Source of the DNA: an uncultured Thermoguttaceae bacterium
Lineage (GTDB): Bacteria; Planctomycetota; Planctomycetia; Pirellulales; Thermoguttaceae
Length of the DNA: 64,000 nt
Reading direction: 5' to 3'
NCBI GenBank assembly: GCA_938084835.1
Contig: CALKER010000006.1
Coordinates: forward strand, 1-64,000
A program made the translations under genes and the position numbers. This document shows positions 1-64,000 of this stretch, one piece after another (position 1 is the stretch's first letter; every line of letters begins with the position of its first letter). The notes beneath the pieces were generated by a model that did not search any database, was not told where the DNA came from, and was given only the letters and a program-made list of their open reading frames with translations.

Positions 1-293
1 GTTCACGGTGTGCTTCGCCATTGGCCGATTGCCCGGTTGGATCGCTCAATGGCGGGAACAACATGAGGACCCCTCTGGTCGTATTGTGCGGCCTCGCCAA
101 ATCTATGTGGGAGCACAAGAAAGCTCGTATGTCCCCATCGAACAGCGAGAGGCGCCGAGCCCGGGATGATAAATGGATTGCACAGGGGGCGGCTGGTTGC
201 CTTTTCCTGTGATGCACCTTCGAATCAAAAGAAGACCGCTAAGCTGCAAATGGGCTCCCGAAATCTTGGGAGGTAGCGGGGAGGTGACGCCTT

Positions 294-905
294 ATGCCGC
301 TTGTTCTTTTACCCGTGGGTGATGCCACCGAAGTTCTGGACACGATGTACCCCTATTTCCGCCTTCCGGAGGATGGATTTCAGGTGGTCGTGGCCGGTCC
401 GGAGGCACGATTGTACCACATGGTCCTTCATCAAATCCCTCCGATGGCCAACCCGCCGTGGGATATCACTGAGGAAACACCCGGTTATTTCATCCAGGCG
501 ACGGTTTCCTTCCGCGAAGTTCGGCCTGAGGAGTTTGTTGGGCTATTTCTCTCGGGTGGCCGTGCGCCGGAGTACTTGCGTTACAATCAGGATTTGCTGC
601 GAATTACCCGACATTTCTTCGAAACGGGAAAGCCGGTAGCGTGCGTTTGCCATGGTATTGAGGTACTTTCGGCGGCTGGCTGTATTGGCGGGCGAACCGT
701 GACTACAGTGGCCAAGTGTGCGCTTGATGCCGCCCAAGGTGGGGCGAGGTATGTGGACCAGCCGGTAGTGGTGGACGGTAACTTGGTCACAGCACGGATT
801 TGGCACGATAACACCTGGCTTCTTAAACACTTTGTACAAATGCTTAAGGCGTGGGTGACTGCCAACGGTGACCCCGGGGAATCCATCGGAAAAACGACCT
901 CGTAA
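294..905 (+). CDS. DJ-1/PfpI family protein
   Basis: A 203-residue protein of the DJ-1/PfpI class I glutamine-amidotransferase-like superfamily. It starts with a hydrophobic beta strand (PLVLLPVGDATE) and has the nucleophile elbow ACVCHG near residues 117-122, where the second Cys followed by His-Gly is the expected reactive cysteine. The family's usual length is about 170-200 residues, so it is complete. The ATG at 294 is preceded by a strong Shine-Dalgarno sequence (GGGGAGGTGA, six bases away). Members act as cytosolic glyoxalase/deglycase-like enzymes, proteases or stress proteins, and the exact substrate cannot be read from the sequence. The next genes on the same strand, a cyclase-family hydrolase and a HAD phosphatase, lie more than 500 bases away, so they are probably separate transcripts. 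Confidence 0.85.
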   Translation: MPLVLLPVGDATEVLDTMYPYFRLPEDGFQVVVAGPEARLYHMVLHQIPPMANPPWDITEETPGYFIQATVSFREVRPEEFVGLFLSGGRAPEYLRYNQDLLRITRHFFETGKPVACVCHGIEVLSAAGCIGGRTVTTVAKCALDAAQGGARYVDQPVVVDGNLVTARIWHDNTWLLKHFVQMLKAWVTANGDPGESIGKTTS

Positions 906-1452
906 GCTAAAGCCTCTGACAGGGCAAAGTGAGAGGAAATTGCATTTTGGACCCTCGCACATGGAGGAGGCTGCCTCAAATGACACTTGGGCCGAAGCCT
1001 CGGGGAAATCGGCGGAGTTGCCGGCAAAGGAATAGTGTGAATTTTTGTCCACTGGCTTAGCATCTACGAGGTTGTCGATGTTTCTGAAGCGGTGGAGGGG
1101 CTTTGGGGTGAATCGGATTGGGTGACGCTCAAAAATCCTAATGCGTTCCTATCGTCGCCAAAGCCGCATGCTGCCCGAGCTAGCAGCAATCGGCGATAAC
1201 TTCGTGGATGAGCCTTGTTATCAGGATCGGTATCTAACAGCTAATTCCCGACGTGTTTCCAGGCTCAATGGCTCGTGGTTCCTGCACGGAAGTTGGGAAA
1301 TGCCTCTAAGAGCGGGGATCTCGGGAGAGTGGCGAAATTTTTAGCAGGAATGAGCTGCTAAACCCTCGTGATCGTTTTTATTGGTGTTCGGAGATTGGTG
1401 TAACTGTGGCTCGTTTAGCCGAGAGTATTGCAACAAACAGCGGGTGATAAAT
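906..1452. other. Intergenic gap, no gene seen
   Basis: About 550 bases between the DJ-1-like gene and the cyclase-family gene. The short open frames here have no recognisable domain, signal peptide or ribosome binding site, and I see no RNA gene or strong hairpin. Confidence 0.5.
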
Positions 1453-2106
1453 ATGCAGCGCTTAGTAGATCTTTCTCAGCCGCTCTTCGGCGGTATGGCT
1501 AGTTACCCGGGGGACCCTCCATTTCGGGCTGAGCCCTTCCGCACGATGGCTCAACACGGCGTGCGTGTGACTCAGCTGACACTGGGATCGCACCAGGGCA
1601 CGCATGTAGATGCGCCGGCTCATTTTTATGAGTTGGGCAAGACGGTGGATGCCATCGAGCTCGGGCGGTTTTTCGGTCCGGCTTTTCTTGTGGATCTTGC
1701 TCCAAAGGGATCTCTGCCTCCCAAGACCCCGATCGAGGTAGGGATGTTAAAGCCTTTTGCGGGGCGATTTGCTCCTGGTGGGCGGGTTATCGTGAGAACA
1801 GGTTGGGAAAGCATGGTGGGCCGGGAAGGTTATTTCACCGATTTGCCGTCGCTCACCTTAGAAGCGGCTCAGTGGATTGCCGACACGGGAATCATCCTGT
1901 TAGGCTTGGATTTGCCGACACCCAGCAAGATCGCGGGCCGACCCGTTCATTATGCTCTCTTAAAACCAGGCGTCGAGATTGTTCTTTTGGAGGGGCTAGT
2001 CAATTTAGCCCAGTTACCGGCAGAATTCATTTTGGCGGCTTTTCCCTTGAAGCTCGAAGGCGGTGATGGCTCCCCGGTCCGCGCCGTTGCAGTCATAAAC
2101 GAATAA
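1453..2106 (+). CDS. Cyclase family protein (kynurenine-formamidase-like metal hydrolase)
   Basis: A 217-residue cytosolic protein of the cyclase/arylformamidase family. The diagnostic metal-binding motif GSHQGTHVDAPAHF lies near residues 44-57 and is preceded by the family's SYPGDPPF stretch near the N terminus. These enzymes are small, metal-dependent amidohydrolase-like proteins acting on N-formylkynurenine or cyclic imide/amide substrates. No tryptophan-catabolism genes lie nearby, so the substrate is open. I chose the ATG at 1453 because the homology begins immediately after it (MQRLVDLSQPLFGG). An upstream in-frame TTG would add 24 residues that do not resemble the family. No clear Shine-Dalgarno precedes the chosen ATG. 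Confidence 0.85.
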   Translation: MQRLVDLSQPLFGGMASYPGDPPFRAEPFRTMAQHGVRVTQLTLGSHQGTHVDAPAHFYELGKTVDAIELGRFFGPAFLVDLAPKGSLPPKTPIEVGMLKPFAGRFAPGGRVIVRTGWESMVGREGYFTDLPSLTLEAAQWIADTGIILLGLDLPTPSKIAGRPVHYALLKPGVEIVLLEGLVNLAQLPAEFILAAFPLKLEGGDGSPVRAVAVINE

Positions 2107-2211
2107 TCTTTCGGTCTTAGTTAAGGGAATCCTTTGCGGCACAAGGTCCGGGTGAGCTGTCGGGTGGAACTTTGGTCGCGTCATGAGGGAAGTGTGGAAT
2201 TAAGGCCAACC

Positions 2212-3117
2212 ATGAGCCACACATACGAAGAGACTGATTTTGTCGCGATTGCTGAAGTCCCAGCCGAGCCGGTGTACCTCCCGCATTCATCGATTGAAAT
2301 TGTGCGACCGGTTACTCGCCCGCGAGAGTTCCGGTATATCTTTTTCGACTTTGATGGAACGTTGAGCCTCATCCGCGAGGGATGGCAGGATGTAATGATC
2401 CCCATGATGGTGGAAGAGTTGGCGGCCACCGGGACCTCGGAAAGTCGGGAGGAGCTTGAGGCCTTAGTTACAGAATTTGTCACGAATCTTACGGGCAAAC
2501 AAACGATTTATCAGATGATCCGTTTGGCCGAGGAGATTCGCAAGCGGGGAAAGGAACCAGAGGACCCCTTAGTGTACAAAAGGCGGTATCACGAGCGGCT
2601 TATGGAGCGGATTAAGCATCGTCGGGAGGCGCTCGTGAAGGGACTAATTTCTCCTGAAGAGATGCTGGTACCCGGGGCAATTCCCCTGCTTGAGTTTCTA
2701 TCTCGGCAAGGTTGTTGTCTTTACCTTGCTAGCGGAACGGACGAATGCTACGTGTGGGAAGAAGCCGCCCTGCTCGGACTTGATCGGTATTTTTCTCCCC
2801 ACATCTACGGTGCCCGGGATGCATATCACACGTTTTCCAAGCCTGCCGTGATCGATCGGATTCTCACGGAAAATGGCGTCGACGGGAGCGCCCTTTTAGG
2901 ATTTGGCGACGGCTATGTTGATATCCAAACGCTGAAAAGCGTGGGAGCGGTTGCTATGGCCGTTGCCAGTGACGAGCGTTTTCGATCGGGGCGTCCTGAT
3001 CCTTGGAAGCGGGCGCGATTAATTCGCGCAGGGGCCGATCTCGTCATCCCGGATTACCGTGAGTGGGAGCGACTTATTTCTTACCTGTGGGGAAAAGAGA
3101 TTGATGAAAGCCATTAA
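2212..3117 (+). CDS. HAD family hydrolase (phosphatase-like)
   Basis: A 301-residue HAD-superfamily protein. Motif I is FFDFDGTLS near residue 46, with the nucleophile Asp and the acid/base Asp two residues later. Motif II is LASGTDE, motif III is the Lys in FSKPAVID, and motif IV is GFGDGYVDIQT. A helical cap of about 90 residues follows motif I, so this is a type C1-capped enzyme that should dephosphorylate a small phosphorylated metabolite. The ATG at 2212 has AAGG upstream. An upstream TTG at 2134 would add 26 non-homologous residues. The gene lies about 100 bases after the cyclase-family gene on the same strand and converges on clpX. The substrate is unknown. Confidence 0.85.
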   Translation: MSHTYEETDFVAIAEVPAEPVYLPHSSIEIVRPVTRPREFRYIFFDFDGTLSLIREGWQDVMIPMMVEELAATGTSESREELEALVTEFVTNLTGKQTIYQMIRLAEEIRKRGKEPEDPLVYKRRYHERLMERIKHRREALVKGLISPEEMLVPGAIPLLEFLSRQGCCLYLASGTDECYVWEEAALLGLDRYFSPHIYGARDAYHTFSKPAVIDRILTENGVDGSALLGFGDGYVDIQTLKSVGAVAMAVASDERFRSGRPDPWKRARLIRAGADLVIPDYREWERLISYLWGKEIDESH

Positions 3118-3308
3118 AACTGGTACTTAAAGGCCCTTGCAGCCACGGTATGTTTGGCCTGGGAAATAGTTCCCTCCAATTTCCCGCGGCCACGTCTCTT
3201 CCGGCCGATGCGAACACTTTTGGGCTCTACCAGGGCGTAAATATCCTCTCCGGTGGAGGAACGACTCCGCCAGATAGCCTAGTGAGCCCGGGGTATTTTC
3301 TCTCCGTA

Positions 3309-4595
3309 TCAAGCCGTTTTTTGTTTAGCCTCCTGGGCAGGGATGAGCTTCTTTCGTCCTAAGACGACATCCTCGGTGATCACGTAACGGGCTCCCGGCG
3401 GGTGATCCGGTATCTCGAACACAAGATCAAGCATGATCGATTCGACAATAGCCCGTAAGCCTCGTGCCCCTGTATCGCGTTCTAAGGCCAAGTCGGCGAT
3501 AGCCTCGAGAGCGGCATCCGTGAATTCCAGCTCGTGACCCTCCATCGCAAAAAGCTCTTGGTATTGTTTGACGAGGGCGTTTTTCGGCTCGCGGAGGATG
3601 CGAACCAAATCGTGCCGGCCGAGAGGGTCAAGCGTTGCAATTACAGGAAGTCGACCGATAAATTCCGGGATCATCCCGAACTCTAAAAGGTCATCGGTGG
3701 TTACATGAGAAAGTAGCTCGCCGACATTCATTTCATTCTGGCTGGCAGCCCTCTGCGCAAACCCAATGGCTCGTTTTCCCAAACGTCGGGCGATAATCTC
3801 CTCCAGCCCCACGAAGGTGCCGCCACAAATAAACAGGATATTGGTGGTATCGACCTGGATGTATTGTTGCTCAGGGTGTTTGCGTCCGCCTTGAGGTGGC
3901 ACATTGGAAATTGTCCCCTCAAGCATTTTGAGGAGGGCTTGTTGCACTCCCTCACCCGAGACGTCTCGAGTGATGGACATATTTGGGCCGCGCTTGGCAA
4001 TCTTGTCTATTTCGTCAATGTAGACAATTCCCCTTTGGGCCGCTTCGATATCAAAATCGGCGGCATGGAGGAGGCGAAGGAGCAGGTTTTCTACGTCCTC
4101 CCCCACATAGCCTGCTTCCGTAAGCGTGGTGGCATCCCCGATGGCAAATGGAACATCCACAATTTGGGACAAAGTGCGTGCAAGAAGCGTTTTGCCTGAG
4201 CCGGTAGGACCGATCAGAAGAATGTTCGACTTGTCGATGGCAACATTTGATTTCTTCCCCTCTTGCATGATCCTTTTGTAGTGGGTGTAAACGGCTACTG
4301 CTAAAACTTTCTTTGTGCGGTCTTGACCCACTACGTATTCATCAAGCTTGCGGACGATCTCTCGCGGTGTGGGGATGCGGGTGAGGGTCGCCTGGGTAGA
4401 ACCGCGGCGACGTTTCTCTTGTTGAAGAATGGATTGACACAACTCAATGCAATCGCCACAGATGAACACATCCCCGGGGCCTTCGACCAGGGGACCAACT
4501 TCTCGATAGCTTTTCCGACAAAAAGAGCAGAAGGCATTACGTCGCACGGTGCCGTTGCCTCGTTGCCCAAGGGTGCTGTCGCGATCGATCGGCAT
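3309..4595 (-). CDS. clpX: ATP-dependent Clp protease ATP-binding subunit ClpX
   Basis: A 428-residue AAA+ unfoldase that recognises tagged proteins and feeds them to the ClpP peptidase in the cytosol. The N-terminal zinc-binding domain has the two CxxC pairs (C23/C26 and C46/C49). Walker A is GPTGSGKT at 129-136, and Walker B is [10 protein letters not shown]. The IGF loop that docks on ClpP is present (RAIGFAQ), and the C-terminal small domain carries [10 protein letters not shown]. Length and order match the family. No clpP or trigger-factor gene is adjacent, unlike the common tig-clpP-clpX order, so the peptidase must be encoded elsewhere. The region upstream of the ATG shows no obvious Shine-Dalgarno. 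Confidence 0.98.
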
Positions 4596-4877
4596 TGTGA
4601 TTACAGTCGTTAGCGAGAGTGAACCGGCTGTGGGCCTAAACCTAGGTTACTCCCTAGCTTTGCCCCCTCCGTTTTTGTCAGTGGTGTTGCAGCCAAGAGG
4701 AACCGCCCGCGTTTGGGCTTTTCCCCGCTTGGAGGGCAAATCTTGGGGAAGCGAACGCCTCACAGTAACTGATCGGCCACACTCCCGCGTCGATCAAGCC
4801 TTGCCTCATTGCTCGGACTAATCGGCCGGTTAGTTTTATGCTTCCAACCAGAAGCAATCGCTTCCATCGATCAACTT

Positions 4878-5207
4878 TCACCGGTCCCGATCTCTCGTAA
4901 AATCGGTGGGAAGCGAACCTTCCTTACGTTCTCCCATTTTTTCTTGCCGCTGGCTTTGCGTGGCCAAATTGGCTCGGATCCTTTCGTATTCTTTCTCCGT
5001 AATCAGGCCACGATCACGTAAATTCCGAAACTCTGTAAGCAAGTCGATGGCAGACTGGTCGTGTTGTCGGATTTCCTGCCTAATCTTGCCTAATAGGAAA
5101 AGCCCCACGAGGGCCAGAATCACAAGTCCGGCCGTAGCAAGGATCAGTTGCGCAACTGGTTCCGAAAAGAGTGTCCAATCCATTAATTGGGGTGCAAGAT
5201 GCGTCAA
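4878..5207 (-). CDS. Small membrane protein with SHOCT-like C-terminal motif
   Basis: A 109-residue protein with one transmembrane helix at about residues 19-41. A short charged helical region follows (IDLLTEFRNLRDRGLITEKEY) that resembles the SHOCT short C-terminal domain, in which a helix and an 'LxxLxxxGLITxxEYExxRxxLL'-type pattern are typical. GGAG lies nine bases upstream of the ATG. It lies about 280 bases upstream of clpX on the same strand, so co-transcription is possible but not shown. SHOCT domains are usually thought to mediate protein or membrane interactions, and no catalytic residues are seen. Function unknown. Confidence 0.7.
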   Translation of the reverse strand: MTHLAPQLMDWTLFSEPVAQLILATAGLVILALVGLFLLGKIRQEIRQHDQSAIDLLTEFRNLRDRGLITEKEYERIRANLATQSQRQEKMGERKEGSLPTDFTRDRDR

Positions 5208-5778
5208 GGCTCCGAACTTAAAAATCTGAGTTATCCTACATACGCAATTATGCGTTTTGCACGGTTAAAGTAAAGAAAATCTTTAGGTGATGTCTCACAA
5301 AGTGGAGGGGAGAAACAGCCGGAGAATACGCAGCTTAGTTCGGTAGAGGGTTGGGGATTCCTGAGGGTCTTCCATTGAATGGAAGGTTGTAAATTGTCAG
5401 GATCTCTCATGAGGTCGGACCGAAGCATTCGGTCAAAGGTTTCGGCAGACGTCGCCACTGACCCTGAGTCCCGGGACATTCTGCCTATGGCCTGATTGTC
5501 CACGACGTCGGCAAACCAGAGGGGATCTATCAAGTTCTTCTTTTGCCGGGTTCGCCTGTCAAAAATGCAGTGCTTTTAAGTTTGGAAACTTTATAATCAA
5601 TTCAGAAAAGGCAGCTCCTTGAGTGGTGGCTCATTTTATATCTTGATCAACCGTCGGCTACAAAAATTCCTTGATAAGGGGTAACCATAAGTTGGTTTGG
5701 AGTTGGGAGGAGAACTGGGCGGAGGGTGATCGGCCACTTAGAATTTCGGGCTAAGCGTTTAATCAGCGCATCGAAGCA
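5208..5778. other. Intergenic gap, no gene seen
   Basis: About 570 bases between the SHOCT protein and the end of the large TonB-like/toroid gene. One 100-codon frame exists on the minus strand, but its composition is random-looking and it has no ribosome binding site. Several AT-rich stretches occur around 5255-5290 and 5580-5650, and one may hold the promoter of the SHOCT/clpX side. No clear terminator seen. Confidence 0.4.
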
Positions 5779-8700
5779 CTAATTGGTCTTTGCCTCCGGG
5801 GGGGCAATCTCCCCGAACAGCGGTAAGTGGCGATAGTAAACCTCGAGTATTAGGAGGTGCAGCGCGGTAACGTAGATCCTGCCTCCAGCATGCGCCCATC
5901 GATCCGGGACAGGTCGGACGGGATCCCAACTCCCCGCAAAGGGCCCGGACTTTTCTTGCGCCGGTAAGAGAGCCCCCTGCATTTGCTTGTTCCAGTTTTC
6001 CCAAGGTTCGCCGCCAATATGGAAAAGCACTTGGGTGGCGTAATACCAAAAGTAGGCATCGCGTGCCTCGGGATTCCTGGGGTTAATCTCTGGCGGGGAT
6101 CCGGCAAGATACGCCACGCCCTCGACCACTTGGGGAGTGTGGCGGCTCCAACCTAAAAGGAGTCTCATGAGAAGGCCTTCGGCCGACATTGCCAAATTGG
6201 CGCGGTTGGGGAAGGGGGATTCCGGACTTGGTTTCACGAACGGGTTATAGCAATATTTTGAGCCCTTGTCGATGGCCGCAACATTCAGCCATCGTTCTAC
6301 CTGGGAAAACACGTGCGGGGAAACGGACAAGCCGGCTAATTCCGCACTCTTTAGCGCAAGGAGCTGCCACCCGGACACAGAGGTGTCGGATTCTTTGACC
6401 CAAGTGGGATGATCCGGATGCCTCGTGTAGCGCCAGCCCCCAAACTGAGGATCTTGAGCGGAAACAATGAATCGGATTGCCTCGCGCGCTGGCTCTCGAA
6501 GCGACTCGTCACTGGACATCCCGTATGCCTCGCACATAGCGATGGCGGCTATCCCATGAGCATACATCCGCGGTCCCCGCAGGGGTTCGGTTTCTTCGTC
6601 GAAGATGGAGCCATCAGCTTTTTGCCTCTGAAGGAGCCAATTAAGGCCTTTAGCGACGGTGCGAGCGTATTGGCCATCAAGGTGCGTGTAGCCGGCTCCG
6701 AGGAATGCGAGGATTGCTAACCCTGTGGCCGCTGTGTCCGAACGATATTGGAACCGCGCAAGTTCCGGATAAGGAGTTTGGTCGTCGGGCACAGCGTCCA
6801 GTCGCCATCTGCCATCGGGAAACTGGTAGCGGGCGAGAAATTCCAGACCTTTTTCGACTGCAGATTCCGTCTCTTGCGACCCACCAAACTTCTCCGCCAC
6901 ACGGAGCCTTTCGTTAGGACTTGGCCGGACAAAACCTCGCTTGATCTGCGGACCGGAAGGGCCTGGAAGCGACGGGAGACCACCCGGGAGCGTGCCGGCA
7001 CGCCGTACTAACGCCGGCTGGGTAGGCGCAACAAGCGGATCACCTTTCGGTGAGCCGGCAAGGGCATAGTGGGAAGGCGAAAGAACCCCAGGTATTCGGC
7101 CGGAGGGAGGGAGATCGCCCCATTGGCTGGGTTCATTCCCCAACAATGTGGGGGTTCGCCGTGAGGTGAACAGGTTAGGCCCTACGAGCTCCTCACTGGG
7201 CTCTCGCATGCCAGCTTCGATGTTCTCGCGACTCTCGGAGGTTGCAGTCCTTCCATTCCGACTGAGTCCCGGGAAGTCATCAGGGCTTGGACCTATGAGC
7301 CGAGTTAGCCCCGGCAGATTTCCCTCGAGGTTGTGCCGGCCTGGAGGTCGTGAACTCCCCGCCAACTGCGTGCGTAGGTCATCCACCTCCATAAGGGCTT
7401 CGCCAACTCCTGTTCCCTCGCTGTTTTGGGGAAGACCGGCAGGGAATCCACTGGGCCACAATGCCCCCACAAGGTCGTTATTCGCGGGCTCGTATGAAAG
7501 TAGGCCCGGGGCTTGGTTTGTGGTCCTGCCTCCCTCGGTCAACCAGTGGTCCCAATGCCGTTCTCGCTCCTGACCGGGCATCGCTACGATATGGGTAGTT
7601 CGTCGGCTCTGTCCAGGCGCATTTGCGGCTCCCATGGAGGGCATCGGCTCAAAATCTTTGGCGAGGGTATCGGAGTCGTACCCTGATTCGGTAGAAGCTA
7701 GTGAAGCCGAACTCGGGGCTAGTGTCGGTGACTCTTCCCCAAGTCGCACGTTACGGAGCCTACCTGAGTCACCCTCCTGGTGTCGAAGAAAAGAATGGTC
7801 GAACGCCTCACCATCCGCCGCAACTGTCACCTTAGGGCCGGCGGAATCTTTGGCCTTCATTGCCCAATTTTCATTTCGCTCAAGATTCAACCCGAGCGGT
7901 GAAAGTTGACTCCGCCTCTCCGCAGTGACGGATTTGCTCTCCCAGGCGGTTTCATTTTCCCAAATGGCTTCTGCCCGTGAAGAGGCGCGAGCTTCTCCTG
8001 AAATCCGCTGCAAGTCAATCGGAGGTGCCTGCACAAGCTCTGTGGTGGCCATTCTGGGACTCGGGGGAGGGCCGGCTTGGCGGCTAGTGGCCAGCTCACT
8101 TAAGCCCAAATTCAGTCTGACCTGGATCTCCGGTGCAAGCGAAGAACGGGTTGTGGGCCGTGCTAGTGACGAATCCCCAACTGGGGACAAATTTTGGGAG
8201 GATGTTCCCCGGAGGTCAGAATCCTCAGTGATTTCCCGGGCAATTGGTGACCTCGCCAGCGGGAAAGCTCCTGCCTGGGCAAGGTTGTCGAAGAGCTCCG
8301 GATTGGATCGCATACTGGAAAGATTGGCCCTGGGCCTGTGAGGCGCGGGCTGAGGAATGAGCTCCCTCAAGGGCTGGGGCCGCCGAGCAGGGTTAGCCTC
8401 TCCCGGCGCCTGCCGCGAAAGTTGGATCTGGGGCGTCAACGTCGGCCGTCGGGGGGTGGGGGCGCTCTGATGGGCCTGCAAACTCTCGAGCTCAGGCCTC
8501 ATTGCCTCGGCCACTAGGGCGATGGTCCCGTCAGATGTTGCCGTTGGCCGTAGAGGGGGCGACGCAGCAGCTTCTGGCGCAGCCGGCCGGGATGGTGCCC
8601 GAGGGCTGGTACGCCGCGAGACCTGAGGGTCACTTAGTTTTTCTCGCTCCGCTTGCGGACGCGAAACTTGAGCTTTAAGCGGTTGCGAGGGGCGAGCTTG

Positions 8701-9369
8701 CACCGGCAGGGATCGATCTTGTCGGGGACGCATCGCCAGATTATTTGGCTCTTCCCCGTACCGTTCCAATGGCGGAACATCCCGCAAAAGCTCTGCGGGT
8801 TGAGGTGGCCGTGGGTGCGGTGATGAGGCATCTAGCTGTTGATGATCAAAACTCGGGGCTTCCGCTTTTCGTCGCTGTTGGGGCTCTAAGGTTACCCGGG
8901 GATCCGCCAGCACCACCTCAGTTGGTTGTTCGAAGATTTCAGGCGGCCGTTCGCCCCGAACATTAATCGGCACTCCGTAATCGAATATCTTTGAAATAGA
9001 GGGGTGAGGACGGGTCAGGGCCGGAGCTCGGGCGGCTAAATAATGAGCTGCTAAATACGCGATCAACACAATGTGAATGAGCAAGCTAAGAAGGGTACAC
9101 AGCTGCATCCGTCGCATTACCCGACGGTCAAGCCAACGGCTACCTGCAAGGACTAAAACCAACATGAGTCCAAGTAAGCCTAGGCGTACGTACCCGCTTT
9201 CCCACCAAGAGGTTGTTCCCAGATCAAAAGAGCTGTAACGGACAATCCACCAGCCAACAACAACGGTGCAGACAAGAATCGCCACGACGATCAGCCAACG
9301 CTGCTCGTCGAAGTCGTGCTTGGCTCTCGGTGGGAGTGGCTCGATGTGCCAGCGAGTGCTGCCGTCCAT
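5779..9369 (-). CDS. TonB-like membrane-anchored protein with C-terminal alpha/alpha-toroid (prenyltransferase/squalene-oxidase repeat) domain
   Basis: A 1196-residue envelope protein. There are three hydrophobic segments at about 24-44, 61-76 and 92-113. The third (LLSLLIHIVLIAYL, S95, H99, L106) reproduces the Ser-x3-His-x6-Leu spacing of the TonB anchor. Residues about 120-830 are a Pro/Arg/Ser-rich, low-complexity linker expected in the periplasm. Residues about 837-1196 form repeats typical of alpha/alpha toroids (QFPDGRW, SDTAATGLAILAFLGAG, QFGGWRY, SDTSVSGWQLLALK). The DxDD motif of squalene-hopene cyclases is absent, so I expect a binding rather than a cyclase role. AGGA lies eight bases before the ATG. 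It is the last gene of a TPR-ExbB-ExbD operon, which suggests an energised transducer. The TonB-like assignment is inferred from the short anchor motif, the linker and the neighbours. Confidence 0.75.
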   Translation of the reverse strand: MDGSTRWHIEPLPPRAKHDFDEQRWLIVVAILVCTVVVGWWIVRYSSFDLGTTSWWESGYVRLGLLGLMLVLVLAGSRWLDRRVMRRMQLCTLLSLLIHIVLIAYLAAHYLAARAPALTRPHPSISKIFDYGVPINVRGERPPEIFEQPTEVVLADPRVTLEPQQRRKAEAPSFDHQQLDASSPHPRPPQPAELLRDVPPLERYGEEPNNLAMRPRQDRSLPVQARPSQPLKAQVSRPQAEREKLSDPQVSRRTSPRAPSRPAAPEAAASPPLRPTATSDGTIALVAEAMRPELESLQAHQSAPTPRRPTLTPQIQLSRQAPGEANPARRPQPLRELIPQPAPHRPRANLSSMRSNPELFDNLAQAGAFPLARSPIAREITEDSDLRGTSSQNLSPVGDSSLARPTTRSSLAPEIQVRLNLGLSELATSRQAGPPPSPRMATTELVQAPPIDLQRISGEARASSRAEAIWENETAWESKSVTAERRSQLSPLGLNLERNENWAMKAKDSAGPKVTVAADGEAFDHSFLRHQEGDSGRLRNVRLGEESPTLAPSSASLASTESGYDSDTLAKDFEPMPSMGAANAPGQSRRTTHIVAMPGQERERHWDHWLTEGGRTTNQAPGLLSYEPANNDLVGALWPSGFPAGLPQNSEGTGVGEALMEVDDLRTQLAGSSRPPGRHNLEGNLPGLTRLIGPSPDDFPGLSRNGRTATSESRENIEAGMREPSEELVGPNLFTSRRTPTLLGNEPSQWGDLPPSGRIPGVLSPSHYALAGSPKGDPLVAPTQPALVRRAGTLPGGLPSLPGPSGPQIKRGFVRPSPNERLRVAEKFGGSQETESAVEKGLEFLARYQFPDGRWRLDAVPDDQTPYPELARFQYRSDTAATGLAILAFLGAGYTHLDGQYARTVAKGLNWLLQRQKADGSIFDEETEPLRGPRMYAHGIAAIAMCEAYGMSSDESLREPAREAIRFIVSAQDPQFGGWRYTRHPDHPTWVKESDTSVSGWQLLALKSAELAGLSVSPHVFSQVERWLNVAAIDKGSKYCYNPFVKPSPESPFPNRANLAMSAEGLLMRLLLGWSRHTPQVVEGVAYLAGSPPEINPRNPEARDAYFWYYATQVLFHIGGEPWENWNKQMQGALLPAQEKSGPFAGSWDPVRPVPDRWAHAGGRIYVTALHLLILEVYYRHLPLFGEIAPPEAKTN

Positions 9370-9545
9370 GTAGTTTATCCTAAACAGATGGAGTTTTCCC
9401 GCCTTTAGATCAAGTCCCGATTCCCAGCCCCCAAACGGTTAATGACAAAACCGCCGCGATCGCGCGGTTTTTCGCCCATTTGGAAGTTCGCCCTGCCGAA
9501 GGGAGATGGTGCGACGACAGAAGACATGAATCTCCCGCTCACAAA

Positions 9546-9980
9546 CTACTGTCCCGACCCCGTTGTGTCTCCCTCCCATACCGTGGCCTTGTAATCACGT
9601 ATGTTGGCGCGCAAGCAAGCATTGATTGCCGCCACCACAGCATCCCATACGCATCGCCGGTCGGCACGGATAACGACGGAAACTCGGTCTGGATTGGCAT
9701 TCCAAGCCTGGACCAGCACCTCTTGGAGTCTGGGCAGGTCTAGCTGTTGGCCCCTCACAATGTATCGTCCTGTGGCATCGATGTTGACGAAAAGTTCCGA
9801 GGGCTGACTAATCAGCGGTCGTGCCTCGGAAGCTTCCGGCAAGGGGATATCCAACTCGCGCTCCTCTTCCGCAAATTTTGTTGCTACGAGGAAAAAAATA
9901 AGAAGCAGGAACACCACGTCGATAAGTGGTGTCAAGTTGAGGGAGGCAAGAGCTTTTCCGGTGTCAATTTTTACCGCCAT
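9546..9980 (-). CDS. ExbD/TolR family proton-channel subunit
   Basis: A 144-residue inner-membrane protein with the standard ExbD/TolR layout: a short cytoplasmic N terminus, one transmembrane helix at about 16-36 (LTPLIDVVFLLLIFFLVAT), and a periplasmic domain of about 100 residues. The proton-carrying Asp is D21 at the start of the helix. The periplasmic part keeps the DATGRY...VVIRADRRC pattern of the family. With the preceding ExbB it should form the motor that uses proton motive force to drive a periplasmic partner, probably the 1196-residue TonB-like protein encoded 176 bases downstream. The gene is about 140 bases after exbB on the same strand. Confidence 0.92.
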   Translation of the reverse strand: MAVKIDTGKALASLNLTPLIDVVFLLLIFFLVATKFAEEERELDIPLPEASEARPLISQPSELFVNIDATGRYIVRGQQLDLPRLQEVLVQAWNANPDRVSVVIRADRRCVWDAVVAAINACLRANIRDYKATVWEGDTTGSGQ

Positions 9981-10120
9981 GGTTTAAACCAGTTAATCCC
10001 CGGTGAGTCGCTCTCGCTGCTGCCCATTGCAGGGCCTTGAGCGTTCCTTGTAAGTTGGGCGTGTTTTTGAAGTGAGTTTGGGCAAGAGGCTGCGACGGCC
10101 GAGCTCTCTCCTCTTCCCCA

Positions 10121-11371
10121 TCACAATGGCATGTCCGGTGAGGCGCTGGCCGCCTCGGGCACAGGTCCCGGCCGCCTGCGAACACCACTGATCACCGGAG
10201 GTGGAGGCGGCGGAGTTGGTTCTTGGATTTCGTGGCCCAAAATTTCGGCAAATGGCCCGTCGGCAAAAAGCCGCAATCGACCTTCGAAGCGTTCCAATTG
10301 CGGTAAGATTCCAAGCATCACTTCGTCTAGCTCTCGGAACAGTTTTTGGATTCGGCCTTCAAAAAGGTGCGCCATTACCGCGGCAGGAATGGCCACGCTT
10401 AGTCCAGCAAAGGTGGTGACCAGCGCCACGTAAATTCCGTCAGCTAACACCTCCGCGCGGTTTACTCCCAGGGGGAGGTTAGCGGTGACGAAGAATGCCT
10501 GGATCATGCCCCACACCGTCCCCAGAAGCCCTAAAAGCGGGGTAACACCCGCCGCCAGACTGAGCCAGCGGACATTGCTGTACAACCGTGAGGCCTCACG
10601 CTCTTCTGCATCTCGAAGAGCTTGCTCAACTTCCGTTTGGGGCCGACCAACTTTCAAAAGTACCGACCGAATGACGTTGCTAGCAGCTGACGGGTACAAC
10701 TGACAAAGACGATACGCCAGCCGGGGATCGAAGCCTTCCGGTCGAGCTCCGAGCGCTCCCAACTGCTGGAGAAGCAATGCGGGCAAAACCTTGCTGCGAC
10801 GAAGTCCTAGGGCTCGCTCTAATGCACAGGCCACAACAAGAATCGACATAAAACCAATCGGAATCATTAAATACCCGCCGCGGACCAACAAGTGTAGGAT
10901 CGGTACGCGGACCTCTGCCGGTCGCGCGCCTGGTCGGAGGGTCACTATTTCTGACTGCGACTCTTCGACAGGGCGGATGTTTTGTTGGGATTCTGCCTCA
11001 TTTGTGCCCATACCTTGTTCTGATGGCCTTGGCCGGTCGAAACTCGGTGGTTCAGCAAGCGCAAGCAGCACGTTTTTGTCCACAGAAAACGATCGCTGCG
11101 GCGAAGCTAGGGACAGGTGATTTGAGTATCCGAACGCCTGGTTGGCCGCAAGGAAGACTATTTCGCGGCGAAGGGGGCCTGACCAGCCCTTTCCAAAAAA
11201 GATGGCCTTTCCATCCAACTGTGACGCGAACGCCGGTTCAGCCACACAGAAGCTCAGGGCCAATGTGAGGACGATCCTTCCTGACACCGACAACAAGACC
11301 TGGCAACGGAAGGCCCAAGTGGATGGCCACACTGACAAATTGCAACGGAAGAAGGGCGCTGCGGCTACCAT
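10121..11371 (-). CDS. MotA/TolQ/ExbB proton channel family protein with exported N-terminal extension
   Basis: A 416-residue inner-membrane channel subunit. Unlike E. coli ExbB, it begins with a signal-peptide-like segment (IVLTLALSFCVAEPAFAS) and about 90 residues of probable periplasmic sequence. The channel core follows: one helix (YLMIPIGFMSILVVACAL), a cytoplasmic loop, then the two conserved helices PLLGLLGTVWGMIQAFF and ALVTTFAGLSVAIPAAV that line the pore. The C terminus is Pro-rich (six prolines in a run). I chose the ATG at 11371 because GAGGG lies nine bases upstream; an in-frame ATG 13 codons earlier lacks this. It is followed by exbD and the TonB-like/toroid gene. Exported extensions are common on planctomycete ExbB proteins. 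Confidence 0.9.
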   Translation of the reverse strand: MVAAAPFFRCNLSVWPSTWAFRCQVLLSVSGRIVLTLALSFCVAEPAFASQLDGKAIFFGKGWSGPLRREIVFLAANQAFGYSNHLSLASPQRSFSVDKNVLLALAEPPSFDRPRPSEQGMGTNEAESQQNIRPVEESQSEIVTLRPGARPAEVRVPILHLLVRGGYLMIPIGFMSILVVACALERALGLRRSKVLPALLLQQLGALGARPEGFDPRLAYRLCQLYPSAASNVIRSVLLKVGRPQTEVEQALRDAEEREASRLYSNVRWLSLAAGVTPLLGLLGTVWGMIQAFFVTANLPLGVNRAEVLADGIYVALVTTFAGLSVAIPAAVMAHLFEGRIQKLFRELDEVMLGILPQLERFEGRLRLFADGPFAEILGHEIQEPTPPPPPPVISGVRRRPGPVPEAASASPDMPL

Positions 11372-12095
11372 TGAGTTGTTCCCTCTTTCGGGTACGCGAT
11401 TCGCGCACACTTTTGCAAACGTCGGTAAAAGCTCCTAAATCTTGCCCAGTTTTCTCTACTGCGAACCCAAACCCATTATAGCTACGAGTTTGATCAACTT
11501 TCGATCATTCAACAAAAAATTCTCATGGCAACCAACCAGCTTCCTGCCGGGAAAGGGCTGCCACTTTTAATCCTCGGCTTCCGCGTTTGCCTTTCCGGCA
11601 ACTCAAAGCATCCAATCTTCCCGCAACCCGGGCGATGCCAGTAAGTTAGCCGTTCCGGCTGAAGTTGTTTCTCGCGACCAACAGGCGATCCTTGGGTAAT
11701 CCATCAAAATCCGGACCTCCTTTCGCTAAATCGCAAAATCCGGACTGACATGAGCAGGGCCGAGGTAGGAAGACCAGCAGACACACCGCTGTGGCCACAA
11801 TTTTTCTTCGAGGCTTAATTTTTTCCTGGGTCGCTGGTGCTTCGTGAAGTTCCCACTCAGAGTCAAGACGCGGGGCGCCATCAAAACGTTGTTTCCTGGT
11901 CGTTTCTTGCCGCTTCTGGAGAGAACTGTGTTTTGGTAAAGCCGCCATGTGTGTGAGGGCTGAAGCACCGTGCATGTTGTGTCCCGAAATGAATGTTGAG
12001 GCCCCGCGCAGGGGTTTATCGAGCACACCCCTTTTGTCAACTTCTTTAAACGGGTGGCTGCCGCTGTGGCGACCTTTGAAACCTATCTGGGCTGT
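11372..12095. other. Gap inside the TPR-ExbB-ExbD operon
   Basis: About 720 bases separate the end of the TPR gene from the ExbB start. A 126-codon minus-strand frame (11646-12026) lies here and contains one hydrophobic stretch preceded by basic residues (IVATAVCLLVFL). It has no start codon close to that stretch and no convincing ribosome binding site, so I do not call it a gene. The exbB promoter may lie in the AT-rich part near 11460-11530. If so, the TPR gene and the exbBD-tonB-like genes are separate transcripts. Confidence 0.4.
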
Positions 12096-15000
12096 CTACG
12101 GAGACCTTTTTTCGGGGTTGCTAAGAATCCCGAGTTTTTTCCGGGCGGTGTCTACTTTTGGATCTCCTGAGGCTGCGAATTTATCCACAATTTCCTGATA
12201 AAGTTTGCGAGCCTCTTCTGGTCTTTTTAGCTGCTCGTAACATCGAGCTGCCTCATACAAGCTGAGCAGCTGGAGCGCGGGGTACCCGTACCCATCCGCA
12301 ACGGCCATAAATTCGAGAATTGCTTCTCGATATCGCTTTTCGTGAAAGTGGATTTCGCCGAGTAAGAACCGTGCCCGTGCCGCGCTTTCGGAATCACCCG
12401 AAAGACCAGCTTTCTTCAGTGTGTTTACGGCTTCCTGAGCCTGGCCCAATTTCCACAAAGTCCATCCGCGCTGGCATAACGCATCCACCAGGTAAGGAGA
12501 TTGGGGATAGTCTCTGATACATCGCTCGAGATAACGCTCACTCTCCTCCCATAGGCCGAGCTGGGCAGCCGTCTCTCCGGCACGCAGAAGAGCCAGTGGA
12601 CGAAATTCCTCCTGGGTCAGCTTGTCTAATTCTTTCACCAGAATTTGATACTGGTCCCAGGCTTGCTTATACAGTTGGCTTGCCGACTCGAGCAAAACTT
12701 CCTCAACGGCAAGACCATCCGACGGTGCAGGGCCCCGCTTTTGTTCACGGGCAAGCCGCACGTAGCACTCCGCCAACATCAACCGGGCGTCGCTTGCAAG
12801 CTTACCTTTTGGGAGGTGTTTCAGTTGAAAATCAAAAACTTTGCTTGCTTCCGCAAACTGTTTTAAGCGAAAAAAGCACCATGCATATCGGTGAACACAG
12901 ATTTCGTAGAGATCGACTCTGCCAGCGGTAGAACTGAGGTTACTGGCGCGGTGATAAGCCGTAGCTGCTTCGCGGTAGTTTTTCTCCGCGAAAAAATACT
13001 CCGCCGCTTGATAGACGACCTCTGGGTTAACGTCCTCTTTTTCCGCTTTTTTGACAAGATCTTTGAAGATTTCTGAGGCCTTTTCCGGTTGATTATTCAA
13101 TTTGTAAGCCCAACCTAGTTGATACAAAACCTCACTTTCATCAACTCCTGGAGAGGGGTTGGCGCGCAACTGCTCGAGAATGTTCAGTGCAGGGCGTGGC
13201 TGCTCAAGTTCTAGGTAACAAAGCGCGAGGAGAAATCGTGCCTGTGAAGCGAGGGGCCCGTCTCCCAGCATTTTGAGCGATTCTTCAAGAACTTTTCCTG
13301 CTTCGGCGGGACGATTGAGTTGTAAGAGAAGTCGCGACTTCAATAGGCTGGCCTCTCCAGCCAAAGAATGGCTCCCATGACGTTGGAGGAGCTCATCCAC
13401 TACGGAAAGTGCCTCCGTGTGTGCTGCCAACTCGTTTAGTGTGGTGGCAAGGGCATAACGAACACGAGCTGCCAGATCTTCCTGCAAATTCTGCTGAAGT
13501 AATACGCGATAACGATGAACCGTTTGCTCCCGCTGACCCAATTGATACTCCACCTCGGCCAACCAAAAGTGGGCTTCATGCGCGATCGTGTTTGAAACGG
13601 CAGAATTCGTTAGTGCCTCAAGCAGCTCTTTGGCCTTCGGGAATTGTTTCTGCCGGAGGTATGCTCGGGCTAGATAGAGCTGGGCTTCTTCGGCCACACG
13701 GAAATGTGGTGCGGTCTTAAGTGCCTGCTCCAGAGCTTTAATGGATTCCCCAAATTGTTTTTGCTCATAAAAGCTTGCCCCAACAAGGTAGTGAGCTTCT
13801 GCTGCTAGCTCCGGGTTGGTGATAGCTCGCACGACTTCCGAACCTTGAGCGACCACGTCACTGTAGCGCCGCTTCAAGAAGTTGATCCACAAAACCCCCA
13901 CCCGCGCCATCTCCACTAAAGCTCGATCTTTGCCAAATTGGGAAATGAGTGAATTGTAGGTTTTTTCCGCCTCATCAAGTTTGTTGCTGAGAAGATAGGC
14001 CTCTGCCATAATGAGGCGAGCCCGAGGCGCCCGAGGATCAGCGGGCGCCAATTCGAGGAACCGGCCGAGAAAGCCAATCGCTCGCTCGGGTTGCCCGAGT
14101 TCGACTGCTAGCCACCCGGCGCGAAAGGCGGCCGAGATCACCGCCGGATTTACTGCTTGCTTTTCCGCGAGAGCTGCAAGTGCCTTTAGAGCTTCTTCTT
14201 TTTTCTGCGGTATTCGATCTAGGGCCTCGGCACGTACAAGTTCGAGTTGATCAACAAAGGTGGGGGTTTTGACGCGTCGGAGAAGTTCCTCTGCTTGGGC
14301 GAGGGCTTCCTCCGCCTTGCCCGCATCGAGCAGAGTTTCTGCAGCAAGCACAGCGGCCTCTTCGGCACTTGAGCTGCCGGAGTCAATGACGGCCTGGAAT
14401 TCGCGAAGGGCGTCTTCCCACTGTTGAAGTCGACGCAGCGCTTTGCCCGCCGCTAAGGCGGCTCGCTCCGCATACTCGGTGTTGGCATGCTGTTGCCTTA
14501 GCTTTTGGTACAATCGCACAGCCTCCGGCAGTTGACCCATAGCAGCAGAAGCATCGGCCAAACGAAGCAGTGCGTAGGCGGCTAAGGCCGCATCGGGGGA
14601 GCCTAGCACCTCTTCGAATCTTTGTCGCGCTAAATCGTACCGCTTGGCGGCGAAGTATTGGTCTCCCAAGCGAACTGCCACATCCGCTGCCAGCGGGTCG
14701 TCCCGAAATTCTCGCAAGAACGCCTCGAACTGAGCGAGGGCTTCCTGAGGACGCTGAAGCTCTTCAAAGCAAACCCCTAGACCATATTGTGCTGCTGCTT
14801 TGATTGCCGGAGGCAGCTGCTGTTCCAATGCCTGTTGGTAGCACCGGGCAGCTTCAGCTTTTTGCCCGATTAAATAAAACGCTTCGCCCTGGCAATAGAG
14901 GGCTTCTCCCCGTCGGGGAGAGTTCGGATAGGATTCAAAGAATCGGTTGAAAGCCTGAATAGCTTCCGCGGCCCGATCTGCTGACCCTCCTTGAGCCGTT

Positions 15001-15518
15001 TTCAACAAGCTCACCGCGCAGAAAAAGAGCGCTTCTTCACGTCGCTTAGGGTCTTGCAAGCGTTTGGCAGCCTCTTGGAAGGCTGCGGCCGCCTCGGGAA
15101 AAGCTTGGCGATTGTATTCGCACACTGCCCAAAAAAAATAAGCGTCTGCCACGCGAGGGTCTTGGGGGTATTCCCGGATAAAACGCTGCCATGCTTCGGC
15201 AGCCAAGTCGTAAGATCCTCGCTCTTGAAGCCCGGCAGCCGCCTGATAATCCGAAGTCGCTGCAGGCGAAAGGCCTGGCGCTTTTGCTTGACCGAATACT
15301 GCAGCATTGACCAAAGATAAAACGCTTAGTCTTGAGTGACCGAAAACGCCCGCATCCGCGCTTTGCGTTGCCTGTGCCAACAGAAGCCAAATGCAACCGA
15401 AGGTTGACCAAATGAGTGTCGAAGTAATTTTTTGTCTGCGCGGGCCAAACTTGGTGCCGCCAGAAGGCCGAATGTCGGAAAGGCCAAGCATTGGTGCCAA
15501 TAAAACCCCTTCGGTCAT
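12096..15518 (-). CDS. Large exported TPR-repeat protein
   Basis: An 1140-residue protein made almost entirely of tetratricopeptide repeats from about residue 85 to 1130. Many units show the W/Y-LG/Y-G-A-F-A-P pattern (for example ADAYFFWAVCEYNRQAF and KAEAARCYQQAL). An N-terminal hydrophobic segment at about 34-54 looks like a signal peptide with a long basic n-region. AAGGAG lies seven bases before the ATG, which supports this start. Several repeats resemble those of BamD/YfiO and CpoB (YbgF), periplasmic TPR proteins of the Bam and Tol systems. Its place at the head of an ExbB-ExbD-TonB-like gene set suggests a periplasmic scaffold for that motor; this is inference from context. No catalytic domain is seen. 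Confidence 0.88.
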   Translation of the reverse strand: MTEGVLLAPMLGLSDIRPSGGTKFGPRRQKITSTLIWSTFGCIWLLLAQATQSADAGVFGHSRLSVLSLVNAAVFGQAKAPGLSPAATSDYQAAAGLQERGSYDLAAEAWQRFIREYPQDPRVADAYFFWAVCEYNRQAFPEAAAAFQEAAKRLQDPKRREEALFFCAVSLLKTAQGGSADRAAEAIQAFNRFFESYPNSPRRGEALYCQGEAFYLIGQKAEAARCYQQALEQQLPPAIKAAAQYGLGVCFEELQRPQEALAQFEAFLREFRDDPLAADVAVRLGDQYFAAKRYDLARQRFEEVLGSPDAALAAYALLRLADASAAMGQLPEAVRLYQKLRQQHANTEYAERAALAAGKALRRLQQWEDALREFQAVIDSGSSSAEEAAVLAAETLLDAGKAEEALAQAEELLRRVKTPTFVDQLELVRAEALDRIPQKKEEALKALAALAEKQAVNPAVISAAFRAGWLAVELGQPERAIGFLGRFLELAPADPRAPRARLIMAEAYLLSNKLDEAEKTYNSLISQFGKDRALVEMARVGVLWINFLKRRYSDVVAQGSEVVRAITNPELAAEAHYLVGASFYEQKQFGESIKALEQALKTAPHFRVAEEAQLYLARAYLRQKQFPKAKELLEALTNSAVSNTIAHEAHFWLAEVEYQLGQREQTVHRYRVLLQQNLQEDLAARVRYALATTLNELAAHTEALSVVDELLQRHGSHSLAGEASLLKSRLLLQLNRPAEAGKVLEESLKMLGDGPLASQARFLLALCYLELEQPRPALNILEQLRANPSPGVDESEVLYQLGWAYKLNNQPEKASEIFKDLVKKAEKEDVNPEVVYQAAEYFFAEKNYREAATAYHRASNLSSTAGRVDLYEICVHRYAWCFFRLKQFAEASKVFDFQLKHLPKGKLASDARLMLAECYVRLAREQKRGPAPSDGLAVEEVLLESASQLYKQAWDQYQILVKELDKLTQEEFRPLALLRAGETAAQLGLWEESERYLERCIRDYPQSPYLVDALCQRGWTLWKLGQAQEAVNTLKKAGLSGDSESAARARFLLGEIHFHEKRYREAILEFMAVADGYGYPALQLLSLYEAARCYEQLKRPEEARKLYQEIVDKFAASGDPKVDTARKKLGILSNPEKRSP

Positions 15519-16629
15519 GCACTCGCTCCTTGCTTAAAAACTTGGTTGTAACCAAGGCCAGTCATTTCCCGCCGTCTTTGAGCATGTGAAGACCGGAATA
15601 ACAACCCTGGCTAGAAATAAAGTCCGGAACATTGACACCGGCGGGCGCTTCTGTGAGCAAAGGAAGGTAACTCCTTTATCTTCGAGTCTATGGCACCATT
15701 GCAACGACTACAAGCTTTTGTTAGAGCGGACAGATTCCGACAACTCGTTATTGCACCGAATTTTTCGTTAAGTGCGAGTAAAAATTCCGCGCCCCGGGTT
15801 TGCAAAAATCAGGCCATGCTGAAATGTCCTTCTTCATGAGTTTGGGGGCTTGGACGCACGACGCTCTTTCCGGAGGTTTTTGCCTCCTTTGGGGAGGCGT
15901 GCAGGCCCTACCCGCTACCTTCCCGTCATTTTTGGGGCTGACAAACGGTTTGGCAAAGGTGCTCGAAAGGCTAGGTGGAGAACCTTTGCTCTCGGACTCC
16001 CCACACCGGCAAGCCCTCATACCGCGGACTGCTTGGCTTGACTGTCCCGAAAAGCAAGTTTTGATCCCGCTTTTGATTAGTCAACCGGTCCCAGATTTAC
16101 ATTCGCAGTTCGCTTCCCGGGGCCTACTAACGGATCACTCCAGCGCTCTCAACGGATGTGCGTAAAAGTTTCGCTGGGTGTTTGCAGCGATTACAATAGA
16201 GGCGGTAGGGATTCGGAATGGAGGATGCGAAAAGTATCTCCCTGGCCGACTTTGGATCGCGGTTGGCCCAGGAACGACCAGAGTTTTTCCGGACCGCGTC
16301 CGGCCAATTCCCTAGCTTCATAAGTACATTGCGAGCCCATTTACGGGCCTTTCTTAGAAGTAGATGGGTACCCCTATTGAGTCGGGATTGGCAGGGTCTT
16401 CGTGGTTCCTCGCGACTGAAGCAAGTCGGTTTTCATTGGGGTAAAAATCTCTCCGGGGTCCGGAGCTCGGAGACGTACCGTCGGTTAACGGGAGTGCTGC
16501 TTGGGGTAGTTCTAGAGTCCAAGAGCGTCGAGGCCTAATAATTTACCTTTTTGCGCCGTACCTTTTTGCGCCGTAAAAACCGGACCCTGGAAGGTTGTCA
16601 ACGGTTGGTTAAGCAAAGGAACACAACAC
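15519..16629. other. Intergenic gap, no gene seen
   Basis: About 1.1 kb between the divergently oriented TPR gene and the small membrane-protein gene. It should hold two promoters. Short open frames on both strands overlap one another and have no family resemblance. A perfect tandem 15-bp duplication lies at 16544-16573. No RNA gene recognised. Confidence 0.45.
16544..16573. repeat. Perfect tandem 15-bp duplication
   Basis: TACCTTTTTGCGCCG occurs twice head to tail (16544-16558 and 16559-16573), about 57 bases before the start of the small membrane-protein gene. It may be a slippage product or lie in the promoter/leader region. Confidence 0.9.
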
Positions 16630-17193
16630 ATGGAATCTCAACGAGTTGTGTCAAAACGGGTTTTGCAGTGGGGCCTGGCTTCACTCCTAGCCACCTCGTT
16701 TGTGCTTTGGAGTTGGGGCGCCGGGGTGACGGACGGTTGCTTGGCCCAGCCTCCGAGCGAGGAGATGCGGGAAAGCTCTGGGGCGCCGGGATCGATTTAT
16801 GTGCTGCCCTACATTGTGGTCATTTTGTGTATTGGGCTTGGCATATTTGTGGTGTGTTCGCCGACGCGCCGCCGCGACAGGCCGAAATCGCTTGAATGGA
16901 AGTCGTCCACTGGGCTGGCGGAAGCAGTTGCCGACACCGGACCGCCGGTAATCATGGTCGGGATGCGGATCGACCAGGTTATTAAACTTCTGGGAAAACC
17001 TAAGATTGCCCGAAAAGGCTCCCAAATTTTCAGGGAACTCTATGAAGCCGGTAAACTTTCGGAGGAAGATGCGGCCAAGGAATACTTGACGTTTGAACAT
17101 AAGGCGGGCAGATATGAGCTTGTTGTTCTGGACAAACGGGTGGTCCAAATCAAAAAACAACCCGTAGCCAAGCAACCACCGGCCAAAAAGTAG
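16630..17193 (+). CDS. Exported or membrane protein with BamE/SmpA-like segment
   Basis: A 187-residue protein. It starts with a signal-like hydrophobic segment (about 12-33, ending near a possible cleavage site after CLAQ). A transmembrane helix follows at about 55-77 (YVLPYIVVILCIGLGIFVV), then a basic stop-transfer stretch (CSPTRRRDR). The C-terminal soluble part contains VGMRIDQVIKLLGKP, which resembles the 'G-M-x-x-x-x-V-x-x-x-L-G-x-P' pattern of BamE/SmpA-type domains, and ends in a Lys/Pro-rich tail. AAGGA lies nine bases before the ATG. I do not recognise a named family, and the BamE resemblance is only one short motif. It stands alone between a long gap and the convergent aminotransferase gene. 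Confidence 0.7.
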   Translation: MESQRVVSKRVLQWGLASLLATSFVLWSWGAGVTDGCLAQPPSEEMRESSGAPGSIYVLPYIVVILCIGLGIFVVCSPTRRRDRPKSLEWKSSTGLAEAVADTGPPVIMVGMRIDQVIKLLGKPKIARKGSQIFRELYEAGKLSEEDAAKEYLTFEHKAGRYELVVLDKRVVQIKKQPVAKQPPAKK

Positions 17194-17620
17194 CAGGTTG
17201 CCGCGGGACTTCCGTTTGTCGTTAATGCCTGTTGTTGGTGGAAATTAAGGCAGGACCTCTTGCTGAAAGTCGCTCTTTAGCGAGGATTCGGGGAGGGGAC
17301 GCAGCTTATTTGTTGCCATCGATTGCGATCAGACTGTTGAACCCGCATCGATATTACCGAAATGGTTACCAACTTAGGGCCAAAGCGAAAGGGGAAGCGT
17401 AAGAGAAAACTTGCGGTAAAGAAAAATTCCATATCGGGTACTCCTCTCCCCGCGTTGGGTGCATTCCTGATCAGTGAGTTTTAGCGGGTGCGGGTGCTGT
17501 CTTATCATGCTTTCTATCAGATTCACCCCACCAGCCTCGGGAAACAATTTCACACAATTTTGTCTGGGAATGTGTCGCCCAAAGGAGCATAAAAATGACA
17601 AATCATGTGGATAATGTGTT
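17194..17620. other. Convergent intergenic gap
   Basis: About 430 bases between two convergent genes. Both transcripts should end here, but I see no GC-rich hairpin followed by a T-run, and no gene. Confidence 0.4.
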
Positions 17621-18817
17621 TTAAGCGACTGCTTTGAGCCGATCGTCAAACGCTGGCAGAATTCCCTTTCCGTGATAAAACTCGGCGATGCTGGAGACCA
17701 CAGCGGTTTGTTCGTCCAGTGTTAATTCGGGGAAGATGGGTAAAGCAAGAACCTCACGCGAAACTCGGTAAGTGTTAGGAAGATCCTCAGGACGATACCC
17801 AAGGGAGGCGAAGCATTTTTGTTCGTGTAAACCGATGGGGTAGTAGATCTCCGTACCAATGGCTCGGTTGTGGAGAAATTCGCGAAGGGCATCGCGCCGG
17901 CCGCCGGGAACGCGGATGACAAATTGGTTCCACACGTGATAGGCTTGGGGTAAGACGTGCGGTAATTCGATCAGACCTTCGAGGCGAAATTCGCGAAATA
18001 GCAAGCAATACCGCTCAGCATTTTCCGCCCGTCGGCGTACCCAATCCGCCAGGTATCGAAGTTTTATGCGTAACACGGCTGCCTGGAAACCATCTAGCCG
18101 ACTGTTGATGCCGACCGTTTGATGGAAGTATCGGGGGTGCATCCCGTGGCAACGGAGGAGTCGTAAGCGCTCCGCCAGGTATTCGCTGGAGGTAACGAGC
18201 ATGCCGCCGTCCCCAGCTCCTCCTAGGTTTTTTGTGGGATAGAAGCTGAAGCACCCGATCTCACCCCAGGCCCCCGCATAAGACCCGAGCCATTTGGCGC
18301 CGACAGCCTGAGCCACATCCTCTACAATTGCCAACCCGTGCGCTCGAGCTACCCTTTCGATTTGATCCATCGGAGCGCATTGGCCGAAAAGATGCACAGG
18401 AATAATGGCCCGCGTCCTTTCCGAGATGCGAGTGGCCACGTCCTCGGGAGATAGGTTAAAGGTCCTCGGGTCGATGTCGGCGAATACCGGGCGAGCTCCG
18501 AGCCGCCACACAGCACTAGCCGTGGCAAAAAATGTGAAGCTGGGCACAATGACCTCGTCACCCGGCCCGATACCCAAGGCCATCAAAGCAAGGAGGAGGG
18601 CATCGCTGCCTGACGCGCAGCCGATCGCATAGCGAAAGCCAAAATATTCGGCAAACTCTCGTTCAAACAACTCTACCTCCGGCCCTAGGGCGAAGGCACC
18701 CGAATCCCATACTCTTCCCAAGGCCGAAAGCACTTCCTCTCGTAATGGCTGGAGTTGCCGGCTGAGATCGTATAGGGGCACACCCATCCGTGGACTGGCC
18801 TCTTGCTTGTTCGCCAT
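17621..18817 (-). CDS. DegT/DnrJ/EryC1/StrS family PLP-dependent aminotransferase
   Basis: A 398-residue cytosolic enzyme of the sugar aminotransferase family, which transfers an amino group (usually from glutamate) to nucleotide-linked keto-sugars for glycan, LPS or antibiotic synthesis. The signatures are in order: the N-terminal YDLSRQLQPLREEV segment, GCASGSDALLLAL for phosphate binding, VEDVAQAVGA with the PLP-nitrogen Asp at 167, and SFYPTKNLGGAGDGG with the Schiff-base Lys at 196. The length matches the family. No nucleotide-sugar dehydratase or glycosyltransferase gene is adjacent, so its sugar substrate is unknown. A glycan role would fit with manA 3 kb away, but that is weak evidence. 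Confidence 0.93.
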   Translation of the reverse strand: MANKQEASPRMGVPLYDLSRQLQPLREEVLSALGRVWDSGAFALGPEVELFEREFAEYFGFRYAIGCASGSDALLLALMALGIGPGDEVIVPSFTFFATASAVWRLGARPVFADIDPRTFNLSPEDVATRISERTRAIIPVHLFGQCAPMDQIERVARAHGLAIVEDVAQAVGAKWLGSYAGAWGEIGCFSFYPTKNLGGAGDGGMLVTSSEYLAERLRLLRCHGMHPRYFHQTVGINSRLDGFQAAVLRIKLRYLADWVRRRAENAERYCLLFREFRLEGLIELPHVLPQAYHVWNQFVIRVPGGRRDALREFLHNRAIGTEIYYPIGLHEQKCFASLGYRPEDLPNTYRVSREVLALPIFPELTLDEQTAVVSSIAEFYHGKGILPAFDDRLKAVA

Positions 18818-19244
18818 GGTCTAGGCTGATCTGTGGATTACCTCTGAACTAGGCAACATTTGGGGTTTTGAGTAAAGAAAAGTACCGGGTAAATTCCCTC
18901 GTTTACTTTGCTTGGACGTCAGCTTGGAGCTTTTCTGCGGATTTTGCCTTAGGCTCGTTTCGGTGTCGCGGCCAATGTTTTTGCAAATCAACCTCATGTT
19001 GCTTCGGCAGAGGCGGGTTCTGCACCCGGCAGAAACTGCCTCGGTTGCTTCCCCGCAGGACTCGAATGAATGCAAAGGTTATGAGATTACGCGCCGGCGA
19101 AGAGCACGGTCAAGAGGAGATTGCCGGAGTGGGCGTGAAAGACAGCGATTCCCACGGTCACGTTACTAGGTAAGTGTGTCGGATGATCCGGATTCACCCT
19201 TGCATCCTTGATCCGTCCGCCAGCCAAAGTGAATATCTCGACCT

Positions 19245-19271
19245 ATTAAATGCTGCTGGCAGGCATTTAAT
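19245..19271. repeat. Perfect 9-bp inverted repeat (hairpin)
   Basis: ATTAAATGC (19245-19253) and its exact complement GCATTTAAT (19263-19271) flank a 9-base loop. The stem is AT-rich and followed by only a short T-run, so it is a poor classical terminator. It sits immediately before the paired direct repeats and may be part of the same small repeated element. Confidence 0.85.
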
Positions 19272-19274
19272 TTT

Positions 19275-19322
19275 GCTGGGGGCTGTAGCTTCTGTTCATT
19301 CTGCTGGGAGCTGTAGCTCCTG
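19275..19322. repeat. Pair of 20-bp direct repeats, each near-palindromic
   Basis: GCTGGGGGCTGTAGCTTCTG (19275-19294) and GCTGGGAGCTGTAGCTCCTG (19303-19322) match at 18 of 20 positions. The second copy contains GGAGCT-GT-AGCTCC, a nearly continuous inverted repeat. This resembles REP-like intergenic repeats. Whether it recurs elsewhere in the genome cannot be judged from this window. Confidence 0.75.
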
Positions 19323-19844
19323 CCTTTGTTAGAGCTGAGGGTGTCGTATCGTCGTAATTACGATCTTAGCTTGAGAGCCTCTGGCCTTTTTGGTGCGAAA
19401 ACTTTCGGATTCGCCGGAACCGTGCAGCTAAGGGAATAAGGTTTGCCGGCATTGCCGCGCGCTACTTGCCTGGAACTCAGCGAAACCGCGTGCCAGGTGG
19501 TAGGGAGCTAGGGGCTTCTACGGCCATTAAATTTGGGCAGCAGAACAAAGTACCTTTTTCCCTGAAGGGATGGCCGCGTACCTTGCAGGGTCGGCCACCA
19601 ACGTCTTTTTAGAGGAGCATCGTATTAGAGAAGTATCGTGCAGGGTGATCGGTCTAGGCAAGGGACCCAAGCTTTGCACCTATGGCTAATTTTGCTCGAA
19701 TTATGGGACTCGGTCTCCGTACAAATCGCGTAATTATCGGAATGAAGTGAAGGTCAGACCGCGACTCTGCCACAAAGAGGGGAAATCTTTTTGGGAAGGG
19801 TTAGTAGCTTTTAGCCCATGCTCGCGAGGGATGCGCAATGCCTA

Positions 19845-20894
19845 CTATTGCGGGGGAGGTAAGAGGGGCGCTGTTTTTCGCGGTAAAACCTTGCATAGGA
19901 GAATACCGCCAAAATACAAACCGCTTAGGGGTATCGCCATTGCGATCATACTCCAAGGATCCGGTGGCGTGAACAACATGGCGAGGGTGAAGATGACCAC
20001 AACGGCTATCTTCCACTGATTCAAGTAATTCTGAACGGTAAACACCCCAATCCGCTCAAGAAAAAGCATCACCAAAGGCAACTGAAAGGTAATTCCAAAG
20101 CCCAGAGGCAAAATCAGCACGAAATTCAGCCATTCGCTGATCCGCGGTTCCGGATCAATATTGAGCCAAGAATTGAAGGTTAGCAAAAACTGGAGCACCG
20201 GTTCAAACACGACGAAAAATGCGATGAAGACCCCAGCCAGAAACAGCGCCAGGCTAAAAGGCAAGAAGATGTAAACGAATTTGCGTTCGTGCCAATAGAG
20301 GCCGGCTGCTACAAACCGCCAGATTTGGAGAAAAATCCAGGGACTGGAAACTACAGCTCCCACTAATAAGGCTGCTTTGATGTAGATGGCAAAGGCCTCA
20401 TGAGCATTGAGACTGGCGGTGCGAACCCGCCTGTCTTCCTCAATAGGTCGCCAGACCGTGATTCCCACCAGCCTAGAATTCCCGTCGCCGTTACCGCCTT
20501 CTGGTGCCTCAAGTCCCAACCTTTTTCCGAATTCCGCCGGGTTGACAAAGACCCTTTCTGGGAACATTCGTCGAGTTTGGGCTTCCTGGAGTGTTTCCCC
20601 GCTGTAGCCAAGCTCTGTGAGCTCCTTCAAGCGAGACTGAACAATCTGATTCGCCTGAGTCGTGTAATAACGAATCAGTGCCCGCCGGAGGGGAACTTGA
20701 ATCCAGTTGACGACTGTATCTCCAACAAATAGCCCGATGACAAACCCAATCATCAGTCCCACAAGCGCGCGGAAAAGACATCCTCGGAGCTCTTCTAGGT
20801 GTTCGCCAAATGTCATGGTCGATTCCCGGAAGAGATCCTCATCGGACTTCCGCGGGAAGCGGAATGCTTGTTTTACGCGTTCCCAAAGCTTCAT
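19845..20894 (-). CDS. tatC: Sec-independent protein translocase TatC
   Basis: A 349-residue multi-spanning inner-membrane protein, the signal-receptor subunit of the twin-arginine translocase that exports folded proteins. The N-terminal motif MTFGEHLEELRGCLFRAL is the classic TatC signature. Later helices and loops match (NAHEAFAIYIKAALLVG, WRFVAAGLYWHERKFV, FGITFQLPLVMLFL, LFTPPDPWSMIAMAIPL). The first periplasmic loop carries an insertion of about 85 residues relative to the roughly 250-residue E. coli protein. The start is set at the ATG at 20894 (MKLWERV), because the upstream 30 codons do not resemble the family. No tatA/B gene is adjacent. Two Tat-type substrates (at 28.7 and 49 kb) are encoded in this window. 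Confidence 0.95.
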   Translation of the reverse strand: MKLWERVKQAFRFPRKSDEDLFRESTMTFGEHLEELRGCLFRALVGLMIGFVIGLFVGDTVVNWIQVPLRRALIRYYTTQANQIVQSRLKELTELGYSGETLQEAQTRRMFPERVFVNPAEFGKRLGLEAPEGGNGDGNSRLVGITVWRPIEEDRRVRTASLNAHEAFAIYIKAALLVGAVVSSPWIFLQIWRFVAAGLYWHERKFVYIFLPFSLALFLAGVFIAFFVVFEPVLQFLLTFNSWLNIDPEPRISEWLNFVLILPLGFGITFQLPLVMLFLERIGVFTVQNYLNQWKIAVVVIFTLAMLFTPPDPWSMIAMAIPLSGLYFGGILLCKVLPRKTAPLLPPPQ

Positions 20895-21885
20895 GTTGTA
20901 GACTAATGGAGCTCCGAAGATAGCCCGCGAGTTGACCCTCCCCTTTTTTGCCGCAAGTTCCCTTTGCCGGAAGCTTGCACCCACAAGTTATGACGCTGGG
21001 CGCAATAAACGGGAAACCAGTATCTTAGTTCCGGACTTTTTTAGTTAGATGCGGGGAGTTTGTTTCCTCGGTTAATGCTGTTCTCTTGTCAATTCGTCTC
21101 TGACCGGGCGAGCGAATCGTCGGAAAAATATATGAATTTTCCGCCGGGTAGGTGCTTTCCGGGACCTGGTTAGGTGTTACCAAGCCTTGCCGACTTGGAA
21201 ACCCTTCCCCCGGGCGGGGCTGGCCGAGCTCAGCGGGGCTTCACCACAATCTCAGCTGGAGACGCAGCGGGTGGACCGATGGTTTTTTGCTAGTTTGCGC
21301 TCCGGTTGTGCAACGATTCCGATAACTTGGATCATTTCAACATCAGAAAACCCCAATTACATTTTTCAGCATCATACCTTACTCAGTTTCAACGGAACAG
21401 CGTCGAGTTGGCGGAATAATGGTCCTTCCAGGGACTTCGCAGAACCGTGGGGGCTTGTGTGCTGGTCGCTGCCTAAGCGGTGTAGATCGCCTGCATTTGG
21501 CATAGGGGAATCCGAACTCAAGTGTAGCGTTAAAAAGCTCGGTTGAGTCATTCCGCGGTTAGTACTTCCTTTTGGGCGAAGGCGTTCAAGCTCCACCTTG
21601 TTTGAAAGATTTTCCGCTAAATGCTTCACAAAATTTAAACCGAATTGGGAAAAACATGGTATGTCTATTAGTCCAATTGATACTCTGTCGTGTCGATTTT
21701 TAAATTTGGCCGCGCCGAAGCCAAAAGCTTCCGAGTTAGTAAAGACAAGGTACCCTCGTAGCATGAAAATCGGCAGCAAGCTTTGTAACACGAAGAAGAG
21801 TGAGGTGCCGGGAGCATCGGCAAGTTTGGCGGTGTTTGAAAGCCTCGGTTACGCAGCGAAACTCATTCAAGCAAAGTAGTTGAGC
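20895..21885. other. Divergent intergenic gap, no gene seen
   Basis: About 1 kb between the divergent tatC and manA genes. It must contain both promoters. Small open frames on both strands lack any family resemblance. No RNA gene or strong repeat was recognised. Confidence 0.45.
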
Positions 21886-22896
21886 ATGGCGAGACCTCCA
21901 AGAATACTTCCGCCTCTTTTGTTTGAGCCCATCTATCAAGATTTCGTTTGGGGGGCCCCTGCTTCGGAAAGCCAATTTAAGACACTATTTGGTCGCGCAG
22001 TGCCTCATAACCGCATTGCAGAGTCTTGGGAAGTAGTTGATGTCCCTCCTCAGTGGAACAGTGTGGTCCGATTCGGGCCGCTCGCCGGCCGGAGTTTGAG
22101 GTATCTAATTTCTGAATTTCCAAATCTTATTTTCGGGCCGGAATTCCCTGCACATAGGTTTCCTTTAATTGTTAAGTTTCTTGATATATATGGTTCACTT
22201 TCGATCCAGGTCCATCCTAGCGACACTCTTGCTGCCCACTTGGGTTACCCGTCCCAAGGGAAGCACGAAGCATGGGTTATTTTGAAGGCAGGTCCAGGCG
22301 CTAAGATATGGGCGGGCCTCAAAGAGGGGGTGACTCCGGAGCAGGTGGCCAGGGCTTTGGGAACTAACGGAATCGTTGATTTGCTATGGGAAACCGTTCC
22401 GCGTTCCGGAGAGAGTTACTACTTTCCTCCGGGGACGGTGCATGCCGCAGCAGGAGGGCTCTTTGTCGCTGAGATTCAACAGGCAAGCCTACTCACCTTT
22501 CGCCTGTTTGATTGGAACCGGAAAGACCAAGCCGGGCGTTCTCGTCCGCTTCATATTGAGGAAGGCAGGCTAGCCGTGGACTACTCTCAGGGGCCGGTGT
22601 TGCCTGTGCGAGTCGCCCAGGGTGAGGAATGCACGGTGGCACAGAGTCTTGTGGAATGTCCAAAATTCAGCATCCTATACGCCCATGTAAAAGACCGGGT
22701 CGAAATAGATCTGAAACATTCTTTTAAGCTTGTCGTCTTAATCGGTGGCCGGGCAATTCTATCGGGCGCAGGGGAGGAAGTTCCTCTAGGCCCGGGTGAC
22801 GTTGTTCTGGTGCCATGGTGCCTTAACCGGGTGAAGTTACGAACGATGGACGGGAAACAGGTCCGATTTCTAGAAGTGAAGCCAAACGCTGGATGA
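21886..22896 (+). CDS. manA: Mannose-6-phosphate isomerase, class I type
   Basis: A 336-residue cytosolic cupin enzyme that interconverts fructose-6-phosphate and mannose-6-phosphate, feeding mannose-containing glycans. The zinc-site motifs are present: SIQVHPSD (about 105-112), GKHEAWVIL (about 121-129) and PPGTVHAAAGG (about 180-190). The family opening (FEPIYQDFVWG) and C-terminal cupin strands are also there. The length matches the short bacterial type I/ManA-like enzymes of about 320 residues. I use the ATG at 21886; a TTG two codons earlier is also possible. No strong Shine-Dalgarno is seen. It stands alone, divergent from tatC. Confidence 0.92.
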   Translation: MARPPRILPPLLFEPIYQDFVWGAPASESQFKTLFGRAVPHNRIAESWEVVDVPPQWNSVVRFGPLAGRSLRYLISEFPNLIFGPEFPAHRFPLIVKFLDIYGSLSIQVHPSDTLAAHLGYPSQGKHEAWVILKAGPGAKIWAGLKEGVTPEQVARALGTNGIVDLLWETVPRSGESYYFPPGTVHAAAGGLFVAEIQQASLLTFRLFDWNRKDQAGRSRPLHIEEGRLAVDYSQGPVLPVRVAQGEECTVAQSLVECPKFSILYAHVKDRVEIDLKHSFKLVVLIGGRAILSGAGEEVPLGPGDVVLVPWCLNRVKLRTMDGKQVRFLEVKPNAG

Positions 22897-23526
22897 ATTT
22901 GAGAAAACCTTTTAGTTTCTGTAGCCAATTGAGAGAATTTTTCGTCGACACGTTCCTTGAGAAGGAATTCAGCAGCCCGTTCCAACTAACACTTGGGAGT
23001 ATTGGCCCGATCGTAAAGCGTTTCTCAAAAGTTGGTGGAGGGCAAAGTTGCAGGGGTTCGCCGCCCACTTGACCAAGCCTTCCAAACAGAGTGGGTGTTA
23101 AGGCTGGCTTCGGCCCCGCCGGAGGTGTGCTAAGCCCGCACGTTAGCCTGGGGACGTGATCCATGTGGCCCATTTTTCGGCAGGAAGAGACTTGAAGGTC
23201 GTCTTAAAGTTTGGCGGCAGAGACTTGAGCAGGGTATGGAGTTGCGGGTTCGCCGAATGGCCTTACTTTGATTGGCTCTGCCGAATTGATACGCAGACGG
23301 CTTGACATCGGCCTGCTCCGTGTCAAGATGCCCGAATCGGTCGACGTCGATCCCTCGAATCGGTGAGCTCGTGTGGTGGGGGGACCTACAGAAAATCAGC
23401 GAGTTACTTCTTGGGAATTTGCACCAAGTCGTGAGTCTTTCCAGTTGGGGCAGCAGCGGTGTCAGGGCCAAGTTCAAGCGAACAGACAGGTAGTTTCGCT
23501 GTCCCCGGCAGATTGGCGTAAGCTTT
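22897..23526. other. Convergent intergenic gap, no gene seen
   Basis: About 630 bases between convergent manA and the URO-D family gene. Overlapping short frames on both strands have random-looking composition. No clear terminator hairpin was recognised. Confidence 0.4.
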
Positions 23527-24567
23527 TTAATTTCGAGAGAACTCCACAGCGGCTTGATAGAAAGCGTCCACGTTTTGTGTGGGGACATTAGGGGGCATCC
23601 CGCCGCCGCAGGACAATAAAAGCCTTCGGTGGTCGGGTAGGCTGGCTAGTGCTTGCCGGACCGCTTCGCGGACCTCTTCAGGGCTTCCTTGGGCTAACAC
23701 CTCGCGCGGGGGGATGTTTCCAAGAAGGGTCACCTCCGACCCAGCTGCGGCCCGCATCTCCGGTAGGCTATGCTGATGAGAAAAATTGTAAACATTAAAT
23801 CCCATCGCCGTTAGATACTTGGCCACAATCAGCCCGTGACAATCATTGTGGAGGATTTTCACGGGCACATCGAGAGCGTGGCCAACATCGCGCACATAAG
23901 GAAACGCGAAATCCCTGAAGGCTTGTTCGTCGAGTAGACCCATTAAATCGTCAAGAATTAAGAGTCCGCCGATACTTGGGAATAGAGAAGCCTGCCACTG
24001 TACCCATTCGACGACAAAATCGGTTACAATCCGGAGGAGCTTATGGATTTGCTTAGGATGGGTTTTCAGGCCGGCCAAGAATTCCCCATGGCCAATGAGA
24101 AAAGAGCTGATGTTTAGGGGTCCCCGGCTGACGGCAAAACGAATGGCATGGCCTTCCCTCTCAATCATTTCCTGGCGATGGAGGAGCCGTTTGATTACAA
24201 AGGGGCAAAGGCCATCTGTGCGGCAATTAGGTTTTTTCAGCCGATCGATTTCCGAATAGTCTTGAATCACCCGTTCTGCGAAGGGGAATTCGTCTTCTGG
24301 CCAGATGCACCGAGCTCCCCAGGCGGCCGGTTCCGTGCACATGCCAAATTCCGCCCAAAACCCGGGAAGGAAGATCACGTCCGGAAAACGTTGGACAACA
24401 CGGAAGTTTGTTTCCAGCCACATCCGCTCACTGGTATAGTAGTCCAGGATGGTGATTCCTACCCACCCGGGCAACCATGGACTATCGATGATAAATGCCA
24501 CCGGTACGGGTTTTAAAAGTTCCCCTTGGACGACCCGGAGTAAATCTCGCCATTGGTTGTCGGTCAT
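23527..24567 (-). CDS. Uroporphyrinogen decarboxylase (URO-D) family protein, methyltransferase-like branch
   Basis: A 346-residue protein of the URO-D superfamily (TIM barrel). This includes haem-pathway HemE and the corrinoid/coenzyme M methyltransferases of the MtaA/CmuA type. Recognisable parts are the N-terminal AFIIDSPWLPGWVG, GLLILDDLMGLLD in the middle, and KILHNDCHGLIVAKYL, where His and Cys resemble the zinc-binding residues of the methyltransferase branch. LLGNIPPREVL and LSCGGGMPPNVPTQNV follow, with another Cys. HemE's N-terminal substrate-binding arginine motif is not evident, so I favour a methyltransferase-like or uncharacterised role over true uroporphyrinogen decarboxylation. 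No corrinoid protein gene is adjacent. Confidence 0.82.
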   Translation of the reverse strand: MTDNQWRDLLRVVQGELLKPVPVAFIIDSPWLPGWVGITILDYYTSERMWLETNFRVVQRFPDVIFLPGFWAEFGMCTEPAAWGARCIWPEDEFPFAERVIQDYSEIDRLKKPNCRTDGLCPFVIKRLLHRQEMIEREGHAIRFAVSRGPLNISSFLIGHGEFLAGLKTHPKQIHKLLRIVTDFVVEWVQWQASLFPSIGGLLILDDLMGLLDEQAFRDFAFPYVRDVGHALDVPVKILHNDCHGLIVAKYLTAMGFNVYNFSHQHSLPEMRAAAGSEVTLLGNIPPREVLAQGSPEEVREAVRQALASLPDHRRLLLSCGGGMPPNVPTQNVDAFYQAAVEFSRN

Positions 24568-25010
24568 AAGCGGAAAGCCTCGCGCGAATCGAAAGATCCG
24601 GCCTGGTCACTGGTTTGTTTTTGCCTGACGCGGGTTGTATCAGTTCAACTGAGTAAAGGGCCGATTTTTCCCGGCCGGCCTTTCACCGAAATGAGCTGCC
24701 AATTCCCGGAGAAAACATCAATTTACCCGCATCCTGGGACATTCGGCTAGCCAAAGAGGCCTGGTCCTCAAAACGTGCCACATTTTCGGCCGCTTAACAG
24801 GAATTTTTGCCCGACATTAAAACCTTGCTGTCCAAACGTCGTCAAGCGGTGGAGAGGTCTCGCGGTTTGCCACGTGCTTTGGGGGCAGTTTCGCAGAGCA
24901 GCTTTCCAGTTGAAAACCTGGGTCGTGACGGTGTCACTCGAGGAAGTTTTATCGTTGCCGCGAAGGCTTGCTTCGTGCTCCGGTTAGCGGGGCAGGCGGG
25001 GCAGGAATAA
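24568..25010. other. Intergenic gap with tandem duplication at its end
   Basis: About 440 bases between the URO-D gene and the COX15-like gene (both minus strand). No gene seen. An imperfect GC-rich inverted repeat lies near 24654-24682, and a tandem duplication of the COX15 gene's 3' end lies at 24984-25028. Confidence 0.4.
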
Positions 25011-25028
25011 TTAGCGGGGCAGGAATAA
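24984..25028. repeat. Tandem duplication of the 3' end of the COX15-like gene
   Basis: On the plus strand TTAGCGGGGCAGGAATAA (25011-25028) contains the gene's stop codon and last codons. An adjacent copy at 24984-25010 has the same bases with an internal extra CGGGGCAGG. The duplicated unit therefore lies immediately after the stop codon. Confidence 0.85.
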
Positions 25029-26861
25029 AAGGAACCAGGTCACGTAGTTAGCCACTCCGTGGAGCCCCCACAGGAAGCGAATGGTGCCGATTTGGTGTCG
25101 GCCTCCCCAGCCCATTTGGGCGACCAACCAAATTAAAGAGCCCGAGAGCACAAGGACCAGTGCTAGAAAGAACAATCCGCCATCGATCAACCATACTGTG
25201 GCAAGACCAAAGACCGTGGTTGCCCCGGCTCCGATAAGGGAAGCTTTGGCAATCCATCCGGAAGCCGGCGCTGCCAGCCGACTGGGCTCAAAACTTTCTC
25301 TTTTCGGGAAGCCGTAATTCACACGCATAAACTGAAAACAAACCTGCCAAGCGCAGAGGTTCAGAAATGCTAAAGGCAAAAAGGCAATGTTGGTAGGGTC
25401 CACCAGCAATCCGCCGACGACAGCCGGAAGCGTCGACGCGAAGGCATCAAACAGCGGGGCGCGCCATGGGCCCCCATGCTCCACTGCTATTCCCTGAGAC
25501 CTTGGCACGGAGCTTGCTAACGCGGCAAGGTAAGCGACGATCGCAGCTAAAAGTACGTCCAAACTCTTTCCTAAAAGCGCAAAGCCGGCAAAGGTACAAA
25601 GGATCGACACAATGGTGGGTAAAATCCCACTTGGCCTTTCGAGACCGGGATTTTCCTGCATAAACTTTACAGGGATGAGAAGCCTGAGTTTGAGCGCCAT
25701 CATTGCGGCCGCGAAGAGGAACATTCCTACTCCAAAAGCACCGTTAACAATTGTCTCCAATGGAGGATGCAAAGGTGCGGAGGCTGCCGCACCCACCAGA
25801 AATGCCCCTACCCCAGCTACGACCGAAGAGAAGTGGGACTGGGTTATTCCCGACCAAATGTTCTCGGTTGCTTTTGGTGAGGTTTCAGGCTCAAGGAAGG
25901 TGGTTCGCCAGGCCAACGACGCAGCCATGACCAATGCTACGGTGCCGCCAATACTGTGGATGGAGCCCACCGCTACGACAAATGTGTTTTTGCCCGTCAA
26001 GGCGAGTTGCCAATTGGCCACGAAATCGATAAACCAGCGGGGTACCCCGTAAAGGGCAAGCCAGCTCACAAGCCCCAGAACTAGCTGGAAGATCAGAATA
26101 GCTCCAAGTAATTTCCGGGATTTTTCGTGCAACCGATTCCCATTGTGGGCACTGGTGGTGGGCCGTCTCATCCCACTAAGCAAAAAAAACGCACAAAAGC
26201 CCAGGCCCACAGCCGACAGGACGTGGGTCCAAGTCCAGAAATAAAATCGGAATGGCCCACTTGTCACCGATATGTGCCGGAGTTGGACTCCGACCACTCC
26301 CTGGAGATAGATCCATATCGCCAGCAGCATTGGGAGACAGGCTGAAAGCCACCGACCGGCAGTTATTCGACGATCAGAACCAGGGGCCCTGCCGGTTGGC
26401 CACCCGAAAGCCCCGAACCATATTGCTACGATAACTAAGGGAGCGGACGAAGCCAAAAGTTGGGCACTTGCTGCGCTTCTTGTGTACACGTGGAGGCCCC
26501 CAAGGATCACCTGCCCCATAACTGCCATTGGGGGAATCATCACGATCAGGCGATCGGTCCAGGAGGTCAATTGTCTCCACTTAAGCGCACACCAAGTGAA
26601 AGCCACCAGCAGTGTGAGCCACCCGAGGAGACGATGCAAGTGCGCCCAAAAAATATCCCAGCACCCTGCAAGTAAATACGGGATCCAATAACGAGGGGGG
26701 AACAAAAAGGGAATATAAGCGAAAGTACCTGGCCAGTCCGGAATGGCACCGCCGGCTCCGAGGCTGCTTACGACCGCTCCCGCGCCCACCGTGCCCCAAG
26801 CCGCGCTCCAGAGAATTATCGATGCTGTTTTGACTACAGTATCCGAGGATAGTCGACTCAT
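25011..26861 (-). CDS. COX15/CtaA-like heme A synthase fused to a second polytopic domain (CtaB-like)
   Basis: A 616-residue protein with about 16 hydrophobic segments. The N-terminal 330 residues resemble COX15/CtaA, which oxidises heme O to heme A for cytochrome oxidase: GGAIPDWPGTFAY, FWAHLHRLLGWLTLL with the TM2 histidines, VILGGLHV, TWTHVLSAVG and SIHSIGGTVAL. The expected TM4 histidine position reads LLASSAP. The C-terminal 280 residues form a further membrane domain. Its TLPAVVGGL...WQVCFQFMRVNYG region recalls heme O synthase (CtaB), but the NDxxDxxxD prenyl-binding motif is missing. I use the ATG at 26861 because the first helix follows directly; in-frame ATGs at 27002 and 27128 would add basic, unstructured residues. 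It is last in a cytochrome cluster. Confidence 0.75.
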   Translation of the reverse strand: MSRLSSDTVVKTASIILWSAAWGTVGAGAVVSSLGAGGAIPDWPGTFAYIPFLFPPRYWIPYLLAGCWDIFWAHLHRLLGWLTLLVAFTWCALKWRQLTSWTDRLIVMIPPMAVMGQVILGGLHVYTRSAASAQLLASSAPLVIVAIWFGAFGWPTGRAPGSDRRITAGRWLSACLPMLLAIWIYLQGVVGVQLRHISVTSGPFRFYFWTWTHVLSAVGLGFCAFFLLSGMRRPTTSAHNGNRLHEKSRKLLGAILIFQLVLGLVSWLALYGVPRWFIDFVANWQLALTGKNTFVVAVGSIHSIGGTVALVMAASLAWRTTFLEPETSPKATENIWSGITQSHFSSVVAGVGAFLVGAAASAPLHPPLETIVNGAFGVGMFLFAAAMMALKLRLLIPVKFMQENPGLERPSGILPTIVSILCTFAGFALLGKSLDVLLAAIVAYLAALASSVPRSQGIAVEHGGPWRAPLFDAFASTLPAVVGGLLVDPTNIAFLPLAFLNLCAWQVCFQFMRVNYGFPKRESFEPSRLAAPASGWIAKASLIGAGATTVFGLATVWLIDGGLFFLALVLVLSGSLIWLVAQMGWGGRHQIGTIRFLWGLHGVANYVTWFLLFLPR

Positions 26862-27168
26862 TTGTCTCGTCCGGATGATCTTTCTAGACCTGACTGTCAC
26901 GGGCCGAACATGCCGCCGGGTGGGTACGGCTACTTTTGCGCGGTGGTAGTTTCTCAAGCTCGGGGCATCTAAGCGCAAGCTAGTCGGCTCCGACGGGCAC
27001 ATCCTGTCGGGGTGCGTATTTATGAGGCCGGTCTCTTGTGCAATTTCGACCTTCGCCATAAACAAGGAAAGTTTTTTGCCGGCGAAGGCCAAGCGTTTCG
27101 GTGGGTTACCCCGGAAAGCCTTCCCCACTCGGGCACAGGATGTTTACATCCTTTTTTCTTCCAACATC

Positions 27169-28467
27169 CTATTGAAAGGGGGTGTGGATCGCCTTTTGTC
27201 CTGCAGAGATTGCGAGTACAAAGTCAACAACATGCCAAATTTCTTCCTCAGACAGGGCACCCGGCACGCTACCTGACGGGCCAACACCCGCCATCGGAGT
27301 CCCCTTTAGCCCGACGTAAATGCGCTTGTAGATATCTTTGGGATCGGCACCTCCGCGAAAGAGGTCCTCGCGGAGGTTACGAACACGCAGTCGCCGGAGC
27401 GGAAGCATAAAGTGAATTTGCCGGTCAGACTTACGCAGCTGTAGCGGGACCCGTTTCACGTAATTCCAATCATCGTAAAGATCATTAGCTTGCTCTCCGT
27501 CGGCCGCGCCTTCCGCGCCGTGGCATGTAGCACATTTAGCTCGATCGCTCAGGTAGATTTCTCTTCCTTGTTTAATTGAATGGCGAAAGGTCGCATCATC
27601 TGGGGGATAATCAGCACGCATGGGAGTGACAACAACCTTCTCGGGCTGGTTTAGGGCAAGGTCCCACTCAGCCCAAATTGCTGCTACGTCCTCAGCGATA
27701 AAACGCTCTTTGAATATGACACTCAAAGGCAGTGGTTCGTCTTCGTCAAGGAGATACTGCAGAAGAAGGAGCTCTACTTCTCCGCGAAGGCTCAGATAGA
27801 TGACGTATTCAACAAGAGAGTCAATCTCTTCGGACGACAGGTGCGAATAGCCGGGCATTGCCGAACCGGGTAGTCCGCGAGCAATGGCCCTGCGGAGATC
27901 TTCCCGTGCCGGCTTAGCCCCTGCGATTGTTGATGTGTAAACAAACACGCCCCGCCTAAAATCCCGCGGGTACGGATCCATCACCAAGGCAGCCGGTCCG
28001 GCACCGTCACCTGTGATTCCGTGACAGGTGGCACAATAGCGTCGGTAAAGACCTCGTTCTATCGATGCGGTTCTTTGAGGGGTTAAGCTTCCCACGGGTT
28101 CCCCTGCCGACCTCTCCAGGCGTTGACGATCTAAAGCCACCCCCGGAGGAAGCTTCGGATTGCTTGGAGTGCCAAAAAGCTCGCGGAGAAAGCTACTGGC
28201 TTCCTCAAGCGCGAGAGGTGTCGCGTCGCTTGGATTACGCCCCTCCAAGTTTAGTCGAAAGAACGGTTCTTCTGTCCATTGGCAGCCGCCAATGAGCAAA
28301 CAGCAAATAGGAAGTATGTACGTTAAGGAAAGGAACACTGCCCCAGCGTTGATGACACAGCACGAAAGAGAATCGCTCGGCACGCGGGAAGTGCTACCGC
28401 GGGGTCCTGGCTGTAGAAATCCTGCGGACCTGGAGCCCGCGTTGCGCCGCAATACGTTGTTCAACAT
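27169..28467 (-). CDS. Diheme c-type cytochrome lipoprotein
   Basis: A 432-residue exported electron carrier. A hydrophobic signal ends in LLIGGC, a lipobox with the lipidated Cys at 62, so it should be anchored to a membrane on the periplasmic side. Two CxxCH heme sites occur: YCATCHG at 145-149 and KCATCHG at 312-316. Downstream of the first, SAMPGYSHLSSEEIDSLVEY is the usual distal Met region of mono-heme cytochrome c, and TPMAGVGPSG plays the same part for the second. It therefore has two class I cytochrome domains. It lies between the Tat-exported protein and the COX15-like gene, all on the minus strand, and probably shares their respiratory role. The first 35 residues before the signal are unusually long, and the start is uncertain. 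Confidence 0.88.
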   Translation of the reverse strand: MLNNVLRRNAGSRSAGFLQPGPRGSTSRVPSDSLSCCVINAGAVFLSLTYILPICCLLIGGCQWTEEPFFRLNLEGRNPSDATPLALEEASSFLRELFGTPSNPKLPPGVALDRQRLERSAGEPVGSLTPQRTASIERGLYRRYCATCHGITGDGAGPAALVMDPYPRDFRRGVFVYTSTIAGAKPAREDLRRAIARGLPGSAMPGYSHLSSEEIDSLVEYVIYLSLRGEVELLLLQYLLDEDEPLPLSVIFKERFIAEDVAAIWAEWDLALNQPEKVVVTPMRADYPPDDATFRHSIKQGREIYLSDRAKCATCHGAEGAADGEQANDLYDDWNYVKRVPLQLRKSDRQIHFMLPLRRLRVRNLREDLFRGGADPKDIYKRIYVGLKGTPMAGVGPSGSVPGALSEEEIWHVVDFVLAISAGQKAIHTPFQ

Positions 28468-28717
28468 CTCTGTGACGGTGTCGTTATGGTTAGGATGATC
28501 GTACAGCCTATCTTCATCTTACATCCGAGGTTATTTACGAACCGGGCATTCACTGGGAACATTAGCTGCCAGCTTGGGGTAAACTGCTCTCTCAGTGTCG
28601 CTCCCGACCCTTGGAACAGGTCGACTAACGCTCGGCTAAAGAGTGGCAAGAATTGCCTAAGGGATCCCGCGCTACAGAACAATAGGCTCGACGGCTCAAC
28701 TGCGTATCCCTTGGGGG

Positions 28718-29530
28718 CTACAGGAAGATTTGCGGGGAAAGGCGGATTGTTCCCAAGTCGGTAGTGACCCCCGGCTTGATATCTATTTCAAACCTACCCC
28801 GCGGCCATTGGGGCGTATTGAGGTAGCCCACTCGCTCATGCCAAAGCTGAAATTCGTGCAAACCAGGGGGGATCATCATGATGTGGAACGAGCCATCGGT
28901 CTCGGAGATGGCCATGTACGGATTATCTCGCACCAAAATGTACGCGCTTTCCCAGGGATGGTAGTTGCATTTGACCAAAAACGGAGCCGTCTGGGATCGC
29001 CGGAATTCCCACAACGCCTCGGCTGTAGGCCCCGGCGGTGGCGTCAAAATGATGTTGGCGGGTCGGTCTCCCAATGGGGAAAAAGCCACGTTTTGGGCTA
29101 CCGGGTCCGAGTTCACAATATACAGCTTTTGCCGCGGAAACCACACGGTAAGACAGTGGGGGATGAAGATACAGTCCCGGTTATCAAGCAGAACTCGATC
29201 GGCAACGGCTGCCGTCATTTCCGGTGGAATGGCACCGACCCGCGACCGTAAATAAACAAAAACGTTGGCTAAGCCTCCGTCCGCAGCCACCATAAGGGAT
29301 TCATCTCGGATATCAAACTTTCCACAACATTCAATATCGCGGTCTACCACAAGCTTTTTTCGCTCCACAGGAGGACCATCGTAAACAAATCGCCCTTTTA
29401 AATTACCCCAAGACTTGGTGGCCCCGCGAACGATGCGGGCAATCGCCACAGTCGCTGCAAAACCGCAACCGAGTCCGCCCTTTCGAAGAAACTGCCGGCG
29501 GCTGTACCCGGGAAGTTTTCTTGCTCGCAC
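28718..29530 (-). CDS. Tat-exported protein of the cytochrome cluster (cupredoxin-like/carboxypeptidase-regulatory-like)
   Basis: A 270-residue periplasmic protein. I move the start to a GTG at 29530. It is preceded by a perfect GGAGG five bases away and puts the twin-arginine signal (YSRRQFLRKGGLGCGFAA) close to the N terminus. An ATG 31 codons earlier lacks these features. The mature part is beta-rich: VVDRDIECCGK, NVFVYLRS, DNRDCIFIPHCLTVW, and VKCNYHPWESAYILV, which looks like a cupredoxin loop with Cys and His. A C-terminal strand set follows (SETDGSFHIMMIPPGLHEFQLWHE), resembling the carboxypeptidase-regulatory-like fold. Metal binding is possible but unproven. It is encoded 97 bases after the giant octaheme cytochrome, which points to an electron-transfer partner role. 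Confidence 0.8.
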   Translation of the reverse strand: MRARKLPGYSRRQFLRKGGLGCGFAATVAIARIVRGATKSWGNLKGRFVYDGPPVERKKLVVDRDIECCGKFDIRDESLMVAADGGLANVFVYLRSRVGAIPPEMTAAVADRVLLDNRDCIFIPHCLTVWFPRQKLYIVNSDPVAQNVAFSPLGDRPANIILTPPPGPTAEALWEFRRSQTAPFLVKCNYHPWESAYILVRDNPYMAISETDGSFHIMMIPPGLHEFQLWHERVGYLNTPQWPRGRFEIDIKPGVTTDLGTIRLSPQIFL

Positions 29531-29535
29531 GTTTG

Positions 29536-29540
29536 CCTCC
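29536..29540 (-). promoter_or_regulatory. Shine-Dalgarno that decides the GTG start of the Tat-exported protein
   Basis: On the minus strand GGAGG is followed by CAAAC and then GTG at 29530-29528. It is the strongest ribosome binding site in this cluster. Confidence 0.75.
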
Positions 29541-29626
29541 TTTAATCTCTGGCAGGTTCCAACGTCAACGGCTTCCCTTGCTCCCGTATTGCGTGATACT
29601 GGCCAGTGGCCTTTCCCCAACACCGT

Positions 29627-32600
29627 CTATAATCCCTCGGATCTTGCCGATTGTCCCGGTTTCTCGAGCATCCGCGGAAGGGAGATTCGCTCCCGCAGGA
29701 AGTCGGGGTAGTGTAGAAGCAGGTCGGCTAGAGCTTCGATCTGAAATTCCGGTGGACCCGGCAGAATTTCTTGACCTAACGGCGGACCAGTTGGGGGGAA
29801 GTTAGCCGGCATGGTGGTGTAAGGGATAACGCGCTTTGGGGCGGCAAGCCAGCGCCTAAGGAATTCACCTTTAAGGCGACCGGCGACCGCATCCAGCGGG
29901 GGGCCTACAGCGACTGTGGATAACTGACTCGGGCTCTGATCCCCAATCACATGGCACTTTCCACAAAACGTTTTTTGGTCCACAAGGATCTCTAAAGCTC
30001 GTAACCGTTGTTTTTGCCGATCCGACGGAAGCAGCGGGGTCTTCTGTCCCTGTCGGGGTTGCACCCCCGAAGGAGCAAGTTGAGCATTCTGACTTGACCC
30101 CTCAGTAAGTTCTCCAGGCGAAACACCTGGCGGTACGCCGGGATTTGCGTGTGGCAAACCTTGCAAGGGAGATACACCGGAAAATGTGTCCTCGCAGGGG
30201 ATGGGTCTCGGTGCGCCCCCCCAAGCTTCGCCAGAAGGGAACTGCTTGGATTTGGCAACCAACTCCGACCACTGGTCCCCTAGGTCCCAAGTGGGACGCC
30301 TCTGCCGATTTATATTGGAAAGCAGCTCGAAAAACTGAGCAATCGCATGGGCCTCGGTCGGGGATAAATGATAATGCGGCATTTGGTGAATGACGCTCGG
30401 GCGAATGACCCTGGGTTGCAGGAGATATTCCGCCGTCCAAGCCGAGGGTGTTTTTTCCCCTTGCATAGCCAGGGGCGGAGGAAGAAGATTCCACACGTCG
30501 GTGGGGGTGATTGCTCTCTCGTGTGCGATCTCCGGACCAAGGATCCCCGCTAGCCTCCCGCCTACGGCACTGCGAAAAGCCAATATGTGTGGTAATTCCC
30601 CCGGCAGGGGCGAGGTTCCCATAGGTTCGGCAGGCAGGCCAGCCTGGGTGGAACCAAGATCTTCAGAGTTTGCCTTCCGTAAATTTGCCGCAATTCCACT
30701 TGCTGCCTCCGGCGCAAGCAAGACGTGCCGTCGAGTTTCTCCTCGAAGGATCTGCCCATCACGAGTTGTTGCGGGGAAGCCACCCGGGAGTAACGGATGA
30801 TCTACCGGAGCTTTAGCCCAAGGTGGTGGAACCAGCGGCGAACAACTGCCAGTGGCCTCTATGCGTTGCGACATCACCCTAAACGGATCCTGAACTATCA
30901 CCTGGGGGCCGCCCACATCCCAAATGCTCCACGTGGTTTCGTGCGGGATCGGCCAAGCCGACCACAGATTAACGAAGTAGGTGGGACGATCCTCTGCATC
31001 CGGTTCTTCAATCGGTTCCCAGGTTTTGTCGCGCTCCACCATCCCCCATAACTGGTCCGTGAGAGTGAGCCGACGGGAAAGTTTGGGCCTTGGTACACCT
31101 GCTTTTATCCGCGTTTGAAGCCAGGGAAAGGTCGGTTCCGTGACTGAGACCACCAGTTTTTGCGGGGCATACTCTACCACAAATCGTTCCCAGTCAAGCA
31201 CGTGGCATTGCGCGCACCCAAGCCGGTCCACTAATTGAAGCCCGTCTGCTGCCAAAACCGCGTTTTTCTCGAGTCGTCCTTGCGCCCACTCGGGCACCGG
31301 TTGATTTCCCAGACCCAATACGAATGTCATCGCAGCAAGGAGCTCGCGTTCATTCCAGGTGAAGGCCGGCATCTGCAGCCGGTGGGTCCAATCTTTTTGC
31401 CCTGTGCGACCGTAATCAAAAGCTCGGGGCCGCTGAAGTTTAAGCCACAAAAAACCCTCTTTCCGCCCCTCCAAAAAATCTGCGAAAAATTTCTCCGCCT
31501 GCAAAGGTTCAGTGCGGGCATAAATTTCCCGCGTGGCATTCCCTGCTTCCTCGGGGCTGATTCCCTCGGGGGAGTCACGATTAGTGCGTTTAAGCAGCTC
31601 ATTGCCCCCTTTGCTTAAACTATTCCGCAGAGGCAACCGCGCGGAGAAATTAGGATCCTCCCCAGGGCGCGCGCTCGAATAGATCCATCGCGCCACAGCG
31701 GTCGCGAGTTCCCGCTCCCCGAAGTCCAACATTTCTGGCCATTTGTCGGCCCATCCGGTTAAGGGTGGTCCGATTGAAGCTGCTGTTTCAAGGCCGGGGA
31801 CTTCATGACAAGCGGCACACCCCCGGCGGCGCATGCTCTTTAGGGCTACATAACGTTTCCGTGCCTCCGAATTGGTGGGGAAACTTAGAACCTCTTCGTC
31901 GGGCCCCAACCGCGATACATCTTCGGGCGGAATCCCCTCTCGCGCCCACCGATCGGCGTTGTCGCGCGAGGTAAAGTCCGCAAGATAAAGCTGGGCAAGC
32001 TCAACGATCGCGTCCTCCTCAATCTGCGGGATTGATGCTGAACTCCACTCCCCGGGCTGAGTCAAAAATGCTATCAGGTCCGGAATGACTGATTGTCCTT
32101 CCCCGTTCGTAACGGACAGCGCACTGCCGGTCGCAGGGTGTGCCAGGCCATCTAAAGGCAATTCCTTTTGCTGTGGCGAGGCAGACTGCCCTGCGCGGGT
32201 GCTGCCGGCCATCCCGGGCGTATTCAAACTCATGGTAGGCATTGTCGTTCGGGGCGAAAGCTTCGAGGGGGCCACGAGCCAAGCCCTAAGCCAAGTCTTT
32301 CCCATTTCGGGTTTTAATTTCTCCGCCAACCGACTGAGTTCAGGTCCAAAATCCGAAGTTGCTTCCGGGAAACTGGTATGGGCATGACACGCTACACACC
32401 CCTGTCGCCGGAACTCTTTCCTACCGGATGTGGGGTCTCCCGACCGCCCCATTGCTGGGTTAAGTATTCCTTCCGCCGCCGTGTTGAGCGACAAAGTGGC
32501 GGTCTGCCTCTTCTGTGTCAGGTAAAACACGATGGAATGAATTTCTGCCCATTCCAATCTATAAGTCCTAGCGTGGTCACTTTCCGGCAAGTGCTCATAC

Positions 32601-34273
32601 AGACCGAAAAACCGGGGCATCCGACTGTGCCTCGAGTATGACTGCGGATCCCAAATGAAGGAGGCCATCCACGTAGGAGAAAGCTTCCACCACGCCAGCC
32701 GAAGACTTGGGCCGACTTTTCGCAGCGGGACCGGCGAATCCTGTTCCGCGGGCGAAAGAATTTTAATTCGACTCAATAACTCCCTTACTGCTTGTGTGGC
32801 CGGGGGGATGCCCTCCGCTAAGAGATCCTCCGCCACTCCGCGAAGCTCCCATCGAGCCGACTCCTTCCAAGGGCTTTGCCGGAGACTTGCTATCGTTGGC
32901 ACACCTACAGGTGGGAGCTTTACATTTTCCAGAATGGCTTCAGCTAGTTCATGCCAAGCCAGCTCACGCCGAAATTCGGGGCCGATTGATCTTCCAAAGG
33001 CGTCGGTGCCTTTGATTTCATGACAGCCAAAACATCCCAACTTTAGCACGGTGTGATAGCCCTCGAGCCACCGGTGCCCAACGCCGGAACCTTCCCAGAG
33101 ATGGGGTGCAAGAAGCTCCGGACGGTGGTGACACCGGTTGCAGGTGGCTTCTATAAGCTCTTTTGGGTGCATTGTCAGTGTCCATCGCGTGTGCGAGCGG
33201 CTGGGCCGGTTTGCACCTTCCAAATGACGGTCACTTACTATGTGCGAATTTGATACCGGACTGGTGGAGTTCGCTCTGTGCCCGGCCGAGGCCCAATCGG
33301 CGGCTGCCCCTTGCCCCCCATGGCACACGGTGCACCCAAATTGCTGTGCGGGATGTGGGCTTTGGGGTGCGACGACTAGCTCCGGGTACGGGTGAGCCGC
33401 ATACGGATGGGGAAGTCCCCGCCGGAGGTAAACTTCCGCTCCGCCCGTTTTCGCTATGGACGCAAGCAGCATTTGAGCAGCCTGCCCGGCACTGGCAGGG
33501 CGAGAAGTGTTGATGGCTACAATCCTGTCACCGGGTGAAAACCCGGCTTCCGCACCTCGTGTCCCGGGTCGTACGTCGGCGATAATGATCGCCCTTTTGC
33601 CAAGAAACGTCACGTCCGCCAAGAGAAGGCCGACTTCATGCGCAAGTATCCGGACGGCATCGCCAATTTGAGACAGTTGCCACGGTGCATCTGCCCGGTT
33701 GGATAACGGCCCGTTAGGCAAAAAGGTGTTCTCGTCTCCCCTGCTAGCTGGATCTAACCCGCTCAGCAAGATGCGAACCATTCGCTCGGGGAGTAGGTCC
33801 ACACTTGGAAACAAGTGTAAATTCCGAGGCGACATCCCTTGGTGACAAGTTATACAGCGATCGACCCGAGGAACAGGACCAAACGGCATCTCGAGGGGCA
33901 AGCCTTCTAGCCGGAGCTCTTCCACCTCAACGCGCCGCACAAATGGCTCGAGGAAGGGCAATCCAAAAATCCAGCGGACCCACCAGGGTTTCGGCCTTGG
34001 GGGCTGGAAGGCCAGCTGTTGTTCCCGCAACGCTGCCTCCGTTGCCCATTCCCGATCGAACCGCTCAATCTCCTGGAGCAGGGGGACAAGGTGCTCTCGG
34101 TACTCCAGCTGATAACGCTTCCAAGGACGATTGTGATCGACAACAAGGACAAGCACGGTCGTTCCGACAAAAGCACAGGCCGCCAAGCCGAACAAGCAAT
34201 GAAGCTTTCGGATATCAAAGAAAAAATCGGGAGAAGAAACGGATACGTCTGATCGACTCGAAGGTTGCTTCAT
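29627..34273 (-). CDS. Giant octaheme c-type cytochrome with PDZ domain
   Basis: A 1548-residue membrane-anchored, periplasmic protein. An N-terminal helix at about 25-45 is followed by a charged helical stretch. Eight CxxCH heme sites start at residues 140, 314, 378, 414, 626, 819, 1020 and 1437. A PDZ domain sits between hemes 1 and 2 (about 230-286), with RGAEAGFSPGDRIVAIN as the signature. The segments around hemes 5-8 look like tandem mono-heme cytochrome c domains with MPxF/MP ligand regions (SRMPRFFGLYEH, TTMPTMSLN, QMPAFTWNE, TTMPANFPP). Long Pro/Ser/Gly linkers separate them. It is the first gene of the cluster with a Tat protein, a cytochrome lipoprotein and COX15-like protein, so it should carry electrons to or from a membrane complex encoded elsewhere. 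Confidence 0.93.
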   Translation of the reverse strand: MKQPSSRSDVSVSSPDFFFDIRKLHCLFGLAACAFVGTTVLVLVVDHNRPWKRYQLEYREHLVPLLQEIERFDREWATEAALREQQLAFQPPRPKPWWVRWIFGLPFLEPFVRRVEVEELRLEGLPLEMPFGPVPRVDRCITCHQGMSPRNLHLFPSVDLLPERMVRILLSGLDPASRGDENTFLPNGPLSNRADAPWQLSQIGDAVRILAHEVGLLLADVTFLGKRAIIIADVRPGTRGAEAGFSPGDRIVAINTSRPASAGQAAQMLLASIAKTGGAEVYLRRGLPHPYAAHPYPELVVAPQSPHPAQQFGCTVCHGGQGAAADWASAGHRANSTSPVSNSHIVSDRHLEGANRPSRSHTRWTLTMHPKELIEATCNRCHHRPELLAPHLWEGSGVGHRWLEGYHTVLKLGCFGCHEIKGTDAFGRSIGPEFRRELAWHELAEAILENVKLPPVGVPTIASLRQSPWKESARWELRGVAEDLLAEGIPPATQAVRELLSRIKILSPAEQDSPVPLRKVGPSLRLAWWKLSPTWMASFIWDPQSYSRHSRMPRFFGLYEHLPESDHARTYRLEWAEIHSIVFYLTQKRQTATLSLNTAAEGILNPAMGRSGDPTSGRKEFRRQGCVACHAHTSFPEATSDFGPELSRLAEKLKPEMGKTWLRAWLVAPSKLSPRTTMPTMSLNTPGMAGSTRAGQSASPQQKELPLDGLAHPATGSALSVTNGEGQSVIPDLIAFLTQPGEWSSASIPQIEEDAIVELAQLYLADFTSRDNADRWAREGIPPEDVSRLGPDEEVLSFPTNSEARKRYVALKSMRRRGCAACHEVPGLETAASIGPPLTGWADKWPEMLDFGERELATAVARWIYSSARPGEDPNFSARLPLRNSLSKGGNELLKRTNRDSPEGISPEEAGNATREIYARTEPLQAEKFFADFLEGRKEGFLWLKLQRPRAFDYGRTGQKDWTHRLQMPAFTWNERELLAAMTFVLGLGNQPVPEWAQGRLEKNAVLAADGLQLVDRLGCAQCHVLDWERFVVEYAPQKLVVSVTEPTFPWLQTRIKAGVPRPKLSRRLTLTDQLWGMVERDKTWEPIEEPDAEDRPTYFVNLWSAWPIPHETTWSIWDVGGPQVIVQDPFRVMSQRIEATGSCSPLVPPPWAKAPVDHPLLPGGFPATTRDGQILRGETRRHVLLAPEAASGIAANLRKANSEDLGSTQAGLPAEPMGTSPLPGELPHILAFRSAVGGRLAGILGPEIAHERAITPTDVWNLLPPPLAMQGEKTPSAWTAEYLLQPRVIRPSVIHQMPHYHLSPTEAHAIAQFFELLSNINRQRRPTWDLGDQWSELVAKSKQFPSGEAWGGAPRPIPCEDTFSGVSPLQGLPHANPGVPPGVSPGELTEGSSQNAQLAPSGVQPRQGQKTPLLPSDRQKQRLRALEILVDQKTFCGKCHVIGDQSPSQLSTVAVGPPLDAVAGRLKGEFLRRWLAAPKRVIPYTTMPANFPPTGPPLGQEILPGPPEFQIEALADLLLHYPDFLRERISLPRMLEKPGQSARSEGL

Positions 34274-35488
34274 GAAGCGACTTCGATTCTGTGTTTTAAA
34301 GCGGTTTTTATTTGCGGGAAAAAATCACACGGAGTCCCCGGCTTGGCCCAATCTCAGAGCCCCTTTACGGGGGCGGAGCGCCAAGCTGTTCCGCAGCTGA
34401 GTCGAGCACCACCTCAAAGCCCCACGATGCAGGCGGAGCCTTACCGAATCCTCCACCGTGTGCACCGGTTCGGCCATTTTGGGGCTCTAGGCCATCTTTC
34501 CAGCCAGGAGGGTGAGTTCAATTTGTCCAAATGGCGAGATTTTAAGCCTTGACCGAGTACTGAAGGGTTTTAGCCTTTTTTCCTTACAAAACCGATTTCT
34601 CCCTTCTGGTTCTCCCGGCCCGAATTGGTTTTCAAATGACCTGCAATATGACTTGTACTCATTGGGGTGGGAATCTATCCCCTCCGGCATGGAACGCGGG
34701 CCATTATTCAATCGGATCTTTAACCCAAAGATTAAAATTTGCACCGCCCTGAAGCAAGTGCCGAATGTCCTCGCCGGTGTCCAACTTACCGGGACCGATC
34801 TACTAGAACACCAAAAGCTTCGGCGGGCGGCCTACCGTTGCCGAAAAGGTGCTAAGTTTCGCCATCGAAATCTGAGCGATCGATGCTTCCTTCCAGCCGT
34901 AAACTTCTCCAGAACAACGGTCGTCAGCATTTTATGCTCTTACGACAAGATCGAACCTGCGATATGTTTAAAAGACGGGACGGCAGCCCCGCCGCCCCCT
35001 GGATCTCCCGCCCGAATGTGGGTGACGCTTTGCCATTTTTGGGGATGCTGGAACTGTCTTCCCCAATTGCCGAAGTAATGTCCGGCTAAACTCGTGAAAT
35101 TACTGCTTTCGCCCGCTTCGCAAAAAATGCCTAAGGGTAAGCCTAGGAGTGTTTCTCCTTTCTCCTTCGCTAGTTTTATGTCTCTTCCTGATATGGGAAG
35201 GGGTGTAAAGTACCACGCTTGGCAAGAGTCCCCTTCGTCTTAACCCGATTTCGCGGAAAAGTTTCAATCGTCTTCTCCCGTCGTTTACGAACTGTGATGT
35301 AAATGTAAATAACGGCTTTCCTGAAAGGAGAAGCGTAGCGGGTTTGGTCAAAGGCAAATTGAGATCAGAACGTTTCGGGCAGGTGGACCCAGGGAAGGAG
35401 CTTCAAGACCAGATCAACTGTGCGCGCTTTTCTTTACGCGATTTTTTGATATGCCTCCTCTGCATCCTGGAGCCATCACACACTCAAG
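34274..35488. other. Gene-poor region upstream of the octaheme cytochrome
   Basis: About 1.2 kb between the start of the giant cytochrome gene and the tRNA. The promoter of the minus-strand cytochrome cluster must lie in its left part. All open frames are short and lack domain resemblance. No repeat or RNA structure was recognised. Confidence 0.45.
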
Positions 35489-35576
35489 CGGATGGGGAGG
35501 GATTCGAACCCCCGGTACCCTTTTGGGGTACTGCGGTTTTCAAGACCGCCGCCTTCGACCACTCGGCCACCCATCC
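35489..35576 (-). tRNA. tRNA-Ser (anticodon UGA)
   Basis: The reverse complement folds as a class II tRNA of about 88 bases. The 7-bp acceptor stem is GGATGGG/CCCATCC. The D-arm contains GGCCGAGTGGTCGAAGGC, and the anticodon loop is CTTGAAA with anticodon TGA. A long variable arm (GTACCCCAAAAGGGTAC) is typical of serine tRNAs, and the T-arm contains GGTTCGAATCC. The discriminator base is G and CCA is not encoded. It reads UCN serine codons and stands alone in a gene-poor stretch. Confidence 0.96.
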
Positions 35577-37021
35577 AAGCTGACCAAAGAAAATGGCCCC
35601 TCACAATGAGTTTCGCAACTTAAAAACCATTTGGGCCTGTGTGTCGGGAGCACCCCCAATTCTTTTCCCGCCATCTTGTCAATCCAGGGTTTCAAACCTG
35701 GGGGGTTAATGGCATTTGCCAACCACCATCAGAGCCCGCGTTCTCTCGAGAGGTTGTTGTGGGAAATTCTCGCCATTTTCCCACGACCACTGGAGCCCGC
35801 CGAAAGCGGAAACGGCACGCCAAACAATACTAAACTTTACCAAACGATACCAAAATAAGGAAATCCATGGTTCTTTCGGAAACCGAGCCCAAGGCAACGA
35901 AGCTCGTTTTGTGCCACTCGTAATTTTCCGTTCGTTCTGTGGTTGCTGGTTTCGTCTCGCCAAAGCATTTAGCACTAGTTTCGTAGTGTTAATTTTAAGA
36001 TTTGCTTGGACTGGAAACAATGAAGGTTGATTTGACCGGGTGTTGCCGTAGGCATCCGGATTTACCCGGAAGACCCGGATATTCTCGTTCAAGTGAGAGT
36101 TGGCGGCGAAGATCGTTTTAAGCATCGAAAAGACCGATGGTCGCTTTTTCGCCCCTCCAACCATTGGGTATCCGACAGTTGCCGCCTCTCCGAATCTTTG
36201 GGTGGGCGGGGGCTTGAAGAGTCGTGGGATTAAGGGACGGGAACGTTGGGAAATCCACTTCGTGCGCTGAATCCACCGGGCCACGACCCGGGTGACCTAG
36301 GCCCTGCCTCACTGTTCCGTAAACCGTGCAATTTTGGAGGGAGATCGTTGTTCGAAGCGGCACACTCTTTTTGTCGCACTTTATGATTTTTGTTTTTACT
36401 TCTTATCCTTTTTGAGTTTTGCTGGAGGTGATTAGTTATTCGAGTGAAGACACTGTCACTGTTATGGAGGAGATGGTGCGAAACTTCCAGCTGTTTTTCT
36501 TGAATGCTTCCGCTCTTATTTTCGCAAGGTGCACTAACCCGGAATTAAGTCAAATGTATTGGTGGATCATCCCCCTGCCGGATTCAGCGGCGTTGGGGGG
36601 CCAGGGGCCAGTTGAAGCCTTTTTCTGGCGGCACCCGCCGGGGTACGTTTGCTCTCCCTGAAGCCCGCTGACGACGGAAATTAAGCCTTTTCCTTCGAAA
36701 GTTGGGTGGTTTTCGTTACGGGGGGAATATTTTCGCGCCCTGTAGCAATCCGTGGCCCAACAGCCAGAAAAATTGGTAATTCTTGCAACCTCGGCGTGGC
36801 CTGATTACTATGTCGGAAGTTAGCGGTAGTCCGTTGGAAAGCCGCCGAAGAGCTAGCTGATGCGGCCTCTGAGGAATGGTGGCGACATGTCGGAAATTTT
36901 GTTCTTTGTACGAGCGGTTATCTTTAGCGCAATAAGGGCGGAGAGATTTGGCTTAATTGGCCTTTAAGCGAGACTGTTCGGGGAAGCATAGTTAGAGTAA
37001 ATAATACGAGGGAAACCGGTC
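35577..37021. other. Gene-poor region between tRNA-Ser and the secreted TPR gene
   Basis: About 1.4 kb with no supported gene. A 192-codon minus-strand frame (35706-36284) has no signal, domain or ribosome binding site, and I regard it as chance. Around 35818-35858 there are short imperfect repeats of CCAAAC and ATACC. The tRNA promoter must lie just right of 35576. Confidence 0.45.
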
Positions 37022-37951
37022 ATGCGGACCTATTTGGCAGTGGCACTTGCGGTGGGCGGGATTCTCAGTTATGCCAAGGTTGGTTTTGCCCAGGATCCGG
37101 TGTTGAGTCGGCTTTACGGGTCGGCCGTTCACGAGTTTTACGGCGGCAACTATGCCAAAGCCCATGAGCTTCTCAGCCGGGCCATCGATATGGGGCTGCA
37201 AGATCCTCGGGCCTACTATTTTCGGGGATTGGCCTACCTGAAGTTGGGCCGCCCAGATGAGGCGGAAGATGACTTTCGAACTGGCGCGGAGATCGAAGCT
37301 CGGGACGCGGGGATTTTTTACGACGTGGGGCGGTCACTTGAGCGAATTCAAGGCCGAGCTCGAATGATTCTCGAGCGCCATCGCCTTTCCGCGCGAACGA
37401 CAGCTTATCGTCGAGCTTTGGAAATTCATCGCGAGCGATACGGCGAACAGCAAGCGCGCCAACGTGGCTTCATTTTGGAACAGGCTACTCCCCCTCCCCC
37501 CACTAAGGTAGGTCCACCTGCCCTTCCCTTGCCCCAAGTGGAGCAAAGTCCGGCACTTCCCGTACCCCCCTTTGGTATCCCACCCACCGGAATGAGAACT
37601 GCACCTCCAGCTGAAATGGGACAGGAGGTAGTCTCGCAGCCTGGCAGAGAGGTGGCACCAAAGGAGGTGCAACCCGGAGAAAAAGTCGAGGCGGAGAAAA
37701 TACCCGAGGCATGGCCCCCACAAATGCCCGGGGCACTGCCTGTTCCGCCCTCTCTCCCCTTGCCGCCTGGTCAAATGCCAGAAGAGGAGAGCCAATCCAT
37801 GGGGGAGGAGGTCGAAGCCACTGAAGACACCGGTGAAAACGCTCTGGAGGAGGAAACAGAGACGGAACTAATTGAGAGTGAAATGATGGAAGAGGAGTCG
37901 CCAGCCTCAGATGAACTGCTGCCCCTGCCTTTTTTTAATCTCGGGAGCTAG
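37022..37951 (+). CDS. Secreted TPR protein with proline-rich and acidic tail
   Basis: A 309-residue exported protein. A signal peptide (LAVALAVGGILSYAKVGFAQ) is followed by two to three tetratricopeptide repeats at about 28-105 (AVHEFYGGNYAKAHELLSRA, PRAYYFRGLAYLKLGRPDEA). A basic helix comes next (about 108-145), then a proline-rich stretch and a strongly acidic Glu-rich C terminus (about 255-295). GAGGG precedes the ATG by about nine bases. The TPR part may bind another envelope protein, and the acidic tail could bind cations or keep the protein soluble. I do not recognise a named family. It is a single gene with long gaps on both sides. Confidence 0.82.
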   Translation: MRTYLAVALAVGGILSYAKVGFAQDPVLSRLYGSAVHEFYGGNYAKAHELLSRAIDMGLQDPRAYYFRGLAYLKLGRPDEAEDDFRTGAEIEARDAGIFYDVGRSLERIQGRARMILERHRLSARTTAYRRALEIHRERYGEQQARQRGFILEQATPPPPTKVGPPALPLPQVEQSPALPVPPFGIPPTGMRTAPPAEMGQEVVSQPGREVAPKEVQPGEKVEAEKIPEAWPPQMPGALPVPPSLPLPPGQMPEEESQSMGEEVEATEDTGENALEEETETELIESEMMEEESPASDELLPLPFFNLGS

Positions 37952-39077
37952 TCGGGGTGTATGCCCGCGGCGGGATTGTCGTGGCTCTGTTATCTAAAGC
38001 CTGTTCCAACTGATGGAGGTGGGCTGAGTAAAATAGCTGGCTTACAGGAAAGAGTGCGCAAATCACTAGCCTACCGATGGTTATTACTTATCGCCGGTTA
38101 GGAGCCTAAATGGCAGCACCCGTACAACGGAGCTTTTCTGGTATTCACCGGCCAAATCGAAATTCCCGTGTTTGGCCAGGCTAGTAGCCCGGCTTTGACC
38201 GATTGGGCAGTGGGGCTCCTAGCAGGGGGGAGGTTCGGCTCTCGAGCGGACAGGCCTCTTTGCAAACTGGTGTGGGGCGGAATCTCCCGCGGCCCATTTG
38301 GGGTTATCGCATGGTGGCCTGTAACCGACGAGGAAGTGCCGCTCTTCTGCTCACATCTTCCGCAACATGTTTTTGAGTGGCCCAATGCCCATTAGCCGCA
38401 AATTAATAAAAGGTGAGGACCGGCGAGCTTTCCGCGGTGTCGTAAATATGTGTGGCTTCGTGGCAAACCGTCGCCATGAAGCAGGTTGCATTACACCCTA
38501 TAAGATGTGCATTCCGCGAGAAAATTTTTTTGGGGCTGATGGTACGACTTTAGATTTTGCCGCAATTGGTCACAAAATGGCTCATCCCTACCATGCACGG
38601 GCGGATGGAGGTTCTTCCGAAGGGCATCGCAAGTGCTTATAATGCCAGGTGAGTTTGACTTGTAAAAAGTCAGACGCAAGCCACCTGGCGGTCGAGGCCA
38701 GTCTTCCCGTTTACGACTTGTGTACCTGACCCTTGTAAACGAATTAAGTTCATTAGTGGGAGTGGCGCGAGTGAAAAAGCCTGCTGCCGGCAATTCGTGG
38801 CAGAGCTCCGAGTTCTGAACCTCGTATTGCATTAAGGCCTTGTTAATCTGTACATCAACATCTGAAAAACTTGCGGTAGCAGGTTTTTGTGGACCGAAGG
38901 TTAGGGCGAGGCACGATTGCCGGTTGTGGCCGGAAATGGAAGTTGACTCTTTCGTAGACCCGCACGAACAGATTTCCTGGCAATCGCGGCCACGCATATA
39001 TGTAAACACAACAAGTGGCAAACGTCGGGACGGTATTCATCGTTTTTGACACCAGAAGTGTCGAGGAGGGGAGTCGA
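37952..39077. other. Intergenic gap, no gene seen
   Basis: About 1.1 kb between the secreted TPR gene and the DUF1080 gene. No supported gene; a 176-codon minus-strand frame here has no domain or ribosome binding site. No repeat or RNA gene recognised. Confidence 0.45.
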
Positions 39078-39806
39078 ATGTGGCAGCGCTTAGGGCAAAC
39101 ACAGACGATCTTAACAATTTCACTGATTATTTTCGGAGCGATTGCTGGCTATGGATCTGCAGAGCAGCTAGCCTTAGAGGGTCCTCCACCTCTTGAGCCG
39201 GATGCCTCAGGGTGGCAAGCTCTTTTTGCTCCCGACTTATCCGATGCGATCTATCCGCCGGGTGTGTGGCGTTTTACCGATGGAGTTCTTAGCGCTGATG
39301 AGGATCAATGCATTTGGACCAAGAGGCGTTACAAGAACTTTATATTGTCCTTGGAGTTTAAGACCGCGGAGGCTAGTAACAGCGGTGTCATTGTATACTG
39401 CAGTGATTTGAACAATTGGATTCCCAATTCGATCGAGATTCAGATCTGCGATGACTTTTCGGAAAAGTGGGCGAAAATGCCACCCACTTGGCATTGTGGC
39501 GCAATTTTCGGACGTCTTGCGCCGACGAAATCTATGGTTCGGAAGCCAGGTGAATGGAATCGCATGGTCATAAAGTGTGTGGGACCGATGATTTATGTGG
39601 TTCTCAATGGTGAACTTGTGACCACTATGGATATGAGAAAGTGGACGTCCGCAAAGGTGAACCCTGATGGGAGCTCGATTCCACCCTGGCTTAGCAAGCC
39701 GGCGGCCGAACTACCCCAAGAAGGGCATATCGGGCTGCAGGGAAAGCATCATGGAGCGCCCATTTACTTCCGGAATATTAAAATCTTGGAGCTTGCCGGG
39801 GAGTGA
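39078..39806 (+). CDS. DUF1080 (3-keto-disaccharide hydrolase-type) secreted protein
   Basis: A 242-residue exported protein. The ATG at 39078 is preceded by a strong GGAGGGG about six bases away, and the protein then begins with a signal peptide (TILTISLIIFGAIAGYGSA). The DUF1080 fold follows, a LamG-like beta sandwich with the landmarks WQALFAPD, GVWRFTDGVLSADE, LSLEFKT, NSGVIVYC, WNRMVIKCVG, HIGLQGKHHGAPIYFRNIKI. DUF1080 proteins are abundant in planctomycetes. Some have been assigned 3-keto-glycoside hydrolase activity on oxidised disaccharides, others carbohydrate binding. The gene sits upstream of a beta-propeller protein on the same strand, 328 bases away. Confidence 0.9.
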   Translation: MWQRLGQTQTILTISLIIFGAIAGYGSAEQLALEGPPPLEPDASGWQALFAPDLSDAIYPPGVWRFTDGVLSADEDQCIWTKRRYKNFILSLEFKTAEASNSGVIVYCSDLNNWIPNSIEIQICDDFSEKWAKMPPTWHCGAIFGRLAPTKSMVRKPGEWNRMVIKCVGPMIYVVLNGELVTTMDMRKWTSAKVNPDGSSIPPWLSKPAAELPQEGHIGLQGKHHGAPIYFRNIKILELAGE

Positions 39807-40134
39807 GCTCGCCGGTTCTCGCGTCGGAGCCCAGCGCCTGTGTTTACGCCAGGATCCGCGGAAAACAATTCTCGCACATCTGGCCTTGGATGATGAAGTC
39901 TTTTCTAATTGTGGGTATAATATTGGACATTATTCGGTAAAATTTGAAGTCGTTCCTTCCTTTTTCAGAAGGTTCGGCGGGCAACGTCTACCTTGGTGCG
40001 CTACTGCAGTGAATCAAATGAGCGAGGGTGTAGCGTGCACGAAAGAGTAGCCTCAAGTTGAGGAGCTCAAAAAGGTCCGACTCGGCATGATTTCCCTTAG
40101 GTTCCAAAGTAATTTATTGGGGGAAATTTAGGAA
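39807..40134. other. Intergenic gap, no gene seen
   Basis: About 330 bases between the DUF1080 and beta-propeller genes. Nothing recognisable apart from AT-rich stretches near 39890-39950. Confidence 0.4.
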
Positions 40135-40977
40135 ATGCTGCGAGTTCCTGTTTGGTTGCGAATCTTCGGGTTGACTTTCTTTTTTGGGGTTGGGGGTTTT
40201 TTGGCCGCACCGTGCTTTGTTACAGGGGCGGAGCTTCTTTATCCGCTTTCGGCCGTACGAACAGGTGACGGGTCAGTTTACGTGGCCGATTTGCATTTGC
40301 CCGGTGTGTCCCTCATCCGCGATGGCAAGGTCAGTGTCTTCTTTCAGGCGTCAAAGAAATATCGCACGCCGCTTAATGCGGTTCGGGCTTTGGGTGTTGA
40401 TCCGTCGGGAAATCTTCTTGCTGCCGACACGGCTACAAGCACGGTTTACCGTTTTGAGGGCAAGGAACCTCGGTCGTTAAGCGAGCGAGGCTTGTGGACA
40501 CCCATGGACGTGGCGGTCGATCGCGAAGGGAATATCTTTGTCAGCGACCTTGGTACGCACCGAATTTGGGTACTTCCGGAGGGACAGGGGCCTCCGCAAT
40601 TGGTCGTTGAGCTTCGAGCTCCCCGAGGACTAGCTTTCGATCGGACCGGGACTTTGTGGGTAGTAGCTCATGCTGAGCATCAACTGTGGCGAATTGTCGA
40701 CGGCAAGCCCGTCCCTGTAGTTAAGGGTAGGCCGTTCCAATTCCCTCACGACGTGGCTTTCGATCCGGAGGGTAACGCATACGTCACCGATGGATACGCC
40801 TCGGCTATTTGGAAAGTCGATCCTCGAGGCTCTGTAGAGAAATGGGTTGAAGGTAAGCCCCTTTATCGACCCGTGGGGATTGTGGCGACGGAGTCAGGCT
40901 TCCTTGTGGCTGATCCTTGGGCTCGTAACGTTTTCGAGATTTCCTTTTCCAAAGAGGTGAAGCCCCTGGTGCCATAG
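40135..40977 (+). CDS. Secreted NHL/SMP-30-like beta-propeller protein
   Basis: A 280-residue exported protein with a signal peptide (about 8-30, FGLTFFFGVGGFLAAPC). About six beta-propeller blades follow, each with the NHL-type pattern 'P-x-x-V-A-x-D-x-x-G-x-x-x-V-x-D' (GSVYVADLH, GVDPSGNLLAADT, DVAVDREGNIFVSDLGTHRIW, AFDRTGTLWVVA, DVAFDPEGNAYVTDGYASAIWKVD). GGGGGA lies about nine bases before the ATG. Such propellers bind ligands or act as SMP-30-type lactonases. The acidic metal-binding residues of lactonases cannot be confirmed by eye. It is a periplasmic or surface protein of unknown partner, next to the DUF1080 gene. Confidence 0.85.
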   Translation: MLRVPVWLRIFGLTFFFGVGGFLAAPCFVTGAELLYPLSAVRTGDGSVYVADLHLPGVSLIRDGKVSVFFQASKKYRTPLNAVRALGVDPSGNLLAADTATSTVYRFEGKEPRSLSERGLWTPMDVAVDREGNIFVSDLGTHRIWVLPEGQGPPQLVVELRAPRGLAFDRTGTLWVVAHAEHQLWRIVDGKPVPVVKGRPFQFPHDVAFDPEGNAYVTDGYASAIWKVDPRGSVEKWVEGKPLYRPVGIVATESGFLVADPWARNVFEISFSKEVKPLVP

Positions 40978-41380
40978 TGGCAAGACCTTTCAAGACGGGG
41001 ACGGCAAACCTTCCTGGGTTTGAGGCGGTGGCCTTTTCACACCTGGTAGCTTTTCGTGCCCGGTAAGCCGCGAGACGTGGCCGCAATATTTTCCGCCGGC
41101 TCATCACCGATCTGCATAGATCTTGGGGATACCGCTCTTTACTGCCCTTGTCAAGGAAAGGACTCACAGGCGCGGCGGCTGGATTGGCCCAATTCCACGC
41201 GCTTCTTTCGTGCTGGAACCTATGTTACAAATCGTGGGACAAAACCTTAAGATAAGTCTTTCCTTCTAAATTATTTGACGAAAATGCTTGGCTTCATAAT
41301 ATTGGGCGATTGCTTTTTAGTCGTCGCGCTTTGGTTTTCATGGGAAGACTAATCATTCGGATGCACTCGGCGGTAATAAG
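40978..41380. other. Leader region of the hydrogenase operon
   Basis: About 400 bases before hydB with no gene. It holds a good sigma70-type promoter candidate at 41275-41302. Confidence 0.5.
41275..41302 (+). promoter_or_regulatory. Candidate sigma70-type promoter for hydBAC
   Basis: TTGACG (41275-41280), a 16-base spacer and TAATAT (41297-41302) lie about 80-95 bases upstream of the hydB start. This is close to the consensus boxes and spacing. No experimental support. Confidence 0.45.
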
Positions 41381-43579
41381 TTGGAGAAGAACGACGTGAA
41401 GGCGGCAGTGAGAGCACGTTTTGAAGAACTTCGATCAAAGGCGGAGGCGGCGCTTGCGGAAGCGCGAGCTGCCTTTCGCATTCGGATTCAAGTGGGTTCA
41501 GCTACGTGCGAGAATGCGGCCGGGGCAACGGTGGTCTTCGAGGAGTTTCGCAAGCATATTGCTGCCTCTGGACGCACCGATATTGGCTTGCATCGCACCG
41601 GTTGTACGGGGCGTTGCAGTCGCGAGCCGATTGTCACGGTCTTTATGCCAGATAGCTTGCCGGTGAAGTACCAATTCGTCAATCGCGAGTTAGTCCATAA
41701 GATTTTCACTTCTCACGTGCTTGGAGGTCATCCGCTGCTGGAACATGTGCTGGATGGGCCCCTCACGCACTTGCCGCGGTTTAAGCTGCTCTATTGTACC
41801 AGCCCGCGATGCTGCCAACTCCAGCGTGAGCTGTGGGGGCATAGTCCGGAGGAACTTTTACGAGATTTGGGAATCGGTCCTGACCTGGTCCAGGTGTATG
41901 AAAGTAGCTGTTTAGGGGCCTGCACCCCGGCTCAGGTAGGAAAGCTCGCCCATGTGCTCGTCCAACCGGAGAAAACGCTCTATCGCTTGCGAAGCAAAGA
42001 TGAATTGCGGGAGGTATTGGAGAAGCACCTGCTGCAGGGCCAACCGGTGGAGCGGTTGGCTGTGCCGGGGAAAACGGTGGGGCGCAAGTTTTTGGAGCTT
42101 TATGGCGACGTTGCCTTTTTTAACCGCCAAACCCGGGTAGCTTTACGCCACAATGGTGTCTTGGATCCGACCAGCATCGAGGAATACTTCCATTATCGAG
42201 GTTTCGAGGCATTGGCCACGGTGCTCGAGCGGGATAACCCTAGTTGGGTGATCGATCAGATTACCCGGTCGCGGCTGCGAGGTCGTGGTGGAGCGGGGTA
42301 TCCCACAGGCAAGAAGTGGGCATTTGCAGCCGCCTCGGCTGAGCCTGTCCGCTACATCATATGTAACGCCGACGAGGGGGATCCTGGCGCCTTTATGGAC
42401 CGAAGCATGCTGGAAAGCGATCCCTTCAATGTCATCGAGGGGATGATCATCGGTGCTTTTGCCATCGGTGCTTCGCGGGGGTTTGTCTACGTTCGGGCGG
42501 AATATCCTCTGGCAGTGGAGCGGATTCACAATGCCATCGCCGCTTGTCGGGATTGGGGTCTGTTGGGGGAGGATATTCTCGGCTCCGGCTTTTGCTTTGA
42601 CATCGAAGTGCGCCTTGGAGCTGGGGCTTTTGTGTGCGGGGAAGAAACAGCACTTATTCATTCGATTGAAGGGGAGCGTGGTCAGCCCCGACCGCGGCCC
42701 CCATATCCCACAGAACGCGGGTTGTGGGACAAACCCACGGTGATCAATAATGTGGAAACTTTCGCGAATGTACCGGCGATCATTAACTATGGCCCGGAGT
42801 GGTTCGCCCGTTTAGGGAGTGAGGAAAGCGGTGGCACGAAAGTTTTTGCGTTGGCTGGAAAAGTGTGTCACACCGGGTTAGTCGAGGTACCAATGGGGAC
42901 CCCTCTCCGAGATATCGTCGTAGGGATTGGTGGCGGTCCACCTGGGGGCAAGCGAATCAAAGCGGTACAGACGGGCGGTCCCGCGGGGGGGTGCATTCCG
43001 GAATCCATGCTCGACTTGCCGGTCGACTTCGGCACGTTGACCAAGGCCGGCTCGATCATGGGATCTGGCGGAATGATTGTCATGGACGAAACCGACTGCA
43101 TGGTGGACATCGCAAAATACTTCATGGAATTTACGTGTGACGAATCCTGCGGGAAGTGTACCCCGTGCCGAGAGGGCACAAAGCGAATGCTCGAGATTTT
43201 AGACCGCATCACCTCCGGGAGGGGAACCTTAGAGGATCTGGGCAAATTGGAGAGACTGGGGCGATTGATAAAGAAGTCCTCCCTCTGCGGACTTGGTCGG
43301 GCCGCGCCCAATCCCGTACTTAGCACCCTGGCACATTTCCGCGACGAATACGTGCAACATGTTACGGACAAACGTTGTCCGGCCAAGAAGTGCAAGGCAC
43401 TTATTGTCTACGTAATTGACCCCGAGAAATGCGTCGGATGTACGGTCTGCGCTCGCAATTGCCCTGTAAGTTGCATTTCCGGTACTCGCCGTGAACCGCA
43501 TGTCATTGATCAATCCCGGTGCATTAAATGTGGTCGATGCTTTGAGGTATGTCGGTTTGATGCAGTCAAACTGACATAA
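41381..43579 (+). CDS. hydB: [FeFe] hydrogenase electron-bifurcating beta subunit (HydB, NuoF-like) with two thioredoxin-like ferredoxin domains
   Basis: A 732-residue cytosolic flavoprotein that binds NAD(H) and FMN and passes electrons between NADH, ferredoxin and the hydrogenase subunit. Order: a thioredoxin-like [2Fe-2S] domain (C43, C75, C79), a second one (about 130-225; C139, C144/145, C177, C181), and the NuoF core with GRGGAGYPTG (301-310) for FMN and NADEGDPGAFMDR for NADH. SCGKCTPC (590-596) plus C636 follow for the 4Fe-4S cluster, then CPAKKC (666-671). A C-terminal 2[4Fe-4S] ferredoxin has C684/687/690/694 and C714/717/720/724. Common HydB proteins are about 600 residues; the second thioredoxin domain explains the extra length. 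TTG at 41381 is the longest start, but a GTG at 41396 has better-spaced GGAG. First gene of hydBAC. Confidence 0.92.
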   Translation: MEKNDVKAAVRARFEELRSKAEAALAEARAAFRIRIQVGSATCENAAGATVVFEEFRKHIAASGRTDIGLHRTGCTGRCSREPIVTVFMPDSLPVKYQFVNRELVHKIFTSHVLGGHPLLEHVLDGPLTHLPRFKLLYCTSPRCCQLQRELWGHSPEELLRDLGIGPDLVQVYESSCLGACTPAQVGKLAHVLVQPEKTLYRLRSKDELREVLEKHLLQGQPVERLAVPGKTVGRKFLELYGDVAFFNRQTRVALRHNGVLDPTSIEEYFHYRGFEALATVLERDNPSWVIDQITRSRLRGRGGAGYPTGKKWAFAAASAEPVRYIICNADEGDPGAFMDRSMLESDPFNVIEGMIIGAFAIGASRGFVYVRAEYPLAVERIHNAIAACRDWGLLGEDILGSGFCFDIEVRLGAGAFVCGEETALIHSIEGERGQPRPRPPYPTERGLWDKPTVINNVETFANVPAIINYGPEWFARLGSEESGGTKVFALAGKVCHTGLVEVPMGTPLRDIVVGIGGGPPGGKRIKAVQTGGPAGGCIPESMLDLPVDFGTLTKAGSIMGSGGMIVMDETDCMVDIAKYFMEFTCDESCGKCTPCREGTKRMLEILDRITSGRGTLEDLGKLERLGRLIKKSSLCGLGRAAPNPVLSTLAHFRDEYVQHVTDKRCPAKKCKALIVYVIDPEKCVGCTVCARNCPVSCISGTRREPHVIDQSRCIKCGRCFEVCRFDAVKLT

Positions 43580-43744
43580 AGCGACGAATTTTTCCAGTTC
43601 GCGGATGGTAAGAGCGCTTTCCCACTCCGCCGGAGAGTCGGCGTAGGAAGCTTGATTTAAGCCGGCTTCTTTCCGGATCAACCCGCAAGGCATATTTAGC
43701 TACGAGCTAGTAAACTGGATAGCTTGATTTTTTGCGAGGGTAGC

Positions 43745-45520
43745 ATGGCCGAAGTAGGCAGCCCGAGGAAGACCGTGTCAGTTGTGATTGATGAAACTCC
43801 CGTGCGGGTCCCCGAAGGCACCACCATCATGGAGGCAGCAGAACTTATCGGGGTGTCGATTCCGCGGTTATGCTATCACCCGAATTTGAGCATTGCCGGT
43901 GCATGCCGGGTGTGCATTGTGGAAGTGGAGGGGCTGGATCATTATTTGGCTTCTTGTCACATGCCGGTGTGGGAAGGAATGCGGGTGCGAACAAACTCGC
44001 CGGAGATCCGGCAGGCGCGGCGCGACATTGTCGAACTCCTCCTCGATAACCATCCACAGGACTGCCAAATTTGCGAACGCGACGGGAATTGTGAACTGCA
44101 GAACCTTGCCTATGCGTTGGGGGTTCGTGAACGGCTTTTTGCCGGTGAGCGAAAACGCCCGCAGCAGGATTTTTCCAGTCATTCGGTGGTGCGTAATCCT
44201 GAGAAATGTGTACTCTGCGGTCGCTGCGTGCGGGTCTGCGCGGAGATTCAAGGGGTCCATAATTTGAGTCAACACGGTCGGGGATTCACAACTGTGGTAG
44301 CACCGGCTCATTTTGCAAAAATGGATGAGTCAGTGTGCATTCAGTGCGGCCAGTGCGTTATGGTGTGCCCTACTGCCGCTTTCTTGGAAAAGCCATCCAC
44401 AGAATTGGTCTGGCAAGCTCTGGCCGATCCCGAAAAACATGTCGTGGTGCAGACGGCTCCCTCGATTCGGGCTGCCATTGGGGAGGGATTTGGCATGCCG
44501 CCGGGCACACCGGCAACGGGGAAAATGATCACGGCTTTGCGTTTGCTTGGCTTTGACGCCGTCTTCGACACTGACTTAGGAGCCGACCTTACCATCGTTG
44601 AGGAGGCGCACGAATTTCTCATCCGCTTGGAGGACGGAGGTCCCTTGCCGCTGATTACGTCCTGCTCGCCGGGGTGGATTAACTTTTTAGAAAAGTTCTA
44701 TCCAGAGCTTATCCCATATGCTTCGACATGTAAATCGCCGATGAGCATGCTTTCCACCCTAGCCAAGACCTATTACGCCCAACGCAAGGGAATCGATCCC
44801 AAAAACATTTTCATGGTAGCGGTGATGCCCTGTGTGGCAAAAAAATTTGAGGCAGCTAGGCCTGAACATCGCATGCCTGATGGCACCCCGTACACTGATG
44901 CGGTCCTCACGACCCGGGAATTGGTATGGATGATCAAATGTTACGGCATCGATTGGAACCGGTTGCCTGACGGCCAGTTCGACCCACCCCTTGGGGTGGC
45001 TTCGGGGGCGGGAGATATTTTCGGCACCACGGGTGGGGTTATGGAAGCGACCCTTCGGGCCGCGACACGACTTGCCACCGGCAAAGGGGTGGAGCGTGTT
45101 GACTTCGTCGAAGTTCGTGGTGTAGAGGGCCTGCGGGAGGCATACGTAGCTTTGGGGGAGCGCTCCATCCACGTTGCCGTGGCCAACGGGTTGACAAATG
45201 CCAAGATCATCTTGGAGAAAATTGCTTCCGGCCAAGAGCAGTTCCATATTGTGGAGATCATGGCTTGTCCGGGGGGCTGTGTCGGCGGTGGCGGTCAGCC
45301 TTATCCACCTCCGGGAGTGCCCGTTTTGGATCGACAATTACTTCGCGAGCGGGCCAAAGCCTTGTATACCATTGATAGTCAGAAAACGTTACGCAAGTCT
45401 TACGACAATCCTGCCATCCTCGAGCTTTACGAAAGCTTCCTCGGCGTACCCGGTTCACCAAAGGCCCAAGAGCTTTTGCATACGAGTTATCGAGCACGTT
45501 TGCCACGAGGGATCCGATGA
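43745..45520 (+). CDS. hydA: [FeFe] hydrogenase catalytic subunit HydA (group A3, multi-cluster)
   Basis: A 591-residue cytosolic enzyme that reduces protons or oxidises hydrogen at the H-cluster. N-terminal [2Fe-2S]: C43, C54, C57, C71. The His-liganded [4Fe-4S] motif is H103, C107, C110, C116. Two [4Fe-4S] motifs follow: C155/158/161/165 and C198/201/204/208. H-cluster motifs: TSCSPGW (305-311), MPCVAKKFE (361-369), EIMACPGGCVGGGGQP (from 504). These make it the M3 type found in trimeric bifurcating enzymes. The first motif has Ser where many enzymes have a second Cys. The ATG at 43745 follows GAGGG five bases away. It is 165 bases after hydB and overlaps hydC by four bases (ATGA). No maturation genes (hydE, hydF, hydG) are in the window. 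Confidence 0.95.
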   Translation: MAEVGSPRKTVSVVIDETPVRVPEGTTIMEAAELIGVSIPRLCYHPNLSIAGACRVCIVEVEGLDHYLASCHMPVWEGMRVRTNSPEIRQARRDIVELLLDNHPQDCQICERDGNCELQNLAYALGVRERLFAGERKRPQQDFSSHSVVRNPEKCVLCGRCVRVCAEIQGVHNLSQHGRGFTTVVAPAHFAKMDESVCIQCGQCVMVCPTAAFLEKPSTELVWQALADPEKHVVVQTAPSIRAAIGEGFGMPPGTPATGKMITALRLLGFDAVFDTDLGADLTIVEEAHEFLIRLEDGGPLPLITSCSPGWINFLEKFYPELIPYASTCKSPMSMLSTLAKTYYAQRKGIDPKNIFMVAVMPCVAKKFEAARPEHRMPDGTPYTDAVLTTRELVWMIKCYGIDWNRLPDGQFDPPLGVASGAGDIFGTTGGVMEATLRAATRLATGKGVERVDFVEVRGVEGLREAYVALGERSIHVAVANGLTNAKIILEKIASGQEQFHIVEIMACPGGCVGGGGQPYPPPGVPVLDRQLLRERAKALYTIDSQKTLRKSYDNPAILELYESFLGVPGSPKAQELLHTSYRARLPRGIR

Positions 45521-46065
45521 ATACCGGCTCTCAAACGAGAACTAGTACTGACAATTGGCCAGAGGTGGAAGCAAGTTGTCGGCGGATCCTTGGGGATCGC
45601 CTGTGCCAATTCATCGACCAGGTTAAGAAGGATCCACGGCCCGAAAGTCACCTTATTGCAGTGCTGCATCAGGTGCAGGCGGAGTTTGGCTATCTGGGGA
45701 CATCTCAGCTTGATGCTGTGGCCCAGCTGATGCAGATCCCTGCGGCCAAGGTTTCGGGGGTTGCTAGCTTCTATCATTATTTCCGGCTGGAACCGCGGGG
45801 TCGATTTGTGGTGAACATATGTTTCGGTACCGCATGTTATGTTAAAGGTGCCGACCGGGTCGCGGAAAAATTTAAAACCGAGCTCGGTGTTAACCTTGGC
45901 GAAACCAGCAAAGATGGGATGTTCACCGTGGAGGCCTGCCGCTGCCTGGGAATGTGTGCTCTGGCTCCGGTAATCACGGTGGGAGATGACGTGTGGGCAC
46001 AAGTAACCCCTGATCGCGTGCCAAGTATCCTTGAGGGATACATTGCCCGGGCGAAAGGTAGCTAA
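45517..46065 (+). CDS. hydC: Hydrogenase gamma subunit HydC (NuoE-like thioredoxin-fold [2Fe-2S] protein)
   Basis: A 182-residue cytosolic protein. An N-terminal helical part (about 25-85) precedes a thioredoxin-like [2Fe-2S] domain with the ligand set C102-x4-C107 and C143-x3-C147 (ICFGTACYVKGA and CRCLGMCALAPV). Length and motifs match NuoE/HydC, which docks on the NuoF/HydB subunit. The ATG overlaps the hydA stop codon (ATGA), so translation is coupled. It completes the HydBAC trimer, which by analogy with Thermotoga and Acetobacterium enzymes couples H2 to NADH and reduced ferredoxin. No NADH dehydrogenase genes lie nearby, which argues against a complex I role. Confidence 0.94.
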   Translation: MNTGSQTRTSTDNWPEVEASCRRILGDRLCQFIDQVKKDPRPESHLIAVLHQVQAEFGYLGTSQLDAVAQLMQIPAAKVSGVASFYHYFRLEPRGRFVVNICFGTACYVKGADRVAEKFKTELGVNLGETSKDGMFTVEACRCLGMCALAPVITVGDDVWAQVTPDRVPSILEGYIARAKGS

Positions 46066-46185
46066 CTATCCCGCCCAAATGGTGTCGGGTGGCATATAGC
46101 CGTGCATGTTTACGTATGCCCCCTCCGGCAGTTAAATGGCTAACGCTGCACCATTAACGTGGAAACATTAACGTAAAAATTGCTT

Positions 46186-47457
46186 TCAAAACTCCGGATG
46201 CACGATCACCACTGCCATAGCCTGGCCAAAGCGGGAATGATTGAGACAGAGAGCAGAGAGAACATTTGTGGTTTGAGCTGATCCGCTTACCACGTTGACA
46301 GGGCACGTTGGATCGGGAACCTCATAATTGAGAGTAGGCGGGATCAATCCCGCTTGCAGGGCAAGTACACTGGCGGCCAATTCTACTGCTCCCGTTCCTG
46401 CCGCCAGATTACCAAAAAAGCTCTTCGGGGCCGTCACCGGAACATCACCCAGGACAGAGGCGATAGCCTGGGCCTCGATGCGGTCATCGTGGACGGCACT
46501 GAGACCGTGGGCGTTGACATGGCCAATTTCGTTCGGGGACAGACTTGAACTTTCTAAAGCCTGACGAATGGCCCGGCGAATGGCTTCGCCCGCGGGAAGC
46601 TCCCCGGGGGGGCATCGCTCGAACGTAGAAGCAAATCCGGCCAGTCGGGCCAGAGGCTTTGCCCCCCGTGCCCTGGCGTTTTCTGCTGTTTCCAAGATAA
46701 AGGCAGCCGCTCCCTCGCCGAAAACCTGTCCGCAGCGGTGTGCGTCGAAAGGTCGGCAGGCTTTTTCCGGCGGGCCGTCCCACTCAGCAGAGTCATAAAC
46801 TTTTCGACGCGACCATACTATGGGATGAATCCGACAGCCTGTGCCCCCTGCTATCATCACGTCGGCTGCACCCCGCTCCAGGACTCGTGCAGCCTCGGCG
46901 ACTGCTGCCAAACTGGAAACTTCCCCCAAAACGATAGAGTTATTGGGGCCGCGGGCATCCTGTGCAATACCGATGTGACACGCAGGCATGTTGGGCAGGT
47001 ATTTTAGCATCCACAGCGGGAACATCTCCTCAAGAGCATGGGTGCCCCATCGCGCAAAGTCAAAATGCCCATTGACGATACACTGCCGATACGCCGGCGC
47101 CAGCTCTTCCAGCTCGCAGGAGATCATATCGGTACCAAAGACAATTCCGAACCGCTCGGGGTCGAGCTTCCCGGGTCCGACAGCAGCTTGTTGGCAAGCA
47201 AGCTCGGCCGCCACAAAGGCTAGTTGAATGTCGCGACTCATTACCTTGAGCGCCTTGCGTGGACGGACCCAGCGTGAGGCTTCGAAATCCGAAATCTCCG
47301 CGCCGAGTGCCGGCGGAAGGGGGGCGCCGTCCAAAACGGCTAAACGGCGAACGGCTCCCTTACCAGTTACTAAGGAGTGCCAAAACGCCTCACATCCTAT
47401 TCCAATGGGCGAGACGACTCCCACTCCAGTAATAACAATGTCGGTTTTCAGCCGCAT
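46186..47457 (-). CDS. Beta-ketoacyl-ACP synthase homologue with altered catalytic residues
   Basis: A 423-residue thiolase-fold protein of the KAS I/II (FabF) family. The framework is intact: VITGVGVVSPIG, a dimer core, DVMIAGGTGCRI, GQVFGEGAAAFILE, HVNAHG with H317, and APKSFFGNLAAGTGAVELAAS with K345. The nucleophile position, Cys in the usual STACATG, is Glu179 in SIVLGEVSS; the codon is GAA at 46923-46921. The second catalytic His (usually SMTGHLLGAAG) is Asn350 (AAT at 46410-46408). It therefore cannot condense by the normal Cys-His-His mechanism. Such changes are known in chain-length factors and in decarboxylase-type KSQ domains, which carry Gln. No partner ketosynthase, ACP or reductase lies nearby. 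It converges on hydC. Confidence 0.9.
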   Translation of the reverse strand: MRLKTDIVITGVGVVSPIGIGCEAFWHSLVTGKGAVRRLAVLDGAPLPPALGAEISDFEASRWVRPRKALKVMSRDIQLAFVAAELACQQAAVGPGKLDPERFGIVFGTDMISCELEELAPAYRQCIVNGHFDFARWGTHALEEMFPLWMLKYLPNMPACHIGIAQDARGPNNSIVLGEVSSLAAVAEAARVLERGAADVMIAGGTGCRIHPIVWSRRKVYDSAEWDGPPEKACRPFDAHRCGQVFGEGAAAFILETAENARARGAKPLARLAGFASTFERCPPGELPAGEAIRRAIRQALESSSLSPNEIGHVNAHGLSAVHDDRIEAQAIASVLGDVPVTAPKSFFGNLAAGTGAVELAASVLALQAGLIPPTLNYEVPDPTCPVNVVSGSAQTTNVLSALCLNHSRFGQAMAVVIVHPEF

Positions 47458-49054
47458 TTTTTCTCTTATCCAATCCTGACTACCTTCTTAGAGGGACTAG
47501 CTTCCGTAAATTATCTGTCTTCTATGAACGATTCGTCCTGAAGAAATATCTGTATTGCGATCAACTTAGGAACCACCAATAAAATAGCTACTCGAGAACA
47601 AGTCACCGGTCACATTTTAATTGGCTCGCACTTTGCCCGGCCGATAAAGTTTTTGCTGGTGGCTGATGGGTCCGCAGGTCTGGAACTTTGCAAGGAATCG
47701 CAGTCGCGGGCTGCGTGGTTTTTTTAAAAGCCATTCTTCTCCAAAAACTCTGTGCGACGTTTTTCGTGTCGTTTGAGGAGGCAAAAGCGGGCATCGCCCT
47801 CTTCATTGCAGCGAGTTAGGCCGTGGGATTGCATTTACCATAATCGTACTAACTTTGTACTGATGCCTGATTTAGTTCCCTCCTTGTAGTATTGTTCCCC
47901 GCCCAGAGTAGGAACCGGGCTCAATTAGCTTCTACCAACATGCGGCGCCTCCGGCCAGCCGCGTGAAAAAAACCGTTAATTGTCGTGAGAAAATCATTCC
48001 GCGACTACGGCTTTTTGATCCAGTGGAGTGATCGGTGACCCCCAATAATGGCGTAGCTTCGCTTGAAATTGGAAGGGCTGGGATGGATTTTAGGCGTGAA
48101 AAATTCTGATTACGTGTTGGCAGATTGACGGTTCCGCGGCACGGCCCGAACTCCTGTAGGCTGAGCAATTACTTCGGGGCAGTTTGTATGGTCATGATGA
48201 GCCGATTAGGCGGGTGAGGGGACTTCCGTTGGAGGAACTTCTAACGAGGAGCTTATGGAAGAGCTTATGTCGAATACATGCTGGAAAACGTCCTGTACCA
48301 CAAATGGGGTAGTGCGTTGGCTGAATTGGCTCCGCTGAGACTTTAAGGAAGTGTCCTCTGATGCCCCTTCCGGGGTGGCTTAATCCTTTGGGTATTGAGG
48401 CTAAACCTGGATGCCCGATAGGTCGAACCGGTGTAACCTTGAGAGTCCCCGAAGCCTCATGCCGTGGCTTAGCCAGTTCCAAGCGCGAGCCCACGTTCGG
48501 AAGGGGGTGGCCTAAGGGTCGTAACCGGCATCACGCAAAAAGTTTACTAAGTCGATTTCTTTTGGGGGTATTTCAAGTTTATCGGTTGGGGGCGCCTCGC
48601 CCGCAGTTGCTGAAACAGTACTTCTGCTTGCAAACTCTCGGGGGAACGACCTCAGATCTTTGTGCCTGCGGGCATGTTTACCAGCTATTTGATCGGGGGA
48701 GATGCGCTTGCCAATGCTGGCAATTCTTCGAGAAGCGCTGAAGTCCCGGCTGACTGGGAAATAATCCAATAATCCAAGGCAAAAAAGTTACGGCTGCCTA
48801 GAAATGTACCGCCACGATAGAGCGGGTACTATGGCCGGAGACAGCAATAAAGTGAATCGGGGCCCGGCCTAGGGCTGAGCCCCGAGTTCCACTGCAAATT
48901 TTTTTGGAGCAGGCGAGATCATAGGGCTTTGGAAGCACGGTATTCTCGCTTCAAGCCCCCGCAGCCATTCTGGAGTAATGGAGGAATAGCTCCGTCCCAA
49001 CCTAAGGCACTCAATCCCGGGGGAGGGAGCCCCGTAGGCTGAAGACTGCGCACC
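47458..49054. other. Long gene-poor region
   Basis: About 1.6 kb between the ketosynthase homologue and the Gfo/Idh/MocA gene, both on the minus strand. Open frames of up to 126 codons occur on both strands, but none has a signal, domain or ribosome binding site. No RNA gene or repeat recognised. Confidence 0.45.
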
Positions 49055-50422
49055 TTAGGCTTCTGGATATTCGCGGTCGGTGATGATTCCGGGCATGGGT
49101 ACTGGGTAAGTTCCATCGGCCCGGAGACGTACCGGTGCAGGAGAATCCGCCGTCAAGGTATCCACATAGGGGCACAATTCGACAGGGTGATTCAAGGCTT
49201 CTTCGAAGGTGACAATTCGGCCCATATGAGCCGCCATGCGACCCATGGCGGTGACTAGACTGGCAATAGCTCCTCGCTCGACCTCGTTGTATTTTTCGTC
49301 CTTAACAATTGCTTCGAGGAGATCTACCCATTCCATGACATAGGGGCTGGGTTCCGGTTGGGGAAAGGCCCAGATCATTTCCTCTTTGGTGAACCGATGG
49401 CCGTTGAAGGTTCGTACCCGTCCAGGATAATGAGCAGAAGTGGACACAATGGCTGCGCCCTTGGTGCCGTGGACATAACTTGCGAATTCGTTATGGCAAC
49501 CATTCATGTTGCGACCAAAGAAAAACAGCTTGGTACCGTCGGGATACGTGTATTCGACAGAATAGGTGTCAAAGTTCTGGTCAATGCCTGTCTCCCGATA
49601 GTGGCGTCCCCCTAAGGCGTGGGCTTGGATAGGCCAGGCATCCTTCATCCACGAGCATTCATCGATCTGATGAATGTAGTAGTCACTGAAGACACCCCCA
49701 CTGGCCCAGAGGAAGCTGTGGAAACGTCGAATTTGAAACAGGACCTCGGGCATTCCTTCGGGCTTGCCACAAACGGCCGACACTCCCGCCATCCGGTATG
49801 CTCGCATGGCGATGATGTCGCCAATCTCTCCGGAGCAAATGCGATCGTAAAGTTCTCTTCGGCCGCGGCAATGGCGCACCATTAAGCCCACACCCACTTT
49901 GAGGTTCTTTTCGTCCACCTGGCGCGACAGTTCTAACATCCGCCGCGTACTGGGGCCATCGACCGTAACCGGCTTTTCCATGAACACATGAATACCCTTC
50001 TGGATGGCGTAGGCCAGGTGCACCCAACGAAAGGCAGGAGGTGTAGCCAGAATGGCCACATCCCCCGGACGAAGGCAGTCCATGGCTTGCTTGTATCCGT
50101 CGATCCCCACGAACCGTCGCTCTTCCGGCACATCCACGTATTCTGGATAGCGTTTGGACAGCTGAGCGTAGCTGCCGCGAACCCTGTCCTCGAACACATC
50201 GGCCATGGCCACGAGTTTCACCGGTACAACTTTAGCCTCGATGGCATCACTTACCGCACCAGTGCCACGGCCTCCGCATCCGATCAAGGCAAGTTGAATT
50301 GTGTTTGATTCGGCCGCGTAAACCCGCGGAACTGCCGACATAGCGGTCGTCACGCCAGCCATCGCGGTTGTTGTCTTCAAGAAGTAACGGCGGGAATGGC
50401 CACGATCGCCTTGTTGCTTCAT
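49055..50422 (-). CDS. Tat-exported Gfo/Idh/MocA family oxidoreductase
   Basis: A 455-residue NAD(P)-dependent sugar or inositol oxidoreductase-like protein. It begins with a twin-arginine signal (SRRYFLKTTTAMAG, R11/R12), so it should be exported folded with its cofactor. The Rossmann motif is LIGCGGRG, and the catalytic EKP motif is MEKPVTVDG. The Gfo/Idh/MocA substrate domain follows with GGVFSDYYIHQIDECSW. I chose the ATG at 50422 because AGGAG lies eight bases upstream; an earlier in-frame ATG has no such site. Planctomycetes carry many such exported paralogues, whose substrates are mostly unknown (candidates are oxidised or keto-sugars). The gene stands alone between long gaps. Confidence 0.92.
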   Translation of the reverse strand: MKQQGDRGHSRRYFLKTTTAMAGVTTAMSAVPRVYAAESNTIQLALIGCGGRGTGAVSDAIEAKVVPVKLVAMADVFEDRVRGSYAQLSKRYPEYVDVPEERRFVGIDGYKQAMDCLRPGDVAILATPPAFRWVHLAYAIQKGIHVFMEKPVTVDGPSTRRMLELSRQVDEKNLKVGVGLMVRHCRGRRELYDRICSGEIGDIIAMRAYRMAGVSAVCGKPEGMPEVLFQIRRFHSFLWASGGVFSDYYIHQIDECSWMKDAWPIQAHALGGRHYRETGIDQNFDTYSVEYTYPDGTKLFFFGRNMNGCHNEFASYVHGTKGAAIVSTSAHYPGRVRTFNGHRFTKEEMIWAFPQPEPSPYVMEWVDLLEAIVKDEKYNEVERGAIASLVTAMGRMAAHMGRIVTFEEALNHPVELCPYVDTLTADSPAPVRLRADGTYPVPMPGIITDREYPEA

Positions 50423-51492
50423 CGCGTTGCTCCTTAGCAAAAACCGAGGCAAACTGCTTCAACCGAATTCCAACACTGCGTTACGAGGCCTCTAAAAAAC
50501 AATGTCAGTCTTCATTTTTCGCTTTTTCAATGCCCTAGCAATTTTCGCCACAGGGCTCTTCGACAAGATAAACGCCGGGCTTCACTTCTGCAACAATCTC
50601 GGCAGGTTTTTTCGCCGGCCAAAGTTTAAAACAAGGAAGTGGGCTGATGCCGAGGGTGCCGTCCAAGCGAGTCCGGGAAAGTATGCTTGCCCCACGACTG
50701 GCCGGTCTGGACTCGAAAGCAATACACGTATCACACGCTGCAAAAGTATGGGCTTACCCTGCCAGTGGAAAGTAAGCCTACAAGTCCGATTACGGAAATT
50801 CAGCTCTCTTGGGGCGGCCCAGCGGTCTCTCGGGGGAAATTTCTGAATTGGTGTAGACCCGGTCCCCGCCAGAAAGCTTGCCGGAAACACCGGGTGGGTA
50901 GGTAGGGAATTCCGCTGTGAGAGGAGATCCTGGATGGCCCGCAGCGGGGAAACGCTGTTTCGAAGGATATCATTCGGAGCCGAACACCCGTAATCTTAGC
51001 ATGGCAAGATTGATGTAATTGCTCTGAAGACTTCACTCCTCTTTAATCTGACGGCCTCCTTAAGTCTTTGCAGAGTCTTGACGCTGCGTATCATCGCCGG
51101 CTATGCACCCGAAATGGCAAGCAAGCGCGTGGTGCCTAAGAAACATCTATTCCCCTCGGCTGATTTTGGCCATATGCTGCGCCGATCCTAAAATGATCTT
51201 CGCGGGACTCCGAGAGCCTGGTTTTCTCGTACAGTGCAGGGTGTAGCATTCAAGTTTGAGACGGTAAGAAACTTTGCGGCCTTTGTGAGGGTTATCTAAG
51301 TTAACCTAGTTGGGCAGAATTGATGATTTACCTTGTCATATTACTAGTGATGTAAGGCTGTCTTAAAAGAACCTTGATGGAATGCTGCGACTTTTTGTTG
51401 GAGGTTTTTCCCGGAAGCCGCACGCCTTACAGATCAGCATTTGGTGCCGGCAAGGTGAGTTTGGCAACGCCGGATGGTGTTCGATTTTTTGC

Positions 51493-51538
51493 GTTGAAAG
51501 GGCCGATTAATAAGCTGTTGAAAAGGCCGATTAATTAG
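51493..51538. repeat. 22-bp direct repeat pair
   Basis: GTTGAAAGGGCCGATTAATA and its continuation (51493-51514) match 51517-51538 at 20 of 22 positions, with starts 24 bases apart. Confidence 0.85.
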
Positions 51539-51589
51539 TCGGACATTGGAGATTTAGACTCAACCCTAAGGCGGGGAATAACCGGGAGA

Positions 51590-51634
51590 AGGTTAGCTCC
51601 GAAAAGGGTAGAAGAGGTCAGGTCCGAAAAAGGG
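51590..51634. repeat. Imperfect direct repeat pair
   Basis: AGGTTAGCTCCGAAAAGGG (51590-51608) and AGGTCAGGTCCGAAAAAGGG (51615-51634) are near copies 25 bases apart. Confidence 0.65.
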
Positions 51635-52035
51635 GACTGGTGTTTTCCGAGTGGTTGTAGAACTAGGCAGTAACCCCGGAGGGGAGAGGCTTCCCAGAAT
51701 TGGAAGTAGCAGCAATAGGGTGTGACCGTTGCGTTTGTCGCACCGAAAAATGCACGAGACCCCGGAGCTTACGGTCTTTGCGCTGAAGCAATCACGTCAC
51801 AAAAATTTGCCCCCGCGGAGCGGGGATGGTGGAACGGGAATCCGGATTTTTCCTGCAAGTTCTGTCATTTGGAACGAAGTCTTGTCCCAGCGTGCAGGCA
51901 GGCTTTATCGGCGGATGTACCCACAGCCTTGTGAGCCGATAATGCCAAGCTAGCGCTTCTTGTCGACACCGGGCAGGGGTGGCAACTTGTCGTGCGTTTG
52001 GAGGAGACTTCGGGCATAGCACGCGTTGGATAGCA

Positions 52036-52047
52036 CCTCCGCGGAGG
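52036..52047. promoter_or_regulatory. Perfect 12-bp palindrome CCTCCGCGGAGG before the stator operon
   Basis: The palindrome ends 40 bases before the ATG at 52088. It could be an operator for a dimeric repressor. It could also be chance, since its half contains a purine-rich GGAGG. Nothing in the window tests this. Confidence 0.35.
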
Positions 52048-52087
52048 AGAGTTTCCGAAATCGAGACACGCTGAGAGAGACCCGACA

Positions 52088-53374
52088 ATGTCCAAGTTGG
52101 TAAAAGCCATGGTTGAGTCCCCCGTGTTATGGGGGGCACTGTTGTCGGCACTTTGGTATGCCGTCATCCTCTTCGGACCGGCTAATTATCCCTCCGTTCG
52201 CTCGCTTTTTGCCGATCACCCCGTGGAGTATGTCTCAACCGTCCTCTTTTTCGTCGGGATTGCCTCACTCGGTATGCGACTGTTGGGGATCGGATACGAG
52301 TGGCGAGCTGTCGACAAATGGGAGAGGGAATTTTCATTCCTTTCTGGCTCCACGCGCAGGGAAGAACTTCCGGAAAAAGTAAGCACTTTATTGGGAGAGG
52401 TTCGCTTCTTGCGGTTAGGCCGACGTCTGGGAGAACTCGTGAGACTAGCCCAGGGCGGTGCCGACAGGGCGACTTTTGAAAATCAGCTCCGGCACCTCGC
52501 CGAAAGTGATGCACTTGCGGTCCAGACCAAGTCGGCGCTTGTTCGGATGTTTATCTGGGCAATTCCCATACTTGGTTTCCTGGGAACTGTGATCGGCATA
52601 GCGATGGCACTAGGGAGGCTTGCCCCGCAACAGCTTGAGGAGAGTCTCCCTGAGGTCATGGCCGCCTTAACGGTCGCCTTTAATACAACGATACTTGCCC
52701 TGGGACTGTGCTTAGTGCTCTACTTCGGACTTTACTTTGTGGAACGCACGGAGGCGAAACTTTTAAGCCGGACTGACCAAGTCGTCGAGCAAGTGGCCGC
52801 GGTGCTAGCTCCCGCTGAGTCCGACTTGGGGGCTTGCCAAGTACGGGGAAACTTTGGTCTTAATGCGGAATGCCTCAGTGCTGTTCTGCGGGCTCCCTTG
52901 GCTGCGTGGGAGCTTGCGGTGGAGCAATTTGTGGCATCCCTGCGGAATCTGGGAGCGGAGCTGTCGACACAGTTGGCTCAGGCCGTGGGAAAATCATTGG
53001 AACAGTCCTTAGCCCTGCACGCCGAGCGGATGTCAACGTTGGAAGCTAAGTTGCTTGCCGAGCATCACGAACGACTGCAGGAGTTGTGTCGTTACTATCA
53101 GCGGCGGATTAACGGTTTGCAGGAGCTTGAGCGTTCGGTGGAAGAGCGGACGGAAACATTGCTGAAGGCTTTGGAGGGGACCGAGGTCTTACGCACACTC
53201 CAAGAAGCTTTGAACCGAAACTTGACAATTCTGGCCGGCGCTCGGCAGTTCGAAGAACTGGTGATGAGTCTGACTGCGGCGATTCATTTGTTGACGGCCC
53301 GAATCGAAAACTCGCTCGGTACTGCAGCAACACCCGATCTTCTCCAACTTCAGGGGATGCGCAAAGCCGGCTGA
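52088..53374 (+). CDS. MotA/TolQ/ExbB-type proton channel protein with coiled-coil tail
   Basis: A 428-residue inner-membrane protein. Four hydrophobic segments: about 13-30, 48-65, 154-175 (WAIPILGFLGTVIGIAMALG) and 190-213 (LTVAFNTTILALGLCLVLYFGLYF). The last two match the conserved pore helices of ExbB/MotA (GLLGTVxG and TTxxGL). After them comes a helical region of about 200 residues rich in Glu, Gln and Leu (about 225-420), predicted to be coiled coil on the cytoplasmic side. It is the first of three closely spaced genes; the next begins 24 bases after its stop. With two ExbD-like anchored proteins following, it should form the channel ring of an ion-driven motor. What the motor drives is unknown. 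Confidence 0.85.
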   Translation: MSKLVKAMVESPVLWGALLSALWYAVILFGPANYPSVRSLFADHPVEYVSTVLFFVGIASLGMRLLGIGYEWRAVDKWEREFSFLSGSTRREELPEKVSTLLGEVRFLRLGRRLGELVRLAQGGADRATFENQLRHLAESDALAVQTKSALVRMFIWAIPILGFLGTVIGIAMALGRLAPQQLEESLPEVMAALTVAFNTTILALGLCLVLYFGLYFVERTEAKLLSRTDQVVEQVAAVLAPAESDLGACQVRGNFGLNAECLSAVLRAPLAAWELAVEQFVASLRNLGAELSTQLAQAVGKSLEQSLALHAERMSTLEAKLLAEHHERLQELCRYYQRRINGLQELERSVEERTETLLKALEGTEVLRTLQEALNRNLTILAGARQFEELVMSLTAAIHLLTARIENSLGTAATPDLLQLQGMRKAG

Positions 53375-53398
53375 ACTGGCCAGGGAGGTTTGGGCAAG

Positions 53399-55156
53399 AT
53401 GACGTGCGCGCAGCGGCCGCGAAGGTATCAATCTCTCTTGGCTTCAGGACCTCCCGGTATCCCTTTTTTCCCATTTATTACTGTTCTTATCGCCACCATG
53501 GGGGTGTTGATCCTTCTGATTATCACGATCGGGCAGAGGGCCCGGCAAGCAGCTGCGCGTCAATTGGCCGCTCAACGTGAGGTGCAGAAGGAGGAATTGG
53601 ACTCGGTTCTTCAGCTTCTGGAGTGGGAAGAGGAGGTAGTTCGCCGAGACATCCACGCAGGAGAAGAAAAGCTTCGAGCCACCCGACTTGCCCTCGCCCA
53701 CGTGGAAGATCACGCTCGACGGTTGGAAGCACAACGCAACTTTCTCCTCCGCGTGCTGGAGAACGAGCAAAGTGCCGGTCACCAAACACAGCCGGTTACG
53801 CAGCTAAGGGAGCAATTGGCTTTCCTGGATGAGCAGATCCAGGCCTTGCGCCTTGAGTTGGAGTCGGCCAGCGGGAGGCAAGGCCGTCGCTACTATTCCG
53901 TCATTCCTTACCAAGGGCCCTCTGGTACCACGCGCTGGCCTGTTTACATCGAGTGTCGGCGGGAAGCCATCATCCTCCAGCCGGAGAAGATAGTGTTCAC
54001 ACCGGAGGATTTCGAGGGCGAACTCGGGCCGGGAAACCCCTTGGAGGCCGCTCTCCGTGCTGTCCGGGAGTATTGGGCAAGACACAACGTTGGTTCCCCA
54101 GAGCCATACCCCCTTTTATTGGTCCGCCCCAGTGGGATAGTGGCCTACTATGTGGCCCGGGCCGCGTTGGAGCCATGGGGAGGCGAGTTTGGATATGAGC
54201 TTATCGAGGAGGATTGGGACATATGGTATCCGCCGGCCAATCCTCAGCTGGCGCAATATCTTGCTTCCGTGGTAAACCAGGCCCGGGCCCAATCACGAGC
54301 ACTCGGAGTGGCAGCGCCACGACGGATGGCCGCGGCTGCCCGCCGGTTTGTGGTTTCTCCGGAACGGGGCGGCCTTGTTCCCGAAACAGGCGCACCCTTG
54401 GCATTCTACGGTTTGCCCAGGGAACTAGAGATTGACGAGGGCCACCGCTCGCGATCGGCAATCGTCGATCAAGGTGGGGATGGTCGCGATTCGATGGAAG
54501 GGGGAGGGATATCGCACCCTTATTTGGATGGGACGAAAACCGCGCCAAATTTAATGAGTAGCAACGATTCCGGTTCCGGGAATGAAGTTTTGGGGGAGAC
54601 ATACGGGGCTTGGTCAATGCCGGGGCGTATGGCGGCAGCTTCGCAGGGTGTAGGCCCTCAGGAGGGTCGCTCTGGGACGAGCGGGGAGGTAGGTGTCAAG
54701 TCGGTGTGGTCCGAGAACTCCTCGCCGGAGTCTGCCAATCGCGCAGACCCGGAGCGGCTACCCGGACGAGAACAGCCTTATCCTTTCTCAGTGACGCATT
54801 CGCGAGGCCTTGCCGCCCAGAGGGGTGTCAATTGGGCAATTCCTGCTACTTTGCAGGTGTTGACCCCATTATGGCGGCCAGTGCGTATCCGTTGCACCGA
54901 CCAAGCATTGATTTTTCAACCAGAGAGAGGTCAGCGACAGGAGAGTGTCATAGTGTGGCGGGACCCACCCGAGTTAACTGTAGACGAATTAGTTCGGCAA
55001 CTTTGGCAGCATGTAGAAAGTTGGGGGCCCGCTGGAAAAGGGATGGCTTGGCGACCTGTTTTGCGAGTGGAAGTCGCGCCCGGCGGGGAGGTACGCTTTC
55101 AGCAGCTTCTGCAGCTTCTCAATCAAAGTGGTCTCACAGTGGAGAGGGTGGAGTAA
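53399..55156 (+). CDS. ExbD-like single-pass coiled-coil protein, lacking the transmembrane Asp
   Basis: A 585-residue protein with one transmembrane helix at about 24-45 (PFFPFITVLIATMGVLILLI), a coiled coil at about 50-165, and a soluble domain (about 170-290). A low-complexity Gly/Ser linker follows, and then a second domain (about 480-585). The two soluble domains share a pattern: WPVYIECRREAIILQPE in the first and WRPVRIRCTDQALIFQPE in the second, which suggests internal duplication. The fold may be an enlarged ExbD/TolR periplasmic domain (inference). The helix lacks the Asp that ExbD uses for protons. I use the ATG at 53399, preceded by GGGAGG ten bases away. Second gene of the stator operon. 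Confidence 0.8.
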   Translation: MTCAQRPRRYQSLLASGPPGIPFFPFITVLIATMGVLILLIITIGQRARQAAARQLAAQREVQKEELDSVLQLLEWEEEVVRRDIHAGEEKLRATRLALAHVEDHARRLEAQRNFLLRVLENEQSAGHQTQPVTQLREQLAFLDEQIQALRLELESASGRQGRRYYSVIPYQGPSGTTRWPVYIECRREAIILQPEKIVFTPEDFEGELGPGNPLEAALRAVREYWARHNVGSPEPYPLLLVRPSGIVAYYVARAALEPWGGEFGYELIEEDWDIWYPPANPQLAQYLASVVNQARAQSRALGVAAPRRMAAAARRFVVSPERGGLVPETGAPLAFYGLPRELEIDEGHRSRSAIVDQGGDGRDSMEGGGISHPYLDGTKTAPNLMSSNDSGSGNEVLGETYGAWSMPGRMAAASQGVGPQEGRSGTSGEVGVKSVWSENSSPESANRADPERLPGREQPYPFSVTHSRGLAAQRGVNWAIPATLQVLTPLWRPVRIRCTDQALIFQPERGQRQESVIVWRDPPELTVDELVRQLWQHVESWGPAGKGMAWRPVLRVEVAPGGEVRFQQLLQLLNQSGLTVERVE

Positions 55157-55280
55157 TTGATAACTTGGCATCAAGAAAACATTTCGTAAGCTCCGGGGCG
55201 AATCGGGTAAAGACCAAGGGGATAACTAGCTCGTGAAGCGATAACTCGCATGTGCCTAAGGAAACTAGCTGGCTCCCCCG

Positions 55281-56444
55281 GTGGTAAGGATCTTTCCGTT
55301 AGGTCCGTTGCCGGCCACATCTGCCGTTCGCGCGGAATTGAGGGTGCACCGATCGATTCATGTCAAGTTGAAGGCCAACTCTGGAATCGGCGAAATTCGC
55401 AATCTGGTTTTGGATGTAACAACCTTGAACGGAGTTAGTTGGGACAATGTGGAGGGGTTGCCTGGCCAGGAATCGTTCTTGGATATCGTAGCCAACATTG
55501 TCGGTATCCTTATTATTTTGGGCATTGTAGTAGGGATCCGGGCTCAACGGTTTCCGGTAGAATCTGGCCAGGTCGATGCCGGCATGAGGTCCTTAGAGAC
55601 CGCCGTGGAGCAAAAACGTCGCAGTCTCTCAAGAGTCTATCAAGACCTGCGGAACCTGCAACTTAACGTTCGGGCCCTCGAGGCGGAAAGACGTCGTCAG
55701 GAGGGGCGGCGAGATCGCATCGCCCTGGAAGTGGCAGCCTTGGAAAAGCTTGTGGGTGAACGACTGCGACAGTCAGCCGAAATGGCCGAGGAAGCCGTCC
55801 AACTGCAACTGCAAGTTCAGGAAAAGTTGAACCTCCTTCGTGAACTTGAAGCACAAAAAACTCAGTCGCAAGCCCTCTCGGCGCAAATCACGGAGATTCT
55901 TCATTACCCCGCGCCAGTAGCCCGATTTGTGGATGGAAGGGAGCTTCATTTTCAAATCGCTAATGGACGTATTGCCTTCATTCCCTTGGACCGGCTCGTG
56001 GAGCGGCTGAAGTCGCGCAGTAAAGCTGAGGGATCGCGGCTTGTTAATCAACTGGAATGGACGGACACCGTAGGCCCGGAGGGTGGATTTCAGATGCGTT
56101 ATGTCCTCCGCCGGTACGATGTGCCGATCAACCTTCCCGGGGGTGGCCGGGCAACAGCAAGTTACGCCCGCGTGGAACATTGGGTGTTGCTTCCGGTTTC
56201 CCCGCAGCTTGGAGAGCCGGTGGAAGAGTCGCTGAAAGAAGGTTCGGAGTTTTGGCGGATAGTGCGAGCCCATAGTCCACAGATGTACACGGTTACGATT
56301 TGGGTGTATCCGGAAAGCTTCGAAGCTTATCGGCGGATACGCTCGGCCCTGCATGCGGCCGGCTACAGCTGTGCTGCCCGACCTTTGCCCGCGGGTGTTC
56401 CCATCTCTGGCTCGCCACGGGGCAGCCGTTCTGCCGTTCAGTGA
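55281..56444 (+). CDS. ExbD-like single-pass coiled-coil protein with transmembrane Asp
   Basis: A protein of up to 387 residues with one transmembrane helix ESFLDIVANIVGILIILGIV. Its Asp sits near the cytoplasmic end, as in ExbD/TolR. A coiled coil of about 110 residues follows, then a soluble domain whose opening (LHFQIANGRIAFIP) resembles the two domains of the preceding protein. A C-terminal stretch (ESFEAYRRIRSALHAAGY) recalls the ExbD end. The first 50-56 residues look unlike coding sequence, so the true start may be a TTG at 55425 or GTG at 55449 rather than the GTG at 55281. Third and last gene of the stator operon, with a Gly/Ser-rich end. Confidence 0.8.
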   Translation: MVRIFPLGPLPATSAVRAELRVHRSIHVKLKANSGIGEIRNLVLDVTTLNGVSWDNVEGLPGQESFLDIVANIVGILIILGIVVGIRAQRFPVESGQVDAGMRSLETAVEQKRRSLSRVYQDLRNLQLNVRALEAERRRQEGRRDRIALEVAALEKLVGERLRQSAEMAEEAVQLQLQVQEKLNLLRELEAQKTQSQALSAQITEILHYPAPVARFVDGRELHFQIANGRIAFIPLDRLVERLKSRSKAEGSRLVNQLEWTDTVGPEGGFQMRYVLRRYDVPINLPGGGRATASYARVEHWVLLPVSPQLGEPVEESLKEGSEFWRIVRAHSPQMYTVTIWVYPESFEAYRRIRSALHAAGYSCAARPLPAGVPISGSPRGSRSAVQ

Positions 56445-57566
56445 CTGTACGGCTTAGCCGGCGAGTCGCGTAGGTGGCTGACTCATCCTGGACATTCCTC
56501 CGTACTAGTCGTGGCCATGCTTCAACGTGCTCAAGTGTTTGGAGGTTTGAGCCTCTAGCAAGAACTGCCTGGGCACCAAGCAAGCCACCGCGACTTTTGG
56601 TTGGGACAGGTGGATAGTACAGATTTGTCAGGACGTAAATGAAAACTGCCCTAGCGACGTAGAAGGTCGGTGGCATTGACCGGAAATTTGCGCGGGACCT
56701 TCGGAGGTTTATTCACCGGTGATTCATACCGATGGGCTGTGGTGGGGACGTGGGCTTGCGTTAAGTTGGCAACGTCAGGTAGGGCACCTCGGCAAGCAAG
56801 GTTCTTTCCCGCGGGTTCTTGCCGCTGACTGAGCCGACTATTCTAAACCAAGACCGCCCGTGTTGGCCTGGTTCTGGAAGCGCGGATGGCTTTGCCGCCA
56901 GGACGAAGTCGATTTTCGAGTTTCGCACATCGCGCGGCGGAGAAGCCGCCTCACCTTGTCCCACCGGCGGATTGGAATCTCTCCTTCAGCGTTCGCGGCT
57001 GTCCCTCGGGTCTGGTACTAGCCATTTTTCATCAAGGAATGCTTTCCGGCTCTGACAGTTGCTGGGCTTTGACCCGTCAACTGGTTTTTAGGCCATGCCC
57101 GAGTTGCTCATGCTCACTTACTAAGCCCAAGCGTCGGCGTGGTTTCCCCGCAACCTTTTTCGCCGGATAGTGGCTGGCGAGTATGATTTGAGATAGGTAG
57201 AAGGGGCTCATGGGCAGAAAGGGTTTCCCACTTTTTGCCGGTGAGTGGAGTGTGGGCAAGAAAGCCGGGAACCCTCTCTGGCTTTGCGAATACTCAGGAA
57301 GTCTGGGCCATGCGGATGACGGCGGCAAAGTTATCTTTACGAATCTTGCTGGTTCTCACTGGCAGCTAGAATCCGACTTGAAGGCGATTAAGACTTTTGC
57401 AGACGTCAACGAAGGCGTCTGAGTTTTTGGAATTATCAAGCCCGGCAAGGATAGTTGGTTGGGAGTATTCGCTAGGCTTTGGAGACTTGTATGCTTTCGC
57501 CCGTCGGCTTGCTTTTAAGGGGGATGCTCGGATTGGTTCCGTTCCGGTTTTGATGAGGGGGTGGCC
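56445..57566. other. Intergenic gap, no gene seen
   Basis: About 1.1 kb between the stator operon and the DUF72 gene. Several short frames on both strands overlap and have no family resemblance. No RNA gene or strong terminator was recognised. Confidence 0.45.
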
Positions 57567-58316
57567 ATGGCGCAATGGAAAAGAGGAATATTTGTCGGAA
57601 CGTCTGGGTGGACTTACGACGACTGGCTGGGCGTGTTCTACCCGCCCGATTTGCCTGCGGCCGAGCGGATTACCTTTTATGCGCAACATTTTCCTGCGGT
57701 GGAGCTAAATGCAAGTTTCTACAGGCTTCCCACCGCCAATATGATTGCCGCGTGGAATCGGCGGCTCCCTGGCGACTTTCACATGGCCGTCAAAGGGTGG
57801 CGGAGTATCACTCATCTTTCTAAACTCGTTGATTGTGGGGACAAAGTGGAATTGTTTGTCTCCCGGGTGGAAGGGTTGAAGACACTGCGGGTTATTTTGT
57901 GGCAGTTGCCGCCTTCGCTTCATATAGACTTAGAGCGGATTGACAACTTTCTCGGATGTTTGCCCCAGAAATTTCGTTACGCGGTTGAGTTTCGGCATAA
58001 AAGCTGGTGGACGGATGAGGCAGCAAAGCTCCTCCGTCGACACGATGTTGCCTTTGTGGCGGTTAGCCATCCCCGTCTGCCGCCCGATGTATTCGTGACA
58101 ACTGATTTTATTTACGTACGTTTCCATGGGCTTGGTAAGCAACTCTACCGATACAATTATTCCGACGAGGAATTGGAGGAATGGGTAGAACGGGTGCGCC
58201 CCTACTTAAAGAGTTCCAGTGTTTATGCGTTTTTCAATAACGATTGGGAGGGACATGCAATTCGAAATGCTCGGCGGTTTGCGGAGATGCTTCGTGCGTC
58301 CCTTTCGCCGAGCTAA
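57567..58316 (+). CDS. DUF72 (YecE-like) TIM-barrel protein
   Basis: A 249-residue cytosolic protein of the DUF72/YecE family. Family landmarks are GTSGWTYDDWLGVFYP at the N terminus, the NASFYRLP strand, FHMAVKGWRSITH, LWQLPPSLHID, YAVEFRHKSWW, FIYVRFHGLG and VYAFFNNDWEGHAI. The length matches the family (about 240-300). The ATG at 57567 is preceded by GAGGGGG about five bases away; a GTG two codons earlier is possible. DUF72 proteins have a TIM-barrel fold resembling phosphodiesterases or endonuclease IV, but no agreed activity. It is a single gene followed about 240 bases later by the SRAP gene. Confidence 0.92.
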   Translation: MAQWKRGIFVGTSGWTYDDWLGVFYPPDLPAAERITFYAQHFPAVELNASFYRLPTANMIAAWNRRLPGDFHMAVKGWRSITHLSKLVDCGDKVELFVSRVEGLKTLRVILWQLPPSLHIDLERIDNFLGCLPQKFRYAVEFRHKSWWTDEAAKLLRRHDVAFVAVSHPRLPPDVFVTTDFIYVRFHGLGKQLYRYNYSDEELEEWVERVRPYLKSSSVYAFFNNDWEGHAIRNARRFAEMLRASLSPS

Positions 58317-58555
58317 TCAGGCAGTAGCTCCGGAGTGGGCTTGAGAATCAGAGATTTCATTTGTCGTTGTCAGTCCGTAAGTGGCTTAAGAGCAGCGGGA
58401 TGATAAAGAGGAAAACTGGCTTACTCTGCTGGCCGATATGGAGTTGTCAGAATAAAATTGACCCGAGCGTTTCATTATCATGTGGCTCCTCGGCGATGTG
58501 GTAAATCGTGCGGTGAGAAAGGGTGTGTCTCTCCCGTTTGTGAGGCCACAACACG

Positions 58556-59293
58556 ATGTGCGGGCGATTTACTCTACGCGCGTCTCGCGAGGCGATTGCC
58601 GAACAATTTGAGCTCCTTGAGGTTCCACCCATTGCTCCGCGATATAACATTGCGCCGCGGCAGAATATTGGAATAGTTCGTGTACGTCCGAGGGATTCTT
58701 TGTCCCAGCTTGAAAACTCCCGGCGAGCCAGAAGCGAGCATGCAGTTTCTCCAGGGGGGACTGCTGACAGAGAGTTTACCTTTGTGCGTTGGGGACTCAT
58801 TCCCCACTGGGCGGACGATCCAAAGATCGGCGATCGGCTGATCAACGCTCGGGCCGAGACATTAGCTACTAAGCCGGCTTTCCGCATGGCCCTGCGGTAT
58901 CGACGCTGTCTCATTCCTGCAGATGGCTTTTATGAATGGGCCAAGTCGGATGGTCGAAAAAAGCCTTACTTTTTTCGTCTTCCCCATGATCAATTGTTTG
59001 CTTTTGCGGGATTATGGGAGGCATGGGAAGGCCCGGATCATTCGTGCTTAGAGACTGCTACGATCATAACTACCGATGCCAATGATCAAGTCCGCCCAAT
59101 TCATGACCGAATGCCTGTGATATTGATGCCCGAGGCCTATCGGCTGTGGTTGGATCCCAGTGTCACTCGTCCGGAACCGCTCGTGCCTCTTCTTCAGCCT
59201 AGCCCAGCACTTGCATTGGAAGTCGTCCCAGTCGGTCCATGGGTAAATAACCCGGCCATAGACGACAATCGCTGTGTCCTCCCGATGGGTTAG
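58556..59293 (+). CDS. SOS response-associated peptidase (SRAP/HMCES family)
   Basis: A 245-residue protein that covalently traps abasic sites in single-stranded DNA. All signatures are present: the N-terminal MCGRF with the reactive Cys2, PRYNIAPRQ, FVRWGLIPHWA, NARAETLATKPAFR, CLIPADGFYEW with the active Glu, and HDRMPVIL with the catalytic His. An insertion of about 25 residues (near 46-70, rich in Arg, Ser and Ala) separates the NIAP motif from the WGLIP strand. GAGG lies about nine bases before the ATG. The Met must be removed to expose Cys2. No lexA-type operator was recognised upstream, so SOS control is not evident from the sequence. Confidence 0.95.
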   Translation: MCGRFTLRASREAIAEQFELLEVPPIAPRYNIAPRQNIGIVRVRPRDSLSQLENSRRARSEHAVSPGGTADREFTFVRWGLIPHWADDPKIGDRLINARAETLATKPAFRMALRYRRCLIPADGFYEWAKSDGRKKPYFFRLPHDQLFAFAGLWEAWEGPDHSCLETATIITTDANDQVRPIHDRMPVILMPEAYRLWLDPSVTRPEPLVPLLQPSPALALEVVPVGPWVNNPAIDDNRCVLPMG

Positions 59294-59754
59294 ATAATTC
59301 CCCCAGGAGGGATGCGGGTATTGACAGGTGTCTGATTCGAACCCAAGCTAATGGGTTTTTGGCCTTTTCCTTCGCGTGGTGCTGTCCCCGGTGAGCTGAG
59401 GCCTATTGGGGGAACCCTCATGTGATGTTAGTGTGTTTCATCACGCGCGAGCGATAAGACGCCTGGAGGCATAGCTGTTTTCGGCCCTCGCGTCTTGCTG
59501 AAAATCTGGGGGCATTCTCCTGCGGGCCGGACAGTTTCCGAAAGGGACGCGGAGGCTTTTTGGCAGGTTGCTTGCGCGGGGACAAAGTGGCGTGGCCTCA
59601 TCATCCCGGTCCGGTAGCGCTGTGGGATTGCGCTGTGCAACCACGTGCCATGGTAGACCGGCTGCGCCCCTTGGCTACCACGAACGCGGTGGTTTCAATT
59701 CGACCAGGTAACCGTTTGTGCTGGTTCGTAACTTGCTGAAAAGAGGAGTGTGTG
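59294..59754. other. Intergenic gap with long-loop inverted repeat
   Basis: About 460 bases between the SRAP and nagB genes. No gene is supported. AAGACGC (59456-59462) and GCGTCTT (59490-59496) form a 7-bp inverted repeat with a 27-base loop. No T-run follows, so I do not call it a terminator. Confidence 0.4.
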
Positions 59755-60540
59755 ATGGAGGTCTTAATCTTCCCTACTTATGAAGAGATGAGTAAAGCGG
59801 CTGCTCGAATCGTGGCCGACCTTATCAACGCAAAGCCCAATGCCGTACTGGGACTTGCCACCGGGAGTACTCCGATCGGGCTTTATCGCGAATTGGTGCG
59901 GATGCACAAGGAGGAAGGCCTCGACTTTTCGCAGGTGGTTACATTCAATCTGGATGAGTATGTAGGATTGCCAAAGGATCATCCGCAAAGCTACCATTAC
60001 TTCATGCGTGAGTATCTTTTCAATCACATAAACATTCCTCCGCAGAATATTCATATCCCGGCGGGAACCACCAGTAACTACCATGCTTTTTGCCGGTGGT
60101 ATGAGGAGCGAATCCGGCAATGCGGCGGTATCGACCTCCAGATCTTGGGCATCGGTGCCGATGGCCACATCGCGTTTAACGAGCCGGGAAGCTCTTTAGG
60201 ATCCCGCACCCGGATTAAGACCTTGGCTCGGCAGACAATCGAAGACAACGCCCGATTCTTCGGGGGTCGGGTTGAAGATGTACCCATCTACGCGATCACC
60301 ATGGGTGTGGGAACGATCTTGGAGGCGCGGAAGATCATCCTCTTAGCCAACGGACGTAATAAGGCGAAGGCGGTAGCGGCGGCCATTGAGGGGCCGGTCA
60401 CAAGTATGATCACGGCAAGCGCCCTTCAGTTGCATCCCGATGTGACATTTTTCCTCGATGAGGAGGCGGCAAGCGAATTGAAAATGATTGATTACTTCCG
60501 CTGGGTCCAACTGAACAAGCCGAAGGCGCCCCGCACATAA
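59755..60540 (+). CDS. nagB: Glucosamine-6-phosphate deaminase
   Basis: A 261-residue cytosolic enzyme that converts glucosamine-6-phosphate to fructose-6-phosphate and ammonia, so it removes or salvages amino sugars. Motifs match NagB: GLATGSTPIGLYREL for phosphate binding, VTFNLDEYVGLPKDHPQSYH with the catalytic Asp, and ILGIGADGHIAFNEPGSSL with the catalytic His and Glu. MGVGTILEARKI and ASALQLHPDVTFFLDEEAA close the protein. Length matches the 266-residue E. coli enzyme. GAGGAG lies four bases before the ATG at 59755. A GlmU-family gene follows 328 bases downstream on the same strand, which suggests shared hexosamine metabolism. Confidence 0.96.
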   Translation: MEVLIFPTYEEMSKAAARIVADLINAKPNAVLGLATGSTPIGLYRELVRMHKEEGLDFSQVVTFNLDEYVGLPKDHPQSYHYFMREYLFNHINIPPQNIHIPAGTTSNYHAFCRWYEERIRQCGGIDLQILGIGADGHIAFNEPGSSLGSRTRIKTLARQTIEDNARFFGGRVEDVPIYAITMGVGTILEARKIILLANGRNKAKAVAAAIEGPVTSMITASALQLHPDVTFFLDEEAASELKMIDYFRWVQLNKPKAPRT

Positions 60541-60868
60541 CCCCGCAGGGAAACTTCGCTTGGGTGGAAGAAATATGGGAAAAGAGTGAGAGTCGCCGAG
60601 AGGTTGCTCAAGAGGGAGCGATTTGTTCAGCTCCCCAAGAAGTTTGGGGCAATTGTCGTGCTGCCGACTAGGCTGGGCTATCTCGGGATCGGGAAAATGG
60701 GAATGGTTGCTAGCCGGTGGGGGTGATCGTGCGGAGTTGGTGGCCGGGATGGAGGACCTACTAAAGTTTCGCGCATGGTTCGCGCTTTTCGCCAAGCTGG
60801 CCAGCGAGGCAAAGAACGGATAACTCGCAGTTGGTCATAAAAAAGGGATTTCCGAGAGGAGGATGTCC
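60541..60868. other. Intergenic gap, no gene seen
   Basis: About 330 bases between nagB and the GlmU-family gene. No supported gene; a 66-codon plus-strand frame lacks a ribosome binding site. Confidence 0.4.
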
Positions 60869-62155
60869 ATGCGACTTGTGCTTTTGGACCTGCCTCATCC
60901 AAAGCGGTATCACTTTGAACCTCTGGTCTTTAGTCGGCCCATTTTCGCCCTGCGATCCGGGATGAAAACGTTGGGGGAGAAGCTCGAAGCGCGTTTCCGG
61001 CCTGACTCGGTCGCCTGGCTTGTTCCAGAGTACATGGCGGAAGTATGGCGGGCGCAGACCCCGTGGCCGGTGAACGAGTTGGCACCACTTCGCGATGGGG
61101 ATGAGGCCCTCCTGGTGGTCCACGGTCGTGTCAAAGCGCACGGATGGGAGTACGATGCGGCGGGCAAAAGTGAAGCAATCTTGGACGAGGACGGGTATGT
61201 CCTTCTGGCACGGGTGGAGCGAGCCGACCTGCATAAACTGAACTACGAGAGTGTGGAAGGATTCGTGCAATCCCTGGCCGAAAGCCTTCCCCACGCCTCT
61301 CATGCCATCCCTACCTGGCAGTATATTTGGGAACTCATCCTCGAAAATCCTGAGGCACTTCGGGAGGATTTTCGCCTTCTCGGTCGCTTCGGGATTGAAG
61401 GAACTGTGGAACAACCGGCGGCCTTCCGCGGGGACCGCGATGATGTCTTCATCGCCCCAGGTGTACAGGTGCATCCAATGGTGGTTATCGACACCACCGG
61501 CGGGCCTGTTTACATCGACGCCGATGCGGAAATCCACCCCTTCACCCGAATTGAGGGCCCTTGCTACATCGGCAAGCGGTCTATTCTTTTGGGGGCAAAA
61601 TGCCGCGAGGGCAATACCATCGGACCAGTCTGCCGGGTGGGGGGAGAGATCGAAGAATCCATTATCCAGGGATATTCCAACAAATATCACGATGGTTTCT
61701 TGGGGCATGCTTTCGTGGGCGAATGGGTCAATCTTGGGGCTTTGACCACCAATAGCGACCTCAAAAATGATTACTCCTCCGTAGAGGTGATCCTCGACGG
61801 CAAACGCCCGATTCCTACAGGGTCGCCGAAAGTGGGATCGTTAATCGGAGATCACACGAAAACCTCCATTGGAACGCTTCTAAATACGGGGGCTTATGTT
61901 GGGGCGATGAGCATTATTGTGGGTACGGGTAAGCCACTCCCGAAGTTTATTCCCTCTTTTGTATGGTATCTAGACGGGCACTTCAGCAAGGGCTACGGGA
62001 AGCAAGCTCTGTATAAAACGGCGGCGGTGGCCATGGGACGCCGTCGCTGCGCCTGGACCCCAGCGATGGAAAAAATGTGGGACGCTATTTATCAGATGAC
62101 AGCTCCTATTCGCGATGAATTGATCCGCAAGAGCCGGCGGTTTCCAGCGGGATAG
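60869..62155 (+). CDS. GlmU-family protein (bifunctional sugar-1-phosphate nucleotidylyltransferase/acetyltransferase type)
   Basis: A 428-residue cytosolic protein like the alternative GlmU family of Bacteroidetes. The N-terminal half shows FEPLVFSRPIFALRSGMKTL, typical of that family rather than of E. coli GlmU. The C-terminal half is a left-handed beta helix: GPVYIDADAEIHPFTRIEG, CYIGKRSILLGAKCREGNTIG, GYSNKYHDGFLGHAFVGEWVNLGA, TTNSDLKNDYSSVEV, LIGDHTKTSIGT. Such proteins are expected to make UDP-GlcNAc from glucosamine-1-phosphate, or to do a related step on another sugar. GAGGAGG precedes the ATG at 60869 by six bases; a second ATG at 60863 is too close to it. It follows nagB, so cell-wall or glycan amino sugars are likely. 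Confidence 0.85.
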   Translation: MRLVLLDLPHPKRYHFEPLVFSRPIFALRSGMKTLGEKLEARFRPDSVAWLVPEYMAEVWRAQTPWPVNELAPLRDGDEALLVVHGRVKAHGWEYDAAGKSEAILDEDGYVLLARVERADLHKLNYESVEGFVQSLAESLPHASHAIPTWQYIWELILENPEALREDFRLLGRFGIEGTVEQPAAFRGDRDDVFIAPGVQVHPMVVIDTTGGPVYIDADAEIHPFTRIEGPCYIGKRSILLGAKCREGNTIGPVCRVGGEIEESIIQGYSNKYHDGFLGHAFVGEWVNLGALTTNSDLKNDYSSVEVILDGKRPIPTGSPKVGSLIGDHTKTSIGTLLNTGAYVGAMSIIVGTGKPLPKFIPSFVWYLDGHFSKGYGKQALYKTAAVAMGRRRCAWTPAMEKMWDAIYQMTAPIRDELIRKSRRFPAG

Positions 62156-62451
62156 ATGCCGCGGCAAGGACTACTTGAAGCGGTCGGAAATTCTCGGGCC
62201 GATCTTTCTCGAGGAGCCATGCCCCCTAACACCCCTGGAAAGAAAGGCTGAGAAGGGACATCCGGCCCATTTCGCGGGCAAGCCCCACCTCGAGGCAGAG
62301 AAAATGTGGGTGTCGATCGACCAAGCGGCCTCAGCTCTTTCTTCGCTGGGCTAAAGGGTTGAACGTTGATAAACGACCTTGGGAGCGAACACCAACCGCA
62401 TGAGATGCTCTCGCCCCAGGTTTTTGTCAACGGGGTTGCAGGCTTGAGGGG
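62156..62451. other. Convergent intergenic gap
   Basis: About 300 bases between the convergent GlmU-family and DUF1570 genes. No gene and no clear terminator seen. Confidence 0.4.
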
Positions 62452-63987
62452 TCACCTTTCCCGTCCGACTGCCTTAATTGGGACGATTGGCGGACCGGAT
62501 TTCATATAAAGCTGATACTCTTGGTCCAATTCGGCCAGGGACTTGTCTGTCAGCCGGGCGAGGGTGAGGACATCGTCCCGGTTGGAGTAAACTAAGTCCA
62601 GGTATCGGACGGCGGCCTCTCGATATCGCCCGAAATCGTAGTGTAAGAGAAACTGCATCACTGCCGCACATTGCGAATAAAGGGCGCCAAGATCCGGATA
62701 GCTTTGGAACGCCTCCATGCCCAGCTTTACCAGCTCCTCTAAAGGAATATGCTTGTTGCGGTGGATAAGGTTGTAGCGGGCATCGCACACACGTTGACTT
62801 TCCCACCCGCCTACTAGGTGAAAACCAGCCTCTTCTCGTAAAGTTTCCATATAGAGGGCGGCACCTTCGGTTATCCAAAAGTTCTGTCGCAATCCTCCTT
62901 GAGGCGAGATGCGACGAGTTTCTGCGAAGAGCTGGTGAGTAGCTTCGTGAAAGTAGTTGGTCCAATCTGGTGGCTGGGACCAAAAGAAGTACGCTGTCCG
63001 TTGGCCTCCGGAGTAGATCCCCGTGATATTGATCCGATCCACCATCGGAAAAGCATTTCGCATTGCGTTGCGAAATCCCTCTTGATTGGCAAAGCACACA
63101 ATACGCATTTGCGGTAAGGGAGGCAGGCTGCTGCGCCCTTGAGGATCAAATAAGGCGATTACTTGCGATTCGCTTGCATAGTAGCGAACGAAGATTTGGC
63201 GCCACACCCAATACAGCGTGTCCAGTTGTTTCGCTAACTGGACACCCGCCTCCAAGCTGTGGTTGGTGATTATTTGGTATCGTTCTGTTTCCACGACCCA
63301 TCCATTGTGGATATCGGTGCGGAGTTTGGCTTCTTCCTCCGCCGGCACCCACCGTCCGTCGACCGGCCGAAGGCCGTTTTCATAGCGTGTCAAATGCTGC
63401 CGTGGGATCCACCCGAAGCGATCATCCCAAATTTCGCCTCTCCGAAGGCGTCGCAGTTCATAAGCGGTCCGCCATTGACCCTGGTAGGCCTGAAAACCGA
63501 GGATACGCCGGATGTTTTGATCATCTGGGTTTTCCCTTAAGGCAGCCAGCAACAGCTCTAGGGCCCAGGTGGCCCGACCAGAGCGAAGGGCACGCCGCGA
63601 TAGTTCGAAGAGAGCACTCCCTTGGCTGCGGCGGAGGCGAGCAAATTGGGCCTTCCATTCCGCCTCCTGGTCATTAACTCCCCCGGCTGAGGTAAGCACC
63701 CCCGTCTCCCGGGGGATGACTGGCAAAAAGATTTTATCCGGATCCGGCGCACGGAACCATGCCCGCGTAAACGCTGCTTGCTCGGCAAGGCCGCGCTCAT
63801 CGCACCAACTAGCCAGCTCTTCTAACTGGCGGCGATATCTCTCCGTAAGCTGCAGGTAAGTTCGGGTCAGTTCGTCGGCTCTGCCTCGGCTTGCGATGAG
63901 GATCAGCAGAATATACAAGCTTGTGAGGGTAAGCCCCCATATGGATCTGGAGTTTTTTGGAAGGCAGAGTTTGACCGGTGTTAACAT
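62452..63987 (-). CDS. DUF1570 exported putative metallopeptidase
   Basis: A 511-residue exported protein. A signal-like segment (about 17-37, LTLTSLYILLILIASRGRA) is followed by helical repeats (about 40-180) and a GWIP...WVPAEEE-type segment (about 192-220). The DUF1570 domain is at about 235-505. Within it, FHEATHQLF (HEATH at 347-351) and WITEGAALYME (Glu at 374) reproduce the HExxH...E zinc site of gluzincin peptidases. Later helices look like a short repeat region. No partner gene is adjacent. The predicted role is a periplasmic peptidase, inferred from the zinc-site motif only. The start lies 13 bases from the window end, so a longer N terminus cannot be excluded. Confidence 0.85.
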   Translation of the reverse strand: MLTPVKLCLPKNSRSIWGLTLTSLYILLILIASRGRADELTRTYLQLTERYRRQLEELASWCDERGLAEQAAFTRAWFRAPDPDKIFLPVIPRETGVLTSAGGVNDQEAEWKAQFARLRRSQGSALFELSRRALRSGRATWALELLLAALRENPDDQNIRRILGFQAYQGQWRTAYELRRLRRGEIWDDRFGWIPRQHLTRYENGLRPVDGRWVPAEEEAKLRTDIHNGWVVETERYQIITNHSLEAGVQLAKQLDTLYWVWRQIFVRYYASESQVIALFDPQGRSSLPPLPQMRIVCFANQEGFRNAMRNAFPMVDRINITGIYSGGQRTAYFFWSQPPDWTNYFHEATHQLFAETRRISPQGGLRQNFWITEGAALYMETLREEAGFHLVGGWESQRVCDARYNLIHRNKHIPLEELVKLGMEAFQSYPDLGALYSQCAAVMQFLLHYDFGRYREAAVRYLDLVYSNRDDVLTLARLTDKSLAELDQEYQLYMKSGPPIVPIKAVGRER

Positions 63988-64000
63988 CCTGTCCGCACGA

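Follow-up and report, generated by a model that had tools for sequence, protein, structure and literature searches.

The window analyzed here, a stretch of 64,000 nucleotides from an uncultured Thermoguttaceae bacterium, contains four minus-strand genes whose products probably form a periplasmic force transducer that is driven by the proton motive force and carries a new type of head domain. We infer the docking, stoichiometry, force, partner, and TPR protein role of this machine. The gene set suggests an as yet unrecognized route by which energy could cross the planctomycete cell envelope, with its unusual, enlarged periplasm and its outer membrane. An earlier sequence-only reading of this DNA had described four genes, for ExbB, for ExbD, for a 1140-aa TPR protein, and for a protein of 1196 aa; the corresponding open reading frames and the features within them are as follows.

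12096-15518, minus strand: TPR protein of 1140 aa, predicted to be periplasmic, first gene of the set, with TPR wall to wall.
10121-11410, minus strand: ExbB/TolQ-type motor protein, extended at the N-terminus (Pfam MotA_ExbB, 3.8e-25; TolQ alignment).
9546-9980, minus strand: ExbD/TolR-type protein with the transmembrane Asp conserved (Pfam ExbD, 7.3e-24; aligned to solved ExbD/TolR).
5779-9369, minus strand: toroid-headed, TonB-like putative transducer of 1196 aa (Pfam, AF2, and orthologue alignment).
9133-9309, minus strand: predicted transducer membrane helices 1 (residues 21-45) and 2 (residues 59-79), based on the AF2 model and charge pattern.
9034-9102, minus strand: transducer helix 3 (residues 90-112) with the TonB-like anchor S95-x3-H99-x6-L106 (H99 invariance and S-x3-H enrichment).
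6922-9030, minus strand: disordered Pro/Ala/Arg-rich linker, residues 114-816 (composition and pLDDT <50).
5782-6921, minus strand: (alpha/alpha)6 toroid head, residues 817-1196 (AF2 pLDDT 88.7 and pTM 0.90; Z 27.5 to 8paj; residues invariant in 121 homologues).

Both ExbB and ExbD clear the Pfam cut-off by a good margin, and the sole Pfam match of the 1196-aa protein is a sub-threshold squalene-hopene-cyclase hit at residues 831-926. Because the TPR and ExbB genes are separated by a 685-bp gap in which promoter-like matches occur only at chance level, operon status as a single transcript is unproven.

A full-length AF2 model of the 1196-aa protein, built with 15 orthologues, places helices at residues 21-45, 59-79, and 90-118, assigns no confident structure to residues 114-816, and begins the toroid at residue 817. 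S95, H99, and L106 had been assigned to a TonB-like membrane helix; the residues are present as described, but the helix that carries them is the third of three N-terminal helices rather than the single-pass helix of TonB. The fourth position of the SHLS motif (residue 110) is Tyr, leaving SHL- in place of the full motif. Net charges of +1.6, -1.1, +3.3, and -0.35 across 43 three-helix relatives predict that the N-terminus is cytoplasmic and that the linker and the toroid are both periplasmic. Before residue 750, only M1, W25, Q89, and H99 are invariant among the 15 full-length orthologues, whose alignment was not conditioned on the S-x3-H motif. This motif is found in the last transmembrane segment preceding the toroid in 59 of 88 distinct toroid proteins versus 18 of 1177 control segments (Fisher p about 8e-63, with relatives counted as independent), while any His occurs there in 79/88 versus 413/1177. 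When 20 phylum-wide regions were picked by toroid similarity alone, 22 of their 27 toroid proteins carried S-x3-H in the anchor. Among 44 long forms, counted on condition of a small residue plus His, the anchor Ser position is occupied by Ser (25), Cys (13), Ala (3), or Gly (3), and the 19 replacements count against the transducer reading. A search with the anchor region alone matched only 3 of 246 phylum genomes, a result that says nothing on absence because the anchor is too short and divergent for a single-sequence search. Toroid proteins from Kiritimatiellae (L093 and L095-L098) have a membrane helix without His and with a Pro near that position, and at two of these loci ExbB-ExbD-ExbD adjoins the toroid gene. 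Coupling may differ in these proteins, and the lack of the anchor His, in some cases beside ExbB/ExbD, counts against the transducer reading.

ExbB retains most of the published residues to which such an anchor would dock. The window ExbB aligns with TolQ across both pore threonines, with T298 and T333 conserved, and the window ExbD keeps its transmembrane Asp within TPLIDVVF. By cryo-EM, Ser16 and His20 of TonB contact Ser34 and Trp38 on TM1 of ExbB, which are linked to Pro190 on TM3; this Ser/Trp/Pro docking network and the pore Thr pair have both been described (PMC12215075). P342 of the window ExbB was matched to the network proline through the TolQ alignment, and S189, judged by its place on TM1 and its spacing, is probably the counterpart of Ser34. 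Both residues are invariant where present in 36 type-A ExbB proteins (35/35), and across 74 ExbB homologues S189 is kept in 69 and P342 in 72. The Trp position is mostly Val in ExbB homologues, and Val stands at the inferred position in the window ExbB; this replacement and the missing last Ser of SHLS count against the transducer reading.

Beyond the anchor, the linker proved Pro/Arg-rich like that of TonB, as had been noted (P 13.2% and R 9.9% over 710 aa), and ranges from 408 to 1220 aa, with a median of 811 aa, in 46 relatives. The AF2 fold and the lack of a TonB_C Pfam match bear out the claim that the protein ends in a toroid and not in a TonB C-terminal domain. Fold prediction and structure search of the C-terminus, proposed alongside that claim, gave an (alpha/alpha)6 toroid when the domain was modeled alone, and the best match was the squalene-hopene-cyclase-like chain 8paj_A (rmsd 3.0 A over 296 residues, 18% identity); terpene cyclases and sugar epimerases ranked next. 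Eleven residues are 99-100% conserved in the 121 divergent homologues (Y936, E947, W979, Y981, D995, S997, W1001, Y1041, Y1106, Y1109, and Y1110). These mostly aromatic or acidic positions suggest a conserved pocket that could receive a ligand, a partner, or a substrate, assuming that all eleven line the same pocket.

Active sites and binding pockets alike typically show conservation of this kind, and the fold relatives include GH76 mannanases along with the sugar epimerases and cyclases. The toroid might be a membrane-tethered enzyme with, for example, glycans or isoprenoids as substrates; ExbBD would then set its position or activity, and its purpose would be catalysis rather than force on a partner. 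We regard this as unlikely. The DxDD signature of class II terpene cyclases does not form a conserved column, since the D.DD pattern is absent from the toroid of the window and occurs in just 8 of 100 toroids overall, and an enzyme has no need of an ExbB-docking anchor or a linker of 400-1220 residues. Relative to squalene-hopene cyclase and other type II terpene cyclases, the head shares the alpha/alpha toroid fold and QW-like repeats, whereas here the DxDD motif is not conserved and the toroid is predicted to be an anchored, periplasmic-side domain on a long linker, encoded beside exbBD. The putative transducer would probably be misannotated as a cyclase. Toroid genes also occur in other settings, including three in tandem at one locus (L087). 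Another toroid, of 386 aa (L171:13970-15127), lacks the S-x3-H anchor and has nothing but a signal-like segment at its N-terminus; it is possibly a free periplasmic toroid.

Genome searches used the toroid alone as the query. The toroid profile matches 139 of 149 planctomycete genomes. Named relatives found with the 1196-aa protein belong mainly to Pirellula, Rhodopirellula, and Stieleria, which makes Pirellulales the probable order of the host. Among 60 relatives, the toroid is present in 58, the plug domain in 32, TonB_C in 16, and TolB_N in none, with positive controls. None of the latter three was detected in the source genome (G000), nor was a plug domain in two genomes of the same genus; OmpA-type domains are present. 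Single absences in the source genome (4.75 Mb, 25 contigs) carry some doubt because it is 92.7% complete. Given these distributions, the toroid system is tied neither to TonB-dependent receptors nor to a recognizable Tol-Pal system. A role of the gene set as a stand-in for the Ton system, energizing TonB-dependent outer-membrane receptors through an unusual head, is very improbable. The TonB-like anchor, the Pro-rich linker, and the scarcity of canonical TonB_C would fit such a role, but toroid systems in plug-less genomes already weaken it, and in relatives with canonical TonB, the TonB and plug genes are often close together.

The comparison with TonB-ExbB-ExbD shows a shared ExbB/ExbD pair with pore Thr and Asp, an S-x3-H-x6-L anchor, and a Pro-rich linker, whereas the window system has three helices, a toroid head, no TonB_C, a TPR gene in the set, and no plug detected in the genome. 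With Tol-Pal and CpoB, it shares a TolQ/TolR-like motor, an SH anchor, and a nearby TPR gene; it differs in having no TolB_N, no match to the TolA C-terminal domain, and a TPR protein of ~1100 aa. A hydrophobic, signal-like core is found in 39 of 43 related TPR proteins, and a lipobox scan was positive in only 1/43, consistent with a long, soluble-looking, periplasmic protein that is apparently not lipidated. The parallel originally drawn between this protein and CpoB of Tol systems is weak, in view of that single lipobox and the lack of a TolB match in the 60 relatives.

Co-occurrence of the four genes in other planctomycetes, a check suggested with the initial reading, connects the toroid protein to the motor. 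At 42 of 46 long-form loci, the toroid gene is directly preceded by an ExbD gene at a distance of <=180 bp, and all four genes occur in order at 36 loci. The four long genes without adjacent exbBD count against the transducer reading, as do most of the short toroid paralogues (~500-700 aa), which as a rule contain a single membrane helix bearing S-x3-H and are mostly encoded away from exbBD. Genomes with lone long toroid genes (G041, G044, G032, and G019) have a TPR-ExbB-ExbD or ExbB-ExbD cluster elsewhere, and another (G051) has TPR-ExbB at one locus and ExbD-toroid at a second. As far as the search results show, a matching type of ExbB is present in every one of ~30 long-form relatives, including those in which the genes are unlinked. 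The four proteins have correlated pairwise distances (0.66-0.87), as would be expected from co-inheritance, with shared species history contributing. The arrangement also recurs more widely: contig 17 of the source genome holds a second TPR-ExbB-ExbD-toroid set, whose 762-aa toroid protein bears an S-x3-H anchor; the arrangement is repeated in one genome outside the order of the host (L174); and the gene order ExbB-ExbD-ExbD-toroid is seen at Gemmata-type and Lentisphaerae loci. Mere co-inheritance of neighbors, with ExbBD serving another client and the toroid protein being an ordinary membrane-anchored one, is scarcely plausible: seven MotA/ExbB homologues in the source genome and the mostly unlinked short paralogues would allow it, but the 42/46 linkage, the retention of a matching ExbB when unlinked, the invariant H99, and the independent Gemmata-type and Lentisphaerae clusters speak against it. 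No fifth conserved same-strand gene was found at the loci beyond clade-specific neighbors, and no periplasmic or outer-membrane partner was identified among the conserved neighbors, which counts against the transducer reading.

One relative (G048; L145:9019-11892) keeps the TPR protein, ExbB, ExbD, and the three-helix SH anchor, and its C-terminal domain is unrelated to the toroid, with no Pfam family match and only chance-level sequence matches in the PDB. This alternative-head protein has one homologue among the 149 genomes. Proteins with an S-x3-H helix and a vWA domain are encoded beside ExbB in the same genomes (L156 and L159, with the vWA match established for L156), and at another locus (L157:7438-9960) the gene after ExbB-ExbD encodes a protein of 841 aa that combines S-x3-H in its N-terminal helix with a LamG-like domain (sub-threshold match), possibly a further head type. 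These cases suggest that heads are interchangeable on a shared TPR-ExbB-ExbD-anchor chassis. An ExbD reading frame that runs without a stop into the transducer SH-anchor region (L146:5595-7250, G015) was given no weight, since it comes from the edge of a contig in a single draft genome and its joining stretch is read-through-like; it could be a fusion or a sequencing error.

Among published systems, the SHLS-vWA class of the PVC group comes closest; its members were proposed as force transducers from synteny and AF3 models without phenotypes and of unknown function (Williams-Jones et al. 2025, PMC12204202). Both systems combine an SH-type anchor, a disordered linker, a non-TonB globular head, and neighboring TPR and tolQ/tolR-like genes. 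The published head is vWA, whereas here it is a toroid and the 1196-aa protein has no vWA Pfam match; the published synteny comprises TPR, tolQ-like, and a pair of tolR-like genes, and the window set has TPR and one ExbB but a single ExbD; and one membrane helix with a linker of ~100 aa contrasts with three helices and 400-1220 aa. Proteins of both kinds coexist in the same genomes. The words "toroid" and "squalene" do not occur in the main text of that paper, which was the only relevant hit in a full-text literature search for a toroid with ExbB/TonB or for planctomycete force transducers, a search whose scope excluded most subscription journals and all preprints.

The energized envelope machine presenting a toroid, as first proposed from the letters of the DNA, finds support in the 42/46 linkage, the invariance of H99 in 15 orthologues, and the retention of most ExbB docking residues. 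The wider evidence supporting a force transducer comprises synteny, H99 and the S-x3-H motif, ExbB T298/T333/S189/P342, the ExbD Asp, the predicted topology, the head swap in G048, and the second gene set. By analogy to the E. coli homologues, an ExbB pentamer and an ExbD dimer (ExbB5D2) would form an inner-membrane proton motor, and transducer helix 3 would dock on the outside of ExbB through its S95/H99 face, like TonB and TolA. The motor could then strain or wind the ~700-residue disordered linker, such that the toroid head is pulled or repositioned. The head may grip an outer-membrane, peptidoglycan, or glycan partner through its strictly conserved aromatic/acidic patch, and the periplasmic TPR protein may act as a scaffold or as an adaptor to that partner.

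More tentatively, and at somewhat less than even chances, toroid-headed, SH-anchored proteins could constitute a phylum-wide class driven by ExbBD that replaces TonB/TolA in the majority of planctomycetes. A genome would then carry several copies, each directed at a separate envelope partner, and the heads (toroid, vWA, LamG-like, and others) would be swapped on a common TPR-ExbB-ExbD-anchor chassis. If the transducer reading itself is right, a large family that profile searches point to squalene cyclase would instead be proton-powered pulling arms, and the many ExbB/ExbD pairs found in this order without TolB, and often without TonB, would be explained. The anchor histidine would provide a direct genetic handle on what is pulled, and the idea of ExbBD/TolQR motors with interchangeable heads would be widened.

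A DegT-type sugar aminotransferase gene lies upstream of the TPR gene in the window (17621-18817), and a divergently transcribed NDP-sugar epimerase-like gene is located upstream of the operon at 17 loci (among L038-L062, L102, and L125). These sugar-gene neighbors could reflect a link to surface glycans or mere synteny. On the plus strand at 52088-55156, a different ExbB-like protein of 428 aa (Pfam 6e-10, with a weak ZorA2 match at 5e-9) is encoded ahead of a protein of 588 aa that has a single N-terminal helix and a coiled-coil-like stretch and matches no family; the two form a separate motor-like pair. The minus strand at 29627-34273 encodes a cytochrome-c-like protein of 1548 aa with four SoxX-type stretches.
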